Source: an uncultured Oscillospiraceae bacterium (lineage in GTDB: Bacteria > Bacillota_A > Clostridia > Oscillospirales > Oscillospiraceae). From it: 48,515 nt of DNA. Made by a program: the position numbers and the translations under genes. How positions within the stretch are numbered: position 1 is the stretch's first letter; every line of letters begins with the position of its first letter. Positions 1 to 48,515 of the stretch are shown here, one piece after another. The notes below the pieces were generated by a model. It saw only the letters and a list, made by a program, of their open reading frames with translations. It was not told where the DNA came from and did not search any database. The DNA lies in NCBI GenBank assembly GCA_900754605.1, contig CAAEDK010000159.1:1-48515 (forward strand). Reading direction: 5' to 3'.

Positions 1-984
1 GGTCACCCCCGCGTCCGCCAGGCGGCGCAGCAGCTCCGCCCCCCGCTCCTCCGCAATGGCCAGGAGCAGGCCGCCGGAGGTCTGGGGGTCGTAGAGGCAG
101 TCCAGCACCGCCTGGGGGAAGGTCCCCGCCGTCTCCACCTCCGGCCCGGCAAACTCCAGATTGCGGTAGGCCCCCGCCGGGATGATGCCGTCCCGGGCCA
201 GCTCCAGGGCCTGGGGCACGATGGGCACCCGCCCCGGCCAGAGCTCGATGGTGCACCCGGCCCCCTCCGCCATCTCCCTGGCGTGGCCGATCAGGCCGAA
301 GCCCGTCACATCGGTGCAGGCGCTGGGCCGCAGGGGCACGGCCGCCCGGGCCGCGTCCCGGTTGAGCGCCGCCATCAGATCCGTCATCGCCCGGTACTCC
401 GCCCCGCTCAGCAGCTCCGCCTTGGCGGCGGTGGTCAGGATACCGGTACCCAGGGGCTTGGTGAGCACCAGCAGATCCCCCTCCCTGGCCCCCCGGTTGG
501 TCAGTACCGCTCCGGGGTGGACCAGGCCGCTGACGCACAGGCCGTACTTGGGCTCCGCGTCCTCGATGCTGTGGCCGCCTGCGGTCACTGCGCCAGCCTC
601 CGCCACCTTGGCCGCGCCCCCCTCCAGGATGGCCCCCACCGCTTCCCGCGGCAGGCAGGAGGGGACGGCCAGCAGATTCATGGCCAGCCTGGGCTCGCCC
701 CCCATGGCGTACACGTCGGAGAGGGCGTTGGCCGCCGCGATCTGCCCAAAGTCATAGGGGTCGTCCACCACCGGCGGGAAGAAATCCACCGTCTGGATCA
801 GCGCCAGCTCATCCGTGAGGCGGTACACCGCGGCGTCATCGCTGGAGTCATAGCCCACCAGCAGGTTGGGCTCAAGCGTCCGGGGCAGCCCGGACAAAAT
901 CTGTTGCAGGACACCCGGTCCCAGCTTGGCCCCTCACCCACCGGCCGTGGTCATGGCGGTCAGGCGCAGCTTCTCATACGGCAT
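1..984 (-). CDS. selD: Selenide, water dikinase SelD, selenocysteine-containing, C-terminus cut by window edge
   Basis: SelD makes selenophosphate from selenide and ATP, the selenium donor for selenocysteine and selenouridine. Reading leftwards from ATG at 984 gives MPYEKLRLTAMTTAGG, then TGA (936-934), then GAKLGPG and an uninterrupted frame to the window edge (328 codons). The TGA sits where SelD proteins carry their catalytic Cys or Sec (GG-C/U-xAK context), so it is read as Sec17 rather than as a stop. Downstream are the family landmarks: GYDSSDDAAVY, TVDFFPPVVDDPYDFG, ANALSDVYAMGG, GGHSIEDAEPKYG and CTDVTGFGLIGH. SelD is usually around 345 residues, so only the last few codons are missing. 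A caller that treats TGA as stop would split or shorten this gene. It is divergent from the truncated ATPase gene. Confidence 0.93.
889..910 (-). promoter_or_regulatory. Candidate bacterial SECIS hairpin of selD
   Basis: Starting 24 nt after the selD UGA, the mRNA can form CCUG-CAA / UUG-UC-CGGG (one U-G pair) with apical loop CAGAUU and a two-base bulge on the 3' side. A short helix at this distance, with a G near the start of the loop and a U bulge, is what SelB recognises in bacteria. Folding was done by eye only. Confidence 0.45.
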
Positions 985-1009
985 AGACTCACCCCCTCTC
1001 TTTTTTTAT

Positions 1010-1039
1010 AGTGTACCACAGCCTCCAGGCAAAAGGCAA
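1010..1039 (-). promoter_or_regulatory. Candidate sigma-A promoter of selD
   Basis: On the minus strand TTGCCT (1039-1034) is followed after 18 bp by TACACT (1015-1010), with a TG one base upstream of the -10, about 26 bp before the selD ATG. A GAGAGGGGGTGA purine-rich ribosome-binding stretch lies between promoter and start. The match is moderate. Confidence 0.35.
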
Positions 1040-1113
1040 CCATACCGCGCCGCACCCCCCTCCCCCTCCACGCATACGCTGGAGTGAGAAACTAGAGACT
1101 TGGAGGGTCATTT

Positions 1114-1404
1114 ATGCAAGCGGAAGCAAAGGTTTGTTTTTATCTGGGCGCCAATTCCCCCACCGGCTTCTACTCCCTGTACGACCAACTGCTTGAGCCC
1201 GAGCAGGCCGAAACCATCTACATATTGAAGGGCGGGCCGGGCTGCGGCAAGTCCTCCCTGATGCGCCGGGTGGCCCAGGCCATGGAGGAGAAGGGGGCTT
1301 CGGTGGAGTACATCGCCTGCTCCGGCGACCCGGACTCCCTAGACGCGGTGGTGTTCCCCGCCCTGAACACCGCCATTGTGGACGGCACCGCTCCTCATGG
1401 CTGA
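1114..1404 (+). pseudogene. Truncated P-loop ATPase (N-terminal remnant, PRK06851-like family)
   Basis: The 96 codons begin like a clostridial family of roughly 360-residue double P-loop ATPases of unknown role: FYLGANSPTGFYSLYDQL, a Walker A motif GGPGCGKSS near residues 41-49, then EYIACSGDPDSLDAVVFPAL and AIVDGTAPH. In family members the chain continues from DGTAPH with a V-x-P segment and a second ATPase half. Here it reads one glycine and stops at TGA. Only about a quarter of the protein is left, and the next gene (EAL-HDOD, minus strand) ends 17 bp away. The break therefore coincides with the edge of the motility island. The family assignment is from memory of the motif pattern; the Walker A is directly visible. 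A ribosome-binding site (TTGGAGGGTC) precedes the start. Confidence 0.75.
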
Positions 1405-1420
1405 GCAACAGAAGGATACT

Positions 1421-2707
1421 TTAGGTATCTATCTTTGTGTCATCGGTTATCTGTCCCTGCACCGGCCGGTTCATTTCGATCCAAACCCGGTTTACCTCTT
1501 CCATACAGGTAAAATAGAGACTGGTCAGCAGATTCGTAGGAATTCCAAGCTCTCCGGTCAGTCTATCAATCTTTTCCCAATCCGCATGTTCATAGCTCAG
1601 GGCCAGATCGTACAGCATTCCAGCCCGGCCGGTATGCTGTAAAAGGGCCTCCTTAGCCTCCGCACACAGAGGAATGGGCTTCAGAATCTCCGCCAGCGGA
1701 GCATCAATGAGATAATTCAGGGTAGAAAACATCCCCATTAAGTAGGCATCCGGCTTGGAGATCGGCATATCCTTTGCGTAGTTCATCAGCTTGCTACAGA
1801 AGTTGGCCCGCATGAACGACATTCTGAGAAACTCCTCCGCGCCCTCCTCCATCTGATTCTCGGCATTGCTGGCGCTCAGCAGGTAGACCCATTGACGCAG
1901 TTCGCTCAGGCCCATAGTCATGATCGCCTGGCGTACGCTGGTTACCCGGTGGCGGAGCGCATAATAGCAGGAGTTTGCCATCCGCAGCAGGCCATAGGTC
2001 AGCGTAGCATCTACGGAAATAATCTGCTCAATCTCCTCCACATCCGGCTCGTCCCGCGTCATCGCCACCATTAGGCGGAAGAAGTTGCTCTGCAAATATC
2101 CGCTGCTGTGGGTCTGTGTGGTCAGCTTTTCCGCCACATAGGGGCCCTCCAGGGCATCCACCCCCAGCTTGACGGCCTTCTGGTAGGTTTCCTCCCGGTC
2201 AATCCCCACGGCGATACACTGCTTTTTCATGCTGTGGGCGATGTCGATGATGTTTTTCAGCGTCAGCTCCGGCGTGGTCTGGATGTTCAGCTTAATGTAG
2301 TCGATCCGGTCCAGGATTCCCAGATAGCGCGGGGCAAACTGGAATTCATTGACCGCCACCTGATAGCCCTCTTTTGCATACTGCTGCACCATATGCATGG
2401 CCAGGGGATGAATGATAACGCTGTCGTCAATCTGGATCACCAGCTCCCCCTTGTCAAAGAGGTGGGGCGTTTTTTTCATCAGAAGCGTGGTGGTGAAGGT
2501 CATAAAATTCAGTGAGCCGCGCAGCAGCTTATCGGTATTCATGGTGAGGAAATTGTAAATGGTGTCCGCTGCGGCAAAGTCGTTCTCCCTGACGTTTTTG
2601 CCGTTGTCGCCAAAGGCCTGGTTTTCCCCGTGGTACTGGATCTCATAGCCGATGATCTTATTTGCCTGGTCTTTGATGGGCTGACGAACGATATATTTGC
2701 TGCTCAT
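1421..2707 (-). CDS. Degenerate EAL domain plus HDOD domain protein (YuxH-like)
   Basis: A 428-residue protein with an N-terminal EAL-like half (about 1-200) and a C-terminal HDOD half (about 205-400). The N-terminus RQPIKDQANKIIGYEIQYHG matches the start of EAL-HDOD proteins, but the usual catalytic signatures are gone: the DDFG loop reads VNEFQF and the second half reads AVGIDREETYQ instead of AEGVET. It is therefore unlikely to hydrolyse c-di-GMP and may act as a sensor or scaffold. The HDOD part shows LRMANSCYYALRHRVTSVRQAIMTMGLSEL. It overlaps the end of cheV by 4 bp (ATGA), so it is the last gene of the flagellar operon. No terminator is visible after it: only 16 bp separate its stop from the truncated ATPase frame. 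An inhibitory or signalling role in motility is inference. Confidence 0.82.
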   Translation of the reverse strand: MSSKYIVRQPIKDQANKIIGYEIQYHGENQAFGDNGKNVRENDFAAADTIYNFLTMNTDKLLRGSLNFMTFTTTLLMKKTPHLFDKGELVIQIDDSVIIHPLAMHMVQQYAKEGYQVAVNEFQFAPRYLGILDRIDYIKLNIQTTPELTLKNIIDIAHSMKKQCIAVGIDREETYQKAVKLGVDALEGPYVAEKLTTQTHSSGYLQSNFFRLMVAMTRDEPDVEEIEQIISVDATLTYGLLRMANSCYYALRHRVTSVRQAIMTMGLSELRQWVYLLSASNAENQMEEGAEEFLRMSFMRANFCSKLMNYAKDMPISKPDAYLMGMFSTLNYLIDAPLAEILKPIPLCAEAKEALLQHTGRAGMLYDLALSYEHADWEKIDRLTGELGIPTNLLTSLYFTCMEEVNRVWIEMNRPVQGQITDDTKIDT

Positions 2708-3645
2708 GCCTGTCCTGCCTCCCGCTTCCGTCTGCTGCGCTCCAAAAGATGGTCCACAATTCCGATCAAATGCCCGATTTCCGGCTTGCTCAACTGCTCA
2801 TCCGCACCGACCTCTTTGCCCTTGCGGCGCATCTCCTCTGTAATCAGGGAGGAGAAAATGATCACTGGAATGGCCTGCAGCTCTTTATCCTCCTTGATCC
2901 GCTTGGTGAGGTTATGGCCGTCCATCTGGGGCATCTCCAGGTCGGTAATCACAATAGAAACCTGTCCGGTGGGGCCCCCGCCGTCCTTGCACGCCTGCAG
3001 CGCCTCCCACAGCTCTGCGCCGTTTTGGAACATGCGCAGGTTGGTATACCCCGCCTTAGTCAGCGCGGTACGGATCATCTGGGACAGCAGGATGGAGTCC
3101 TCCGCGACCCAGACCGGCTCGCTTCGCTTCTCCCGCTTACCCATAGCATCCACCTCACTGAGCTGGATACCGGTCTCCGGCGCAATCTCGGCCACAATCT
3201 TTTCAAAATCCAGAATCGTGACCAAGTCCTTGCCGCACTGAGCGATTCCGGTGGCAACCCCGTCTGCGCCCCCGGAAACCGTGTTGTCCGGCTTCTGGAT
3301 GTCCCGCCACGAGATACGGCTGATCCCCACTACCGTATGGACGCGGAAGGCAATGTGCATTTTATTGAAATTGGTGATAATGAAGAGATCCTTTTCCCCT
3401 TTGGGTTCGGTATGTCCACTGAGATACTCCGGCAGATCCACCACGGTAATCACGATGTCCCGGGGTTTAAAAATCCCTTCCACTGCCGGGTGGGCATGGG
3501 GCATTGGGTGCACCGGCGCCGACAGCATAATCTCACGCACCTTGGCCACATTGATCCCGTAGAGATTTCCGTCAATGGTAAACTCCATGATCTCAATCTC
3601 GTTTGTCCCCGTCTCCAATAAAATTCCGTCTTTGTTGTTTTCCAT
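2704..3645 (-). CDS. cheV: Chemotaxis coupling protein CheV (CheW domain plus receiver)
   Basis: 313 residues: a CheW-like domain (about 15-160, GNLYGINVAKVREIM and ILDFEKIVAEI) followed by a receiver domain (about 177-300) with acidic pair E182-D183, phosphoacceptor D235 in VITDLEMPQMDG, and the Lys of LSKPEIG. CheV couples receptors to CheA and is phosphorylated by CheA during adaptation. ATG at 3645 was chosen over a GTG five codons earlier because GGGGGAA lies 6 nt upstream. It overlaps the following EAL-HDOD gene by 4 bp and follows cheD by 40 bp, completing a CheC-CheD-CheV adaptation set. Confidence 0.94.
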   Translation of the reverse strand: MENNKDGILLETGTNEIEIMEFTIDGNLYGINVAKVREIMLSAPVHPMPHAHPAVEGIFKPRDIVITVVDLPEYLSGHTEPKGEKDLFIITNFNKMHIAFRVHTVVGISRISWRDIQKPDNTVSGGADGVATGIAQCGKDLVTILDFEKIVAEIAPETGIQLSEVDAMGKREKRSEPVWVAEDSILLSQMIRTALTKAGYTNLRMFQNGAELWEALQACKDGGGPTGQVSIVITDLEMPQMDGHNLTKRIKEDKELQAIPVIIFSSLITEEMRRKGKEVGADEQLSKPEIGHLIGIVDHLLERSRRKREAGQA

Positions 3646-3685
3646 GACCCATTCCCCCACTTTCAGATTGTTCTATTCCTACCGG

Positions 3686-4168
3686 CTAAAAAATGAGCTC
3701 CGGCTTTCCGTAGCAGCGGACACAGCCTTGTCCGGTGGCCGCGTCAAAGAGCAGGGTCCGGGCCACCGTGCCGCCTACATCCTCCTGTAGCAGCCGGACG
3801 CCCTCTGTACGCAGCGTCATATGGACGCTTTCAATATTCCGCTGTCCAATATTGCCCAGATTTCCACCGCCGGCTACCTCAAACATGCGGGCTCCGCCGG
3901 CAATTTTGGCTGTAACCCGCGCCCGTTTGGCGCCTCGCCGCTCCATTTCCCGCAGCGTCTCCCGGATGCCGGTATCCGCATACTTGAGCGGGGACTTCCG
4001 CCCCGTCTCCAGATTCAGGGGCAGCATGATGTGGAGCAGGGCGGCCAGCTTGAGCATGGGATCATAGAAGCAGATTCCAATGCAGGAGCCCAGGGCGTAA
4101 GTCACCAGCATCCCACTGCCCTGCGCCATTTTCATGTCGGCGATCCCAACCACCAGCTTGTCATTCAT
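3686..4168 (-). CDS. cheD: Chemoreceptor glutamine deamidase CheD
   Basis: CheD deamidates glutamines in chemoreceptors and also stimulates CheC. The 160-residue chain has the catalytic set at the expected spacing: T23, C29 in YALGSCIGICFYDP, and H46 in LAALLHIMLP, matching the T21/C27/H44 arrangement of Thermotoga CheD with a shift of two. The later motif KIAGGARMF is also present. The ATG at 4168 overlaps the cheC stop by 8 bp, suggesting translational coupling; a GTG three codons upstream is an alternative start. Confidence 0.95.
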   Translation of the reverse strand: MNDKLVVGIADMKMAQGSGMLVTYALGSCIGICFYDPMLKLAALLHIMLPLNLETGRKSPLKYADTGIRETLREMERRGAKRARVTAKIAGGARMFEVAGGGNLGNIGQRNIESVHMTLRTEGVRLLQEDVGGTVARTLLFDAATGQGCVRCYGKPELIF

Positions 4169-4781
4169 CCAAAACACCCAGCTTCCGCAGCAGGAAATTG
4201 AGGGAACGCACGTCAGGTGACAGCAGGAGTCGGCAGGGCACGCTGTGCTTTTCGCAGATGAAATTGGTGCCGATGGTCATAATGTAATCCGACTGTCCTC
4301 CAAACTCCGCCATGGGCACCGTAATAATCGCCCCCTGCATGTCCACAGCAAAGCCAGGCACCGATGGCTGAATCGTTACCCCAGCCAATCCAGAGAGGGC
4401 GTTGACGAAGGTGGAGATCATGATGTTGCCCACCTCTACCAGGGCTGAGCGGTCCAGCTCCGAGAGCTGCCCATATTCGCAAACCGTCCGGTTCATCATG
4501 CGGCCCAGCACCTGATTGATAAAGTCCATCTGCTGTACCGAGAGCATAATACCGTTGATTTCCCCGCCCAGACGCACCAGCACACCGGCCGTGATCACCT
4601 CCGGCCCGCCGATCCAGTCGATAGCCTCGTTGTAACCGAGGATGCGCACCTCCGGCATTTCAATGCGCACCTCACACTGGAGCAGGCTGGAGAGGGCCGT
4701 CGCCGCGTTGCCCGTCCCGATGCTGCCGATCTCCCGGAGCGTATCCAGTTCCAGGCCGCTGAGTTCATTAAAGTTTTTCAC
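4161..4781 (-). CDS. cheC: CheY-P phosphatase CheC
   Basis: CheC dephosphorylates CheY-P and binds CheD. The 206-residue chain has the twofold CheC fold with two copies of the [DS]xxxExxN(x22)P motif. Copy two is intact: S112, E116, N119, P142 (SALVEVGN). Copy one reads D13, E17, S20, P43 (DTLREIGS), so the active-site Asn is a Ser encoded by AGC (4724-4722). The protein may thus have only one working centre. It lies 13 bp after flgG and overlaps cheD. Confidence 0.94.
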   Translation of the reverse strand: MKNFNELSGLELDTLREIGSIGTGNAATALSSLLQCEVRIEMPEVRILGYNEAIDWIGGPEVITAGVLVRLGGEINGIMLSVQQMDFINQVLGRMMNRTVCEYGQLSELDRSALVEVGNIMISTFVNALSGLAGVTIQPSVPGFAVDMQGAIITVPMAEFGGQSDYIMTIGTNFICEKHSVPCRLLLSPDVRSLNFLLRKLGVLDE

Positions 4782-4794
4782 GTATTTTCCCTGC

Positions 4795-5526
4795 CTATCC
4801 GTTTGTCAGGTTGTTGACCGTCGTCTCGATTTCGTCCGCTGTCTGCATCATGCGCAGGACATAGCTGTATGTCCGCTGGGCCTCAATCACCTTTCCCATC
4901 TCAGAAGCCAAGTCCACATTGGAGCTCTCCAGATAGCCCTGGCGCACCTCCGAGGGGCTCATCCACACCGCACCGTTTTTCTCCGTGGTCACAAACCGGC
5001 CGCTGCCCACATGCTGAAGGCCGTCCAGGTATTGAATGGTAAACACGCCCACAGGCTGGCGCGCCTCAGCGTCCGTCACCACAATGGGATAGCCGTTGGT
5101 GTCCAGAACCTGCCGGCCCTCTCCATCCGCCAGATAGTAAAGCGTATCCGTTGTTCCGTCCTCCTTTGTCTGCTGAAACGAGGACAGGGCGAAGGAGCCG
5201 TCCCGGGTGTAGGAAATCTCTCCGGTATCCGGGTCATACAGGGCGAAAAAGCCGTCGCCCACAATGGCGTAATCCTGCTTGCGCCCCGTCTCCTCCAGCG
5301 CTGCGGAGCGGAAATCCGTGATGGTGGACACCATGCGGGTACCGCTGCCCTTGGGGAGCTGCTGGCCGTCGATACCGTCTACCATCCGGTACATCAGAGC
5401 CTCAAAGGCGGGCTTCTCCGCCCGGAATCCAAAGGTGTTCGCGTTGGCCATATTATTGCCCTGGACTCCCATGCGCTCCATTTGCTGCTGCGCGCCCACC
5501 GTGGCGGTATAAAAAGCCTGAAGCAT
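4795..5526 (-). CDS. flgG: Flagellar rod/hook-basal body protein, FlgG/FlhP type
   Basis: 243 residues with the flg_bb_rod N-terminus (MLQAFYTATVGAQQQMERMGVQGNNMANANTFGFRA broken here as a family signature: NNMANANTFGF at residues 23-33), the central DYAIVGDGFFAL motif, and the C-terminal segment ESSNVDLASEMGKVIEAQRTY with a coiled-coil tail. The FlgF/FlgG pair builds the distal rod. In Bacillus the equivalent genes are called flhO and flhP. It lies 16 bp after its paralogue, within the flagellar operon. The exact paralogue (FlgF or FlgG) is assigned by order and size only. Confidence 0.88.
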   Translation of the reverse strand: MLQAFYTATVGAQQQMERMGVQGNNMANANTFGFRAEKPAFEALMYRMVDGIDGQQLPKGSGTRMVSTITDFRSAALEETGRKQDYAIVGDGFFALYDPDTGEISYTRDGSFALSSFQQTKEDGTTDTLYYLADGEGRQVLDTNGYPIVVTDAEARQPVGVFTIQYLDGLQHVGSGRFVTTEKNGAVWMSPSEVRQGYLESSNVDLASEMGKVIEAQRTYSYVLRMMQTADEIETTVNNLTNG

Positions 5527-5542
5527 CGTTCTCCTCCTCTGC

Positions 5543-6295
5543 TTATAAGCGTCCCAGCTCTGTTGTCGCCTTGGTCAGCACGCCGTCATAGAGCTTCAGC
5601 ACCTGTGCGGCGCTCTGAAGCGCCCGCTGGGCCGTCATCATATCGCTCATCTCCTGGAGCATGTCCACGTTGGCATTCTCCACCCATTTCCAGTGGAGCT
5701 TTGCCTGGGAGGGAGCCGGCGCCTGCCCATTCGCACCGAACAGGCCGCTCTCATTTTTCTCCAGCAGCCCGTTGTCCGCAAAGGCATACAGGCCCAGCCG
5801 GCCCACATAGCCGCCGCCCTCTGTATAGAGGTTCCCTGCCTGATCGGCCCGGATACGGTCGGTGGCCAGATAGACCGGTTGTCCATCCGCCCCCAGGACC
5901 CGCCCATGGGCGGGCAGGCAAAGATAGCCCTCCCCATCCAGAGAAAAGCTGCCGCTGCGGGTGTACTCGACGCCCTGAGCCGTCTGGATGGCGAAAAAGC
6001 CATCCCCTTCGATGGCGAAGTCGAGCGTCAGCCCCGTCTCCTCCAGGCTTCCCTGGCTATAGTCCACATAGAGCTGACTGGGAGCCAGGATATAGCTCTC
6101 CTCACCGATCACGGTGGGGCTGCTTTTGTCCTTATTACCTACCCGGCTGATCAGCACTTCCTGGAAGGTGCTGTCCGTATACTGCTCCGCCTTATACCCG
6201 GAGGTGGAGAGATTCGTCATGTTGTTGGCAACCGTGTCCAGCCGGCGGCTCTGGGACAGGATGCCGGAGGTCAGGTTGTAAAACCCTTTTGTCAT
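5543..6295 (-). CDS. flgF: Flagellar rod/hook-basal body protein, FlgF/FlhO type
   Basis: 250 residues of the same family as the next gene: N-terminal FYNLTSGILSQSRRLDTVANNM followed by TNLSTSGYKAE, central DFAIEGDGFFAI, and C-terminal ENANVDMLQEMSDMMTAQRAL before an amphipathic tail. It is exported by the flagellar type III apparatus and has no signal peptide. The gene starts 25 bp after the stop of fliA, the usual fliA/sigD-proximal position for these rod genes in some Firmicutes. Confidence 0.88.
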   Translation of the reverse strand: MTKGFYNLTSGILSQSRRLDTVANNMTNLSTSGYKAEQYTDSTFQEVLISRVGNKDKSSPTVIGEESYILAPSQLYVDYSQGSLEETGLTLDFAIEGDGFFAIQTAQGVEYTRSGSFSLDGEGYLCLPAHGRVLGADGQPVYLATDRIRADQAGNLYTEGGGYVGRLGLYAFADNGLLEKNESGLFGANGQAPAPSQAKLHWKWVENANVDMLQEMSDMMTAQRALQSAAQVLKLYDGVLTKATTELGRL

Positions 6296-6320
6296 ATGGC
6301 CTTCTCCCTTCTGCTGTGTA

Positions 6321-7124
6321 CTACGCTCCTATGTACTGCTTCATGTAGGCCTGGAGCCGCTGAATGGCCCGGTTATGGATTTGTGAAATACGCGGCGCGC
6401 TGACCCCAAGGACCTGTGCAATCTCCTTCATGGTCAGCTCTTTTTCATAATACAGGGAGAGCACCAGCCGCTCATTCTCCCGCAGGGAGGCGATTCCCCG
6501 GCGCAGCACCTCGTGCAGCTCCTTTTGCTGATAAGCATCCTCCGGCGGATTGCCGGACAGTGCCTTGCCGGTTACATTCCCATAGGTGTCCAAAAGCACC
6601 TCGAAAGACATCAGGTTGGAAAACGCCGTTTCAGAGAGGAGCTCCTCATAGTCCTTCTGGCTGAGCTTCAGGTAGTCTGCCATCTCCTGATCGCTGGGGG
6701 TATGGCCCAGCTCTATGGACAGCTCCTCAGCCGCCCGCTTCAGCCGGGTGGCCTTCTGCCGGACCCTCCGCGGAATCCAGTCCTGCTTGCGTACCAGGTC
6801 GATCACCATTCCCCGCAGCCGCTTTGCGATGTACGCCTCGAACTTGACCTCCTTTTCGGGGTCATACTTGTCCACAGCGCTGAGCAGAACCAAAATTCCC
6901 TCATGGATCACATCATCCAACTGGGTAAACCCGCTGAACAGCCCGCAGGTCTGAATCGCAATCCGGCGTACCAGATCGGTATACCGCAGCACCAGGGCCC
7001 ACTTCAGCTCCATATCCCCCGTCTCCTTGTAGCGCAGCAGAAGGGTCTGATTGTCCATCTGGTCGACCGCCTGCTGACCTCCGCCGGGGGATAGGGCCGT
7101 TTCCATCTGTTTTAACTTATTCAT
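6321..7124 (-). CDS. fliA: Flagellar sigma factor sigma-28 (FliA/SigD/WhiG family)
   Basis: A 267-residue sigma-70-family protein with region 2 (GFTQLDDVIHEGILVLLSAVDKYDP, then KFEAYIAKRLRGMVIDLVRKQDW), region 3 (HTPSDQEMADYLKLSQKDYEELL) and region 4 (LPSLRENERL-like helix and MKEIAQVLGVSAPRISQIHNRA). It directs transcription of late flagellar genes such as flagellin. ATG at 7124 is preferred over one six codons earlier because AAGGG lies 7 nt upstream. Its place inside the flgB operon means that late genes depend on transcription of this operon. No FlgM anti-sigma factor gene is visible in the window. Confidence 0.96.
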   Translation of the reverse strand: MNKLKQMETALSPGGGQQAVDQMDNQTLLLRYKETGDMELKWALVLRYTDLVRRIAIQTCGLFSGFTQLDDVIHEGILVLLSAVDKYDPEKEVKFEAYIAKRLRGMVIDLVRKQDWIPRRVRQKATRLKRAAEELSIELGHTPSDQEMADYLKLSQKDYEELLSETAFSNLMSFEVLLDTYGNVTGKALSGNPPEDAYQQKELHEVLRRGIASLRENERLVLSLYYEKELTMKEIAQVLGVSAPRISQIHNRAIQRLQAYMKQYIGA

Positions 7125-7144
7125 GCAGATACCCTTCCCCATCT

Positions 7145-9232
7145 CTATGCACGCTTTTCCTGCGGCTGAAGTGTAATGTTGCCAATGGCCTGTATCTGCA
7201 CATTGCTCGTGATTTCATTAAAGGAGAGCACATAGATGTCGGGATAGAATGTGGCGAGCATACGGCTGAGATAGACACGGATAATCTGGCTGGTCAGCAG
7301 AATGGGCGTTTGGGAGAGCTCCTCAAATTTCTTCCGCAGCTCTCCCACCTGCTGTACGATCTGCTGCACAATATCAGGGCTGAGCGCCAGATAGACGCCG
7401 TGCTCGTTCTTGGTCAGGGCGGCCAGTACCTTCTTTTCCAGCTCCGCGTCCAGCGTCACTACCCGAAGCTGCCCATTTTCGCAGAACTTCCGGGTAATGG
7501 TCCGTCCCAATGCACCGCGCACCTGTTCGGTGATCATGTCGATATCATGGGTCGTGGTACTGGCCTCCACCACCGCCTCCAGAATGGCCGCCAGATCCCG
7601 GATGGGGATGCCCTCCCGCAGCAGGCTGCGCAGGATCTTTTCCAGGTTGGCGTAGGAGATGACGTTGGGGATCACATCGGCCACCAGCTCCGGCTCCGTC
7701 TTTTTCAGATTCTCCACAAGCTGCAAGGTCTCCGAGCGGTTGAGCAGCTCATAGGCATGCTTTTTGATCGTCTCCGACAGGTGGGTAAGCATAACGGTCA
7801 GGGGTGTGATAACCGTATACCCGTAGATCTCCGCCATTTCCTTGTTCTCCGGCAAAATCCAGCGGGAGGGGATGCCGTAGGCCGGCTCCACCGTCTCAAT
7901 CCCGTCAATCGTCCCCGCCGGATTGGACGGCTCCAGTGCCAGATAATAGTCCACCAGAATCTCTCCCCGGGCCACCTCCTCCCCCCGGATTTTGATCACA
8001 TACTGGTTGGTTCCCAGCGCCGCACCGTCGTGGAGGCGGATAGAGGGGATGACAAAGCCCATATCCTGGGCATACTGCCGGCGGAATATCACAATGCGGC
8101 TGATCAGCTTGCCGCCGCTTTTCTCATCCACCAACGGGATCAGGCTGTAGCCGAATTCCATCTCGATCGGCTCCACCGCCAGGAGGGAATAGACATTGTT
8201 GATGTCCTTGAAGTAGTCGGTTTCGCTGGCCGCCTGAAGCTCCGGGGTGGCTGCCGCCTCCGGGGCGGGCTGTTCCTCCAGTGCCTTCTGCTCAGTGAGC
8301 TTCCGGTCGCTCAAGAAGCCGCCAATACCCAGGCCGCAGCCCACCAGCAGGAGCGGCGCCGTGGGAGCGCCGGGCACCAGCCCCAGCAGCGCTAAAATAA
8401 TGCCGGTGGCCAGGATCGCCCTGGGCTGGGCCTTAAACTGTCCCAGCACGTCGCTGTTCAGGCTGCCGTCCGACACGGAACGGGTGACGATCATACCGGT
8501 AGCGGTGGAGATCATCAGGGCCGGGAGCTGGGACACCAGACCGTCGCCGATGGTGGCGATGGAATACTGGTTCAAAACCGTAGCCAGATCTCCGCCGCCC
8601 TGCACGATGCCGATAATTAAGCCTGCCACAAAGTTGATGACCGTAATAATCAGCGACATGACGGCGTCGCCCTTGACGATCTTGGTTGCGCCGTCCATGG
8701 CGCCGTAGAAGTCGGCCTCCTTCTGGATCTTATAACGCCGCAGCCGGGCTTCCTTCTCGTCAATAAGGCCGGAGCTCAAATCCGCGTCGATGGCCATCTG
8801 CTTTCCGGGCATGGCGTCCAGCGTGAAGCGGGCGGCCACCTCGGAGACGCGCTCCGCTCCTTTGGTGATCACAATAAATTGCACCAGTACAATGATTAAG
8901 AAAATCAAAATTCCGATGACAATATTCCCCTGGGTAATCAGCGTACCGAAGGATTTGATTACCATACCCGCATCGCCGCCCTCGGAGAGGATCAGGCGTG
9001 TGGAGGATACGTTGAGGCCCAGGCGGAACAGGGTCGTTATCAGCAGCAGGGAGGGGAAGATAGAGAACTCCAGCGCCTCCGAGATGCTCATGGTGATCAT
9101 CAGAATCATGATGGAAATGGCAATGTTCAGTACAATCAGGATGTCCAGCGCCTGCTTGGGCAGCGGCACCACCAGAAAGAGAACGATGATCACGACCAGC
9201 AGCGATATGGAGTTGTTCAGTATCCGTCTCAT
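7145..9232 (-). CDS. flhA: Flagellar export gate protein FlhA
   Basis: 695 residues: an N-terminal membrane half with about eight hydrophobic segments (starting ISLLVVIIVLFLVVPLP) and the FHIPEP-type region FTLDAMPGKQMAIDADLSSGLIDE near residues 145-170, followed by a cytoplasmic domain with IRDLAAILEAVVEASTTT and the C-terminal chaperone-binding part. FlhA forms the nonameric ring of the export gate and channels proton flow. The usual clostridial neighbours flhF and flhG are absent: the stop is 20 bp from the fliA start. The FlhB gene is 29 bp upstream. Confidence 0.97.
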   Translation of the reverse strand: MRRILNNSISLLVVIIVLFLVVPLPKQALDILIVLNIAISIMILMITMSISEALEFSIFPSLLLITTLFRLGLNVSSTRLILSEGGDAGMVIKSFGTLITQGNIVIGILIFLIIVLVQFIVITKGAERVSEVAARFTLDAMPGKQMAIDADLSSGLIDEKEARLRRYKIQKEADFYGAMDGATKIVKGDAVMSLIITVINFVAGLIIGIVQGGGDLATVLNQYSIATIGDGLVSQLPALMISTATGMIVTRSVSDGSLNSDVLGQFKAQPRAILATGIILALLGLVPGAPTAPLLLVGCGLGIGGFLSDRKLTEQKALEEQPAPEAAATPELQAASETDYFKDINNVYSLLAVEPIEMEFGYSLIPLVDEKSGGKLISRIVIFRRQYAQDMGFVIPSIRLHDGAALGTNQYVIKIRGEEVARGEILVDYYLALEPSNPAGTIDGIETVEPAYGIPSRWILPENKEMAEIYGYTVITPLTVMLTHLSETIKKHAYELLNRSETLQLVENLKKTEPELVADVIPNVISYANLEKILRSLLREGIPIRDLAAILEAVVEASTTTHDIDMITEQVRGALGRTITRKFCENGQLRVVTLDAELEKKVLAALTKNEHGVYLALSPDIVQQIVQQVGELRKKFEELSQTPILLTSQIIRVYLSRMLATFYPDIYVLSFNEITSNVQIQAIGNITLQPQEKRA

Positions 9233-9261
9233 AACTCTCCAAGGCTCCTACTTTCTCGCCG

Positions 9262-10326
9262 CTACTTCAGCTTTTCATCCATGCGGTAGAGGTACACCAG
9301 CACCTCCGCCACGGCGTTATACAGCTCCGGCGGGATCTCCCGATTCAGCTCCGCCGTGGCATACAGCGCCCTGGCCAGCGGTACATTTTCAATAATGGCA
9401 ATGTGATGCTCCTCCGCCTTGCGCACAATGCGTCCGGCCAGCTCGTCCTGTCCCTTTGCCAGGACAATGGGCGCCCCATCCGTCTCAGGGCGGTAGCGCA
9501 GCGCCACTGCAAAGTGCGTCGGGTTTCGGATAACCACATCTGCCTTTGGCACCTGCTGCATCATACGGGATTGGGCCATCCTGCGCTGCACTTCTTTGAT
9601 CTTTCCCTTGACCTGGGGATCGCCTTCCATCTGTTTGTATTCCTCTTTGATCTCCTGTTTGGACATGCGCAACTGCCGCTCATAGTCCCACCACTGGTAA
9701 AACACGTCCGCGCCGGCCAGCACCACAAAGGCTATGGCGATCTGCATCACCATCTGGAAGCCCTCATCCACCAGATGGGCGCAGGCAACGGCCAGATCGG
9801 TGTGGAGATATTTCGTAAAGGTATCTACAATTCCCACCAGGAACTGATAGATCAGGAACAGCAGAACCGTTATCTTTAAAATCCCCTTCAGCGCCTCAAT
9901 GACGCTGCGCAGTGAAAACAGGCGCTTGATCCCCTGCAGGGGGTTAATCCGGCTGAACTTCGGCTTCAGCGCCTCCCCGGAAACCAACAGCTTGGTCTGG
10001 AAAAAGGTCGCCGCCACCGCTACCACCGCCGTAGTGGCCAGCAGCGGTCCCGCCGCAAACAGAAAGGTCTTCAGCATCTCCAGCACCAGGCCGCTCAGGT
10101 TGTCCTGCAATCCAGTGTGCGCCGCGCCGGCCACAAGCCCCATAGCGTACTGCAAAAAGCGGTAAATCTGCTCCACCATTGGCGTGGCAGTCAGCTTGAG
10201 TACAAAAAAGCTGGCCAGCAGCACCGCCACGGAAACTGCATCGTTGCTGAAAAAGACATTACCCTTTTTTCGCTCGTCTCTCCGCTTTTTAGGGGTTGCT
10301 TTTTCGGTTTTTGAACTGTCTGCCAA
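9262..10326 (-). CDS. flhB: Flagellar export switch protein FlhB
   Basis: 354 residues: four membrane segments (about 31-48, 90-112, 145-172 and 190-208), then a cytoplasmic domain with the autocleavage motif N268-P269-T270-H271. Cleavage between Asn and Pro switches export from rod/hook to filament subunits. The N-terminus SSKTEKATPKKRRDERKKGNV is typical. The start appears to be TTG at 10326, with no ATG near enough to give the conserved N-terminus. It is 7 bp from the fliR stop. Confidence 0.96.
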   Translation of the reverse strand: MADSSKTEKATPKKRRDERKKGNVFFSNDAVSVAVLLASFFVLKLTATPMVEQIYRFLQYAMGLVAGAAHTGLQDNLSGLVLEMLKTFLFAAGPLLATTAVVAVAATFFQTKLLVSGEALKPKFSRINPLQGIKRLFSLRSVIEALKGILKITVLLFLIYQFLVGIVDTFTKYLHTDLAVACAHLVDEGFQMVMQIAIAFVVLAGADVFYQWWDYERQLRMSKQEIKEEYKQMEGDPQVKGKIKEVQRRMAQSRMMQQVPKADVVIRNPTHFAVALRYRPETDGAPIVLAKGQDELAGRIVRKAEEHHIAIIENVPLARALYATAELNREIPPELYNAVAEVLVYLYRMDEKLK

Positions 10327-10333
10327 AGCCTTC

Positions 10334-11104
10334 TCACGCTCCCCCTATCAGGCGCAGTATCCGCCCCAGCTCCGAGAGCATGCCGCTCTCCAGCTCCAGC
10401 AGGAATTCGTTGATCGGCGTCAAGAGCAGAAAGAACAAAAGCAGCCCGATGATCACCTTCAGCTCGATATTGATGACAAAGGCGTTGATTTGCGGGATCG
10501 CCTTCATCAGCACCCCCATGCCTACCTCTCCCAGCAGCTCCGCTGCCAGGATCGGCATAGCCAGCTTTACCGCCAGGAGCATACAGGCGAGAAACAGCTC
10601 AATGACATAGGCGTAGACTCCATCGCCAAGGGCGGCAGCGCCATAGGGAACCAGCTCACCGGAGGTGGTCAGCAGGCGCATCAGGGTATAGTGTCCATTC
10701 TCCGCAAAGAAGTCCAGAATCAGCAGGATATTGAGCAGTGATGCAGTCACCGACAGGTTGGCCTGGCTGCTGGCGTCGTAGATCTGCGCCATTGTCATAC
10801 CCATCTGTGTGTCGATCACCTCTCCGCCGATCTGGACAACGGAAAACACCACCCGCATTACGAATCCCAGAACCAGGCCGATTCCCAGCTCCAGCAGAAG
10901 GCGAAACGCCAGCTCCACCAGGGTATCCGGCTGCGGCACCCCCGTCCCGGCCGTCCCAAAAACCAGAATGGAGAGCACCAGCGCCATACCGGTCTTGACC
11001 ATGGCCGGGAGATTGGAGCGTCCCAGCAGCGGGTTAAACAGGAGAAAGCCCGACATGCGCATAAAAATCAGTTCAAAGAGATAGAGCTGTGCCCAATCGA
11101 CCAT
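10334..11104 (-). CDS. fliR: Flagellar export channel protein FliR
   Basis: 256 residues, almost entirely hydrophobic, with LYLFELIFMRMSGFLLFNPLLGR at the start, the GEVIDTQMGMTMAQIYD segment in the middle, and LLLFFLLLTPI near the end. It forms the export channel with FliP and FliQ. ATG at 11104 (MVDWAQL) leaves an 11-bp gap after fliQ and gives the usual FliR N-terminus; an in-frame upstream extension of 22 codons would run into fliQ and is not supported. Confidence 0.95.
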   Translation of the reverse strand: MVDWAQLYLFELIFMRMSGFLLFNPLLGRSNLPAMVKTGMALVLSILVFGTAGTGVPQPDTLVELAFRLLLELGIGLVLGFVMRVVFSVVQIGGEVIDTQMGMTMAQIYDASSQANLSVTASLLNILLILDFFAENGHYTLMRLLTTSGELVPYGAAALGDGVYAYVIELFLACMLLAVKLAMPILAAELLGEVGMGVLMKAIPQINAFVINIELKVIIGLLLFFLLLTPINEFLLELESGMLSELGRILRLIGGA

Positions 11105-11115
11105 GTCCCACACCC

Positions 11116-11361
11116 TTACATCAGCGTAAACAGATACCGGCTGAAATCCAGCAGCGTCTCCAGCATCCATCCACCGCCCACCAGAAGTACAGCCACCACC
11201 ACGATCATCTTGAGGATAAACGAGAGGGACTGCTCATGGATCTGGGTTACCGCCTGAAAAATGGCGACCAGAATACCGACCAGCATGCTCAGAATCAGGA
11301 GCGGTGCGCCAATCCGAAGCGCGACGCCCACCCCTTCCCGCAAAATGTCAACTACTTCCAT
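11116..11361 (-). CDS. fliQ: Flagellar export channel protein FliQ
   Basis: An 81-residue protein with two hydrophobic hairpin helices (about 15-36 and 52-65) around AIFQAVTQIHEQSLSF, the conserved FliQ loop. Full length for the family. It is part of the FliP5Q4R1 channel. It lies between fliP (12 bp gap) and fliR. Confidence 0.96.
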   Translation of the reverse strand: MEVVDILREGVGVALRIGAPLLILSMLVGILVAIFQAVTQIHEQSLSFILKMIVVVAVLLVGGGWMLETLLDFSRYLFTLM

Positions 11362-11373
11362 ATTCGGATTCTC

Positions 11374-12033
11374 CTATCGGAAGCTCTGCACCAGGGTCGA
11401 GAACAGCAGCTCCCACCCATTCAGGGCGATAAACAGCAGCAGCTTGAACGGCATGGAGATCATACTGGGCGGAAGCATAATCATGCCCATGGACATCAGC
11501 GTGGAGGCCACGATTACATCAATCAGGACAAACGGGATGTACAGGTAAAATCCAATCAGGAAGGCATGCTTCAGCTCACTTGTCATAAAGGCCGGAACCA
11601 AAACCCGCAGCGGCAGCTCCGCGGCCGATGCCGCAGACGGCGTATCCAGTCCTGCCAGATCGCAGTAGAGCTTGAGCGAGCTCTCCTCCACCTGGCCTGC
11701 CATAAACTCCTTCAGGGGTTTCTCCGCCCGCTGCAAAAATTCCTCCTGGGTAATCTCCTCCGCAATATATGGCTCGTATGCGGTGGTCTGGATCTCACTG
11801 ATGACCGGAGACATGGTAAACAGCGTGAGAAACAGGGCGATGCCCACGAGGACCATATTAGGTGGATTCTGTTGCAGCCCCATGGCCGAGCGCAGAAAGG
11901 AGAAGGAGATAATGTACCTGGTAAAGGAGGTCATCATCACAACTGCGGAGGGCAGCAGGGTCAACAGGGTGGTCAGAAACAGGATCTGAAGGGTCTGTAC
12001 GTTCTCGCCATTTACATTGATCAGCGCATCCAC
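11374..12033 (-). CDS. fliP: Flagellar export channel protein FliP
   Basis: 219 residues with LPSAVVMMTSFTRYIISFSFLRSAMGLQQ-type FliP signature (key segment MTSFTRYIISFSFLR near residues 33-48) and the C-terminal pair of helices FVLIDVIVASTLMSMGMIML. It is somewhat shorter than the ~245-residue enterobacterial FliP because no separate cleavable signal peptide precedes the first helix. It assembles the export gate with FliO help, and fliO is next to it with a 3-bp gap. Confidence 0.95.
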   Translation of the reverse strand: MDALINVNGENVQTLQILFLTTLLTLLPSAVVMMTSFTRYIISFSFLRSAMGLQQNPPNMVLVGIALFLTLFTMSPVISEIQTTAYEPYIAEEITQEEFLQRAEKPLKEFMAGQVEESSLKLYCDLAGLDTPSAASAAELPLRVLVPAFMTSELKHAFLIGFYLYIPFVLIDVIVASTLMSMGMIMLPPSMISMPFKLLLFIALNGWELLFSTLVQSFR

Positions 12034-12036
12034 CGG

Positions 12037-12399
12037 TTATGGCCTCCTCTGTTGTTTCCGCTGCTCCAGCGCGCTGTGCAGCGCTTCCTGGAACCCCATC
12101 TTGGGCGCGGCGGCGCCGTCTGCGCCGCCCATCCAGGCCTCGGCCTCCTCGGCAGTGAGCTTTTCCAGACAGGTGATGCTCCCCTGAGTCACCCCCAGGA
12201 AATAATACGTTTCGCCCGCGCGGACCAGGAGGAGCCTTTGATCCTTTCCCACCGCCACCTGGTCCAAAATTGTAAGCATCCGCTTTCCCAGGCGGCTTGG
12301 ACCGCCGCCCTGTCCCCGTCCGGCAACATAGCGGGTAAACAGATAGGCCAGCACCAGGACGCCCAGAATTGCACAGATGGTCCAAAGCACTTCCGGCAT
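12037..12399 (-). CDS. fliO: Flagellar assembly protein FliO
   Basis: A 120-residue protein with one N-terminal membrane helix (about 5-22, ICAILGVLVLAYLFTRYV) and a small cytoplasmic domain containing MLTILDQVAVGKDQRLLLVRAGETYYFLGVT, the FliO/FliZ signature split here by family positions 41-72. FliO helps FliP assemble. It lies in the invariant fliOPQR order. Confidence 0.9.
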   Translation of the reverse strand: MPEVLWTICAILGVLVLAYLFTRYVAGRGQGGGPSRLGKRMLTILDQVAVGKDQRLLLVRAGETYYFLGVTQGSITCLEKLTAEEAEAWMGGADGAAAPKMGFQEALHSALEQRKQQRRP

Positions 12400-12412
12400 T
12401 GGCCCGCTCCCG

Positions 12413-12778
12413 TCAGGGATTCCCCAGGATGGAATTGACCGTTTTCATCAGGCGGTCCTCCTTGAAGGGCTTGACGATAAAATCCTTGATGCCGGCCTGT
12501 ACCGCCTCGACTACCATGGCCTCCTGGCCCATGGCGGAGCACATCACCACATTGGCCTTGTTGTCCTTGGCGCGGATGGCCTTCAGCGCCTCCAGTCCGT
12601 CCATGTTCGGCATGGTGATGTCCATCAGGACCAAATCCGGCTGGAGTTCAAAATACTTTTCCACAGCATCCTTGCCGTCCACCGCCTCGTGCAGGTCGGT
12701 AAAGCCATTCTTGGTCAGCGTGTCCCGGATCACCTTCCGCATGAAGGCTGCGTCGTCAACAATCAGAATCTTAGCCAT
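12413..12778 (-). CDS. cheY: Chemotaxis response regulator CheY
   Basis: A single 121-residue receiver domain: acidic pair D8-D9, phosphoacceptor D53 (VLMDITMPNMDG), switch residue S81, and K103 in KPFKEDR. CheA phosphorylates it and CheY-P binds the motor switch (FliM, and here possibly FliY). It lies directly after fliY within the C-ring gene group, as in Bacillus and Clostridium. Confidence 0.96.
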   Translation of the reverse strand: MAKILIVDDAAFMRKVIRDTLTKNGFTDLHEAVDGKDAVEKYFELQPDLVLMDITMPNMDGLEALKAIRAKDNKANVVMCSAMGQEAMVVEAVQAGIKDFIVKPFKEDRLMKTVNSILGNP

Positions 12779-12806
12779 GTTCTTAATCCCCTTTTTTATT
12801 TCAGTC

Positions 12807-14063
12807 TCACTTGAAGTTTGTCAGGCTCCACAGTTCCGGCTTCTGGAGTACCTCTGTGATACGCACGCCGAAGTTATCGTCGATAACCACTACGTCTCCC
12901 CGCGCAATGCACAGGCCGTTCACAAAGACATCCACCTGGTCTCCAGCCAGCTTGTCCAGAACAACCAGTGAGCCCTTGGAGAAGGTTAAAATATCCTCTA
13001 CCTTCCGGCGGGTCCGGCCAATCTCTACCGACACCTCCAGGGGTACGGACATAATCAGCTCCAGGTTTTCCTTCTGTTCGGCTCCCAGCGATTCCGCCGC
13101 AGCGAAATTGGGCAGCGCGACCGGCTTGCTGTTAATGACCCGCGGCTCCTGCACCGGGGGCTGATACACAGGCTGCTGATAAACCGGCTGGGGGGAGGCG
13201 GCCTGATAGGCCTGGGCCGGCTGGGGAGCTGGCTCCGGCGCCGGGGCTGCGGACATGCTGCCCATCAGCCGTTCGATCTCCTCCTGACTCATCTTTCCGC
13301 TGGAAGACGGAGCCGCGGCAGGCTCTGGAGCCGGTGTGGAAACACCGCCGCCCATCAGACGCTCAATTTCTTCCTGGCTCAGCTTCCCGCCTGCGCCGGA
13401 GGAGGGCTCCGGCTGTGCGGGCTGTGCCGCTGGGGTGGCATCCGCCTCTGCTTCCCCGGTGTCCTGAATGCCCATCCCAAAGCCAGCCAGCAGCTCCCGG
13501 GCCAGCTCCACGGACATGATATTGACAAACTCACTCTTGAGGACGCCCTCTATTTCCAGGATAAAGTGCACCGCCACCAGCATCCCGGTTTCGCTGTGGA
13601 AGCGCTCCCTTTTGATCTCCTCCAAATCATCCAGCGAGAAAGACTGGGGCGTTGAGATATTGACCGGACGCCCCAGAAAATCGGACAGAGCAGTGGAGGC
13701 CGCACCCATCATCTGGTTCATCAGCTCGCACACCGCACTGATCGTCAGCTCATTGAGCTCGAACTCCTCCTCTGGGATCTCGGTTCCCATCAGCAGCTCT
13801 ACAATTGCCTTCACATCGCTCCGCTTCAGCAGCATAATATTGCTGCCTTCCAGACCGGAGACATACTTGATTTCCACTCCGATGGCGGGCTCCAGCTCAC
13901 CCAGGGTAAACTCACTGATGGGTACCACTGTAACCTTCGGCGTCGTAATATCAACGCGGTGATCCAGCAGGTTGGAAACCGCAGTGGCAGAAGAGCCCAG
14001 ACTGATGTTCATCATTTCGCCGATGGCGTCCAATTCCATCGCGCTAAATATATTCTGCGCCAT
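12807..14063 (-). CDS. fliY: Motor switch phosphatase FliY (CheC-like domain, duplicated switch peptide, FliN domain)
   Basis: 418 residues. Residues 1-200 form a CheC-like phosphatase domain with two intact active-site motifs: D12/E16/N19 and S109/E113/N116. Residues 205-320 are a Pro/Ala/Gln-rich linker that contains two near-identical peptides, KLSQEEIERLMG (227-238) and KMSQEEIERLMG (257-268), which resemble the CheY-P-binding LSQxEID motif normally at the N-terminus of FliM or FliY. Residues 325-418 are the FliN/SpoA domain (LIMSVPLEVSVEIGRTRRKV, ILTFSKGSLVVLDKLAGDQV). FliY makes the C-ring with FliM and removes phosphate from CheY-P. The extreme N-terminus lacks its own LSQ peptide. Confidence 0.94.
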   Translation of the reverse strand: MAQNIFSAMELDAIGEMMNISLGSSATAVSNLLDHRVDITTPKVTVVPISEFTLGELEPAIGVEIKYVSGLEGSNIMLLKRSDVKAIVELLMGTEIPEEEFELNELTISAVCELMNQMMGAASTALSDFLGRPVNISTPQSFSLDDLEEIKRERFHSETGMLVAVHFILEIEGVLKSEFVNIMSVELARELLAGFGMGIQDTGEAEADATPAAQPAQPEPSSGAGGKLSQEEIERLMGGGVSTPAPEPAAAPSSSGKMSQEEIERLMGSMSAAPAPEPAPQPAQAYQAASPQPVYQQPVYQPPVQEPRVINSKPVALPNFAAAESLGAEQKENLELIMSVPLEVSVEIGRTRRKVEDILTFSKGSLVVLDKLAGDQVDVFVNGLCIARGDVVVIDDNFGVRITEVLQKPELWSLTNFK

Positions 14064-14068
14064 GTCGC

Positions 14069-15082
14069 TTATTCGTCCCTTCTTCCCTCGTTATAGTAGT
14101 TTTCCCCAATCTTCACTGCCATGGAGTTGTTCTGCACACCCAGCTTCCCACCAAACCATGGCTTTCCTCCAATATACAGATAGATGGGCTCGTCCTTCGG
14201 ATGTCCCAGGTCAATGACATCACCTATATTGAGGAAATAGGCATCTTGCAGCTTTACCTCGGTACGGCCCAGCTCGGCCGTGATCTCCAGCGTGGAATCC
14301 CGCAGTATATCCATGATTTCATCCGAGTTGTCCTCCCCACTCCCGTGTCCTGCCTGATTCAACGACACAATTCTGGAAAAAATATTGGTCAGCATCATTC
14401 CGGGCAGGCAGACATCAACACGGCCGGAGCAGTTTGGAAAGCGGATATTGATCCCAACAATAACAACCGTCTCATCCAGGCCAATGAGCTGTACCAGAGT
14501 CGGATTCGTCTCCACTCTGCGCAGCTTGAAATCCAACGCGATATAATTCTCCCAGCTTCCGCCCAGAACGGAAATCAGGTCTTTTACAATGCTTTCATAG
14601 AGCCTCAGCTCCAAATTGGTGAAATTGTAGCCGGCGGGAAGTCGGCTGTCCACATCTCCATCGCCGCCCATCAGGCGATCCATCATGCTCAGCATCAGCG
14701 TAGTGGAAAAGTGAAACAGCACCGGGGTCTCATCCGGCTGTACCTGCCCCTCCAGCTCTACACCTGCCAGGGACAACACGTCCCCCTCCAGCAACGCGTT
14801 GGAAAATTCGTAATAGCGCTGTTCCTCTACGGACTCCACATCTATCTCACAAGTGGTATGCAGCAGTCCATTGATTCTGGAGTTGATGATCCTGGTATAA
14901 TTTTCAAAGATTCCACTGAGCATTTTAAGCCGGTCTTTGGTGAACTTCCTTGGGCTGTAGAAATCATATTTACGGTATTTTTTCTCGGAACTGCTCTCTG
15001 CCTTCGCGGCCAAATCCATCTCGCCGTTGCGGGCCGCGTTCAGCAGAGCGTCAATTTGGCTCTGAGATAAAACTTCCGCCAT
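14069..15082 (-). CDS. fliM: Flagellar motor switch protein FliM
   Basis: 337 residues: N-terminal CheY-P-binding peptide MAEVLSQSQIDALLN, a middle domain with the GGxG-type loop (MDRLMGGDGDV), and the C-terminal SpoA domain (EITAELGRTEVKL, YLYIGGKPWFGGK). FliM sits on FliG and changes rotor direction on binding CheY-P. Of two nearby ATGs, 15082 is preferred because GAGGAGG lies 7 nt upstream; the other (15088) is too close to that site. The usual preceding gene fliL is absent: motB ends 51 bp upstream. Confidence 0.96.
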   Translation of the reverse strand: MAEVLSQSQIDALLNAARNGEMDLAAKAESSSEKKYRKYDFYSPRKFTKDRLKMLSGIFENYTRIINSRINGLLHTTCEIDVESVEEQRYYEFSNALLEGDVLSLAGVELEGQVQPDETPVLFHFSTTLMLSMMDRLMGGDGDVDSRLPAGYNFTNLELRLYESIVKDLISVLGGSWENYIALDFKLRRVETNPTLVQLIGLDETVVIVGINIRFPNCSGRVDVCLPGMMLTNIFSRIVSLNQAGHGSGEDNSDEIMDILRDSTLEITAELGRTEVKLQDAYFLNIGDVIDLGHPKDEPIYLYIGGKPWFGGKLGVQNNSMAVKIGENYYNEGRRDE

Positions 15083-15133
15083 CTTCATCCCTCCTCGGCA
15101 GAGTTTGGGCCTTCCCCCCGTCTCCCTGCACAC

Positions 15134-15901
15134 TCAAGGATTGGCAGAAGTACCGGTACTTTCCCGCATGGTATAATATTGTGTAATGTTATCTCCGGCC
15201 TCGTCGTCCAGGTCCAGCCCTGTGACAATCAGTTCCACACGCCGGTTTTCCGCACGCCCCGCAGAGGTGTCGTTGCTGGACACGGGACGCCACTCGCCAT
15301 AGCCCACGCTGACCAGCCGGGCCGGGTCAATTATGTCTTTTTCCTGTAGGTAAATAGTAACCACTGTGGCACGGTTGGAGGCCAGGAAGCGGTCCGCCGT
15401 GACGTTGTTCACCTGGCCGGGCACGGCCTGGGCGGTATGACCCAGGACACGGATCTCGTCGATGGAGCTGCTGACCTCTGAAATAATCTGGGAGACTTCG
15501 TCCAATACAACCTTGCCCTCATCCCGCAGTTCGTAGCTGTCTCCACTAAAAAACACGGTGTCGTCAAAGGAGATAAAGACGTAGCCGTTTCCTTCGCCCA
15601 GGGTCACCTGATTGGCCATTCCAGCCTGTTGGACATAGTCCTGCATCGCCTGGTAGAGCTCCTCCATGTCCTGGTCGATATCCTCCTGGGTTCCGGTTCC
15701 CTCACCCCCGGACGCGGAGGGGGGCTGGGTTTCCGTCACCTCCTCGGTGGGGTTAAAGGACTGTACGAGCGCAATCCACTTTTCCTTGTCCAGGGTAGAC
15801 ATGGAGTAGAGCATGACAAAAAAGCACAGCAATAAGGTCACCATATCGCCGTAGGTATCCATCCAGTTGGCACCGCCGCCGCCGCTTTTTTTCTTTTTCA
15901 T
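15134..15901 (-). CDS. motB: Stator protein MotB
   Basis: 255 residues: basic N-terminus, one membrane helix with the ion-binding Asp D19 (TYGDMVTLLLCFFVMLYSMST as a family region, residues 16-36), then a periplasmic OmpA-like peptidoglycan-binding domain (VLGHTAQAVPG, ASNRATVV, VGYGEWRPV, ENRRVEL). It anchors the MotA4-5/MotB2 stator to the cell wall. Coupling ion (H+ or Na+) cannot be decided from these residues alone. It follows motA by 33 bp. Confidence 0.95.
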   Translation of the reverse strand: MKKKKSGGGGANWMDTYGDMVTLLLCFFVMLYSMSTLDKEKWIALVQSFNPTEEVTETQPPSASGGEGTGTQEDIDQDMEELYQAMQDYVQQAGMANQVTLGEGNGYVFISFDDTVFFSGDSYELRDEGKVVLDEVSQIISEVSSSIDEIRVLGHTAQAVPGQVNNVTADRFLASNRATVVTIYLQEKDIIDPARLVSVGYGEWRPVSSNDTSAGRAENRRVELIVTGLDLDDEAGDNITQYYTMRESTGTSANP

Positions 15902-15934
15902 CGTGGGTACCGCCTCCCTGAAGCAAGCCGCGGC

Positions 15935-16792
15935 TTATTTCTCCTTGCGGCGCTTCCGCTCTTTTTTCTCTCCGGTGCCGCCGCCGGATTCTCCGCCTTC
16001 CCGGAGTTTTTGGTTCATAAAGGTCATCAGGCGCTCCCGAAGGAATTTGGGGTTCTCGCCCGACTGGATCGCCATGATGCCTTCCACGATAATCTGACGG
16101 CAAAGGATCTCCTCTTCGTCCCGGGCCGTCAGGTTCGACGCGATGGGGTTGAACAGGACATGCGCCAACAGCGAACCATAAAAGGTCGTGATCAGCGCCA
16201 CCGACATACTGGGACCAAGGGTCTCCATGTCGGAGTCGGAGAGATTCTTCAGCATGTTGATCAGTCCGATCAGGGTACCGATCATACCGAAGGCCGGGGC
16301 CGCGTTGGAGCCCCGTTCATACATGGCGATGACCTCCTGATGGCGCTCCGAGGTCTGCTCGATATCATTTTCCAGAATGTTGCGCACCCGGTCCGGGTCG
16401 TTGGCGTCTACAATGAGCATGATTGCCTGCTGAAAGAAGGGGTCCTCCTGCTCCTTGGCCTTCTCCTCCAAGGCAAGCAGGCCGTTCTTTCGGGCAATCT
16501 GCGCCAGCTCGGTCAGCTTCTCCACATATTGTTCCGGATTGAACGCGTCCAGCCGGAGCATGATTTTGAAGTGCTTGGGGAAGGACTTGGCCAGCTTGGG
16601 GTAGCAGGCCACCACCACCGCAAGCGTACCGCCAAGTACGATCAGGATACTGGTGGGATCTACAAAATTGATCAGTGTATCCAGATTGAACGGACCGACC
16701 ATGAGCCCTCCGGTCCCGCCGGGATCGAAGGTAATTCCGAATATTACAAATACGAACGCCAGGACAATGCCGAGCAAATAAACAATGTTCAT
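15935..16792 (-). CDS. motA: Stator protein MotA
   Basis: 285 residues with four hydrophobic helices (about 2-20, 37-58, 150-175 and 187-205), the cytoplasmic loop with charged rotor-contact residues, and the signature AAPAFGMIGTLIGLINML. The C-terminus ends in a very basic tail (KKERKRRKEK). ATG at 16792 (MNIVYLLG) has GGAGGAG 8 nt upstream; a further in-frame extension of 13 codons lacks a ribosome-binding site. flbD ends 40 bp upstream. Confidence 0.95.
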   Translation of the reverse strand: MNIVYLLGIVLAFVFVIFGITFDPGGTGGLMVGPFNLDTLINFVDPTSILIVLGGTLAVVVACYPKLAKSFPKHFKIMLRLDAFNPEQYVEKLTELAQIARKNGLLALEEKAKEQEDPFFQQAIMLIVDANDPDRVRNILENDIEQTSERHQEVIAMYERGSNAAPAFGMIGTLIGLINMLKNLSDSDMETLGPSMSVALITTFYGSLLAHVLFNPIASNLTARDEEEILCRQIIVEGIMAIQSGENPKFLRERLMTFMNQKLREGGESGGGTGEKKERKRRKEK

Positions 16793-16832
16793 CTTTGGTT
16801 CTCCTCCCGCACGAAGATGCAGAGCAGACACA

Positions 16833-17054
16833 TCACTCTTTATACCGCTCCACGACGGCTATCTCGCGGTGAATGTCCTGTACCTTGGCGTTATACTTTG
16901 CGATCTTCTCGATGATTTCCTCGACCGTGTCCCGTACGATGTAATAGTCGTGATTCATCATGACGATTTTGCTCTCTGGAATCAGCTCAATGCACTCAAT
17001 TTGGTTGTGGTTGAGCAAAAAACGCTCATTGTTCATTTTTCTCAGTTCAATCAC
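16833..17054 (-). CDS. flbD: Flagellar protein FlbD
   Basis: A 73-residue protein of the small FlbD family (MIELRKMNNERFLLNHNQ, then ESKIVMMNHDYYIVRDTVEEI). These proteins sit between flgE and motA in Firmicutes and help motor power (SwrD in Bacillus). The start is GTG at 17054, preceded by GGGGAGGGCGG. Confidence 0.92.
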   Translation of the reverse strand: MIELRKMNNERFLLNHNQIECIELIPESKIVMMNHDYYIVRDTVEEIIEKIAKYNAKVQDIHREIAVVERYKE

Positions 17055-17078
17055 CGTGCCGCCCTCCCCTGCCCAATC

Positions 17079-17102
17079 CCCCCACGCCTGGCGGCGTGGG
17101 GG
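17079..17102 (-). promoter_or_regulatory. GC-rich hairpin between flgE and flbD
   Basis: A perfect 10-bp stem (17079-17088 with 17093-17102) and a 4-nt loop lie 20 bp after the flgE stop. No U-run follows on either strand, so it is not a standard terminator. In an operon where the hook protein is needed in far larger amounts than MotA/B, it could protect the 3' end of the flgE message or partially attenuate read-through. Function is inference. Confidence 0.55.
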
Positions 17103-17121
17103 AGATCGGCAATTCCATTTC

Positions 17122-18198
17122 TTAGCGCTTCATGTTGACCAGCTCTTCCAGCATGGTGTCGGTCACCGTAACAATGCGGGTATTTGCCTGATAGCCCCGC
17201 TGGTAAATAATCATGTTGGCAAACTCGGTGGCCAGATCCGTGCCGGAGGCCTCCAGGAAGCCGGTCATCAGTGTGGCGCCGCTGCCCTCAGCCAGTGCGG
17301 AATCGGGGTCAACCACGTTGTTTCCGTCCGTGATCTTGTCATTTCTCAGGTTTCCGGTGACGGAGTTTCCAGGGGTACCCACCCGGATATCCCCAGCGGC
17401 ATCGCCCGCCGTATAGTAGGGGCCCTCGGTATGAAGCACGCCATTGAGGTTTTCCACACTGCCCAGGGCGATGTAGCCCACCACCACCGGGTCGCCGGTG
17501 TCCTTGTTGGTGCCAGTGATCTTACCGTTCTTGTCGATGCTGATGTTCTCCAGATCTACAAAGCCGTCCACTGTGGCAGCCGGGTCATTGTCTGGATATA
17601 CATTCGCACCAGTTTGATTATCCACACCCACATAAACCGCGTCGCCCTTGCTGTTCGGGTCGGTAGACTTCATAGGAAGGCGGATGGGAACCAAGTCAGT
17701 GCTGGGCTTATCTCCCGGCGTGGTTCCGGGAGCATCCCCGTTGGACCGCGTGATAAATCCATAGACCACATTGCCCTGTCCGTCCGTCAAATAGCCGTCC
17801 CGGAACTCAAAGTTGCCCACCCGGGTCAGGGTTAGTCCCTTGAGGGCGTCCATGCTGTCGATATCGTGGGTCTTATCTCCCACCAGGAAAAAGCCGTCGC
17901 CCTGAATGGCGCAGTCCATCCCCCGTCCGGTGGAGTCCAGACTCCGACTGCTCATATCCAGGTCGATGGTGCCGATGCCCACACCATAGCCGGTCTGCCG
18001 GGGGTTGGTGCCGCCCACCGTAGCTGTTCCGGCGGAGCCGGCGGACTGGGTGCTGTAAATACTCTCCATAAACGTCACCCGGCCGGGCTTGTAGCCCTGG
18101 GTATTCACGTTTGCTACGTTGTTGCCCACTACGTTCAGTGCATCCATGTGGGCCTTCAGGCCGGAAATACCGGCACTCATTGCTCCTGTCAAAGCCAT
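17122..18198 (-). CDS. flgE: Flagellar hook protein FlgE
   Basis: 358 residues: N-terminal flg_bb_rod motif (MDALNVVGNNVANVNTQGYKPG across residues 18-39), the CAIQGDGFFLVG central motif, a variable middle (about 130-290) rich in Asp, Gly and Thr, and C-terminal EASGTDLATEFANMIIYQRGYQANTRIV region (315-342) with a coiled-coil end. Exported through the flagellar apparatus and polymerised by FlgD; length set by FliK. A 110-bp gap separates it from the preceding gene. Confidence 0.94.
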   Translation of the reverse strand: MALTGAMSAGISGLKAHMDALNVVGNNVANVNTQGYKPGRVTFMESIYSTQSAGSAGTATVGGTNPRQTGYGVGIGTIDLDMSSRSLDSTGRGMDCAIQGDGFFLVGDKTHDIDSMDALKGLTLTRVGNFEFRDGYLTDGQGNVVYGFITRSNGDAPGTTPGDKPSTDLVPIRLPMKSTDPNSKGDAVYVGVDNQTGANVYPDNDPAATVDGFVDLENISIDKNGKITGTNKDTGDPVVVGYIALGSVENLNGVLHTEGPYYTAGDAAGDIRVGTPGNSVTGNLRNDKITDGNNVVDPDSALAEGSGATLMTGFLEASGTDLATEFANMIIYQRGYQANTRIVTVTDTMLEELVNMKR

Positions 18199-18310
18199 TT
18201 GGATTCGCTCTCCTTTGCGTGCTCTGATTCATTGACATTTCTCCGGCACCGCCGGGGGACGGCCCATCCGGCCTCCCCCAGGACATCCTTTCGGTCCTGC
18301 CCTCTGTGAT

Positions 18311-18691
18311 TCACAGGATCACGGCGCCGTCAATGTTGGTAAAGATATTCTCCTTCATCTCGTCCTGGGACAGGGTGGTAATCACCCGGTTGTGGGGGAC
18401 ATTGATGATAAAGGCGAGGCTCTGGTCCAGCGCCAGGATATTCGTCGCTCCCTTGGCCTGCGCCCGCTCTACGGAGTCGGTCAGCCGGTCCAGAAGGGCG
18501 GGTGTCACTGCGATCCCGCGCTCCTCCGCCCGCGCGATGGCGTGCTTGGAAAAGGCGATCTGCCGCTCATCTGCCCGGGCCAGCTCCTGCTGAAGCACTG
18601 CTCCAAAGCCGGAAGAGGTCTGTTTCCCGGTGCTGTATGTATGGCCCCGTCCCAGCGCGGGGCTGCCGAGGCCCTCTACCGCATGCTCCAT
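18311..18691 (-). CDS. Small flagellar operon protein (TIGR02530-type)
   Basis: 126 residues. The C-terminal part (about 45-126: FSKHAIARAEERGI, LDRLTDSVERAQAKG, NILALDQSLAFIINVPHNRVIT) matches a small conserved protein found between flgD and flgE in Firmicutes and other flagellated bacteria. Its role is unknown; its constant position suggests hook assembly. No signal peptide or membrane segment. It starts 39 bp after the flgD stop. Confidence 0.85.
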   Translation of the reverse strand: MEHAVEGLGSPALGRGHTYSTGKQTSSGFGAVLQQELARADERQIAFSKHAIARAEERGIAVTPALLDRLTDSVERAQAKGATNILALDQSLAFIINVPHNRVITTLSQDEMKENIFTNIDGAVIL

Positions 18692-18730
18692 TCCGCTCTA
18701 TCCCTCCTTTGGACGGCCCCTGCCGCCCGC

Positions 18731-19336
18731 TCAAATCGTCCGGGCGCTCTCCTCCGGCGGATTCTCTCCGCCTTCTCCCGTTCCGTCGCCGTCACCGCCC
18801 TCACCGGGCCCCTCGGGCTCCTCCGGAATCTTCGGCAGCTTGCCCACCGCCATGATGGAATTCAAAGGATACATCTCGTCATTCACGAAGATCACGGGTA
18901 CCCCCTGATAGTTTCCGGTGCCCGTCACGACTCCCTCAATCTCCTGGAGCTTCCCGTCTTCGTCATATTGGCCCACCGTGACGGTTTTCCCTACCAGGGA
19001 GGCCGCATAGGTCCGGGTGCTGGCATCCACCAGGGCCTCCAGTCCGGTCTTAACGCTGGACAACATCTGTACGGTGGACATCTGCACAAGCTGGTTAAGC
19101 ATTTCGCCGGTATCCGTGGTGTTGTCAATGGTCTGGTTCTGAAGCTGCTGCACCATCAATTGGAGAAAGTCGTTAAAGTCCAGGCCCATGTCGTTCTCTC
19201 CCGGCTTGTTTACCGGAATGCCCAGCTCCTCCAGCTCTTCCTCCGTAATGCGGGAGCTCGCACCACTGCCGGCAGCCCGCGCGCTCTGCTGTCGGGCCAG
19301 ACTGTCCAGCGCCATCGGCATAAATTCACTGCTCAT
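18731..19336 (-). CDS. flgD: Hook-capping protein FlgD
   Basis: 201 residues. The conserved N-terminal block LDFNDFLQLMVQQLQNQ (52-68) followed by MLNQLVQMSTVQML is the FlgD signature; a beta domain follows (VTVGQYDEDG, GVVTGTGNYQGVPVIFV). The C-terminal tail is acidic and Gly-rich. FlgD caps the growing hook and polymerises FlgE. An unusual 50-residue N-terminal extension precedes the conserved block. Confidence 0.92.
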   Translation of the reverse strand: MSSEFMPMALDSLARQQSARAAGSGASSRITEEELEELGIPVNKPGENDMGLDFNDFLQLMVQQLQNQTIDNTTDTGEMLNQLVQMSTVQMLSSVKTGLEALVDASTRTYAASLVGKTVTVGQYDEDGKLQEIEGVVTGTGNYQGVPVIFVNDEMYPLNSIMAVGKLPKIPEEPEGPGEGGDGDGTGEGGENPPEESARTI

Positions 19337-19357
19337 TGCGTGCTACTCCTTTTTCTG

Positions 19358-20506
19358 TTACTCCGCTTCTACGCCCAGCAAGCCCAGCCGAAGCTGCTGC
19401 AGGAAGTCCTCTGTACTCTGGCGCTGCCGTCCCTGTTCCTGTGGGTTGCGGCCGTGCTGCTGTCCGGGCTGCTGCTCCGGCTGCTGCCAGGGCTGCTCTC
19501 CCTGCTGGGGCCGGGGCACCTCCACCTGGATCTCGCCGCTGTGGCTGCCGTGCAGCATGGATACCAGCGTCGCGGAGTGCTCCTGAAGCAGCTTCATGGC
19601 CTGTTCGTTCTCCGCGTGGAATACGATGTGCAGTACACCGTCCTTCCCCTGCGTCAGCTCGACAGACAGCCTTCCCAGATGCTCGGGCGCCAGCTTCAGC
19701 TCGACATGCCTGGCTCCCTCCTGCTCCGCTTCGGTAATGGCCTTTGCCAGCCTGGGTGCAAAATCGGGCTCCGTGGCGTCCAGGGTATCCGCCTCGCCCA
19801 CCTTCACCGGCATGTGCTCTGTCCGGTCAAAGAGCGGCTGCGCCGCCCCCTCCGTCTGCACACTGTCCAGCTCGGGCAGCTCCTGCTCCCCGCCGGCCGG
19901 CCGGCCCGCCGTCTCTCCAGCGTCCGCCGGGGTCTGCGCGCCGCTCTCCCGGGCCGCAGGGGTAACTACCTGGGCCGTGGCTGTACCGCCATCCTCCGCG
20001 GCAGGAAGGACCTCCGCCTGGACCGTGGACTCCGCCTCACCCGCAAGCGCCGGCTCCGCCGGTACCGGGAGCTGCTCCCCTCCGGCGGTCTGCTGCCCGG
20101 GCTGAAGCAATACGGCCCCTTCTTCCGCCGCAGCCGGAGCTTGGGCCATGCCGGGAACCGCAGTCTGCGGGACCTGCTGGAGGGATACGTCGCCCTCCAG
20201 CGCTGCCTGGGCACCCATCAGCAGGCTCCGGAACAGCTCCTCCAGCCCCGGCGCCTGGGGTACGGACTGCGCACCCTGGCTGAGCGCACCCCCATCGGCC
20301 GCAGCCGGAACCCCACCCTTTTGGCTCTCCGAAACTGCGCGTCCGGTCTCCGCTCCAGCCGCCTCCACCCGCTTCTCTGCCAGCAGCGTGGAGAAGTCCC
20401 GCCGGTCACCGGCATCCTCCGTCCGGTCGCTGACCGGCGGAGCGGTGTTTTGGGCAATCTGTGTGGCTGCCAAGGTCATCTGAAGCAATAAATCAGTTGT
20501 ATTCAT
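19358..20506 (-). CDS. fliK: Hook-length control protein FliK
   Basis: 382 residues: a long low-complexity Ala/Glu/Gln/Pro-rich ruler region and a C-terminal FliK domain (about 290-355) with RHVELKLAPEHLGRLSVEL and LLQEHSATLVSMLH, ending in a Gln-rich tail. FliK measures hook length and triggers the FlhB substrate switch. ATG at 20506 has AGGAGG 8 nt upstream; a GTG three codons earlier is less well placed. It lies between fliJ and flgD. Confidence 0.92.
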   Translation of the reverse strand: MNTTDLLLQMTLAATQIAQNTAPPVSDRTEDAGDRRDFSTLLAEKRVEAAGAETGRAVSESQKGGVPAAADGGALSQGAQSVPQAPGLEELFRSLLMGAQAALEGDVSLQQVPQTAVPGMAQAPAAAEEGAVLLQPGQQTAGGEQLPVPAEPALAGEAESTVQAEVLPAAEDGGTATAQVVTPAARESGAQTPADAGETAGRPAGGEQELPELDSVQTEGAAQPLFDRTEHMPVKVGEADTLDATEPDFAPRLAKAITEAEQEGARHVELKLAPEHLGRLSVELTQGKDGVLHIVFHAENEQAMKLLQEHSATLVSMLHGSHSGEIQVEVPRPQQGEQPWQQPEQQPGQQHGRNPQEQGRQRQSTEDFLQQLRLGLLGVEAE

Positions 20507-20542
20507 GGTTCTCACCTCCTTTCAAGGTGTGGCTCCGGGCGG

Positions 20543-20989
20543 TCAAACCGCCGTCCGGGCCCGGGCTGCGGTCACCAGCTCCTCAATCAGCAGTTCCTCG
20601 CCCTTCTGCACCTGCTTCTGATAGTCCTCCCACTTCTTGTCCTTGAGCTTTTCCAGGGAGGCGGTATCCTGCCGGGCGGCCACTACCTGCCTACGCTTCT
20701 CCTCCGCTGCGGCCTCATACTCCCGCAGGCGCTTGGCCTCCCGCTGGATCTCATCCTCCAGAAAGCGCAGGCCGCTCTCATACCGCAGGGCCTCGGCTAT
20801 GGTCAGGCCCTCCGTCTCCGCCTGCCGGAATTCCAGGTTCAGGCCCCGGTAGCGCTCCTCCGCCGCCTGGAGCACCAGCTCCTGCTGCCTTACCTGGTAA
20901 AGGAGCTGTCCATGCTCATTCTGCAGCTCCTCCAGCACCTGCTGCTTGTAGCTCAACACCGTATTCAGGCTGAACTGGAACCGCTTCAT
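20543..20989 (-). CDS. fliJ: Flagellar export chaperone FliJ
   Basis: 148 residues, nearly all alpha-helical coiled coil, beginning KRFQFSLNTVLSYKQQVLEEL, the FliJ family start. It forms the stalk of the FliI ATPase ring and shuttles chaperones. It lies 17 bp after fliI. Confidence 0.92.
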   Translation of the reverse strand: MKRFQFSLNTVLSYKQQVLEELQNEHGQLLYQVRQQELVLQAAEERYRGLNLEFRQAETEGLTIAEALRYESGLRFLEDEIQREAKRLREYEAAAEEKRRQVVAARQDTASLEKLKDKKWEDYQKQVQKGEELLIEELVTAARARTAV

Positions 20990-21006
20990 CCCTGTCCCCT
21001 CTTCTC

Positions 21007-22308
21007 TTACAGGAGCTTCCGCATGGCCTCCAGATCCTCCTCATAGGAGAACGCCTCGTCCACTCCCTGGGTCAAAAACTGGTTGATCCCGTCCATCTTT
21101 CCCAAAGCATAATCCAGCCTTGGGTTGGTGCCCGCCTTGTACGCGCCCACGGAAACCAGATCGGCATTTTTCTCATAAATCCCCATCACGTCCCGCACCC
21201 GGGCCGCAAGCCGCTTGTGCTCGTCGGAGACGATGTCCGCCATCAAACGGGAGATGCTGGCCCCAATGTCAATGGCCGGAAAATGGTTGCTGTTGGCCAG
21301 CCGCCGGGAAAGCACGATGTGCCCATCTAGAATGCCGCGCACCGTGTCCGCGATGGGCTCATTGGTGTCGTCGCCCTCCACCAGGACGGTATAGACCCCT
21401 GTGATGGAGCCCTTCTGGAAGTTGCCGCTGCGTTCCAGCAGCTTGGGCAGCTCGGCGTAGATGGATGGGGTGTAGCCGCGGCTTACCGGCGGCTCACCCA
21501 CCGCCAGGCCAATCTCCCGCTGGGCCATGGCAAACCGGGTCAGCGAGTCCATCATCAGCAGCACGTCATACCCCTGGTCCCGGAAGAACTCCGCGATTCC
21601 GGTGGCCACGGAGGGGCACTGCTTGCGCAGCATGGCGGGCTGGTCAGAGGTAGCCACCACCAGGATAGACCGCCGCATCCCCTCCGGCCCCAGATCCTTT
21701 TCCATGAATTCCAGCACCTCGCGGCCGCGCTCCCCCACCAGGGCGATGACGTTGATATCCGCCTTTACATTTTTGGCAATCATGCCCATTAGGGTACTCT
21801 TGCCCACGCCGGAGCCGGCAAAAATGCCGATGCGCTGTCCCTTTCCGATGGTCAGCATGCTGTCAATGGCCTTGACGCCGAACTCCATCCGCTCCCGGAT
21901 GGGAGGGCGGGTCATGGGGTTGATGTAGTGGTTGTTCTCCACACAGAACAGCGTGCCGCCCTGAAAGGGGCCCTTGCCGTCGATGGGCTGCCCCAGTGCA
22001 TTAATCACCCGCCCCTTCAGGAAGGGGCCCATGCGCAGGCTGAGCCTCCGCCCGGTGTTGCGCACAAAATTTCCCGCAGAGATACCGCTCATGTCTGAAT
22101 AGGGCATCAGCAGGATGTGGTCATTCTTAAAGCCAACCACCTCGGCCATTACCTGGCCGCCCGCGTCCCCGTTGTAGATCTGACAGATATCACCCACAGC
22201 GGCCCGTCCGCCGGATGCCTCGATGGACATGCCGACGATATTTTCAATTTTCCCCGTATAACTGATCGTCTCGGCCCGCTGAATCTGCCGGATCATCTCC
22301 TGGAACAT
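21007..22308 (-). CDS. fliI: Flagellar export ATPase FliI
   Basis: 433 residues, homologous to F1 beta. Walker A at 165-172 (GSGVGKST), Walker B in VLLMMDSLTRFAMAQREIGL, and the ERGREVLEF and PSIYAELPKLLERSG motifs. It energises substrate unfolding and delivery with FliH and FliJ. It is 33 bp from the fliH stop. Confidence 0.97.
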   Translation of the reverse strand: MFQEMIRQIQRAETISYTGKIENIVGMSIEASGGRAAVGDICQIYNGDAGGQVMAEVVGFKNDHILLMPYSDMSGISAGNFVRNTGRRLSLRMGPFLKGRVINALGQPIDGKGPFQGGTLFCVENNHYINPMTRPPIRERMEFGVKAIDSMLTIGKGQRIGIFAGSGVGKSTLMGMIAKNVKADINVIALVGERGREVLEFMEKDLGPEGMRRSILVVATSDQPAMLRKQCPSVATGIAEFFRDQGYDVLLMMDSLTRFAMAQREIGLAVGEPPVSRGYTPSIYAELPKLLERSGNFQKGSITGVYTVLVEGDDTNEPIADTVRGILDGHIVLSRRLANSNHFPAIDIGASISRLMADIVSDEHKRLAARVRDVMGIYEKNADLVSVGAYKAGTNPRLDYALGKMDGINQFLTQGVDEAFSYEEDLEAMRKLL

Positions 22309-22341
22309 GGCTTTGGGTCCCTTCCTTGCGCTGCCTCCGCC

Positions 22342-23133
22342 CTATATCTCGTGTATCAGGTCGCGGATATTCTTGAGCTGTGTGGAGGCGCTGGCATCAA
22401 TGATCTCATCGGGCATCTCAATGATGCAGGTGCCCGCCTCATCGTCGGACAGCGGAATGATTTTGATGTGGTCGGACAGGCCGGCCAGAGCCGTCATCAG
22501 CTCCGGCGTAATGGCAGACACCTCCTTGGCGGCACAGCCGCCCACGTAGATGTGCACCCACTCCCGCCGCTTGAGCTTTTCGGTGGCCACCTGGATCATC
22601 CGTGCCACCACCTCACTGCTGCTGTTCAGGCTGACATGGATCACCTTTTCCGCAATGGCCAGGCTGAGCTCACACAGCTCGCCCCGCGTCTCCCGCAGCA
22701 GCTCCTCCCGGGCAGCGGTGGCCTTTTCCAAAAAAGCCTGCAGCTCCTCGGCCTGCTGCTCCCGCTGCTTCTGCAGCTCCGCCTGGCCCTCGACCCCGGC
22801 CTGCCGCAGCCCTTCTGCATAGCCCTGCCGGTAGCCCTCAGACTGGGCCTGCTGGCGCACCTGCTCGGCCTCCTGCTCCGCCTCCATCTGCCGCCGGACC
22901 AGGTAGTCCTCCGCCTGCCGCCTGGCATCCTCCAGAATCTTCTCCGCCTGAATCTGTGCAAAGTCGACCGCGCTGGGGGTATCCTTTTCCTCTGCCTCTG
23001 GAGCTGATTCCTCCGGCTCTCCCTCTTGCTCGCCCGCGGTATCCGCCGGCTCCTCCTCCACAAGCTCCTCCACGTCCGGAAACACAAAGTCGGAGGCGTT
23101 GGGCTGCAAAAAGCGTTTGAATATATTAGGCAA
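22342..23133 (-). CDS. fliH: Flagellar export regulator FliH
   Basis: 263 residues: acidic N-terminus, a long Glu/Gln/Ala-rich coiled coil (about 60-150) with EGYRQGYAEGLRQAG, and a C-terminal domain related to V/F-ATPase stalk subunits (LSLAIAEKVIH, ELMTALAGLSDHI). FliH binds FliI and links it to the C-ring. The start seems to be TTG at 23133, overlapping the fliG stop by 8 bp. No ATG lies near that gives the usual N-terminus. Confidence 0.92.
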   Translation of the reverse strand: MPNIFKRFLQPNASDFVFPDVEELVEEEPADTAGEQEGEPEESAPEAEEKDTPSAVDFAQIQAEKILEDARRQAEDYLVRRQMEAEQEAEQVRQQAQSEGYRQGYAEGLRQAGVEGQAELQKQREQQAEELQAFLEKATAAREELLRETRGELCELSLAIAEKVIHVSLNSSSEVVARMIQVATEKLKRREWVHIYVGGCAAKEVSAITPELMTALAGLSDHIKIIPLSDDEAGTCIIEMPDEIIDASASTQLKNIRDLIHEI

Positions 23134-24169
23134 TAATATCGTCCTTTCCGCCCTTGAGGATAATCAGCTCGTTTTTCTCCTCCAGATCCCGGATGATCCC
23201 CACGATGCGCTGCTGGGCCTCCTCCACATCGCGCAGGCGGACGTTGGTGGTGATCTCCAGATCGTCTCGGATGCTCTGGGCCATACGGGTGGACATATTC
23301 TGGAAGATCTTGTTGGAAACCTCGCTGTTGGCGCCCTTGAGGGCCAGCACCAGATCCTTGGGATCGCAGTCCCGCAGGAAACGCTGTACCGAGCGCTCAT
23401 CCATGGTGACGATATCTTCAAACACGAACATCCGCTTCCGGATCTCGTCAGCCAGCTCGGCATTATGCTCGGACAGATGGTCGAAAATACTTTTTTCACT
23501 GGTGCGGTCCAGGTTGTTCATCACACCCGCCACATAGTCCACACCGCCCACCTTGACCTGGTTGGAAGTGAGCAGGTTTGTAAACTTTTTCTCCATTTCC
23601 GCCTCAATGATTTTTACGGCGGTCGGAGACGCACTTTCCATATTGGCGATGCTCTCCACCACCCGTACTTGGGTATTGGAGTCCAATTCCTCCACCACGG
23701 CGGCCGCCTTCTCCGGGTCAATATAGGAGAGCACCAGCGCAATCGTCTGAGGCCGCTCGTGCTGCAGCGCCGCAAACAGCGACTTGCCATCCGCCTTGTT
23801 GAGAAAAGAGAATTCCCGGTTTTTTAAGGACTTGGTTACTTTTTCCAGCAAGTTGTCTGCGGCCTGTTCTCCAAACGCCTTTTCGAGAACCGCGCGGGCG
23901 TACTCCAGGCCGCCTTCCGTTACAGCTTTGTTGGTCAGGCACATCTGGTAGTACTCATTCAGGACGTCTTCTGTAGTGGCGGCATCTACATAGCCCAGCT
24001 TCGCAACCTCGAGGGTGATCTGTTCCACATCATCGGGATCCATGTACTGATAGAGCTGGGATGCCTTCTCCGCGCCAAGAGAGATCACGACGGCCGCTGC
24101 CTTTTGCTGTCTCGTCAACTGTTTTGCAGCTTGAGAAGCGGCTGCCCCTCCGGTAGCTGTCTCGCTCAT
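23126..24169 (-). CDS. fliG: Flagellar motor switch protein FliG
   Basis: 347 residues with the three FliG domains: N-terminal LTRQQKAAAVVISLG, the middle EHxPQ-like motif at QHERPQTIALVLSYI, and the C-terminal rotor-stator domain with FVFEDIVTMDERSVQRFLRDCDPKDLVLALKG (as a region, residues ~247-279) and charged residues facing MotA. It mounts on FliF and overlaps both neighbours (4 bp with fliF, 8 bp with fliH). Confidence 0.97.
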   Translation of the reverse strand: MSETATGGAAASQAAKQLTRQQKAAAVVISLGAEKASQLYQYMDPDDVEQITLEVAKLGYVDAATTEDVLNEYYQMCLTNKAVTEGGLEYARAVLEKAFGEQAADNLLEKVTKSLKNREFSFLNKADGKSLFAALQHERPQTIALVLSYIDPEKAAAVVEELDSNTQVRVVESIANMESASPTAVKIIEAEMEKKFTNLLTSNQVKVGGVDYVAGVMNNLDRTSEKSIFDHLSEHNAELADEIRKRMFVFEDIVTMDERSVQRFLRDCDPKDLVLALKGANSEVSNKIFQNMSTRMAQSIRDDLEITTNVRLRDVEEAQQRIVGIIRDLEEKNELIILKGGKDDIIA

Positions 24170-25773
24170 TCGCCATCCCCCTCACGCAGCCAGCTCTTGA
24201 CCATCTGAGCCGCAATCTCTGGATTGTCCTCGGCAAACTTCCGGACATCCTTCCGCAGTTCCATACTCTTTTCCGTCTGAAGATTCATAATATCCGCCCC
24301 CTCCTGCGGCGTGAGCGGAGCGGTCTCCGTCTGGGCCACGGCGGCCAGTCCCGCCGCCTCCAGTTCTTTGCGCCGCTTCCGGCGGCGCCGGCCTAGCAGG
24401 AGGATCACCAGCAGGAGTACCAGGAACAGTACGCCGCCTCCTGCGGCCGCGTAGATCACCCAGGCCGGGATTCCCTCCGGCACCGGGAGCACAGGCTCAT
24501 CCGCCTGGTAGAAGGGGCTGATCAACACCGAGATCTTGTCCCGCTGATCTGCCGTGGCGATGCCCGCTGCCCGGGCAACGTGAGGATACAGCGCGGCCGC
24601 ATCCGTACCGTCCGCCGCCGCCTGATTGATCGTGACGGATACCATGACATCGCTCACTGTGCCCGACAGGTGCTCCACCTGCTGATTCGTCTCATCCACC
24701 AGGTATTTTTTATCTCCGGAGACGTGGACGATCTGGCCTTCCCCATCCGTCTCCCCGTCCTCGTTCACATACTGGTTCAGATCAGCATTGGTGCTCGTAC
24801 CAGGCACGCCTCCGGCCGTGTCGCCGCCGGGAAGGAGGATGTCCCCCTCATAGATCTTCTCCCCGATGATACCCTCACCGCCGGTACTGCCGTCATTGGC
24901 CCAGTCCTCCAGATTGTAATCGGTGGAGTCCGTATAGCTGCGGTCCAGATCCACAATGCTGTTGACACTGACTTTGACGTTCTCCGTACCGTAAATCGGT
25001 GTGAGTACCTGTAGCACGCTGGTGCGGATTTTATTATTGATCTGCTCCTCCAACTGGAGCTTCAGCGTGGACAAATCCTGGATATCCGTAAAGGTATCCC
25101 CCGCAGAATAGGTGTTCCCGTAAGAGTCTGTGATGGTGACATTGTCAATTTCCAGTCCCTGAACGGAGTGGCTGACAAAATTGCGGATGCCCTGCACCTG
25201 CTTTTGAGTGAGCTCTGCTCCGTCCCGCATGGTCACAAAAACGGCGGCGCTGGCATCATACTTGTTTTCGCTGTCCAGAATGAAGGTGTTGTCCTCCCCC
25301 GGCGTGATATCCACGACGGCCTCCTGGACCCCGTCAAAGCAACGAACCACCGCCGCAATGCGATCCTGGAGCTCATAGAGCTCCAACTGCTCCCGTTCTC
25401 CCTCCGTGGTCAGGCTCCCCACATGATCCAAATACATGGAGTAGGCGAAGCCGGACTTGGGGTAGCCCTGCTGGGCCAACGCCGCCTTGAGCCGTACCTC
25501 CTGCTCCGCCGGCACCAGAATTGTATCGCTTCCCTCAATCCGGTAATCGGCCATTCCCTGCTCGGACAGATAGGACACAATTTCATTTAATTCCGTCTGA
25601 TTGAGCCCGGTGAACAGGGTCGTATAGGGCTGGTTCATCTGCATCGCCAATACGACTGCAACGACAGCCACGACCGCAATCAGGCCGGCTATCAGGAAGA
25701 GCTTCACCTTTTTCCCGGCCGCCTTCCACCAACCTGCCACCTTGCCCAGGTATCCTTTTATTTTCTCCTGCAC
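24166..25773 (-). CDS. fliF: MS-ring protein FliF
   Basis: About 535 residues: N-terminal membrane helix (FLIAGLIAVVAVVAVVLAMQM), YscJ-like ring-building domain (YTTLFTGLNQTELNEIVSYL, GSDTILVPAEQEVRLKAALA), a C-terminal domain, a second membrane helix (VIYAAAGGGVLFLVLLLVILLLG) and the FliG-binding tail ENPEIAAQMVKSWLREG. GTG at 25773 is preferred because GGGGGT lies 7 nt upstream and the resulting start (QEKIKGYLGKVAGWW) resembles other FliF proteins; TTG at 25797 is the alternative. Confidence 0.96.
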   Translation of the reverse strand: MQEKIKGYLGKVAGWWKAAGKKVKLFLIAGLIAVVAVVAVVLAMQMNQPYTTLFTGLNQTELNEIVSYLSEQGMADYRIEGSDTILVPAEQEVRLKAALAQQGYPKSGFAYSMYLDHVGSLTTEGEREQLELYELQDRIAAVVRCFDGVQEAVVDITPGEDNTFILDSENKYDASAAVFVTMRDGAELTQKQVQGIRNFVSHSVQGLEIDNVTITDSYGNTYSAGDTFTDIQDLSTLKLQLEEQINNKIRTSVLQVLTPIYGTENVKVSVNSIVDLDRSYTDSTDYNLEDWANDGSTGGEGIIGEKIYEGDILLPGGDTAGGVPGTSTNADLNQYVNEDGETDGEGQIVHVSGDKKYLVDETNQQVEHLSGTVSDVMVSVTINQAAADGTDAAALYPHVARAAGIATADQRDKISVLISPFYQADEPVLPVPEGIPAWVIYAAAGGGVLFLVLLLVILLLGRRRRKRRKELEAAGLAAVAQTETAPLTPQEGADIMNLQTEKSMELRKDVRKFAEDNPEIAAQMVKSWLREGDGE

Positions 25774-25800
25774 ACTTGTTACCCCCAGCTCCGGCAAACC

Positions 25801-26130
25801 TTACACGCTGAGGCGCATAAGCTCGTTATAGGACTCCACTGCCTTATTTCTGAGCTGAATCAACAGTTCCAGCGACGCCTGCGCCTCCGTGATGGAAGTC
25901 ATCAGCGCCGCCGGATTGTCCAGTTGGCCGGTAGCGAGTTGATATGCCACCTCATTTTTGGCCGCGTCCGTCTCCCGTACGCGGTCAATGGCCGACTGAA
26001 AAATATCAGAAAACAGGGTCGGCTGGGTACGCCGGGTACCGCCCACTTCCGCGCCCGCATCCAGGCGCATGCCCTCTGTCTGCAAGTCCGTCCACAGCGG
26101 CTGAATCCTATCGATTGCTTGCACACTCAT
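25801..26130 (-). CDS. fliE: MS-ring/rod adaptor FliE
   Basis: 109 residues: FSDIFQSAIDRVRETDAAKNEVAYQLATGQ and the C-terminal MTSITEAQASLELLIQLRNKAVESYNELMRL helix, both family signatures (given as landmarks at about 40-70 and 77-107). FliE joins the MS ring to the rod. ATG at 26130 (MSVQAIDRI) has GGAGAG 6 nt upstream. Confidence 0.94.
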   Translation of the reverse strand: MSVQAIDRIQPLWTDLQTEGMRLDAGAEVGGTRRTQPTLFSDIFQSAIDRVRETDAAKNEVAYQLATGQLDNPAALMTSITEAQASLELLIQLRNKAVESYNELMRLSV

Positions 26131-26187
26131 ACTCGTCTCTCCTTCGTGTGTCCCGTGCAAAACCGTCCCATTCCCTGCGGCACAGGC

Positions 26188-26637
26188 TTACTTTCCGATC
26201 TCCAGTCCCTTGGCCACGACCTGCTTCAGGACGTTAAATGCAGTAATGTTGGCCGACAGCGCCTGATTGGCCGCCATAGCGTCCGACATCTCTTTGATCA
26301 AATCCACGTTGGGCATCTCCACATACCCCTCCGCATTTGCATCCGGGTGGGTCGGGTCATACACCAGCTTAAAATCCGAGGGATCCTCGGCGATCTCCAC
26401 CACACGCACCCCTCCGGCCTGGGCGGGAGCCGCCGCGCTTCCGGCGCGGGCCAGCGCCAACTGAAACGGCGTGCGCTCCCCCTGCTCCTCCAGCACCACA
26501 ACCTTTCTCCGATAGGGGCCGCCCCCCTCGGTACGGGTGGTGTTGATGTTCGTTATATTTTCAGAGATCACATCCAGGCGCAGCATTTCCGCAGTCAGAG
26601 CCGAGCCTACCACGTTCATTGAACTCATAAACGCCAC
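26188..26637 (-). CDS. flgC: Proximal rod protein FlgC
   Basis: 149 residues: N-terminal SALTAEMLRLDVISENITNINTT, the PYRRKVVVLEE strand, DPTHPDANAEGYVEMPNVD and the C-terminal helix MAANQALSANITAFNVLK. The GTG at 26637 is favoured because GGGGGAA lies 6 nt upstream; ATG at 26628 is too far from it. It is 12 bp after flgB. Confidence 0.95.
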   Translation of the reverse strand: MAFMSSMNVVGSALTAEMLRLDVISENITNINTTRTEGGGPYRRKVVVLEEQGERTPFQLALARAGSAAAPAQAGGVRVVEIAEDPSDFKLVYDPTHPDANAEGYVEMPNVDLIKEMSDAMAANQALSANITAFNVLKQVVAKGLEIGK

Positions 26638-26649
26638 TTTGATTCCCCC

Positions 26650-27033
26650 TTATCCCCGGATTGCGGTACGCAGCAGCGACAGTTCACCCGAAATAGCACT
26701 CATGACATACTGGAGCTGATAGCCATTTCGCGCCAGCTCCACCGACTGCTCCATAATATCCACCCCATTGTCGTCCATCCGGACGCTCTCCTGCGCCTCG
26801 TGAAGCTGTACCGGGGTGTCTACAATTGCCTCACGCATGGCGGCGCCCGGCTGGGGCTTGTCCGCCGCGGCCTGGACCGCATCCCTCAGGCTCTCCTCAA
26901 ATGTGACATATTGGGTCTTGTAGCCGGGGGTTTCTGCGTTGGCCAGATTATTTAAAATACAGTCCTGCTTGCTCCAAAGAAATCCCATGGACCGCTGAAG
27001 CATCAGCATGGAGTTGCTGGTCAGAATGTTCAC
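26650..27033 (-). CDS. flgB: Proximal rod protein FlgB, first gene of the flagellar operon
   Basis: 127 residues from GTG at 27033 (NILTSNSMLMLQRSMGFLW), with ILNNLANAETPGYK (the rod-protein signature) and the C-terminal SVELARNGYQLQYVMSAISG. GGAAGG lies 7 nt before the GTG. A longer in-frame reading to 27105 would extend into the recombination site region and has no family support. There is no promoter between the start and the left inverted repeat (57 bp), so expression must come from the invertible segment or from read-through of the recombinase gene. Confidence 0.94.
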   Translation of the reverse strand: MNILTSNSMLMLQRSMGFLWSKQDCILNNLANAETPGYKTQYVTFEESLRDAVQAAADKPQPGAAMREAIVDTPVQLHEAQESVRMDDNGVDIMEQSVELARNGYQLQYVMSAISGELSLLRTAIRG

Positions 27034-27090
27034 AACAGCGCCTTCCTTCCCTCTTTTCTGGGTGGTTCCTATCAACAGCCGACTTGATCC

Positions 27091-27116
27091 ACAACATAAT
27101 GACACATTATGTTGTT
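27091..27116. repeat. Left inverted repeat of the flagellar switch (IR-L)
   Basis: 26 bp identical to the reverse complement of 27322-27347. Each copy is itself a near-palindrome: a 10-bp arm ACAACATAAT, a 5-bp asymmetric core GACAC, and the arm's reverse complement ATTATGTTGT. This is the layout of a tyrosine recombinase core site, with two recombinase-binding arms around the crossover region. It lies 57 bp upstream of the flgB start codon. Confidence 0.93.
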
Positions 27117-27321
27117 AAATCAAGCTGGCTTTTGAGGCTGTTGTTTCAAATGCAGAGGTACTCACTCGAAGGGCCCTGTAAGAATACATAAAAGGCGGCT
27201 GCAATTTTCGCAATTCTTATAGTTAAGAATAAACTTCTGTTTTTAGAAATATTGGGCTTGAAGTAAATAAAAAAATGGTATAAAATTAAAGTCAGAATTT
27301 GGCGAAATTAGTCGAGTGCGG
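27117..27321. mobile_element. Invertible promoter segment upstream of the flagellar operon
   Basis: 205 bp between perfect inverted repeats, AT-rich against GC-rich neighbours, with no coding potential of its own apart from the last codons of the recombinase. It carries a sigma-A-type promoter on the plus strand and an 18-bp inverted repeat (27213-27230, ATTCTTA-tagt-TAAGAAT) that could be a regulator site. In the present orientation the promoter fires rightwards, away from flgB. After inversion it would fire into flgB with a leader of about 115 nt. The inversion itself is inferred from structure; read pairs would be needed to prove it. Confidence 0.85.
27258..27286 (+). promoter_or_regulatory. 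Sigma-A-type promoter inside the invertible segment
   Basis: TTGAAG (27258-27263), 17-bp AT-rich spacer, TAAAAT (27281-27286); the same stretch also reads as an extended -10, TGGTATAAA (27276-27284). Transcription would start near 27292 and run rightwards, antisense to the recombinase 3' end in the given orientation, or into flgB after inversion. Confidence 0.7.
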
Positions 27322-28231
27322 AACAACATAATGTGTCATTATGTTGTTCCTGATTTTGGCATGCCGCTTGATACGGAACTGTCAGGTGAAGCGATTCCAA
27401 CTGTTCCCGGTGTTCCGCCCCGCTGGAGACAACGTAGATCCGGGTCGTGTTGACATTTTCATGCCCAAGGATATCCGCCAGACGCGAGATATCCTTTTCT
27501 TTTTTATAAAAAGTACGGGCAAACAGGTGTCTTAGGTTGTGCGGATATACTTTTTCCGGCCCAACTTGTGCAGATTTGCACAGCCGTTTCATGGCATTCC
27601 AAATGTTGCTGCGGTTCAGTGTCCGCCCCCCGCGGGTAACAAAAATTGGTCCATCCTGGATTCCACGCTCCCTGGCATAGTCCAGCAAATTTCGGCACAG
27701 CTCCTTTGGTATCAGTATGATACGGCTTTTCCCCTTATTGCTTGCAATTGCTCTTCCAAGACGGGCCGCTTCCACCGTGATATAGGCAAGTTCACTTACC
27801 CGAATTCCAGTCGCACAAATTGTCTGAATCGCCAGGTGGAGCCGCATATCCCCATTTCGTCGGGCTGCCTCCAGCAGGCGGAAGTATTCGGCCTGGCTCA
27901 ACTCTTTTTTCTTATCGCAGAAGGTCTGCCGCTGTACCTTAAGCGGCTTGACGCAGCAGTCCCCGGCCCCTTGGAAGCGTAAAAACTGGTTCAGTGCAAT
28001 CAGCATGGAATTGGTACTGCGCACAGCGTAATGCTCCGCCAGCCAGGCCTTGTATTGGATCACATCCTCCTTACAGACGGTCTGTTTTCCGTGATACGAT
28101 AAAAAGCGTCGAACATCATGAGTATATTTTTGGATGGTCGCTTCTCTCTTTTCATCCAATATAAGCTGCTTTCTAAACGATTCCACTGCATTTTCCGCCA
28201 ATTGATAGGTCTGATTCACTAATTTTTGCAT
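27308..28231 (-). CDS. Tyrosine recombinase, probable invertase of the flagellar switch
   Basis: 307 residues: N-terminal SAM-like core-binding domain (about 15-105) and a C-terminal catalytic domain with the tyrosine recombinase set: Arg in ATGIRVSEL, Lys in ASNKGKSRIILIPK, HxxR in HNLRHLFA, His in LGHENVNTTRIYV with the nucleophilic Tyr. Size and layout resemble XerC/XerD and the single-subunit phase-variation invertases (RecV, Mpi). Its 3' end contains one of the two recombination sites, and the other is 231 bp away, so it is the natural candidate to act on them. No phage or conjugation gene is nearby. GGAGGG lies 12 nt before the ATG. Its base composition is lower in GC than the flagellar genes, consistent with separate acquisition. 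Confidence 0.9.
   Translation of the reverse strand: MQKLVNQTYQLAENAVESFRKQLILDEKREATIQKYTHDVRRFLSYHGKQTVCKEDVIQYKAWLAEHYAVRSTNSMLIALNQFLRFQGAGDCCVKPLKVQRQTFCDKKKELSQAEYFRLLEAARRNGDMRLHLAIQTICATGIRVSELAYITVEAARLGRAIASNKGKSRIILIPKELCRNLLDYARERGIQDGPIFVTRGGRTLNRSNIWNAMKRLCKSAQVGPEKVYPHNLRHLFARTFYKKEKDISRLADILGHENVNTTRIYVVSSGAEHREQLESLHLTVPYQAACQNQEQHNDTLCCSALD
27322..27347. repeat. Right inverted repeat of the flagellar switch (IR-R), inside the recombinase gene
   Basis: Perfect inverted partner of 27091-27116. It falls within the last codons of the tyrosine recombinase gene and encodes residues QHNDTLCC of its tail. After inversion the reading frame would hit TAA directly after these residues, shortening the protein by four residues (SALD). 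Confidence 0.93.
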
Positions 28232-28348
28232 ACTGGTTTTATTCCCTCCATTTCATTTATAGTAATACCCATTTTAGTCTTTTCACATAATGAAATCCAG
28301 AAAGCTATTATTTTAGATATTTCTTACACTATTAGTCCATAAAACGCA

Positions 28349-28394
28349 AAAGGCCCCCCGGCCATAGTGTTTCCACTATGGCCGGGGGGCCTTT
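28349..28394 (-). terminator. Strong rho-independent terminator after the SLH protein gene
   Basis: A perfect 21-bp stem (28349-28369 with 28374-28394) with a TTTC loop, followed on the minus strand by TTTTGCGTTTTA and on the plus strand by TTTGAATTCTTTT. It ends the minus-strand SLH unit and isolates the recombinase and the switch from upstream transcription. Confidence 0.9.
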
Positions 28395-28402
28395 GAATTC
28401 TT

Positions 28403-31400
28403 TTAGAAAGTGATTGCACGCGCGAGCATAACCGCCATTTCCGCCCGTGAAATCGACTGTATGGGATTCAGTTTTTGTTCCGGCGTACCGGTGATGATAC
28501 CATACTCTATCATATGGGACATGGCCTCCTGCGCATAGGGCGCCACCATTCCGCCGTCCCGGAATCCGGAGAGATAGCCGGTATTCGCTGCCCCGAGGCT
28601 CCAGCCCGTGGCCTGCATGGTGCGCTCCAGAAGCACCATGGCATCCTGCCGGGTGACAGGCTCCTGGGGATGGAAGCCCCCGTCCGGATAGCCGCTGGCG
28701 ATCCCGGCGGCCCGTGCCGCCTGGATTGCCTGGGCGTAGTAGCTGCCCGGCGGAACGTCGGGGAACCCGGCTCCGCTGGCCGGGGTAAGCTGGAACGCCC
28801 GGTAGAGCATCAGCATGAAATCCCCCCGGCTCACCGCGTCGGCGGGGCGGTAGCGCTGGCCGCCGGTACCAGTGATTACACCGGCCTCATACAGCAGGTC
28901 CACATAGGGCGCAGCCCAGGCATAGCTGCCCATATCCTGAAAGTAACGGGAGCCCGATCCCTGATTTACCTGGATGCGGATCTGCCCACGGAAGGTCTTT
29001 CCACGGCTGTCCGTGCCCTCATAGCCAATCTGGACGCTGCCTGTGAAGCCCGCTTTGGGCAGGAAAGTGAGATCTGAGAGGTTCGGACTGCCGTCCGGGG
29101 TGTACTGGGTACCGGTGCGCACTTCGGTCCCCTTTTCGCTGATATCCCGGTAGTTGTAGTACAGCCGCCCCGCGCTCCCGGAGGGCAGGGAGGTAAAGCG
29201 CACCTCCCGCAGCTCGCCCTCTCCGCGTGCGGCGCAGGCGGTACGAAAGTCCTGGCTTCGGAAGGGCAGCGCCGTCCCCAGGGTGGTATATACAATTTCG
29301 CTGGCGCCGGCCGGTTCTTCCACTGTAATCTCGATGGTGCCCTCAAAGCGCTCCCCCTTTGTGTTCCATCCGGTAAAGCCGATTTTCACCGTGCCATAGA
29401 AATTTTCGTCCGGAACGAAGGAGACCCGGTCCAAATAGGCGCTGCTGGAGCGGTAGTAATTCCGGCTGGCGGACACCTTGCTGGCGTATTTCCCGTCATC
29501 GTAGTCGTAGTAGAGAGTGCCCTCGCCGGAGTCCGGCAGTTGGAACCGCACATAGTTCAGGTGCTCTCCGGTCAGCAGCTCCGACAAATCGTCAAAGTCC
29601 CCGTCCGCGAATGCGGCAGGCTTTCCATATTTTGTCTGATAGCGTATCGTTGTGTCGCCGCTGTCCACGCCGATGATTACCGTTCCATAGAATTTCTCTC
29701 CCGCGGAGCTCCAGCCGGTAAACGGGATGTCTACAGTGCCGGAGAAGTCCTTCTTGGGGACAAATGTAATCCGGTCCACATAGGGGCTGCTGGAACGGTA
29801 GTAGTTCCGGCTTTCGGATACCTTGCTGTCGTAGCTGCCGTTTCTGTAATTGTAATACAGCGTCCCCTCCGAAGCGTCCGGGAGTTCAAAGCGCACATAG
29901 TTCAGCGTAGTGCCGGTCAGCTCCCGGCACAGGGTATTGAAATCGCCGTCATCAAAGGTGATCCGTCCGTTCCGGTAGGTGGAGTAGCGCACATCGCCGT
30001 CACCCGTGCGCCCCACCTCCACCGCCACTGTGCCGGAAAAGCGGTTGCCCTTGGTGTCCCAGCCGGTAAACGGGATATGAACCGTGCCGGAATAATCCTT
30101 CCCCGCTACAAATGTAACTCGCCGGAGATAGGGGGAGGAGGAACGGTAGTAGCTGCGTCCCTCCGTCACCTGGCTGTCATAGCTGCCATTGCTGGAGTAG
30201 TCGTAGTAAAGCGCCCCTTTGGAGGAATCCGGCCGCTCAAACTGCACGTAATCCAGGGGGTAGCCCGTCACAGCCTTGGACAGGTCGTTAAAATCGTCGT
30301 CATCAAAGGTCACCTTGCCGCCCTGGGCAATGGTGTAGGTGAGATCCCCGGTGTTCTGAGCCTGAGAGACGCGGATGGTAATGCGTCCGCGGAAGGAGCT
30401 CCCGTTGCTGTCATAGCCGGTATAGGGGATCACCACCTCTCCCCGGTAGCCTGCGGCAGCCACAAAGGTGATGTCGGACAGGTTGGGGCTTCCGCTGCGC
30501 TTATACTGCTTGGAGGTGTCCACCTTGCTGCCGTAATTCTGCTCGGAGATATAGTTGTAATAGAGTGTCCCCCGGCCGCTGTCCGGCTGGGAAAAGATGA
30601 CATAGCTCAATTCCCGGCCCGTGTGGCTGCGGCAAATCCGGTTAAAGTCATCCGCGTTCAGTGAGAGGGGCTGCTGTCCGGCCACGGAGTAGGAGACATC
30701 CTCCTGCTCCTCCACCGTGACCTCAATCGTCCCCTGGAAAAAGGAGCTCCCGCTGGCATAGCCGGTATAGTGGATGACGGCGGTTCCGCTGAAATCCGGC
30801 TTCGGCACAAAATACAGCTCCGAGAGGGACATCTGCCCCAGAGACGGATCGGCATAATATTGTTCCCCGGTGCCCACGCCCTTTCCGGTATCTCCCTCAG
30901 ATTTGTACTGGTAGTAGAGCGTACCCTGCCGGGTGTCCACTGTCAGTCCGCTGATATAGCGCAGAGAGCTTCCCAACACGCTGCTGCACTGGTTTTGCAG
31001 TTTGGAGCGAAGGGAGGAGAAGGCCAGCGGCTCCCCCACCCCCGCCGAGCCGAAAATGATATCAGCGGTGTTGCGCTTGACGGTGACGGAGCAGGCGGCC
31101 CGGTAATTCCCGCTGGCATCGGAAACTGTAATCACCGCGTCCTCGCCCTGGGCCTTGGCATAGAGGTAGCCATCCCCGGTGACCGTCACGATTTCCGGTT
31201 TGCTGCTTGTCCACTTCAACGTCCCCAGCGAGCCATACGGATTCGCTTTCAGCGTGTGGGTGTCCCGCTCGTTCATGGTCAGAGAGGTTTCATCCAGAAG
31301 GATACCCTTTACTGTGATCTCGCAGGTGTCCGGATTGCTTCCCGAAATCGCCGTGATGACGGCCTTGCCGGGGGCCATGCCTTTGACTTCACCCGTAGCG

Positions 31401-31978
31401 CTGTTCACGGTGGCAACCGAGGGGCTTTCGCTTCTCCAGGTCAAAGGGGCCCCCTCCGGTGTAACCTTGGCATTGAGTTTGAGTGTCTGCCCAATATCAA
31501 TCTCCGTAACGGCAGGCGGGTCAATGGATATTCCAGGAGTGACCGCCGGTTTCACCGTGATCTCACAGCTTGCCTTGCCGATATCATCTGTCCCACTGTT
31601 CAGATAGGCAGTAATGGTAACCTTTTTTTCGTCGGTCGTTTCCCCTGTTTTTACGGCCATCACTTTGGTGGTCAGCGTATTCGGGGACTCCACACTTACC
31701 CGCCCTTTGTCTTTGCTCTCCCAGCGGATCGACAGCCCCGCAGCCGCCAAGCCTGCATCGTCAAGTTCGGTCTTGGTTCCATCTGTCGACTCTGATACTA
31801 CTTTGGCAGTAAGCTCCCCCTCGTCGCCCTCCACCAGGTCAATACTCGGCGGCGCTACCGTGATGGAATAGGTTGGATCCGTCGGATCAGCCGAAGCCAC
31901 CGCCGCCGGGAGCATTGTCCCCAACAAAACACAGGAAAGGAGGAGGGAAAGCACCCTTGCCCCCATTGTCTTTTTCAT
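28403..31978 (-). CDS. Large SLH surface protein with three Ig-like domains and six copies of a ~115-residue repeat
   Basis: 1191 residues from ATG at 31978 (AAGGAG 8 nt upstream). A signal peptide (MKKTMGARVLSLLLSC, cleavage near ASA) is followed by three bacterial Ig-like (BIG2-type) domains to about residue 300, six tandem domains (about 303-424, 425-542, 543-660, 661-775, 776-889, 890-1007) and three SLH motifs at the C-terminus (YFQDMGSYAWAAPYVDLLYEAG; FPDVPPGSYYAQAIQAA; YLSGFRDGGMVAPYAQEA as landmarks). Each repeat has a D-F start, GTLYYNY, a YYRSSSPYLxRITFVP segment and a closing FSGTVxIPFTGW...FxGTVxIxV, recalling cadherin-like beta sandwiches. The SLH part should hold it on secondary wall polymers. 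Adhesin or S-layer role is inference. Confidence 0.85.
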   Translation of the reverse strand: MKKTMGARVLSLLLSCVLLGTMLPAAVASADPTDPTYSITVAPPSIDLVEGDEGELTAKVVSESTDGTKTELDDAGLAAAGLSIRWESKDKGRVSVESPNTLTTKVMAVKTGETTDEKKVTITAYLNSGTDDIGKASCEITVKPAVTPGISIDPPAVTEIDIGQTLKLNAKVTPEGAPLTWRSESPSVATVNSATGEVKGMAPGKAVITAISGSNPDTCEITVKGILLDETSLTMNERDTHTLKANPYGSLGTLKWTSSKPEIVTVTGDGYLYAKAQGEDAVITVSDASGNYRAACSVTVKRNTADIIFGSAGVGEPLAFSSLRSKLQNQCSSVLGSSLRYISGLTVDTRQGTLYYQYKSEGDTGKGVGTGEQYYADPSLGQMSLSELYFVPKPDFSGTAVIHYTGYASGSSFFQGTIEVTVEEQEDVSYSVAGQQPLSLNADDFNRICRSHTGRELSYVIFSQPDSGRGTLYYNYISEQNYGSKVDTSKQYKRSGSPNLSDITFVAAAGYRGEVVIPYTGYDSNGSSFRGRITIRVSQAQNTGDLTYTIAQGGKVTFDDDDFNDLSKAVTGYPLDYVQFERPDSSKGALYYDYSSNGSYDSQVTEGRSYYRSSSPYLRRVTFVAGKDYSGTVHIPFTGWDTKGNRFSGTVAVEVGRTGDGDVRYSTYRNGRITFDDGDFNTLCRELTGTTLNYVRFELPDASEGTLYYNYRNGSYDSKVSESRNYYRSSSPYVDRITFVPKKDFSGTVDIPFTGWSSAGEKFYGTVIIGVDSGDTTIRYQTKYGKPAAFADGDFDDLSELLTGEHLNYVRFQLPDSGEGTLYYDYDDGKYASKVSASRNYYRSSSAYLDRVSFVPDENFYGTVKIGFTGWNTKGERFEGTIEITVEEPAGASEIVYTTLGTALPFRSQDFRTACAARGEGELREVRFTSLPSGSAGRLYYNYRDISEKGTEVRTGTQYTPDGSPNLSDLTFLPKAGFTGSVQIGYEGTDSRGKTFRGQIRIQVNQGSGSRYFQDMGSYAWAAPYVDLLYEAGVITGTGGQRYRPADAVSRGDFMLMLYRAFQLTPASGAGFPDVPPGSYYAQAIQAARAAGIASGYPDGGFHPQEPVTRQDAMVLLERTMQATGWSLGAANTGYLSGFRDGGMVAPYAQEAMSHMIEYGIITGTPEQKLNPIQSISRAEMAVMLARAITF

Positions 31979-32006
31979 CTGAATCACTCCTTGCTTTCCT
32001 AGGAAA

Positions 32007-32039
32007 TCAGGGGACGGGCAGGGTCTGCCCGTCCCCTGA
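32007..32039 (-). terminator. Hairpin between the two SLH genes, weak terminator or attenuator
   Basis: A perfect 15-bp stem (32007-32021 with 32025-32039), loop GGT, just 20 bp after the first SLH gene on the minus strand. The U-run that follows is weak (ATTTCC), so it probably only reduces read-through into the second SLH gene, or shields the upstream message. Confidence 0.6.
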
Positions 32040-32058
32040 CTTCCAACATGATTCGCGG

Positions 32059-35000
32059 CTACGTAGTGGGAGAATCCCCCTCAATCGCACCTTGCGTAAT
32101 GACAAAATGTCCTATTGTAAAGGGGCCTCCAGGGCCTGCCTCTGTCACATAGCTCAGGATGGTTTTTGTCCTTGCTTCCGTCCCACGTCCGTTCATGTTC
32201 ATATCGCTGGCATAACCGCTGCTAAAGAACACCAGCGACTCTCCCTCCTTGACTCCCTCATAGCTGAACGTGAATGTGCCGTTCGGGGAGGCGAGAGCCC
32301 CGCTCGTCAGTGTCAGCTTTTTCGCCGCACTCCCGCCGATGCCGAAGGCCTCGTCCAGAATATAGACCGCCTTCTGGCCCTGGGTTGCATTTTCAGGCTT
32401 CTTGGTCCAGACCTCCTTGAGCGTCTGCCGGTCCTCGCTGAGCCAATACAGATTTTCACTGAACGAAAGCGTCACGCTTCCCGACCAGCCTTTATCCGTG
32501 AGCTTGGCCCCTCCATTTAATACGGTGAGAACCGGTGGATCATTGTCCGGGATGTTGACCCCGCCGATCGCCTTAAAGCCATCCTCCGTGCCGTCCTTGT
32601 TCCGGGCAACCGCGAGACAGTAATAGAGTGTATTCATGTTCATGTACTGCTCAAACTGCTTTACCTGCGGTACATTTTTCTCCAGGCTGATCGGGCCGGA
32701 CGCCACCGTTGTCATGCTGTCGCCGGATTGATTCCGCCGAATCAATTTCCCAACACGGTCGCGGAGAGATGCCTTTGCATACATATCAAAGACAGAGGGC
32801 CCTTCATTTCCGCTTCCCTGACGCACCGTTTCAATCAGCGCCTCAAGGATAGTCATATCCGGATTCAAGCCAGAGCTCTGGAACTTCTTTAAATCTTCTT
32901 GGTCCATATTGGCCTCAGTGGCAAATTTTCCTTTCAGAAAATCGGGAATCTGATTATATGCCACCAGAACATAATTCAGCTCCGAGCTCTCCGAGGTTTT
33001 AAATTGTACATCCGGGCTCTGGTTGTTCAACGTAATATAGGGCGTCCCCACATCTGTCGTGGTAAACCGGTAACACTGTACCTCAGAATAGTTTTGCGCC
33101 GTATTCTGAATGACAAAGTACACGATATAGTCTGTCTGTGGAGACAGATCCTCCACCGAAAGCTTTACCACGCTGGACTGGCATGCAGTATTGTCATACT
33201 TGATACTGGGATTTTTACTGTAACTCTTCTCCGGATTCAAAATATCCATGACCTGCGGCTGATTGAAAGAGGGCATAGGAATTGTACTGTTGCCTTCTGT
33301 AGGGAGGCTGGAATAGTGAGGCTCATCCTTATAGTTTTTGCCGTCTTTGTCCGTTGTCAGGATATCCCCTTTCGGCGCCACTACATAGTAGACCGTACCC
33401 GGCCGGTTCAGCAGCAGCTCCATCTGTGCATCGGTCGCACCAGGAGTAAACTTGGGGTATCCGCTTGTAAACTCCGGGATACTCTGGTCGCTGAAGGGCA
33501 CTTTCAACGTAAAGTCTTTCGGCAGCCCAATGTCTGTGAGATCGCCGTTTACCACTGTGTCCATCCAGTTTTGTTCCGTCACCGATGTCGCCATCATACG
33601 CAGATCATTGTCTTTTCCCGCCACCACGTTGACGCGGATATTGACCCGTCCGTTCCACGCCTGCTTGTCCCTCTCCCCGTTCACGCTGGTAAATTCCATG
33701 GCGTACTCGTAGGTCTGTCCTTCCTTGAGTTCGTTAAGCGGGTCAAAATCGGTCATCGTTTCGCCCACCTTCAAGAAATCCTTGGTCAGACTGACGCCCA
33801 GAAAGCCTTCAGTTGCAGAGGAAAGCGTAATTGTAACTTCGCCCTTCTTGTTCAACTGCTCCCACGGACCTCCGTCGGTGCTCCGATAGAGGTTAAAGCT
33901 CAGATTGGTATCCGTCCAAATGAGCATATCCCAATCAATGAAGTCGCCTACTTTATCTGTGGTCACAGGGTCCAGCTTCCATACCGCATTAACCGTTTTC
34001 TTATTATCGGGACCCGATCCGACCGTGATTTCAGCCTGGTTGACAGTGGAAATATTTACCTGGGCAAATACCGTTGTAAACTTGTCCAGAGTCACCTTAC
34101 CCATGACATTCTTACTCTCAGAGGTATCCGCGATCTTTCCGGCCTCAATCTCAAAGTAATAAGTCGCACCGCTCTGGAGGTTGAGGGCGGCATCGGCACT
34201 TCCGCCCGAACCCGGGAACACGACCACCGTCTTGCCATCCTCCTGCTTGATCACCACATTTTCGTAATTGATCGTCCAGTTGTCCTTGTCATCCTTGTAA
34301 TCCACAACCTGAGTGGCCGGGCCGTTTCCCGTGTCCTGGTAGAGCTTAATGCTGTCCCGCAGCAGCCCGGCCAGCTTTGACTTCGGCTCGGTGCCAGCCG
34401 CCACCTTCTGATAGAGCTCATACAGGTTCTGGTTCGTCCCCGCGTCCTGAATCCCCTCGCTGAACACCAGCCGGACATCGGTATTGGGCAGGGGGGTAGT
34501 GGAGTCGGTTCCGTTATACTTGGTGAACTCCTGGGTTACAGTGGGCGCATTGGGATCCAGCGTATGAATCGTAATCTTTCCCACCGTCTCCGAGTAGTTT
34601 CCCGCCTTATCCTGGGCCACATAATAGAGGTCATAAGCAGTTTCTTTCTCCAGGCCGCTGACGGTGAAGGAGACGTCCTTCCCCTCGGTCATGGTAACCT
34701 TCCCGTTCTTGAGTGCGTTCATACCGGCCGACACCTGGAGTTTGGCGTTGTCGCTGCTCAAATCCACCTTTCCGGACTGTCCGGCCAGGGGCTTGGGGTA
34801 CTCCTCCCCCTCCTTCACCACCACCCAGTACAGAGTGCCCGCCTCGTTCAGGTTGGCATACAGCCCCACAGAGGTGGCATTCACCTTATTTACTGTAGGG
34901 TTGGTATTGAAGCGGGGCGGTGTACCGTCTACGGTGGTAAAGGACACCTTTTTGACGGCGGAACTCTGCCCACCGTCCACGTCGGTGAGCCACAGGTACA

Positions 35001-36933
35001 GGTCGTAGGACTCCAGCTCCTCCAGAGGGACGTTGTTCACGTCAAATGTATTGGAGACGTTCTTGGTCACATCGAGGGTTCCAAAGCCCAGATTGCCGCT
35101 GACGGCGTTGGCCTTAAAGTCGTTGGCCGTGGGGGCGGACGCCCCCTTGGGCAGCACCGCCCAGTACAGCCGGCAGGACTTGGTGGCCATGGTCGTCACC
35201 TGCCCGGAGGTGCTGGTGATTTTGGACATATAGGGGTAACCGGAGGCGAAATTGGGCACGGTGTTGTCCGGCGTAGTAAAGGAGATGACCTTCAGCGGGC
35301 TCCGCTCCTCCCGCGCGTCCACAAAGACGGCGGACAGGTAATAGGAGCCGTCGGAGGTCAGGCCGCTGATTTTGACGCTGCCCGGCTGGCTGGAGCCGGT
35401 CAGGCTCAGGGTGCCGCTCTTGACAATCTTGGGGCTGTAGGACGAGGGGTTGAGCAAATCGTCCACCCCCACGGAGCCGTCGGTCACCGAGGTGACCGCC
35501 CAATAGACGGTACCCTTCTTATTGGCGCTGAACCGGGCGGTGGCGCTGGTGGGCGCCAGATCCGTGACCTCCGGGTAGCCCGCCAGCAGCCTCGGGTCCG
35601 CCGAGGACTCCGCCGCCGCTTCACTGTCCATCTTCTCCCCGTCGATGGTGGCCTCCACGCCGGGCCGGATGGTGATTTGATCCGGCAACATCGTCACCGT
35701 GCTGCCCGGGGCGTTGACGGTCAGGTGGCCGATGTCCCCGTCGCCGGTCACGGAGGTGGCCACGTCCAGGTTCACGTTGTCCACCTCAGCGCCCGAGGCA
35801 ATGTTCAGAGTCGAATCCGTGGCTTTTTCGTCCACGTTGATGGTATCCACATGTCCGCTGGCGACGCCAATACGGGACTTGGGCGTCAGGTTCGTGACCT
35901 CCTTGACATTGCCCGCCAGGTTGAGGGAAAGGCCGTCCTCCCCCTCCAGGGCAATCCTGCTCAGGCCGTACCCCGCGGGGGTGCGGTCGTCCAGATAGGC
36001 GTCGGTGCGCACGCTGGTATGTTCAATGACCCCGTCGCCCTCCACGCGGATGGAAATCTGCTGGTTGGGGATGTTGTCCACAATCAGCTTGGGCGCGTTC
36101 ACATTGCGCAGCACAATGCTGTCGTCTCCGCCCTCGCTCACGCCGCCGCCGCTGATGACGATCTCCCCCAGCACGGTCACATTCTCCAGCGTGATCTCGC
36201 CCAGATCCACGCCGCCCGTTATGTAGAGGTTGCCGCCCACCACGGTATCCCTCAGGGTGACGCCGGAGCTCGTAATGGTTACATTGCCCCAGGTGCTCCC
36301 CAGGCTGTGGACTCCGGCTGTCTGCACCGGGGTGCCCACAGCCTTTACCACCAGGATCGCCGCCTCTCCACGGGTAATCGGGTTCTTGGGGCGGAAGCTG
36401 CCGTCCGGGTAGCCGTTCACCAGGCCGTACCGGGCTGCCGTGGCAATATAGCCCCGGCTCCACTCGCTCAGCTCCCGGCTGTCGGTAAAGCTGGTGTTCT
36501 CGCCGGTATCCGGCTGCAGCATCAGATTTCGGGTGAGGATAATGGCCGTCTCCTCCCGGGTAATGCTGCTGTCGGGGGAAAAGGTGGTCTTGGACGTGCC
36601 GGAAATATAGCCCTCCGTATAGGCGATATCCACATCCTCCGCATACCAGGCGGAATCCGGCACATCCTGGAAGGGATCGCCCCCCAGCTTCTCATAGCCC
36701 AGCGCCCGGTTGATCACCGTCACAAACTCCGCCCGCGAAATGGGGTTGTCCGGTCGGAGGTTCCCCGATATATCCCCCCGCATAAAGCCCCAATCTACCA
36801 TCTGCTGCAAATAGGAGTCTGTATAGGCTGCCCCGGCCTGGCGAGGCAGCTGCGGGAGCAGCCCCAGCAGCAGGACGCATGCCAGCAGGGTGGCGCCTAC
36901 ACGGCGCACAGTTCCCTTCCAGAGGTTCATCAT
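32059..36933 (-). CDS. Giant SLH surface protein with beta-helix-like and fibronectin-like regions
   Basis: 1624 residues from ATG at 36933. Signal peptide (VGATLLACVLLLGLLPQLP, cleavage near AGA) then three SLH motifs (about 35-205: LQQMVDWGFMRGDISGNLRPDNPISRAEF; FQDVPDSAWYAEDVDIAYTEG; FTDSRELSEWSRGYIATAARYG as landmarks). Residues ~210-440 read like a right-handed beta helix (VTITSSGVTLRDTVVGGNLYITGG...). The rest is repeated fibronectin-III-like modules sharing a GT[LV]Y[WY]VV strand and a closing [ST]FTT. The middle includes a possible Ig-like cohesion of 'NAPTVTQEFTKYNG' type. Wall-anchored, exported, very large; specific role unknown. It follows the PilZ gene by 28 bp. Confidence 0.85.
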   Translation of the reverse strand: MMNLWKGTVRRVGATLLACVLLLGLLPQLPRQAGAAYTDSYLQQMVDWGFMRGDISGNLRPDNPISRAEFVTVINRALGYEKLGGDPFQDVPDSAWYAEDVDIAYTEGYISGTSKTTFSPDSSITREETAIILTRNLMLQPDTGENTSFTDSRELSEWSRGYIATAARYGLVNGYPDGSFRPKNPITRGEAAILVVKAVGTPVQTAGVHSLGSTWGNVTITSSGVTLRDTVVGGNLYITGGVDLGEITLENVTVLGEIVISGGGVSEGGDDSIVLRNVNAPKLIVDNIPNQQISIRVEGDGVIEHTSVRTDAYLDDRTPAGYGLSRIALEGEDGLSLNLAGNVKEVTNLTPKSRIGVASGHVDTINVDEKATDSTLNIASGAEVDNVNLDVATSVTGDGDIGHLTVNAPGSTVTMLPDQITIRPGVEATIDGEKMDSEAAAESSADPRLLAGYPEVTDLAPTSATARFSANKKGTVYWAVTSVTDGSVGVDDLLNPSSYSPKIVKSGTLSLTGSSQPGSVKISGLTSDGSYYLSAVFVDAREERSPLKVISFTTPDNTVPNFASGYPYMSKITSTSGQVTTMATKSCRLYWAVLPKGASAPTANDFKANAVSGNLGFGTLDVTKNVSNTFDVNNVPLEELESYDLYLWLTDVDGGQSSAVKKVSFTTVDGTPPRFNTNPTVNKVNATSVGLYANLNEAGTLYWVVVKEGEEYPKPLAGQSGKVDLSSDNAKLQVSAGMNALKNGKVTMTEGKDVSFTVSGLEKETAYDLYYVAQDKAGNYSETVGKITIHTLDPNAPTVTQEFTKYNGTDSTTPLPNTDVRLVFSEGIQDAGTNQNLYELYQKVAAGTEPKSKLAGLLRDSIKLYQDTGNGPATQVVDYKDDKDNWTINYENVVIKQEDGKTVVVFPGSGGSADAALNLQSGATYYFEIEAGKIADTSESKNVMGKVTLDKFTTVFAQVNISTVNQAEITVGSGPDNKKTVNAVWKLDPVTTDKVGDFIDWDMLIWTDTNLSFNLYRSTDGGPWEQLNKKGEVTITLSSATEGFLGVSLTKDFLKVGETMTDFDPLNELKEGQTYEYAMEFTSVNGERDKQAWNGRVNIRVNVVAGKDNDLRMMATSVTEQNWMDTVVNGDLTDIGLPKDFTLKVPFSDQSIPEFTSGYPKFTPGATDAQMELLLNRPGTVYYVVAPKGDILTTDKDGKNYKDEPHYSSLPTEGNSTIPMPSFNQPQVMDILNPEKSYSKNPSIKYDNTACQSSVVKLSVEDLSPQTDYIVYFVIQNTAQNYSEVQCYRFTTTDVGTPYITLNNQSPDVQFKTSESSELNYVLVAYNQIPDFLKGKFATEANMDQEDLKKFQSSGLNPDMTILEALIETVRQGSGNEGPSVFDMYAKASLRDRVGKLIRRNQSGDSMTTVASGPISLEKNVPQVKQFEQYMNMNTLYYCLAVARNKDGTEDGFKAIGGVNIPDNDPPVLTVLNGGAKLTDKGWSGSVTLSFSENLYWLSEDRQTLKEVWTKKPENATQGQKAVYILDEAFGIGGSAAKKLTLTSGALASPNGTFTFSYEGVKEGESLVFFSSGYASDMNMNGRGTEARTKTILSYVTEAGPGGPFTIGHFVITQGAIEGDSPTT

Positions 36934-36961
36934 CGTTTCGCCATCCTTTCTCTTGCTCTGC

Positions 36962-37546
36962 TTACATTTCTGCCGTATGCCGGAACTGAAGGCTGAACAC
37001 GGCCTCACAGACCATATTTTCTTCCTCACGGAGCATATCAACAAACTCCGCCGCATAGAGAGGAATCGGCTCCGGAGAGGGCCGCTCGCGTAAAATCTTT
37101 ACCCTGAGTACCAGCGGCTCTGCTGTAACCGGGATTACAATCTCGGCTACCTCGTCCACCTCCAGCTTCCGGGCGCAGAAAAAGGCCACTCCGCCGCAGC
37201 TCAGATCGTTGCTCAATACCGGCATCCGCCCGCGCCACCGGCCGCTCACCGGATAGAGGAAGCTCTCAAACCGCACCGGCATGCGCAGGTTGCGGCGCAC
37301 CTCCTCCCCCAGCATGCGCACCGACTCTACCGAGACGAGATTATCCCGGCACCGGACAATCCGCCCTTCCATCGCCGGGAACTGCTCCGAGGTTCCCACC
37401 AGGCTGATGTACTCATGCCCCAGCACCCGCTTGATATCCCCGTGGGCGATCCGGAGCTGCCAAACGTTTTTTTCCGGTCCATCCTCGGAAACCCCCTGGG
37501 CCACCGGGGCTCCCCGGCTGTCCAGCAGCATGTATTTATAGCTCAT
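36962..37546 (-). CDS. PilZ domain c-di-GMP receptor, YcgR/YpfA-like
   Basis: 194 residues: an N-terminal YcgR-N-like beta domain (1-80) and a PilZ domain (about 84-190) with both c-di-GMP motifs, R84-R85-N86-L87-R88 (RxxxR) and D114-L-S116-C-G-G119 (DxSxxG). Proteins of this form bind c-di-GMP and brake the flagellar motor in other bacteria (YcgR, YpfA/DgrA). ATG at 37546 lies 7 bp after the FlhB-like gene. Its location next to export-control genes suggests a motor-brake or surface-switch role, which is inference. Confidence 0.9.
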   Translation of the reverse strand: MSYKYMLLDSRGAPVAQGVSEDGPEKNVWQLRIAHGDIKRVLGHEYISLVGTSEQFPAMEGRIVRCRDNLVSVESVRMLGEEVRRNLRMPVRFESFLYPVSGRWRGRMPVLSNDLSCGGVAFFCARKLEVDEVAEIVIPVTAEPLVLRVKILRERPSPEPIPLYAAEFVDMLREEENMVCEAVFSLQFRHTAEM

Positions 37547-37553
37547 CGCATAC

Positions 37554-37883
37554 TCACTCCTTTGCCTGCTTCGCCTCCAGCCGTTCCCGGCGCTCCCGGC
37601 GGTATTTCTCCGGGTCCGACGGGTCGAACTGCAAAAAGTAAATATAAATGTCCACGATGGCCTGATAGAGCTCCTCCGGAATCTCCCTGCCCAGCTCCAT
37701 CTGGGACAGAATGGTCGCCAGGGAATTGTCCTCATAGACGGGAACGCCGCTGTCCACCGCCACTTCTACAATCCGCTCGGCCAGGTGGCCCATGCCGGAC
37801 GCCACAATCACCGGCGCACCACTGCCCGGACCATATTGCAGGGCCACCGCGCGCCCGGAGCCGCCCTGTTTAGATTTTGACAT
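37554..37883 (-). CDS. Stand-alone FlhB C-terminal domain protein (YlqH/FhlB-like)
   Basis: 109 residues matching only the cytoplasmic part of FlhB: AVALQYGPGSGAPVIVASGMGHLAERIVEVA and PVYEDNSLATILSQMELGREIPEELYQAIVDIYIYF, given as landmarks at 13-43 and 48-84. The NPTH cleavage motif itself is not present. In Bacillus the pair ylqG-ylqH has the same make-up. Such proteins can substitute for the C-terminal part of FlhB. ATG at 37883 overlaps the upstream gene by 14 bp; a TTG seven codons earlier is an alternative. Confidence 0.88.
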   Translation of the reverse strand: MSKSKQGGSGRAVALQYGPGSGAPVIVASGMGHLAERIVEVAVDSGVPVYEDNSLATILSQMELGREIPEELYQAIVDIYIYFLQFDPSDPEKYRRERRERLEAKQAKE

Positions 37884-39315
37884 TGATACCGCGCTCCCCT
37901 TCAAACAGTCCCGGAAATACTTCCGTCAGCGTCAGCGGACGGGTGTGCTTCTGTACCTGGACACTTCTCCCCTTCAGGCCGTGGTCGGCCAGAATCTGCC
38001 CTAAATCCTCCGCAATCAGGCTGCTGTGGGCTGTCACACTGTCCGGGCCGTAGACACTCACATCCACCTGCTCCTTTCCGGCCCCCAGTGTCATCTCCAA
38101 AAAGCCCACTGAGGGGAGATCCATCTTGAACAGGAACTGGATCTTATGTCCGTCCCCGCGCCCATCCCGGGCCTCCTCCCGCTCCTCCGCGTCCGGGTCC
38201 ACCCATAACTCCGAGTACATCCGCCTGCCCTCCCACTCCAGCGGGACAATGGTATGGTGCAGCGGGAGGAATACGCTCTCATTGAGCAGCATGGACCGCA
38301 CGATCTCCTGAAACGCCTCCCGCAGGTCCGTGCCGTATTCTCCCTGCAGCGCCCGCTGCGCCGTCCGGGCCAGCTGCTCCGTAAATGTATCCGCCTGGGC
38401 GGCCTTGGTAAACTGGTTCTCCCGGAGCAGCTTCCACAGCGTCTGATCGTCCAACTGATTGAGACCGGCCAGGGTATCTCCATAGCCGCCCAACTGCCGG
38501 AACGCCAGCATGACCCCCTCCTCCGCGCCGTTTTCATAGCGGGCCATATGCAGCATCAGCATCCCAAGCAGCGTCCGTGCTGTTCCCATATCGTGATAAC
38601 GCTTGATATAAGAACCCAGGTAGGGCAGAATCTGTCCCTGCAGCAGCTCTAAATTCTCCGCCCGCGCCCCGGCCTGAAGGCCGTTTTCCAGCTTCCCCGT
38701 CAGCTCAGCCAACTGTCCCCTCCAACTCTGGGGCAGATAGTCCGAAAGCTGCCGGAGCAGGGAGAGCATGCTGCGTCCAATGTGACCCGTGGCGGAAAAA
38801 TCACTGTAGCGTTTGGCAAAGTTCAGAATTGCCCCCCGCACGGTATCGCCGGGCGTCTTTTGATAAACCTCCCTCAGCAGGGAGAAGAGGGGCCCTGCAA
38901 ATCGGTTGCCCGCCTCCATCTGCGTCTGAAAAAACTGTCGGAACGCATCGGGGTCCATTTTAAGCAGTTCCAGAAATCCGGATAACTCTTCTGTCACACC
39001 TGCCGCCAAGCCGGGCGTGGTTACCAATCCCTGCATCAGTGTGACCATCTTGGACAGTTCCGCCCCCAACTCCGGCATATCCCGCATCTGCTGCAGGAAA
39101 AACTGAAGGTTGGAATCATAGCGCAGCACACCGGAGTTCAGCGCATCATTGGCCCCCTGCTGATCGGTACGGGCGTCCGGCCGGCCCACCCGGCTGGGGT
39201 CCGGGATGTTCTGAATCCGGGTGTCACTTGGCTTTGGGGCTGCCGGCAGTGTGCGGTTGTTATTCGAGGCGTCATAATTGGGAACCGGATTGGTCACGCC
39301 CACTAAATTCGCCAC
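37870..39315 (-). CDS. FliK-like / YlqG-like flagellar export-associated protein
   Basis: About 481 residues. The C-terminal part (about 380-480: IQFLFKMDLPSVGFLEMTLG, VSVYGPDSVTAHSSLIAEDLGQIL, GRSVQVQKHTRP) resembles a FliK/hook-length-control C-terminal domain; the rest is helical with no clear family. In Bacillus ylqG is followed by ylqH as here, and the next gene is indeed a FlhB C-terminal homologue. The start is uncertain: GTG at 39315 or TTG at 39321 have AAAAGGG upstream, while a GTG at 39378 lacks a site. It is divergent from cheA over a 154-bp promoter region. Confidence 0.75.
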   Translation of the reverse strand: MANLVGVTNPVPNYDASNNNRTLPAAPKPSDTRIQNIPDPSRVGRPDARTDQQGANDALNSGVLRYDSNLQFFLQQMRDMPELGAELSKMVTLMQGLVTTPGLAAGVTEELSGFLELLKMDPDAFRQFFQTQMEAGNRFAGPLFSLLREVYQKTPGDTVRGAILNFAKRYSDFSATGHIGRSMLSLLRQLSDYLPQSWRGQLAELTGKLENGLQAGARAENLELLQGQILPYLGSYIKRYHDMGTARTLLGMLMLHMARYENGAEEGVMLAFRQLGGYGDTLAGLNQLDDQTLWKLLRENQFTKAAQADTFTEQLARTAQRALQGEYGTDLREAFQEIVRSMLLNESVFLPLHHTIVPLEWEGRRMYSELWVDPDAEEREEARDGRGDGHKIQFLFKMDLPSVGFLEMTLGAGKEQVDVSVYGPDSVTAHSSLIAEDLGQILADHGLKGRSVQVQKHTRPLTLTEVFPGLFEGERGINVKI

Positions 39316-39469
39316 GTGCAAATCACCCTTTTCTAAAATCTCATTCCTGGAGAGGGTGGCAATGCGGCCGGATTCCACTCCATGTATCTTTTTCGCGTTC
39401 TGCTCTTATTTTTTGGCCAATCCTGTCGATCGGAACATCAGAAGTTCAACGCAAAGGAAGGATGTACCG

Positions 39470-41521
39470 ATGGGCAATGGAAACGACAGCATTTTAGAGG
39501 CATACCTTTTCGAAACCAATTCCCTGCTGGAGCAGCTTGACAGCCTTGTTTTGGCCGCCGAGGAAAAGGACAGCTTTTCCGAAGAGGATGTCAACACGAT
39601 CTTCCGCATCATGCACACCATCAAGGGCTCTTCAGCCATGATGGAATACAGTTCCCTGATGACAATCGCACACCGGGCGGAGGATCTGTTTGCCATTGTC
39701 CGTGACAAATCGATGGAGATTGTCCCGGAGGCGCTGCGCCCCGCCCTGTTCGACCTGCTGTTCCAGATCATCGACTTTTTCCGCGGGGAAATTGAGCGCA
39801 TTGAAAACGGACAACCTCTCACTCAGACGATCGACAGTCTTCTCCAAAAAGTTAATAGTTTTATTCAGCAAATTCAAAATGGCGCCGCCGCTGCGCCGGC
39901 CGAGGTTCCGCCGGCCGCGCCGGAGGCGCCGGCCCCGGCGGATTCCGGTCCGGCAGCCGTCCCCGGCTTCCCCTATGCTCTCCAGATCTTCTTTGACGAG
40001 GGTGCCGGCATGGAGAACCTGCGGGCATTTATGCTTGTGAGCACAATCCGCGACGGCGGCTCCGAGGATAGCTTCCAATACCTTCCCGCCGATGTGGAGC
40101 ACAATCCCGACACCGCGGCGCAGATCGTGGACTCCGGCTTTACGCTCTATTTCCGGGATCAGGCACAGCGGGATGCTGCAATCCATGCAGTCACGAACGC
40201 CGGCTCTGTGCGTACCTACCAGGCCATCGATCAGGAGGCGCCCCCACCCGTCGCCCCGGAACATCAGTCCCCCCCGGCGGAAAAGCCGGCGGCCCCAGCT
40301 TCCTCCCGGGAGGCCCCCAAGGCCGAGTCTGCACCCCAGCCTCACCGCGAGAGCCTGATCAGCGTCAACCTGAGCAAGTTGGATCAGCTCTCCGCAGTGG
40401 TGGGCGAGATTGTCATCACCGAATCCATGGTCACCTCCTCCCCTGAACTGAAGGGTCTTCGCCTGGATGAGTTTACCAAATCTGCCCGGCAGCTGCGCAA
40501 GCTCACGGATGAGCTTCAGGATGTGTCCATGTCCCTGCGCATGGTCCCCGTGTCCGCCACCTTCCAGAAAATGCACCGCATCGTGCGGGATATGTGCAAA
40601 AAGCTCAACAAGCAGGCCAGGCTCACACTGGTGGGCGAGGAGACGGAAATTGACAAGACCATTGTGGACAGCATCGGCGACCCCATCATGCACATTGTCC
40701 GCAACTCCATGGACCATGGTATCGAGGAGGATGTCCAGGACCGCATCCGTGCGGGCAAGGACCCCGTTGGTGAGATTACTCTCTCCGCCCGGCAGACCGG
40801 CAGCGAGGTTATCATTGAGATCAGGGATGACGGCCAGGGCGTCAACGATGAGGCCGTATTGCGCAAGGCCGTCAAAAACGGGCTTGCCTCCCCCGATGTG
40901 GAGTACAGCCACCGTGAAATCCTCAACTTTCTCATGTCTCCCGGCTTCTCCACCAATACCGAGGTGACAGAGTTTTCCGGCCGGGGTGTCGGCATGGATG
41001 TCGTCAAGCAGAACGTGGAAGCGGTAGGCGGAACTGTTTCTCTCACCAGCGAGCTTGGCAAAGGCATGACCACCACGTTGAAAATCCCGCTGACCACGGC
41101 AATTATGGACGGTATGGAGGTATCTGTCGGAGGCTCGATTTTCACCATCCCGATCCACAATATCCGCCAGTCCTTCAAAATTCACTCCGATCAACTGGTA
41201 CACGACGCTGCCGGCGGAGAGATCTTCAAGTGTATGGGCAGCTTTTATCCTGTGGTGCGCATGCGGGAGCTCTATCAGATCGAGGAGGGATGCACCCAGG
41301 TAGAGGACGGCATCCTGATCTGGCTGGAGGCCGGTGAACTCTCCTACTGCCTGTTTGTAGATGAGCTGCTGGGCGAACAGCAGGTCGTGGTCAAGCCCCT
41401 GCCCAGCTACCTAAACAGCTTCAACATCAAGCGCAGCGGCATCGCGGGGTGCACGATTCTGGGGGATGGCAACATCAGCATTATTCTGGATGTGGCCAAT
41501 CTCTACTCTCCCTTTCGTTAA
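39470..41521 (+). CDS. cheA: Chemotaxis histidine kinase CheA
   Basis: 683 residues: P1 with phosphorylated H49 in HTIKGSSAMM, a Pro/Ala linker, a P2-like CheY-binding part (about 165-255), a second Pro-rich linker, P3 dimerisation (about 300-365), P4 kinase (N box HIVRNSMDHGIE, G1 DDGQGV, G2 GRGVGMDVV) and a C-terminal CheW-like P5. It phosphorylates CheY, CheB and CheV. ATG at 39470 has AAAGGAAGG upstream; a longer reading to 39278 would invade the promoter region of the divergent gene. First gene of the plus-strand operon. Confidence 0.97.
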   Translation: MGNGNDSILEAYLFETNSLLEQLDSLVLAAEEKDSFSEEDVNTIFRIMHTIKGSSAMMEYSSLMTIAHRAEDLFAIVRDKSMEIVPEALRPALFDLLFQIIDFFRGEIERIENGQPLTQTIDSLLQKVNSFIQQIQNGAAAAPAEVPPAAPEAPAPADSGPAAVPGFPYALQIFFDEGAGMENLRAFMLVSTIRDGGSEDSFQYLPADVEHNPDTAAQIVDSGFTLYFRDQAQRDAAIHAVTNAGSVRTYQAIDQEAPPPVAPEHQSPPAEKPAAPASSREAPKAESAPQPHRESLISVNLSKLDQLSAVVGEIVITESMVTSSPELKGLRLDEFTKSARQLRKLTDELQDVSMSLRMVPVSATFQKMHRIVRDMCKKLNKQARLTLVGEETEIDKTIVDSIGDPIMHIVRNSMDHGIEEDVQDRIRAGKDPVGEITLSARQTGSEVIIEIRDDGQGVNDEAVLRKAVKNGLASPDVEYSHREILNFLMSPGFSTNTEVTEFSGRGVGMDVVKQNVEAVGGTVSLTSELGKGMTTTLKIPLTTAIMDGMEVSVGGSIFTIPIHNIRQSFKIHSDQLVHDAAGGEIFKCMGSFYPVVRMRELYQIEEGCTQVEDGILIWLEAGELSYCLFVDELLGEQQVVVKPLPSYLNSFNIKRSGIAGCTILGDGNISIILDVANLYSPFR

Positions 41522-41536
41522 GGAGGCATTATAACC

Positions 41537-42010
41537 ATGGATCAGGATAACCAATTCAACGCCGTACCGGAGGAGGGCGTACCTGCCCCGGCACTGGATG
41601 CCCAGACGGTGAAGTATCTGCTCTTCTGCTCGGACAACCTGCTCTTCGGCGTGTCGGCAGATTACGTGGTGGAGATTATTACCAACCACGCCATTACCAA
41701 GCTGCCCCTGGTACCAAATTACATCCGGGGAATCATCAACCTGCGGGGACAGATCATCCCGATCGTAGACATCCGCCTGCTGCTGGGACAGCCCAGTCAG
41801 AGTGACAACTGTATCATCATTCTCAACATTGAGGACACCTTGGTAGGTATTCTGGTGGACACTGTGCAGAAGATGATTGATGTGGATACAGCACTGATTC
41901 TGCCCTCTCCCTCTCAGGACACCCGGAATCTGGTTTCCGGCATGTGTTCTCTGTCCGAGGAACAGACCATGCTGGTCTTTGACTGTCCTCAAATTCTCAA
42001 CCAGCCTTAG
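41537..42010 (+). CDS. cheW: Chemotaxis coupling protein CheW
   Basis: 157 residues: an acidic N-terminal tail and the CheW SH3-like fold (KYLLFCSDNLLFGVSADYVVEII, LPLVPNYIRGIINLRGQIIPIVDIR as family regions). It links receptors to CheA. AAGGAGG lies 9 nt before the ATG, 15 bp after cheA. Confidence 0.96.
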   Translation: MDQDNQFNAVPEEGVPAPALDAQTVKYLLFCSDNLLFGVSADYVVEIITNHAITKLPLVPNYIRGIINLRGQIIPIVDIRLLLGQPSQSDNCIIILNIEDTLVGILVDTVQKMIDVDTALILPSPSQDTRNLVSGMCSLSEEQTMLVFDCPQILNQP

Positions 42011-42018
42011 GGCAGAAA

Positions 42019-42876
42019 GTGCAGGCTCCTGTTTTGAATATGCTGTTTCGCGATATGTCCGTTTCAGACGCTGATTTTCAGCGCATGGTGCGCTTTATTC
42101 AGGATAACTACGGGATTGACCTGAGTAAAAAAAAGCAGTTGATTACCAGCCGTCTTTCCCATTCCCTTCGGGAGCGCGGGTATCCGGACTTCTCTGCCTT
42201 TCTGGACCACCTGCTCAAAAAGCAGGACCCCGCTGATCTGGAGCTGGTACTCAATAAGCTGACCACGAATTATACCTTTTTTATGCGGGAACCCGACCAT
42301 TTTACCTTTTTCCGCGATGTGATACTGCCGGAGCTCTCCCGCCGCCATCAGAAAGACCGGGTTCTCTCCATCTGGAGCGCGGGCTGCTCCAGTGGTGAGG
42401 AGCCCTATACGCTCTCCATCTACCTGAAAGAGTTTTTTGGGCCCCAGGCATCCCAGTGGGACACCCGGATTCTGGCCACTGACATCTCTCAGCAGGCCCT
42501 GTCCAAGGCCAAGGCGGGGCAGTACAAGCTGCCCGCTGATATGCCCGGTGAATGGCTCAAGCGCTATTTTGTAAAGGATGACGCCACCTGTCTCTATACG
42601 GCGGCGCCCCAACTGAAGCAGAATGTTATTTTTCGCACGTTCAACTTGATGGACCCCATTCACTTCCGGCTGAAATTTGATGTAATTTTCTGCCGCAACG
42701 TGATGATTTATTTTGATCAGGCGACCCGGGACGCCCTGGTCCGGCGCTTTTACGATGCCCTGCATCCAACCGGATACCTGTTTATCAGTCACTCCGAATC
42801 TCTGGGGCAGACCCGGCTGTTCCGAACGGCCGCTCCGGCGGTTTATCAAAAGCTTCCACTCGGGACGCACCAGTAA
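42019..42876 (+). CDS. cheR: Chemoreceptor methyltransferase CheR
   Basis: 285 residues: N-terminal all-helical domain (DFQRMVRFIQDNYGIDLSKKKQ), then a Rossmann methyltransferase domain with the SAM-binding segment SIWSAGCSSGEEPYTL and FDVIFCRNVMIYFD. It methylates receptor glutamates, opposing CheB. The start is GTG at 42019 or an ATG at 42040; neither has a strong ribosome-binding site, so coupling to cheW translation (9-bp gap) is likely. Confidence 0.95.
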   Translation: MQAPVLNMLFRDMSVSDADFQRMVRFIQDNYGIDLSKKKQLITSRLSHSLRERGYPDFSAFLDHLLKKQDPADLELVLNKLTTNYTFFMREPDHFTFFRDVILPELSRRHQKDRVLSIWSAGCSSGEEPYTLSIYLKEFFGPQASQWDTRILATDISQQALSKAKAGQYKLPADMPGEWLKRYFVKDDATCLYTAAPQLKQNVIFRTFNLMDPIHFRLKFDVIFCRNVMIYFDQATRDALVRRFYDALHPTGYLFISHSESLGQTRLFRTAAPAVYQKLPLGTHQ

Positions 42877-42903
42877 ATCTCGCAAAGAAAGGTTCCGGTA
42901 CTT

Positions 42904-43944
42904 ATGCAGACCACAAATCGAAAGATCCGCGTTTTGGTCGTGGACGATTCCGCTGTGGCACGCAGCGTCATCATCCAGGGGCTTTCCGCCTCACCCCGCA
43001 TCGAGGTGGTGGGGTATGCAGTCAATGCCATGGATGCAAAGACAAAACTCCAGCACCTCTCCCCTGATGTAATGACGCTGGATGTGGAAATGCCCGGCAT
43101 CAACGGCATTGATTTTTTAAAGCAATTTCTTCCGTCACATCCTCTCCCCGTCATCCTCGTCTCCTCCCTTAACCTGCGGGTCTTTGATGCGCTGGCCGCG
43201 GGAGCGGTGGACTTTGTGCGCAAGCCTGACGCGGTAGAGAGCCGGGAATCCTTCCTCCAGGCCCTGACCCATAAAATTATTGTGGCCTCCCATGCCAGGT
43301 TATCCCGTGCCAACCTGCCCCACCCTGCCGCCCCCGCCGCTCCGCTACGTTTTGGCGGCGATGGGGCGCCGGAGCAGACCGTCATTGGTCTGGGCGCCTC
43401 CACAGGCGGCACAGAGGCCACGCTGAACGTGCTCAGGCGGCTCCCGGCCAACATTCCCGGCATGGTGATCGTACAGCACATGCCGGTCGGGTTCACCAAG
43501 ATGTATGCCGAGCGCCTCAACCGTCTATGCCAAATGGAAGTGCGTGAGGCTGTCAACGGCGATGAAATCCGCCCTGGCCTGGCGCTTGTGGCGCCTGCGG
43601 ATTATCAGGCCAAGGTTGTGCGCATGGGCCCGCGCTACACACTCTCCTGTATTCCGGGCGAAAAGGTGAGCGGGCACCGGCCCTCGGTGGATGTCCTCTT
43701 TTCCTCAATGGCCGCCTCGGTCCGCTGCCGCATGGTTGGTATCATCATGACGGGGATGGGCCGGGATGGGGCCAGCGGTCTGCTGGAGATGCGGAAGGCC
43801 GGGGCGTACACGATCGGCCAGGATAAGGACTCCTGCGTAGTCTACGGCATGCCAATGGTGGCCCATGATATTGGAGCAGTCACGGTTCAGGCCTCCTGCG
43901 ACAACATCGCCAGTGTTCTGATGAACCACCTCAATAACCGCTGA
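42904..43944 (+). CDS. cheB: Chemoreceptor methylesterase/deamidase CheB
   Basis: 346 residues: receiver domain with D14-D15, phosphoacceptor D60 (MTLDVEMPG) and K108, then the methylesterase domain with catalytic S166 (GASTGGTEA), H192 (QHMPVGFT) and D288 (MTGMGRDG). With CheD also present, this organism has two receptor-deamidating enzymes. It lies 27 bp after cheR. Confidence 0.96.
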   Translation: MQTTNRKIRVLVVDDSAVARSVIIQGLSASPRIEVVGYAVNAMDAKTKLQHLSPDVMTLDVEMPGINGIDFLKQFLPSHPLPVILVSSLNLRVFDALAAGAVDFVRKPDAVESRESFLQALTHKIIVASHARLSRANLPHPAAPAAPLRFGGDGAPEQTVIGLGASTGGTEATLNVLRRLPANIPGMVIVQHMPVGFTKMYAERLNRLCQMEVREAVNGDEIRPGLALVAPADYQAKVVRMGPRYTLSCIPGEKVSGHRPSVDVLFSSMAASVRCRMVGIIMTGMGRDGASGLLEMRKAGAYTIGQDKDSCVVYGMPMVAHDIGAVTVQASCDNIASVLMNHLNNR

Positions 43945-44126
43945 TGATTTCAGTAAAAGGACCGCTTCCTGTACTGGCTGTGCAAAGGCAGGCGCAGGAA
44001 GAGAAGGGATAAGTGTCAAACGAGTTTCGTGGGCCCAATCAATTGGCCAGCAGTCTGTGTTTGGCGCCTATCCTTTTTCTTTTGGATTGGTGAAATAGGT
44101 TCTTATATTTAGGGGGGTAATCTATC

Positions 44127-46127
44127 ATGAGGAGCATCAAACAAAAGCTCTTGGTCCGCATTTTGGCAATGACCGCAGCAGCGGCCCTGATTTGCGGCGG
44201 CGTAGGAATTGCAGCCAACTACATCAGCTCCCATTCGATGCTGGAGCAAAGCCTGGAGTCCACCGCATCCCTCGCCGCCACCCGTGTTTCCTACGAGCTG
44301 TTGTCCTATCAAAACGCGGTTCGCGGCCTGGGTATGGTTCCAGAGCTCAGCGACGGCGCCGTTCCCGTCACTGAAAAGGAGCGGATTGTAGACCACTGGG
44401 CTCAGTCTTATGGTATGGAGCGCGGCAATTTGCTGGATTTGTCGGGCAGGAGCCTGTTTGACGGAAACAGCTACTCCGACCGCGCGTATTTCCAGCAGGC
44501 GGTTCAGGGGGAGGTCTGTATCTCCGTGCCAACCCTGAGCAAAGTTACAGGGGAATTGTCCATCATGGTGGCCGCGCCTGTCTGGTTGAACGGCATAGAG
44601 GGCGGCACTGTCGCCGGTGTAGTCTACTTTGTGCCCCATGAAACCTTCCTCAATGACATCATGGAGTCCATTCATATCAGCGAAAACAGCGGCGCGTACA
44701 TGATTGACTCCACTGGTACGACGATTGCGGACACCACGCTGGACACAGTATCGGTTCAGAACATTGAGCAGGAGGCCCAACAGGATTCCTCCCTCTCCGC
44801 CCTGGCGGCGCTACACGCGGACATGCGGGCGGGGAACAGCGGCTATGGCAGCTATGAGATAAGCGGCGCCCAGAAATATCTGGCCTACGCCCCGGTTCCC
44901 CAGACCGACGGCTGGACCGTCGCTGTCACCGCGCCCGTTAAGGATTTTCTGGGCACCACCTATACAAGCACACTTCTGACCGCCATTCTTTTAATTGTCA
45001 TCCTGGTCATTGCCATCCTCCTGGCGGTTCGAATGGCGGGCGAGATCGGCAATCCGATCCGGGCCTGCGCCGAGCGCCTTCAGCTTCTGGAGCAGGGAGA
45101 CCTGTCCTCCCCTGTCCCCACTTACGAGCGCAGAGATGAGATCGGTGTCCTTTCGCTCACTACCCGGCAGATCACCACGCGGCTTCAGGAGCTGATCGGT
45201 GATATTGGCTACCTGTTGGGGGAGATGGCCGACGGGAACTTTGATGTCCGTTCGAGGGATTATGACCTCTACCAGGGCGACTATACGAATATCCTGGCCT
45301 CCGTGCGCAACATCAACCGCAACCTCAGTCACACGCTTCAGCAAATCAATCTGGCCGCGGACCAGGTTTCCGCCGGCGCCGAGCAGGTATCCTCCGGCGC
45401 GCAGGCGCTCGCACAGGGCGCCACGGAGCAGGCCAGCGCGGTGGAGGAGCTCTCCGCTACCATATCCGAGATTGACAGCACAGCCCAGGAAAATGCCGAG
45501 GCCTCCACCCAGGTCAAGGAAAAGTCCGGCCTGGCTGGCGAAAAGGTGACTGTGAGCCATGAAAAGATGTCTGCGCTGACGGATGCCATGTCCGATATTC
45601 TGAAGGGGCACCAGGAGATCAGCCAAATCATTGAAACAATTGAAAACATTGCGTTTCAGACGAATATCCTGGCTCTGAATGCCGCGGTGGAGGCCGCCCG
45701 GGCCGGCTCCAGCGGAAAGGGCTTCGCAGTCGTGGCCGACGAAGTGCGCAATCTGGCCGCCAAATCGGACCACGCCGCCAAGCAGACCAAGGAGATGATC
45801 GAGCGCTCCACCAAAAATGTGGAGCGGGGCGGCCAGTTGACTGGGGAGGTCAGCGCGGTTCTGGAAGAGACCACCCGTCTGGTTCAGGATACCGTCGCTT
45901 TCATTGACCAGGTGGCCGGCAACATTGTCTCGGAGGCCCACTCCATTAACCAGGTATCCGAGGGCGTTGACCAGATCTCCAGTGTGGTACAGACGAATTC
46001 CGCCACAGCAGAGGAGAGCGCTGCGGCCAGCGAGGAGCTCTCGGGGCAGGCTCAGTTGCTAAAGGAGCTGACCGGGGGATTCACCTTCCGCAAGGACGAT
46101 ACCGGTACTGCTCAGCCTCCGCAGTAA
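44127..46127 (+). CDS. Methyl-accepting chemotaxis protein with dCache-type sensor
   Basis: 666 residues: membrane helix 1 (about 12-32), extracellular sensor (about 33-275) of double-Cache appearance ([59 protein letters not shown]), membrane helix 2 (about 283-303), HAMP ([18 protein letters not shown]), a second HAMP-like stretch, and the signalling domain with the conserved tip [22 protein letters not shown] split around residues 509-530. The ligand cannot be read from sequence. GGGGGG lies 9 nt before the ATG; the 182-bp gap from cheB may hold its own promoter, but I see no convincing one. Confidence 0.95.
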
Positions 46128-46180
46128 CCAGATGGGACCTTCCGCCGTAAAGCAGACTTCCCAAAGTCCAGGCGTCCCCG

Positions 46181-46227
46181 CAACAAAAAAGCTGCATGGA
46201 ATTGAATTCCATGCAGCTTTTTTGTTG
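46181..46227. terminator. Bidirectional terminator between the receptor gene and the zinc-ribbon gene
   Basis: A perfect 22-bp stem (46181-46202 with 46206-46227), loop TGA, flanked by A6 and T6 runs on the two sides, so it works for both convergent genes. Confidence 0.92.
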
Positions 46228-46259
46228 CCTACTTTCTTATCCGTGCAGTGAACAGCCGT

Positions 46260-47396
46260 TCAGCGCTCCGTTTTCCCTTGCTGTTCCCCCACCATGTGCC
46301 GGTATGCCTTCATCCGCGCTTCGCTGATCCGTCCGGCACAGACCGGACAGCCGCACTTTCGTTTTCCAGCCCTGGAGTAGACGACCGCCTTCCACACATG
46401 TCCCTCCGGGCACTGCCACCAGACCTTTCTCCGGCTCCCAGCCGTCACCATTCTGGGCGTCAACTGGCCGTTCAGCGTCGGGTGCCACTGGGCGGCGACC
46501 TTCGGCTCCACGGTCTCCAGGTCGTTAAAGCCGGGCCAAACCTTCCGCCCGGCGCAGAAGGGACACCCCGCCCCCTCCCTGCTCCTGGAGGTCACCGTGG
46601 CCTTCCACGCGTGGCCCAGGGGACAGAGCCACCAGACCTTTCGATTGCTGTTGGGTGAGACATTCTCCGGCCTCAGGGCGCCGTTTTTGTCCGGATGCCA
46701 TTGAGCGGCCAGTTGGGGAAACTGGCTGGCCAAATCGTTTTCTCCCGGAATGATCTGCTTGCCGGCACAGACCGGACAGCCGTTTCCCAGACTGGTTCGT
46801 GACAGCACACTGGCCTGCCATTCATGGCCTTTGTCGCAGCGCCACCATACCTTGCGTCTGGTACCAGCCGTAAGGTCTCCGGGGGTCAGGCTTCCGTTCC
46901 GGGTTGGATGCCACTGGGCGGCCAGCTCAGGGCGCAGGGTTGCCAGGTCGTTTTCCCCTTCCGCCAGCTTACGGTTGGCGCAGACCGGACAGCCGCAGCC
47001 GTTTACCCTTGTCTTTACCTCCGCCTGCCACTCATGGCCCTTCTCGCAGCGCCACCACACCTTCCGGTGGCTGCCGGGGAGCACCTCGCTCGGGGTGAGC
47101 GCTCCGTTTCTGGTCGGGTGCCACTGGGCGGCCAGCTCCGGCCATAGCGTGGCAAAATCCGTCTCTCCCGGCCACGCCATGACGCCCCTGCAAAAGGGGC
47201 AGCCTGTGTGGTTGCTGGTCCTGCTCGTCACTTCTGCCTGCCACTCATGGCCTTTCCCACAGCGCCACCACACCTTCTTTTTACTTCCATAGCTCACCGT
47301 CTCAGGGGTAAGCGCTCCGTTTCGCTCAGAATTCCACTGCCGGAGCAGCTCCAGCTCCCCGGTTCGTTTACAGTAGTCGAACAGTGTTTCGCGCAT
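46260..47396 (-). CDS. Five-repeat zinc-ribbon protein (DUF4379-like)
   Basis: 378 residues built from five near-identical units of about 68 residues, each with a P-x-LAAQWHPTxNG stretch, the segment RKVWWRCxxGHEWQA and a following CPxCAG, that is a C-x(4)-H ... C-x2-C metal site. The units are strongly conserved with each other but include no catalytic domain visible here; in other bacteria such repeats occur alone or fused to nucleases. Function unknown. ATG at 47396 has GGAGGAG 6 nt upstream. It shares the terminator at 46181-46227 with the receptor gene and has no link to motility by known biology. Confidence 0.82.
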   Translation of the reverse strand: MRETLFDYCKRTGELELLRQWNSERNGALTPETVSYGSKKKVWWRCGKGHEWQAEVTSRTSNHTGCPFCRGVMAWPGETDFATLWPELAAQWHPTRNGALTPSEVLPGSHRKVWWRCEKGHEWQAEVKTRVNGCGCPVCANRKLAEGENDLATLRPELAAQWHPTRNGSLTPGDLTAGTRRKVWWRCDKGHEWQASVLSRTSLGNGCPVCAGKQIIPGENDLASQFPQLAAQWHPDKNGALRPENVSPNSNRKVWWLCPLGHAWKATVTSRSREGAGCPFCAGRKVWPGFNDLETVEPKVAAQWHPTLNGQLTPRMVTAGSRRKVWWQCPEGHVWKAVVYSRAGKRKCGCPVCAGRISEARMKAYRHMVGEQQGKTER

Positions 47397-47506
47397 GGTG
47401 TACTCCTCCGTTAGCGCGGCAGCGGGCAAAGGGAGTGAAAACGGTTTCCGCAGAAGCCGCCCCGCCGCCGCGGGCGTCCCCGGCCGTTGCCCAGGCGCCC
47501 ACCGCC

Positions 47507-47905
47507 TCAGCCGCCCTTAACGTGGCGGGCAACCCGCTTGTCCTCGGTGCGGATATGTGTAATCAGTGTGCCCACCAGAGTGTTGAGGGTATGCAGGGAT
47601 TTCACACTGGGCCCCTCCGCGCCGATCTGGTTGGCCGCCGCAGCCAATTCGCGCTTATACCCCTCGTGGAAGGTGTGGTGGGCGTTGTAGCCGGGGTATT
47701 TGCTTTGAAGCTGGAGCTGCTCCTCATCGCGGAAATGCTTGCTGACATAGCTGTTCAGAAACTGCACTGTTTCATTGATCTTGGTGCGTCCGGCCCCCTG
47801 GGCACAGGCGTCCATCAGGGCGTTGATGGCGTCAAAAAGCTGTCTGTGCTCACTGTCAATCAACTGGTTGCCGGTCAGCAGGTCCTGAGTCAATTCATAA
47901 CGCAT
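47507..47905 (-). CDS. Bacteriohemerythrin
   Basis: 132 residues with the full diiron ligand set at the usual spacing: H20 (DSEHRQLF), H57 and E61 (HFRDEE), H76 and H80 (HHTFH), H117 and D122 (HIRTED). It binds O2 reversibly. In an anaerobe it may deliver or scavenge oxygen, or act as part of aerotaxis; it sits between chemotaxis genes and flagellin. Stand-alone, no membrane or receptor domain. 110 bp separate it from the zinc-ribbon gene start. Confidence 0.93.
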   Translation of the reverse strand: MRYELTQDLLTGNQLIDSEHRQLFDAINALMDACAQGAGRTKINETVQFLNSYVSKHFRDEEQLQLQSKYPGYNAHHTFHEGYKRELAAAANQIGAEGPSVKSLHTLNTLVGTLITHIRTEDKRVARHVKGG

Positions 47906-48045
47906 AGGTACAATCTTCCTTTCCAGTAAATCAAATCCATATAGGACTAGAGGATATTCTCTATATTTTTAAATCGTCCATCCGTTTCAAAAATTAACCC
48001 CTTCCAGACAAATTCCGCAGTTCCAAAAATTTTTTCAAAAAGGAC

Positions 48046-48072
48046 TTAATAATTCCAACGTTGCACCGATCA
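48046..48072 (+). promoter_or_regulatory. Candidate sigma-28 (FliA) promoter of flagellin
   Basis: TTAA (48046-48049), exactly 15 bp, then ACCGATCA (48065-48072), compared with the sigma-28 consensus TAAA-N15-GCCGATAT. Transcription would start near 48079, giving a ~216-nt leader. The -10 is bracketed by an 8-bp inverted repeat, CGTTGCAC (48059-48066) and GTGCAACG (48081-48088), a possible operator. Confidence 0.65.
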
Positions 48073-48244
48073 AACAGATAGTGCAACGCACTGGAGGGCG
48101 GCGTCCTCAGTCCAAACCGCCGCCCTCCCTCCTCCAAATTTCAAACAGGCTGTCCCGGGCGGGGCTGCCCTGTCTGAAATAGATTCCGGGTCTGCGCGGC
48201 CTGCCCGGCCGGCTACGGGCTGCGCCACCCACCACCCCTGCGGC

Positions 48245-48285
48245 CCGGGAGGAAGGAACCTCCCGGAGAACAATGTTAAGGAGAG
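48245..48285 (+). promoter_or_regulatory. Possible CsrA-binding leader of flagellin
   Basis: A perfect 8-bp hairpin (48245-48252 with 48259-48266) presents the loop AAGGAA, and 12 nt later the ribosome-binding site AAGGAGAG (48278-48285) again contains AAGGA. Two ANGGA sites, one in a loop and one at the Shine-Dalgarno sequence, is the arrangement CsrA uses to repress Bacillus hag. No csrA or fliW gene is in the window. Confidence 0.5.
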
Positions 48286-48294
48286 TAAGACATC

Positions 48295-48515
48295 ATGCGT
48301 ATTCAGCACAATATTATGGCGATGAACGCCTACCGCAACTATGCCAACAACACCTCCGCCCTGTCCAAGAACCTGGAGAAGCTGTCCTCCGGCTACAAGA
48401 TCAACCGCGCCGGTGACGACGCCGCGGGCCTCGCCATCTCCGAGAAGATGCGCGCCCAGATCACCGGCCTGGACAAGGCCCAGGACAACGCCAAGGACGG
48501 CATCTCCCTGGTGCA
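48295..48515 (+). CDS. fliC: Flagellin, N-terminal part, cut by window edge
   Basis: 73 codons of the conserved flagellin N-terminus: [39 protein letters not shown] and [11 protein letters not shown]. These residues form the D0/D1 coiled coil and the export signal. AAGGAGAG lies 9 nt before the ATG. The leader is long and structured, see the entries above. Called hag in Bacillus. Confidence 0.95.

Follow-up and report, generated by a model that had tools for sequence, protein, structure and literature searches.

A predicted invertible promoter beside a tyrosine recombinase gene as a likely ON/OFF switch of a flagellar and chemotaxis gene cluster in an uncultured Oscillospiraceae bacterium

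The analyzed stretch of DNA (48,515 nucleotides from an uncultured Oscillospiraceae bacterium, here called the window) carries a large motility gene cluster and a tyrosine recombinase gene, with a pair of inverted repeats between them (Table 1). The cluster consists of 31 minus-strand open reading frames (ORFs) with intergenic gaps of at most 112 nt, a count that agrees with the first-pass annotation of this locus, which had placed 31 motility genes beside a putative switch. Based on Pfam and NCBIfam profiles, these ORFs encode flagellar, motor and chemotaxis proteins as well as a sigma factor, the last gene being of the EAL-HDOD type; the FliJ ORF scores just below its Pfam cut-off. The recombinase contains the complete catalytic set R-K-H-R-H-Y of tyrosine recombinases (R144, K168, H231, R234, H257 and Y266) and was aligned with XerC-like and XerA chains. 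Further, a long G+C-rich perfect hairpin (28351-28394) is located between the recombinase gene and a minus-strand gene encoding an SLH/Big_2-domain protein (28403-31987), and looks like an intrinsic terminator separating the two. Another minus-strand gene (32059-37056) encodes a 1665-aa protein in which S-layer homology domains are the only domains recognized by Pfam and which is probably a large surface protein adjoining the motility cluster.

Table 1. Features of the predicted switch and its target cluster (coordinates refer to the window).
Feature	Coordinates	Strand	Remarks
Predicted invertible segment, including repeats	27091..27347	.	257 bp; window in predicted OFF orientation
Left inverted repeat, candidate recombination site	27091..27116	+	Center ACA
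Right inverted repeat, candidate recombination site	27322..27347	-	Within last codons of recombinase gene
Sigma-A-like promoter match, TTGAAG-17-TAAAAT	27258..27286	+	Away from flgB here; toward flgB after inversion
Tyrosine recombinase, predicted to flip the segment	27308..28231	-	307 aa; Pfam Phage_integrase, 3.9e-24
flgB, first gene of target operon	26650..27033	-	GTG start at 27033
31 closely packed flagellar/chemotaxis genes, flgB to EAL-HDOD	1421..27033	-	Predicted single transcript
Sigma factor gene within cluster	6321-7142		

The two inverted repeats are perfect over 26 nt each (100% complementary), with 205 nt separating the arms, and are found between the recombinase gene on the right and flgB on the left, just as the first-pass annotation had described. 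Each repeat contains a 25-nt palindromic site; the earlier description as a palindrome with an asymmetric core holds, while its count of 10+5+10 nt is revised to 11-nt arms around a 3-nt center (ACA/TGT). This site is present twice in the 48.5 kb at up to 3 mismatches, with no match elsewhere in the window, and none of 100 shuffled sequences yielded any. A short segment flanked by inverted repeats, as found here, is the basic layout of an inverton. The right repeat additionally falls inside the recombinase reading frame, a point absent from the earlier note, and because it lies within the last codons, inversion would change the C-terminus of the recombinase.

The sigma-A/extended -10 promoter claimed earlier to lie within the segment is present as a sequence match, though at chance level when taken alone. 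It can alternatively be read as TTGAAG-15-TATAAA with an extended -10 element (TGn). Scored with an ad hoc weight matrix built from recall, the match reaches a modest 10.2, a score of 10 being attained by 11.6% of single strands in shuffles that preserve base composition only; a separate scan gave 3 sites resembling promoters, where shuffles gave 1.5 (sd 1.3). The candidate promoter faces away from flgB, which had also gone unmentioned before. The best flgB-directed match within the segment scores 5.89, and the same scan places no promoter wholly between the left repeat and flgB. Given this direction, the weak flgB-directed match and the lack of one between the left repeat and flgB, the window is predicted to represent the OFF state. 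After inversion, the -10 box would, by computation, end 118 nt upstream of the flgB start codon, and judged by sequence the segment thus has the internal promoter, able to face its target after inversion, that is expected of an inverton. Among 56 flgB loci of the same bacterial family that lack the switch, a promoter match scoring at least 10 points toward flgB in 33 and away from it in 6 (7.9% of shuffles, again preserving base composition only), so that the invertible promoter appears to occupy the place of a fixed one in many relatives. The weight of the putative window promoter rests on comparisons with relatives.

A search for related loci yielded three relatives, the first at 52% and the others at 31%. 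That the switch might be confined to the source strain was rejected, the same arrangement being found in relatives. The nearest genome compared (G001) contains 84% of the 31-letter words sampled from the window and has the same recombinase-repeats-flgB arrangement in the same orientation, with the promoter directed away from flgB. The flanks of the two are 99% identical, whereas the segment interior shows 57-88% identity per bin around identical -35 and -10 boxes. The repeats are retained in G001, and both spacers have changed in concert from ACA/TGT to AGA/TCT, in keeping with the earlier expectation that relatives which keep the recombinase should conserve the repeats. Recombinase, repeats and flgB-flgC also follow each other in this order in G020, another species of G001's genus, and in G143, a complete genome from another genus; in both, the best promoter match points toward flgB (scores of 12.18 and 10.32, respectively). 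The flipped form that the first-pass annotation had suggested looking for in other assemblies is not seen in G001; the best promoter match is opposite in G020 and G143. In genome-wide searches at up to 2 mismatches, exactly two sites were found in G001 and exactly two in G020; no match was obtained in G143, whose site is too short for the pattern by one base.

Across the bacterial family, most of the flagellated relatives examined are without the switch. From 63 genomes with a flgC match, 61 flgB/flgC loci were examined (60 plus L034; G059 and G268 were left out), and the recombinase with matching repeats is found only in G001 and G143; flgB was placed in 59 of the 61, and in 5 the sequence upstream of flgB is shorter than 600 nt, so that a recombinase might have been missed. 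Within G001's genus, 8 of 20 species examined have a flgC match and the switch occurs in G001 and G020 only. At one further locus (L068 in G312, 4228-4561), a repeat of 17-20 nt occurs three times, in inverted relation, just 5′ of flgB (4603), and the 4.6 kb examined contain no recombinase of the same family. These copies may belong to another flagellar switch operated from a different locus, or may have arisen by chance.

Because the right site encodes part of the recombinase C-terminus, each inversion is computed to swap the last residues of the protein. For G001, the computed tails are NETLCCYALDKIP in the normal and NETLCY in the inverted state. Among the 120 matches listed out of 7741, the ends of five close public proteins can be compared: exactly NETLCY in P0002 and P0005, a window-like SALD in P0003 and P0006, and in P0004 a diverged tail that looks uninverted. 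A sixth protein, P0007 (79%), ends differently and lacks the repeat-encoded tail. By inspection, arriving at NETLCY without inversion would need two base changes, both matching the flank of the other site. Both NETLCY proteins are internally rearranged, with a duplication in P0002 and a deletion in P0005, and the N-terminus of P0006 is foreign; P0002 and P0005 each form a cluster with a single member and are known here as protein sequences alone, from lists that give cluster representatives only. The last residues of the recombinase would report the orientation of the segment, and protein databases and proteomics could therefore be read for switch state. The combination of cis-encoded recombinase, invertible promoter and flagellar target put forward in the first pass gains support from G001, G020 and G143 and from this inverted tail. 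The shared orientation of the window and G001 is also consistent with a switch that worked in ancestors but has since become locked in the source strain, with motility fixed OFF or driven from elsewhere. We regard such locking as very improbable in light of the perfect repeats, the co-changed spacers, the intact recombinase with its catalytic residues present and the occurrence of the inverted tail in near relatives.

Successive searches for relatives of the recombinase gathered 99 loci (30 + 1/3 + 3/6 + 25 + 40/60), 12 of which have too little sequence past the stop codon, leaving 87 usable. In 75 of the 87, one arm of a repeat pair with 16 or more matches sits at the recombinase 3′ end, compared with 0 of 1740 shuffles and 1 of 86 downstream controls. 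The target is flgB at three of the 87 and a variety of genes at the others (among the 75 scanned: DUF4379 in 7, Band_7 in 6, Listeria-Bacteroides repeat in 5, and others), and Flg_bb_rod shows 2 members versus 3 flagellar loci, the ORF at L125 having been picked in the wrong frame. Each repeat of the window is a palindrome that could form a hairpin, and repeats of this kind might have nothing to do with recombination, serving for instance as paired terminators or protein-binding palindromes. The right repeat is indeed terminator-like, but the 1 such feature found compares with 2.2 expected by chance, and the recurrence of such a pair in the same position next to different genes in 75 of the 87 loci, together with the occurrence of the segments in both orientations, makes a role outside recombination extremely unlikely. 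At three loci (L012, L019 and L126), the ORF past the recombinase resembles a second protein of the recombinase type whose N-terminus is SAM-like; Phage_int_SAM_1 was recognized by Pfam in 2 of the 75 scanned targets, and L012 is without detected repeats.

The strongest promoter match within the 75 cassettes points toward the target in 19, away from it in 51 and is unclear in 5. From the end of the -10 box to the far end of the segment, the median distance is 66 or 65 nt in the two orientation classes, and judged by these predicted promoters the family cassettes are one kind of element seen in both orientations. Predicted OFF outnumbers predicted ON 51 to 19 in the family assemblies, a bias for which a growth advantage, the kinetics of the recombinase or erroneous promoter calls might account. 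Pairwise comparison of 87 segments yielded 37 pairs matching in the same sense and 14 inverted, with some pairs in both groups and several of the matches short; three inverted pairs extend over more than 175 nt. In the pair L206/L212, an inverted segment (78% over 179 nt) lies between flanks that are collinear on both sides (83% over 211 nt and 86% over 593). In the inverted pairs of L165 with L180 and L188, the recombinase side is collinear, and the target sides are without alignment. Both orientations of such segments are seen across the cassette family; for the flagellar switch, the opposite promoter matches of G020 and G143 and the inverted tail in 2 of the 5 close proteins may reflect the same. 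Among the 62 of 75 loci with a placeable center, both arms have the spacer in common in 61, as against 24 of 2228 between-locus comparisons, an agreement that is partly built into the repeat finding. Nineteen later loci gave 13 with repeats of at least 16 matches and none with flgB or flgC; two of the 19 have less than 80 nt past the stop codon, and L215 repeats L169.

In the recombinase tree, the proteins of the window, G001 and G020 form a clade (100/97) with all 10 public proteins included, which had been chosen among the best matches, and the G143 recombinase falls just outside, together with L162 (93/73). One exclusive clade of flagellar recombinases is not supported. Because the flagellar label needs three changes on the tree, a single origin with losses or retargeting and several separate recruitments are both compatible with it. 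The repeat-encoded tail (H/Q)N-x-x-LC, or a close variant, is present in 16 of 121 proteins examined.

We propose, with a probability of roughly 0.84, that an invertible promoter flipped by the adjoining recombinase switches the 31-gene flagellar and chemotaxis cluster between the OFF state represented by the window and an ON state. In the OFF state, the promoter would be directed at the recombinase gene, and the leader between the left repeat and flgB would have no promoter of its own. Strand exchange by the recombinase would take place at the centers of the two palindromic sites, and the inverted segment would then drive the flgB operon as a single transcript. Since the operon includes a sigma factor, sigma-28-type genes elsewhere would presumably be switched as well, as would motility. 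As a doubtful extension, the switch may rewrite its own enzyme: each flip would give the recombinase a new C-terminal tail, the OFF promoter would run antisense into its gene, and feedback on recombinase amount or activity would set the ON/OFF bias, with the (H/Q)N-x-x-LC tail marking a clade of self-editing flagellar invertases.

A known flagellar switch is the flg switch of Clostridioides difficile, with the recV gene distant from the switch locus. According to PMC5386303 and PMC7446863, an invertible segment of 154 bp with 21-bp imperfect repeats lies just 5′ of the flgB operon, within its 5′ leader, and is inverted by the tyrosine recombinase RecV to turn flagella ON or OFF in a Rho-dependent manner; a c-di-GMP riboswitch is located upstream, and RecV also flips other switches. 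The C. difficile segment is described as being without a functional promoter (PMC7446863), so that the difference noted in the first pass, which concerned gene arrangement and site sequence, goes deeper than had been stated. The repeats of the C. difficile switch are of another sequence than those of the window. Here, the scan places a promoter inside the segment and none wholly between segment and flgB, and the recombinase gene adjoins the repeats, which sets it apart from RecV by position. Rfam gave six matches at 26900-28500, all far under their gathering scores, and none to a c-di-GMP riboswitch at E ≤1.

A segment working in the C. difficile manner, with transcription starting outside, for example at the recombinase gene, and orientation deciding read-through of the leader RNA, appears improbable for this locus. 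The recombinase gene is upstream of and co-directional with flgB, which would permit read-through; a weak match to a promoter (score 8.79) is found upstream of this gene, and plus-strand RNA starting at 27287 folds strongly (z -4.84). These points are opposed by the family-wide internal promoter at a fixed place in both orientations, by the flgB-adjacent leader, which has no unusual fold (z 0.95), and by the absence of a recognizable riboswitch at 26900-28500. The best reading is ON/OFF phase variation of the flagellar operon through putative promoter inversion by a cis-encoded recombinase.

Similar geometry has been described for inverton group 139 and invertase group 35 from the gut, in which a tyrosine recombinase lies near a short invertible segment and which belong to Clostridia in 32 of 33 cases (PMC11892184). 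The Clostridium sp. D5 example of group 139 has 26-nt repeats 205 nt apart, with orientation shifts in culture (PMC11892184). Repeat length and spacing are the same at the present locus, where a tyrosine recombinase likewise sits beside the segment, and the cassette family likely corresponds to inverton group 139 with invertase group 35, matched by geometry and description. The words 'flagell' and 'motility' are absent from the main text of PMC11892184.

The proposed switch would act in the manner of fim and of other switches in which a promoter is inverted and a tyrosine recombinase is encoded next to it. The fim recombinase genes adjoin fimS, and the system controls fimbriae with two recombinases of biased direction and accessory DNA-bending proteins. 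In Escherichia coli, the promoter of this surface-organelle operon is inverted by the tyrosine recombinases FimB and FimE (PMC7446863, PMC9993118). The Hin switch of Salmonella combines an invertible promoter, a cis-encoded invertase and a flagellar target, as does the present locus. The hin gene, however, lies inside its own segment, and Hin swaps flagellins instead of switching the whole organelle. Hin is a serine recombinase (PMC11868660). Among the literature titles and abstract openings covered, mostly from outside subscription journals, none announces an invertible promoter that has a recombinase of its own and controls an entire flagellar operon.

Given the cost of flagella and the strength of flagellin as an immune signal, an all-or-none heritable switch acting on the entire flagellar and chemotaxis operon would divide a clonal population into a motile and a non-motile part. 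If the proposed reading is true, flagellar phase variation by DNA inversion has a second design besides that of C. difficile, in which promoter inversion is combined with a dedicated neighboring recombinase. The wider family would further offer many natural ON/OFF cassettes in which bias and site specificity can be compared. One of its cassettes, L193, has 70-nt arms (69 matches) and shows an equally strong promoter match in both orientations.
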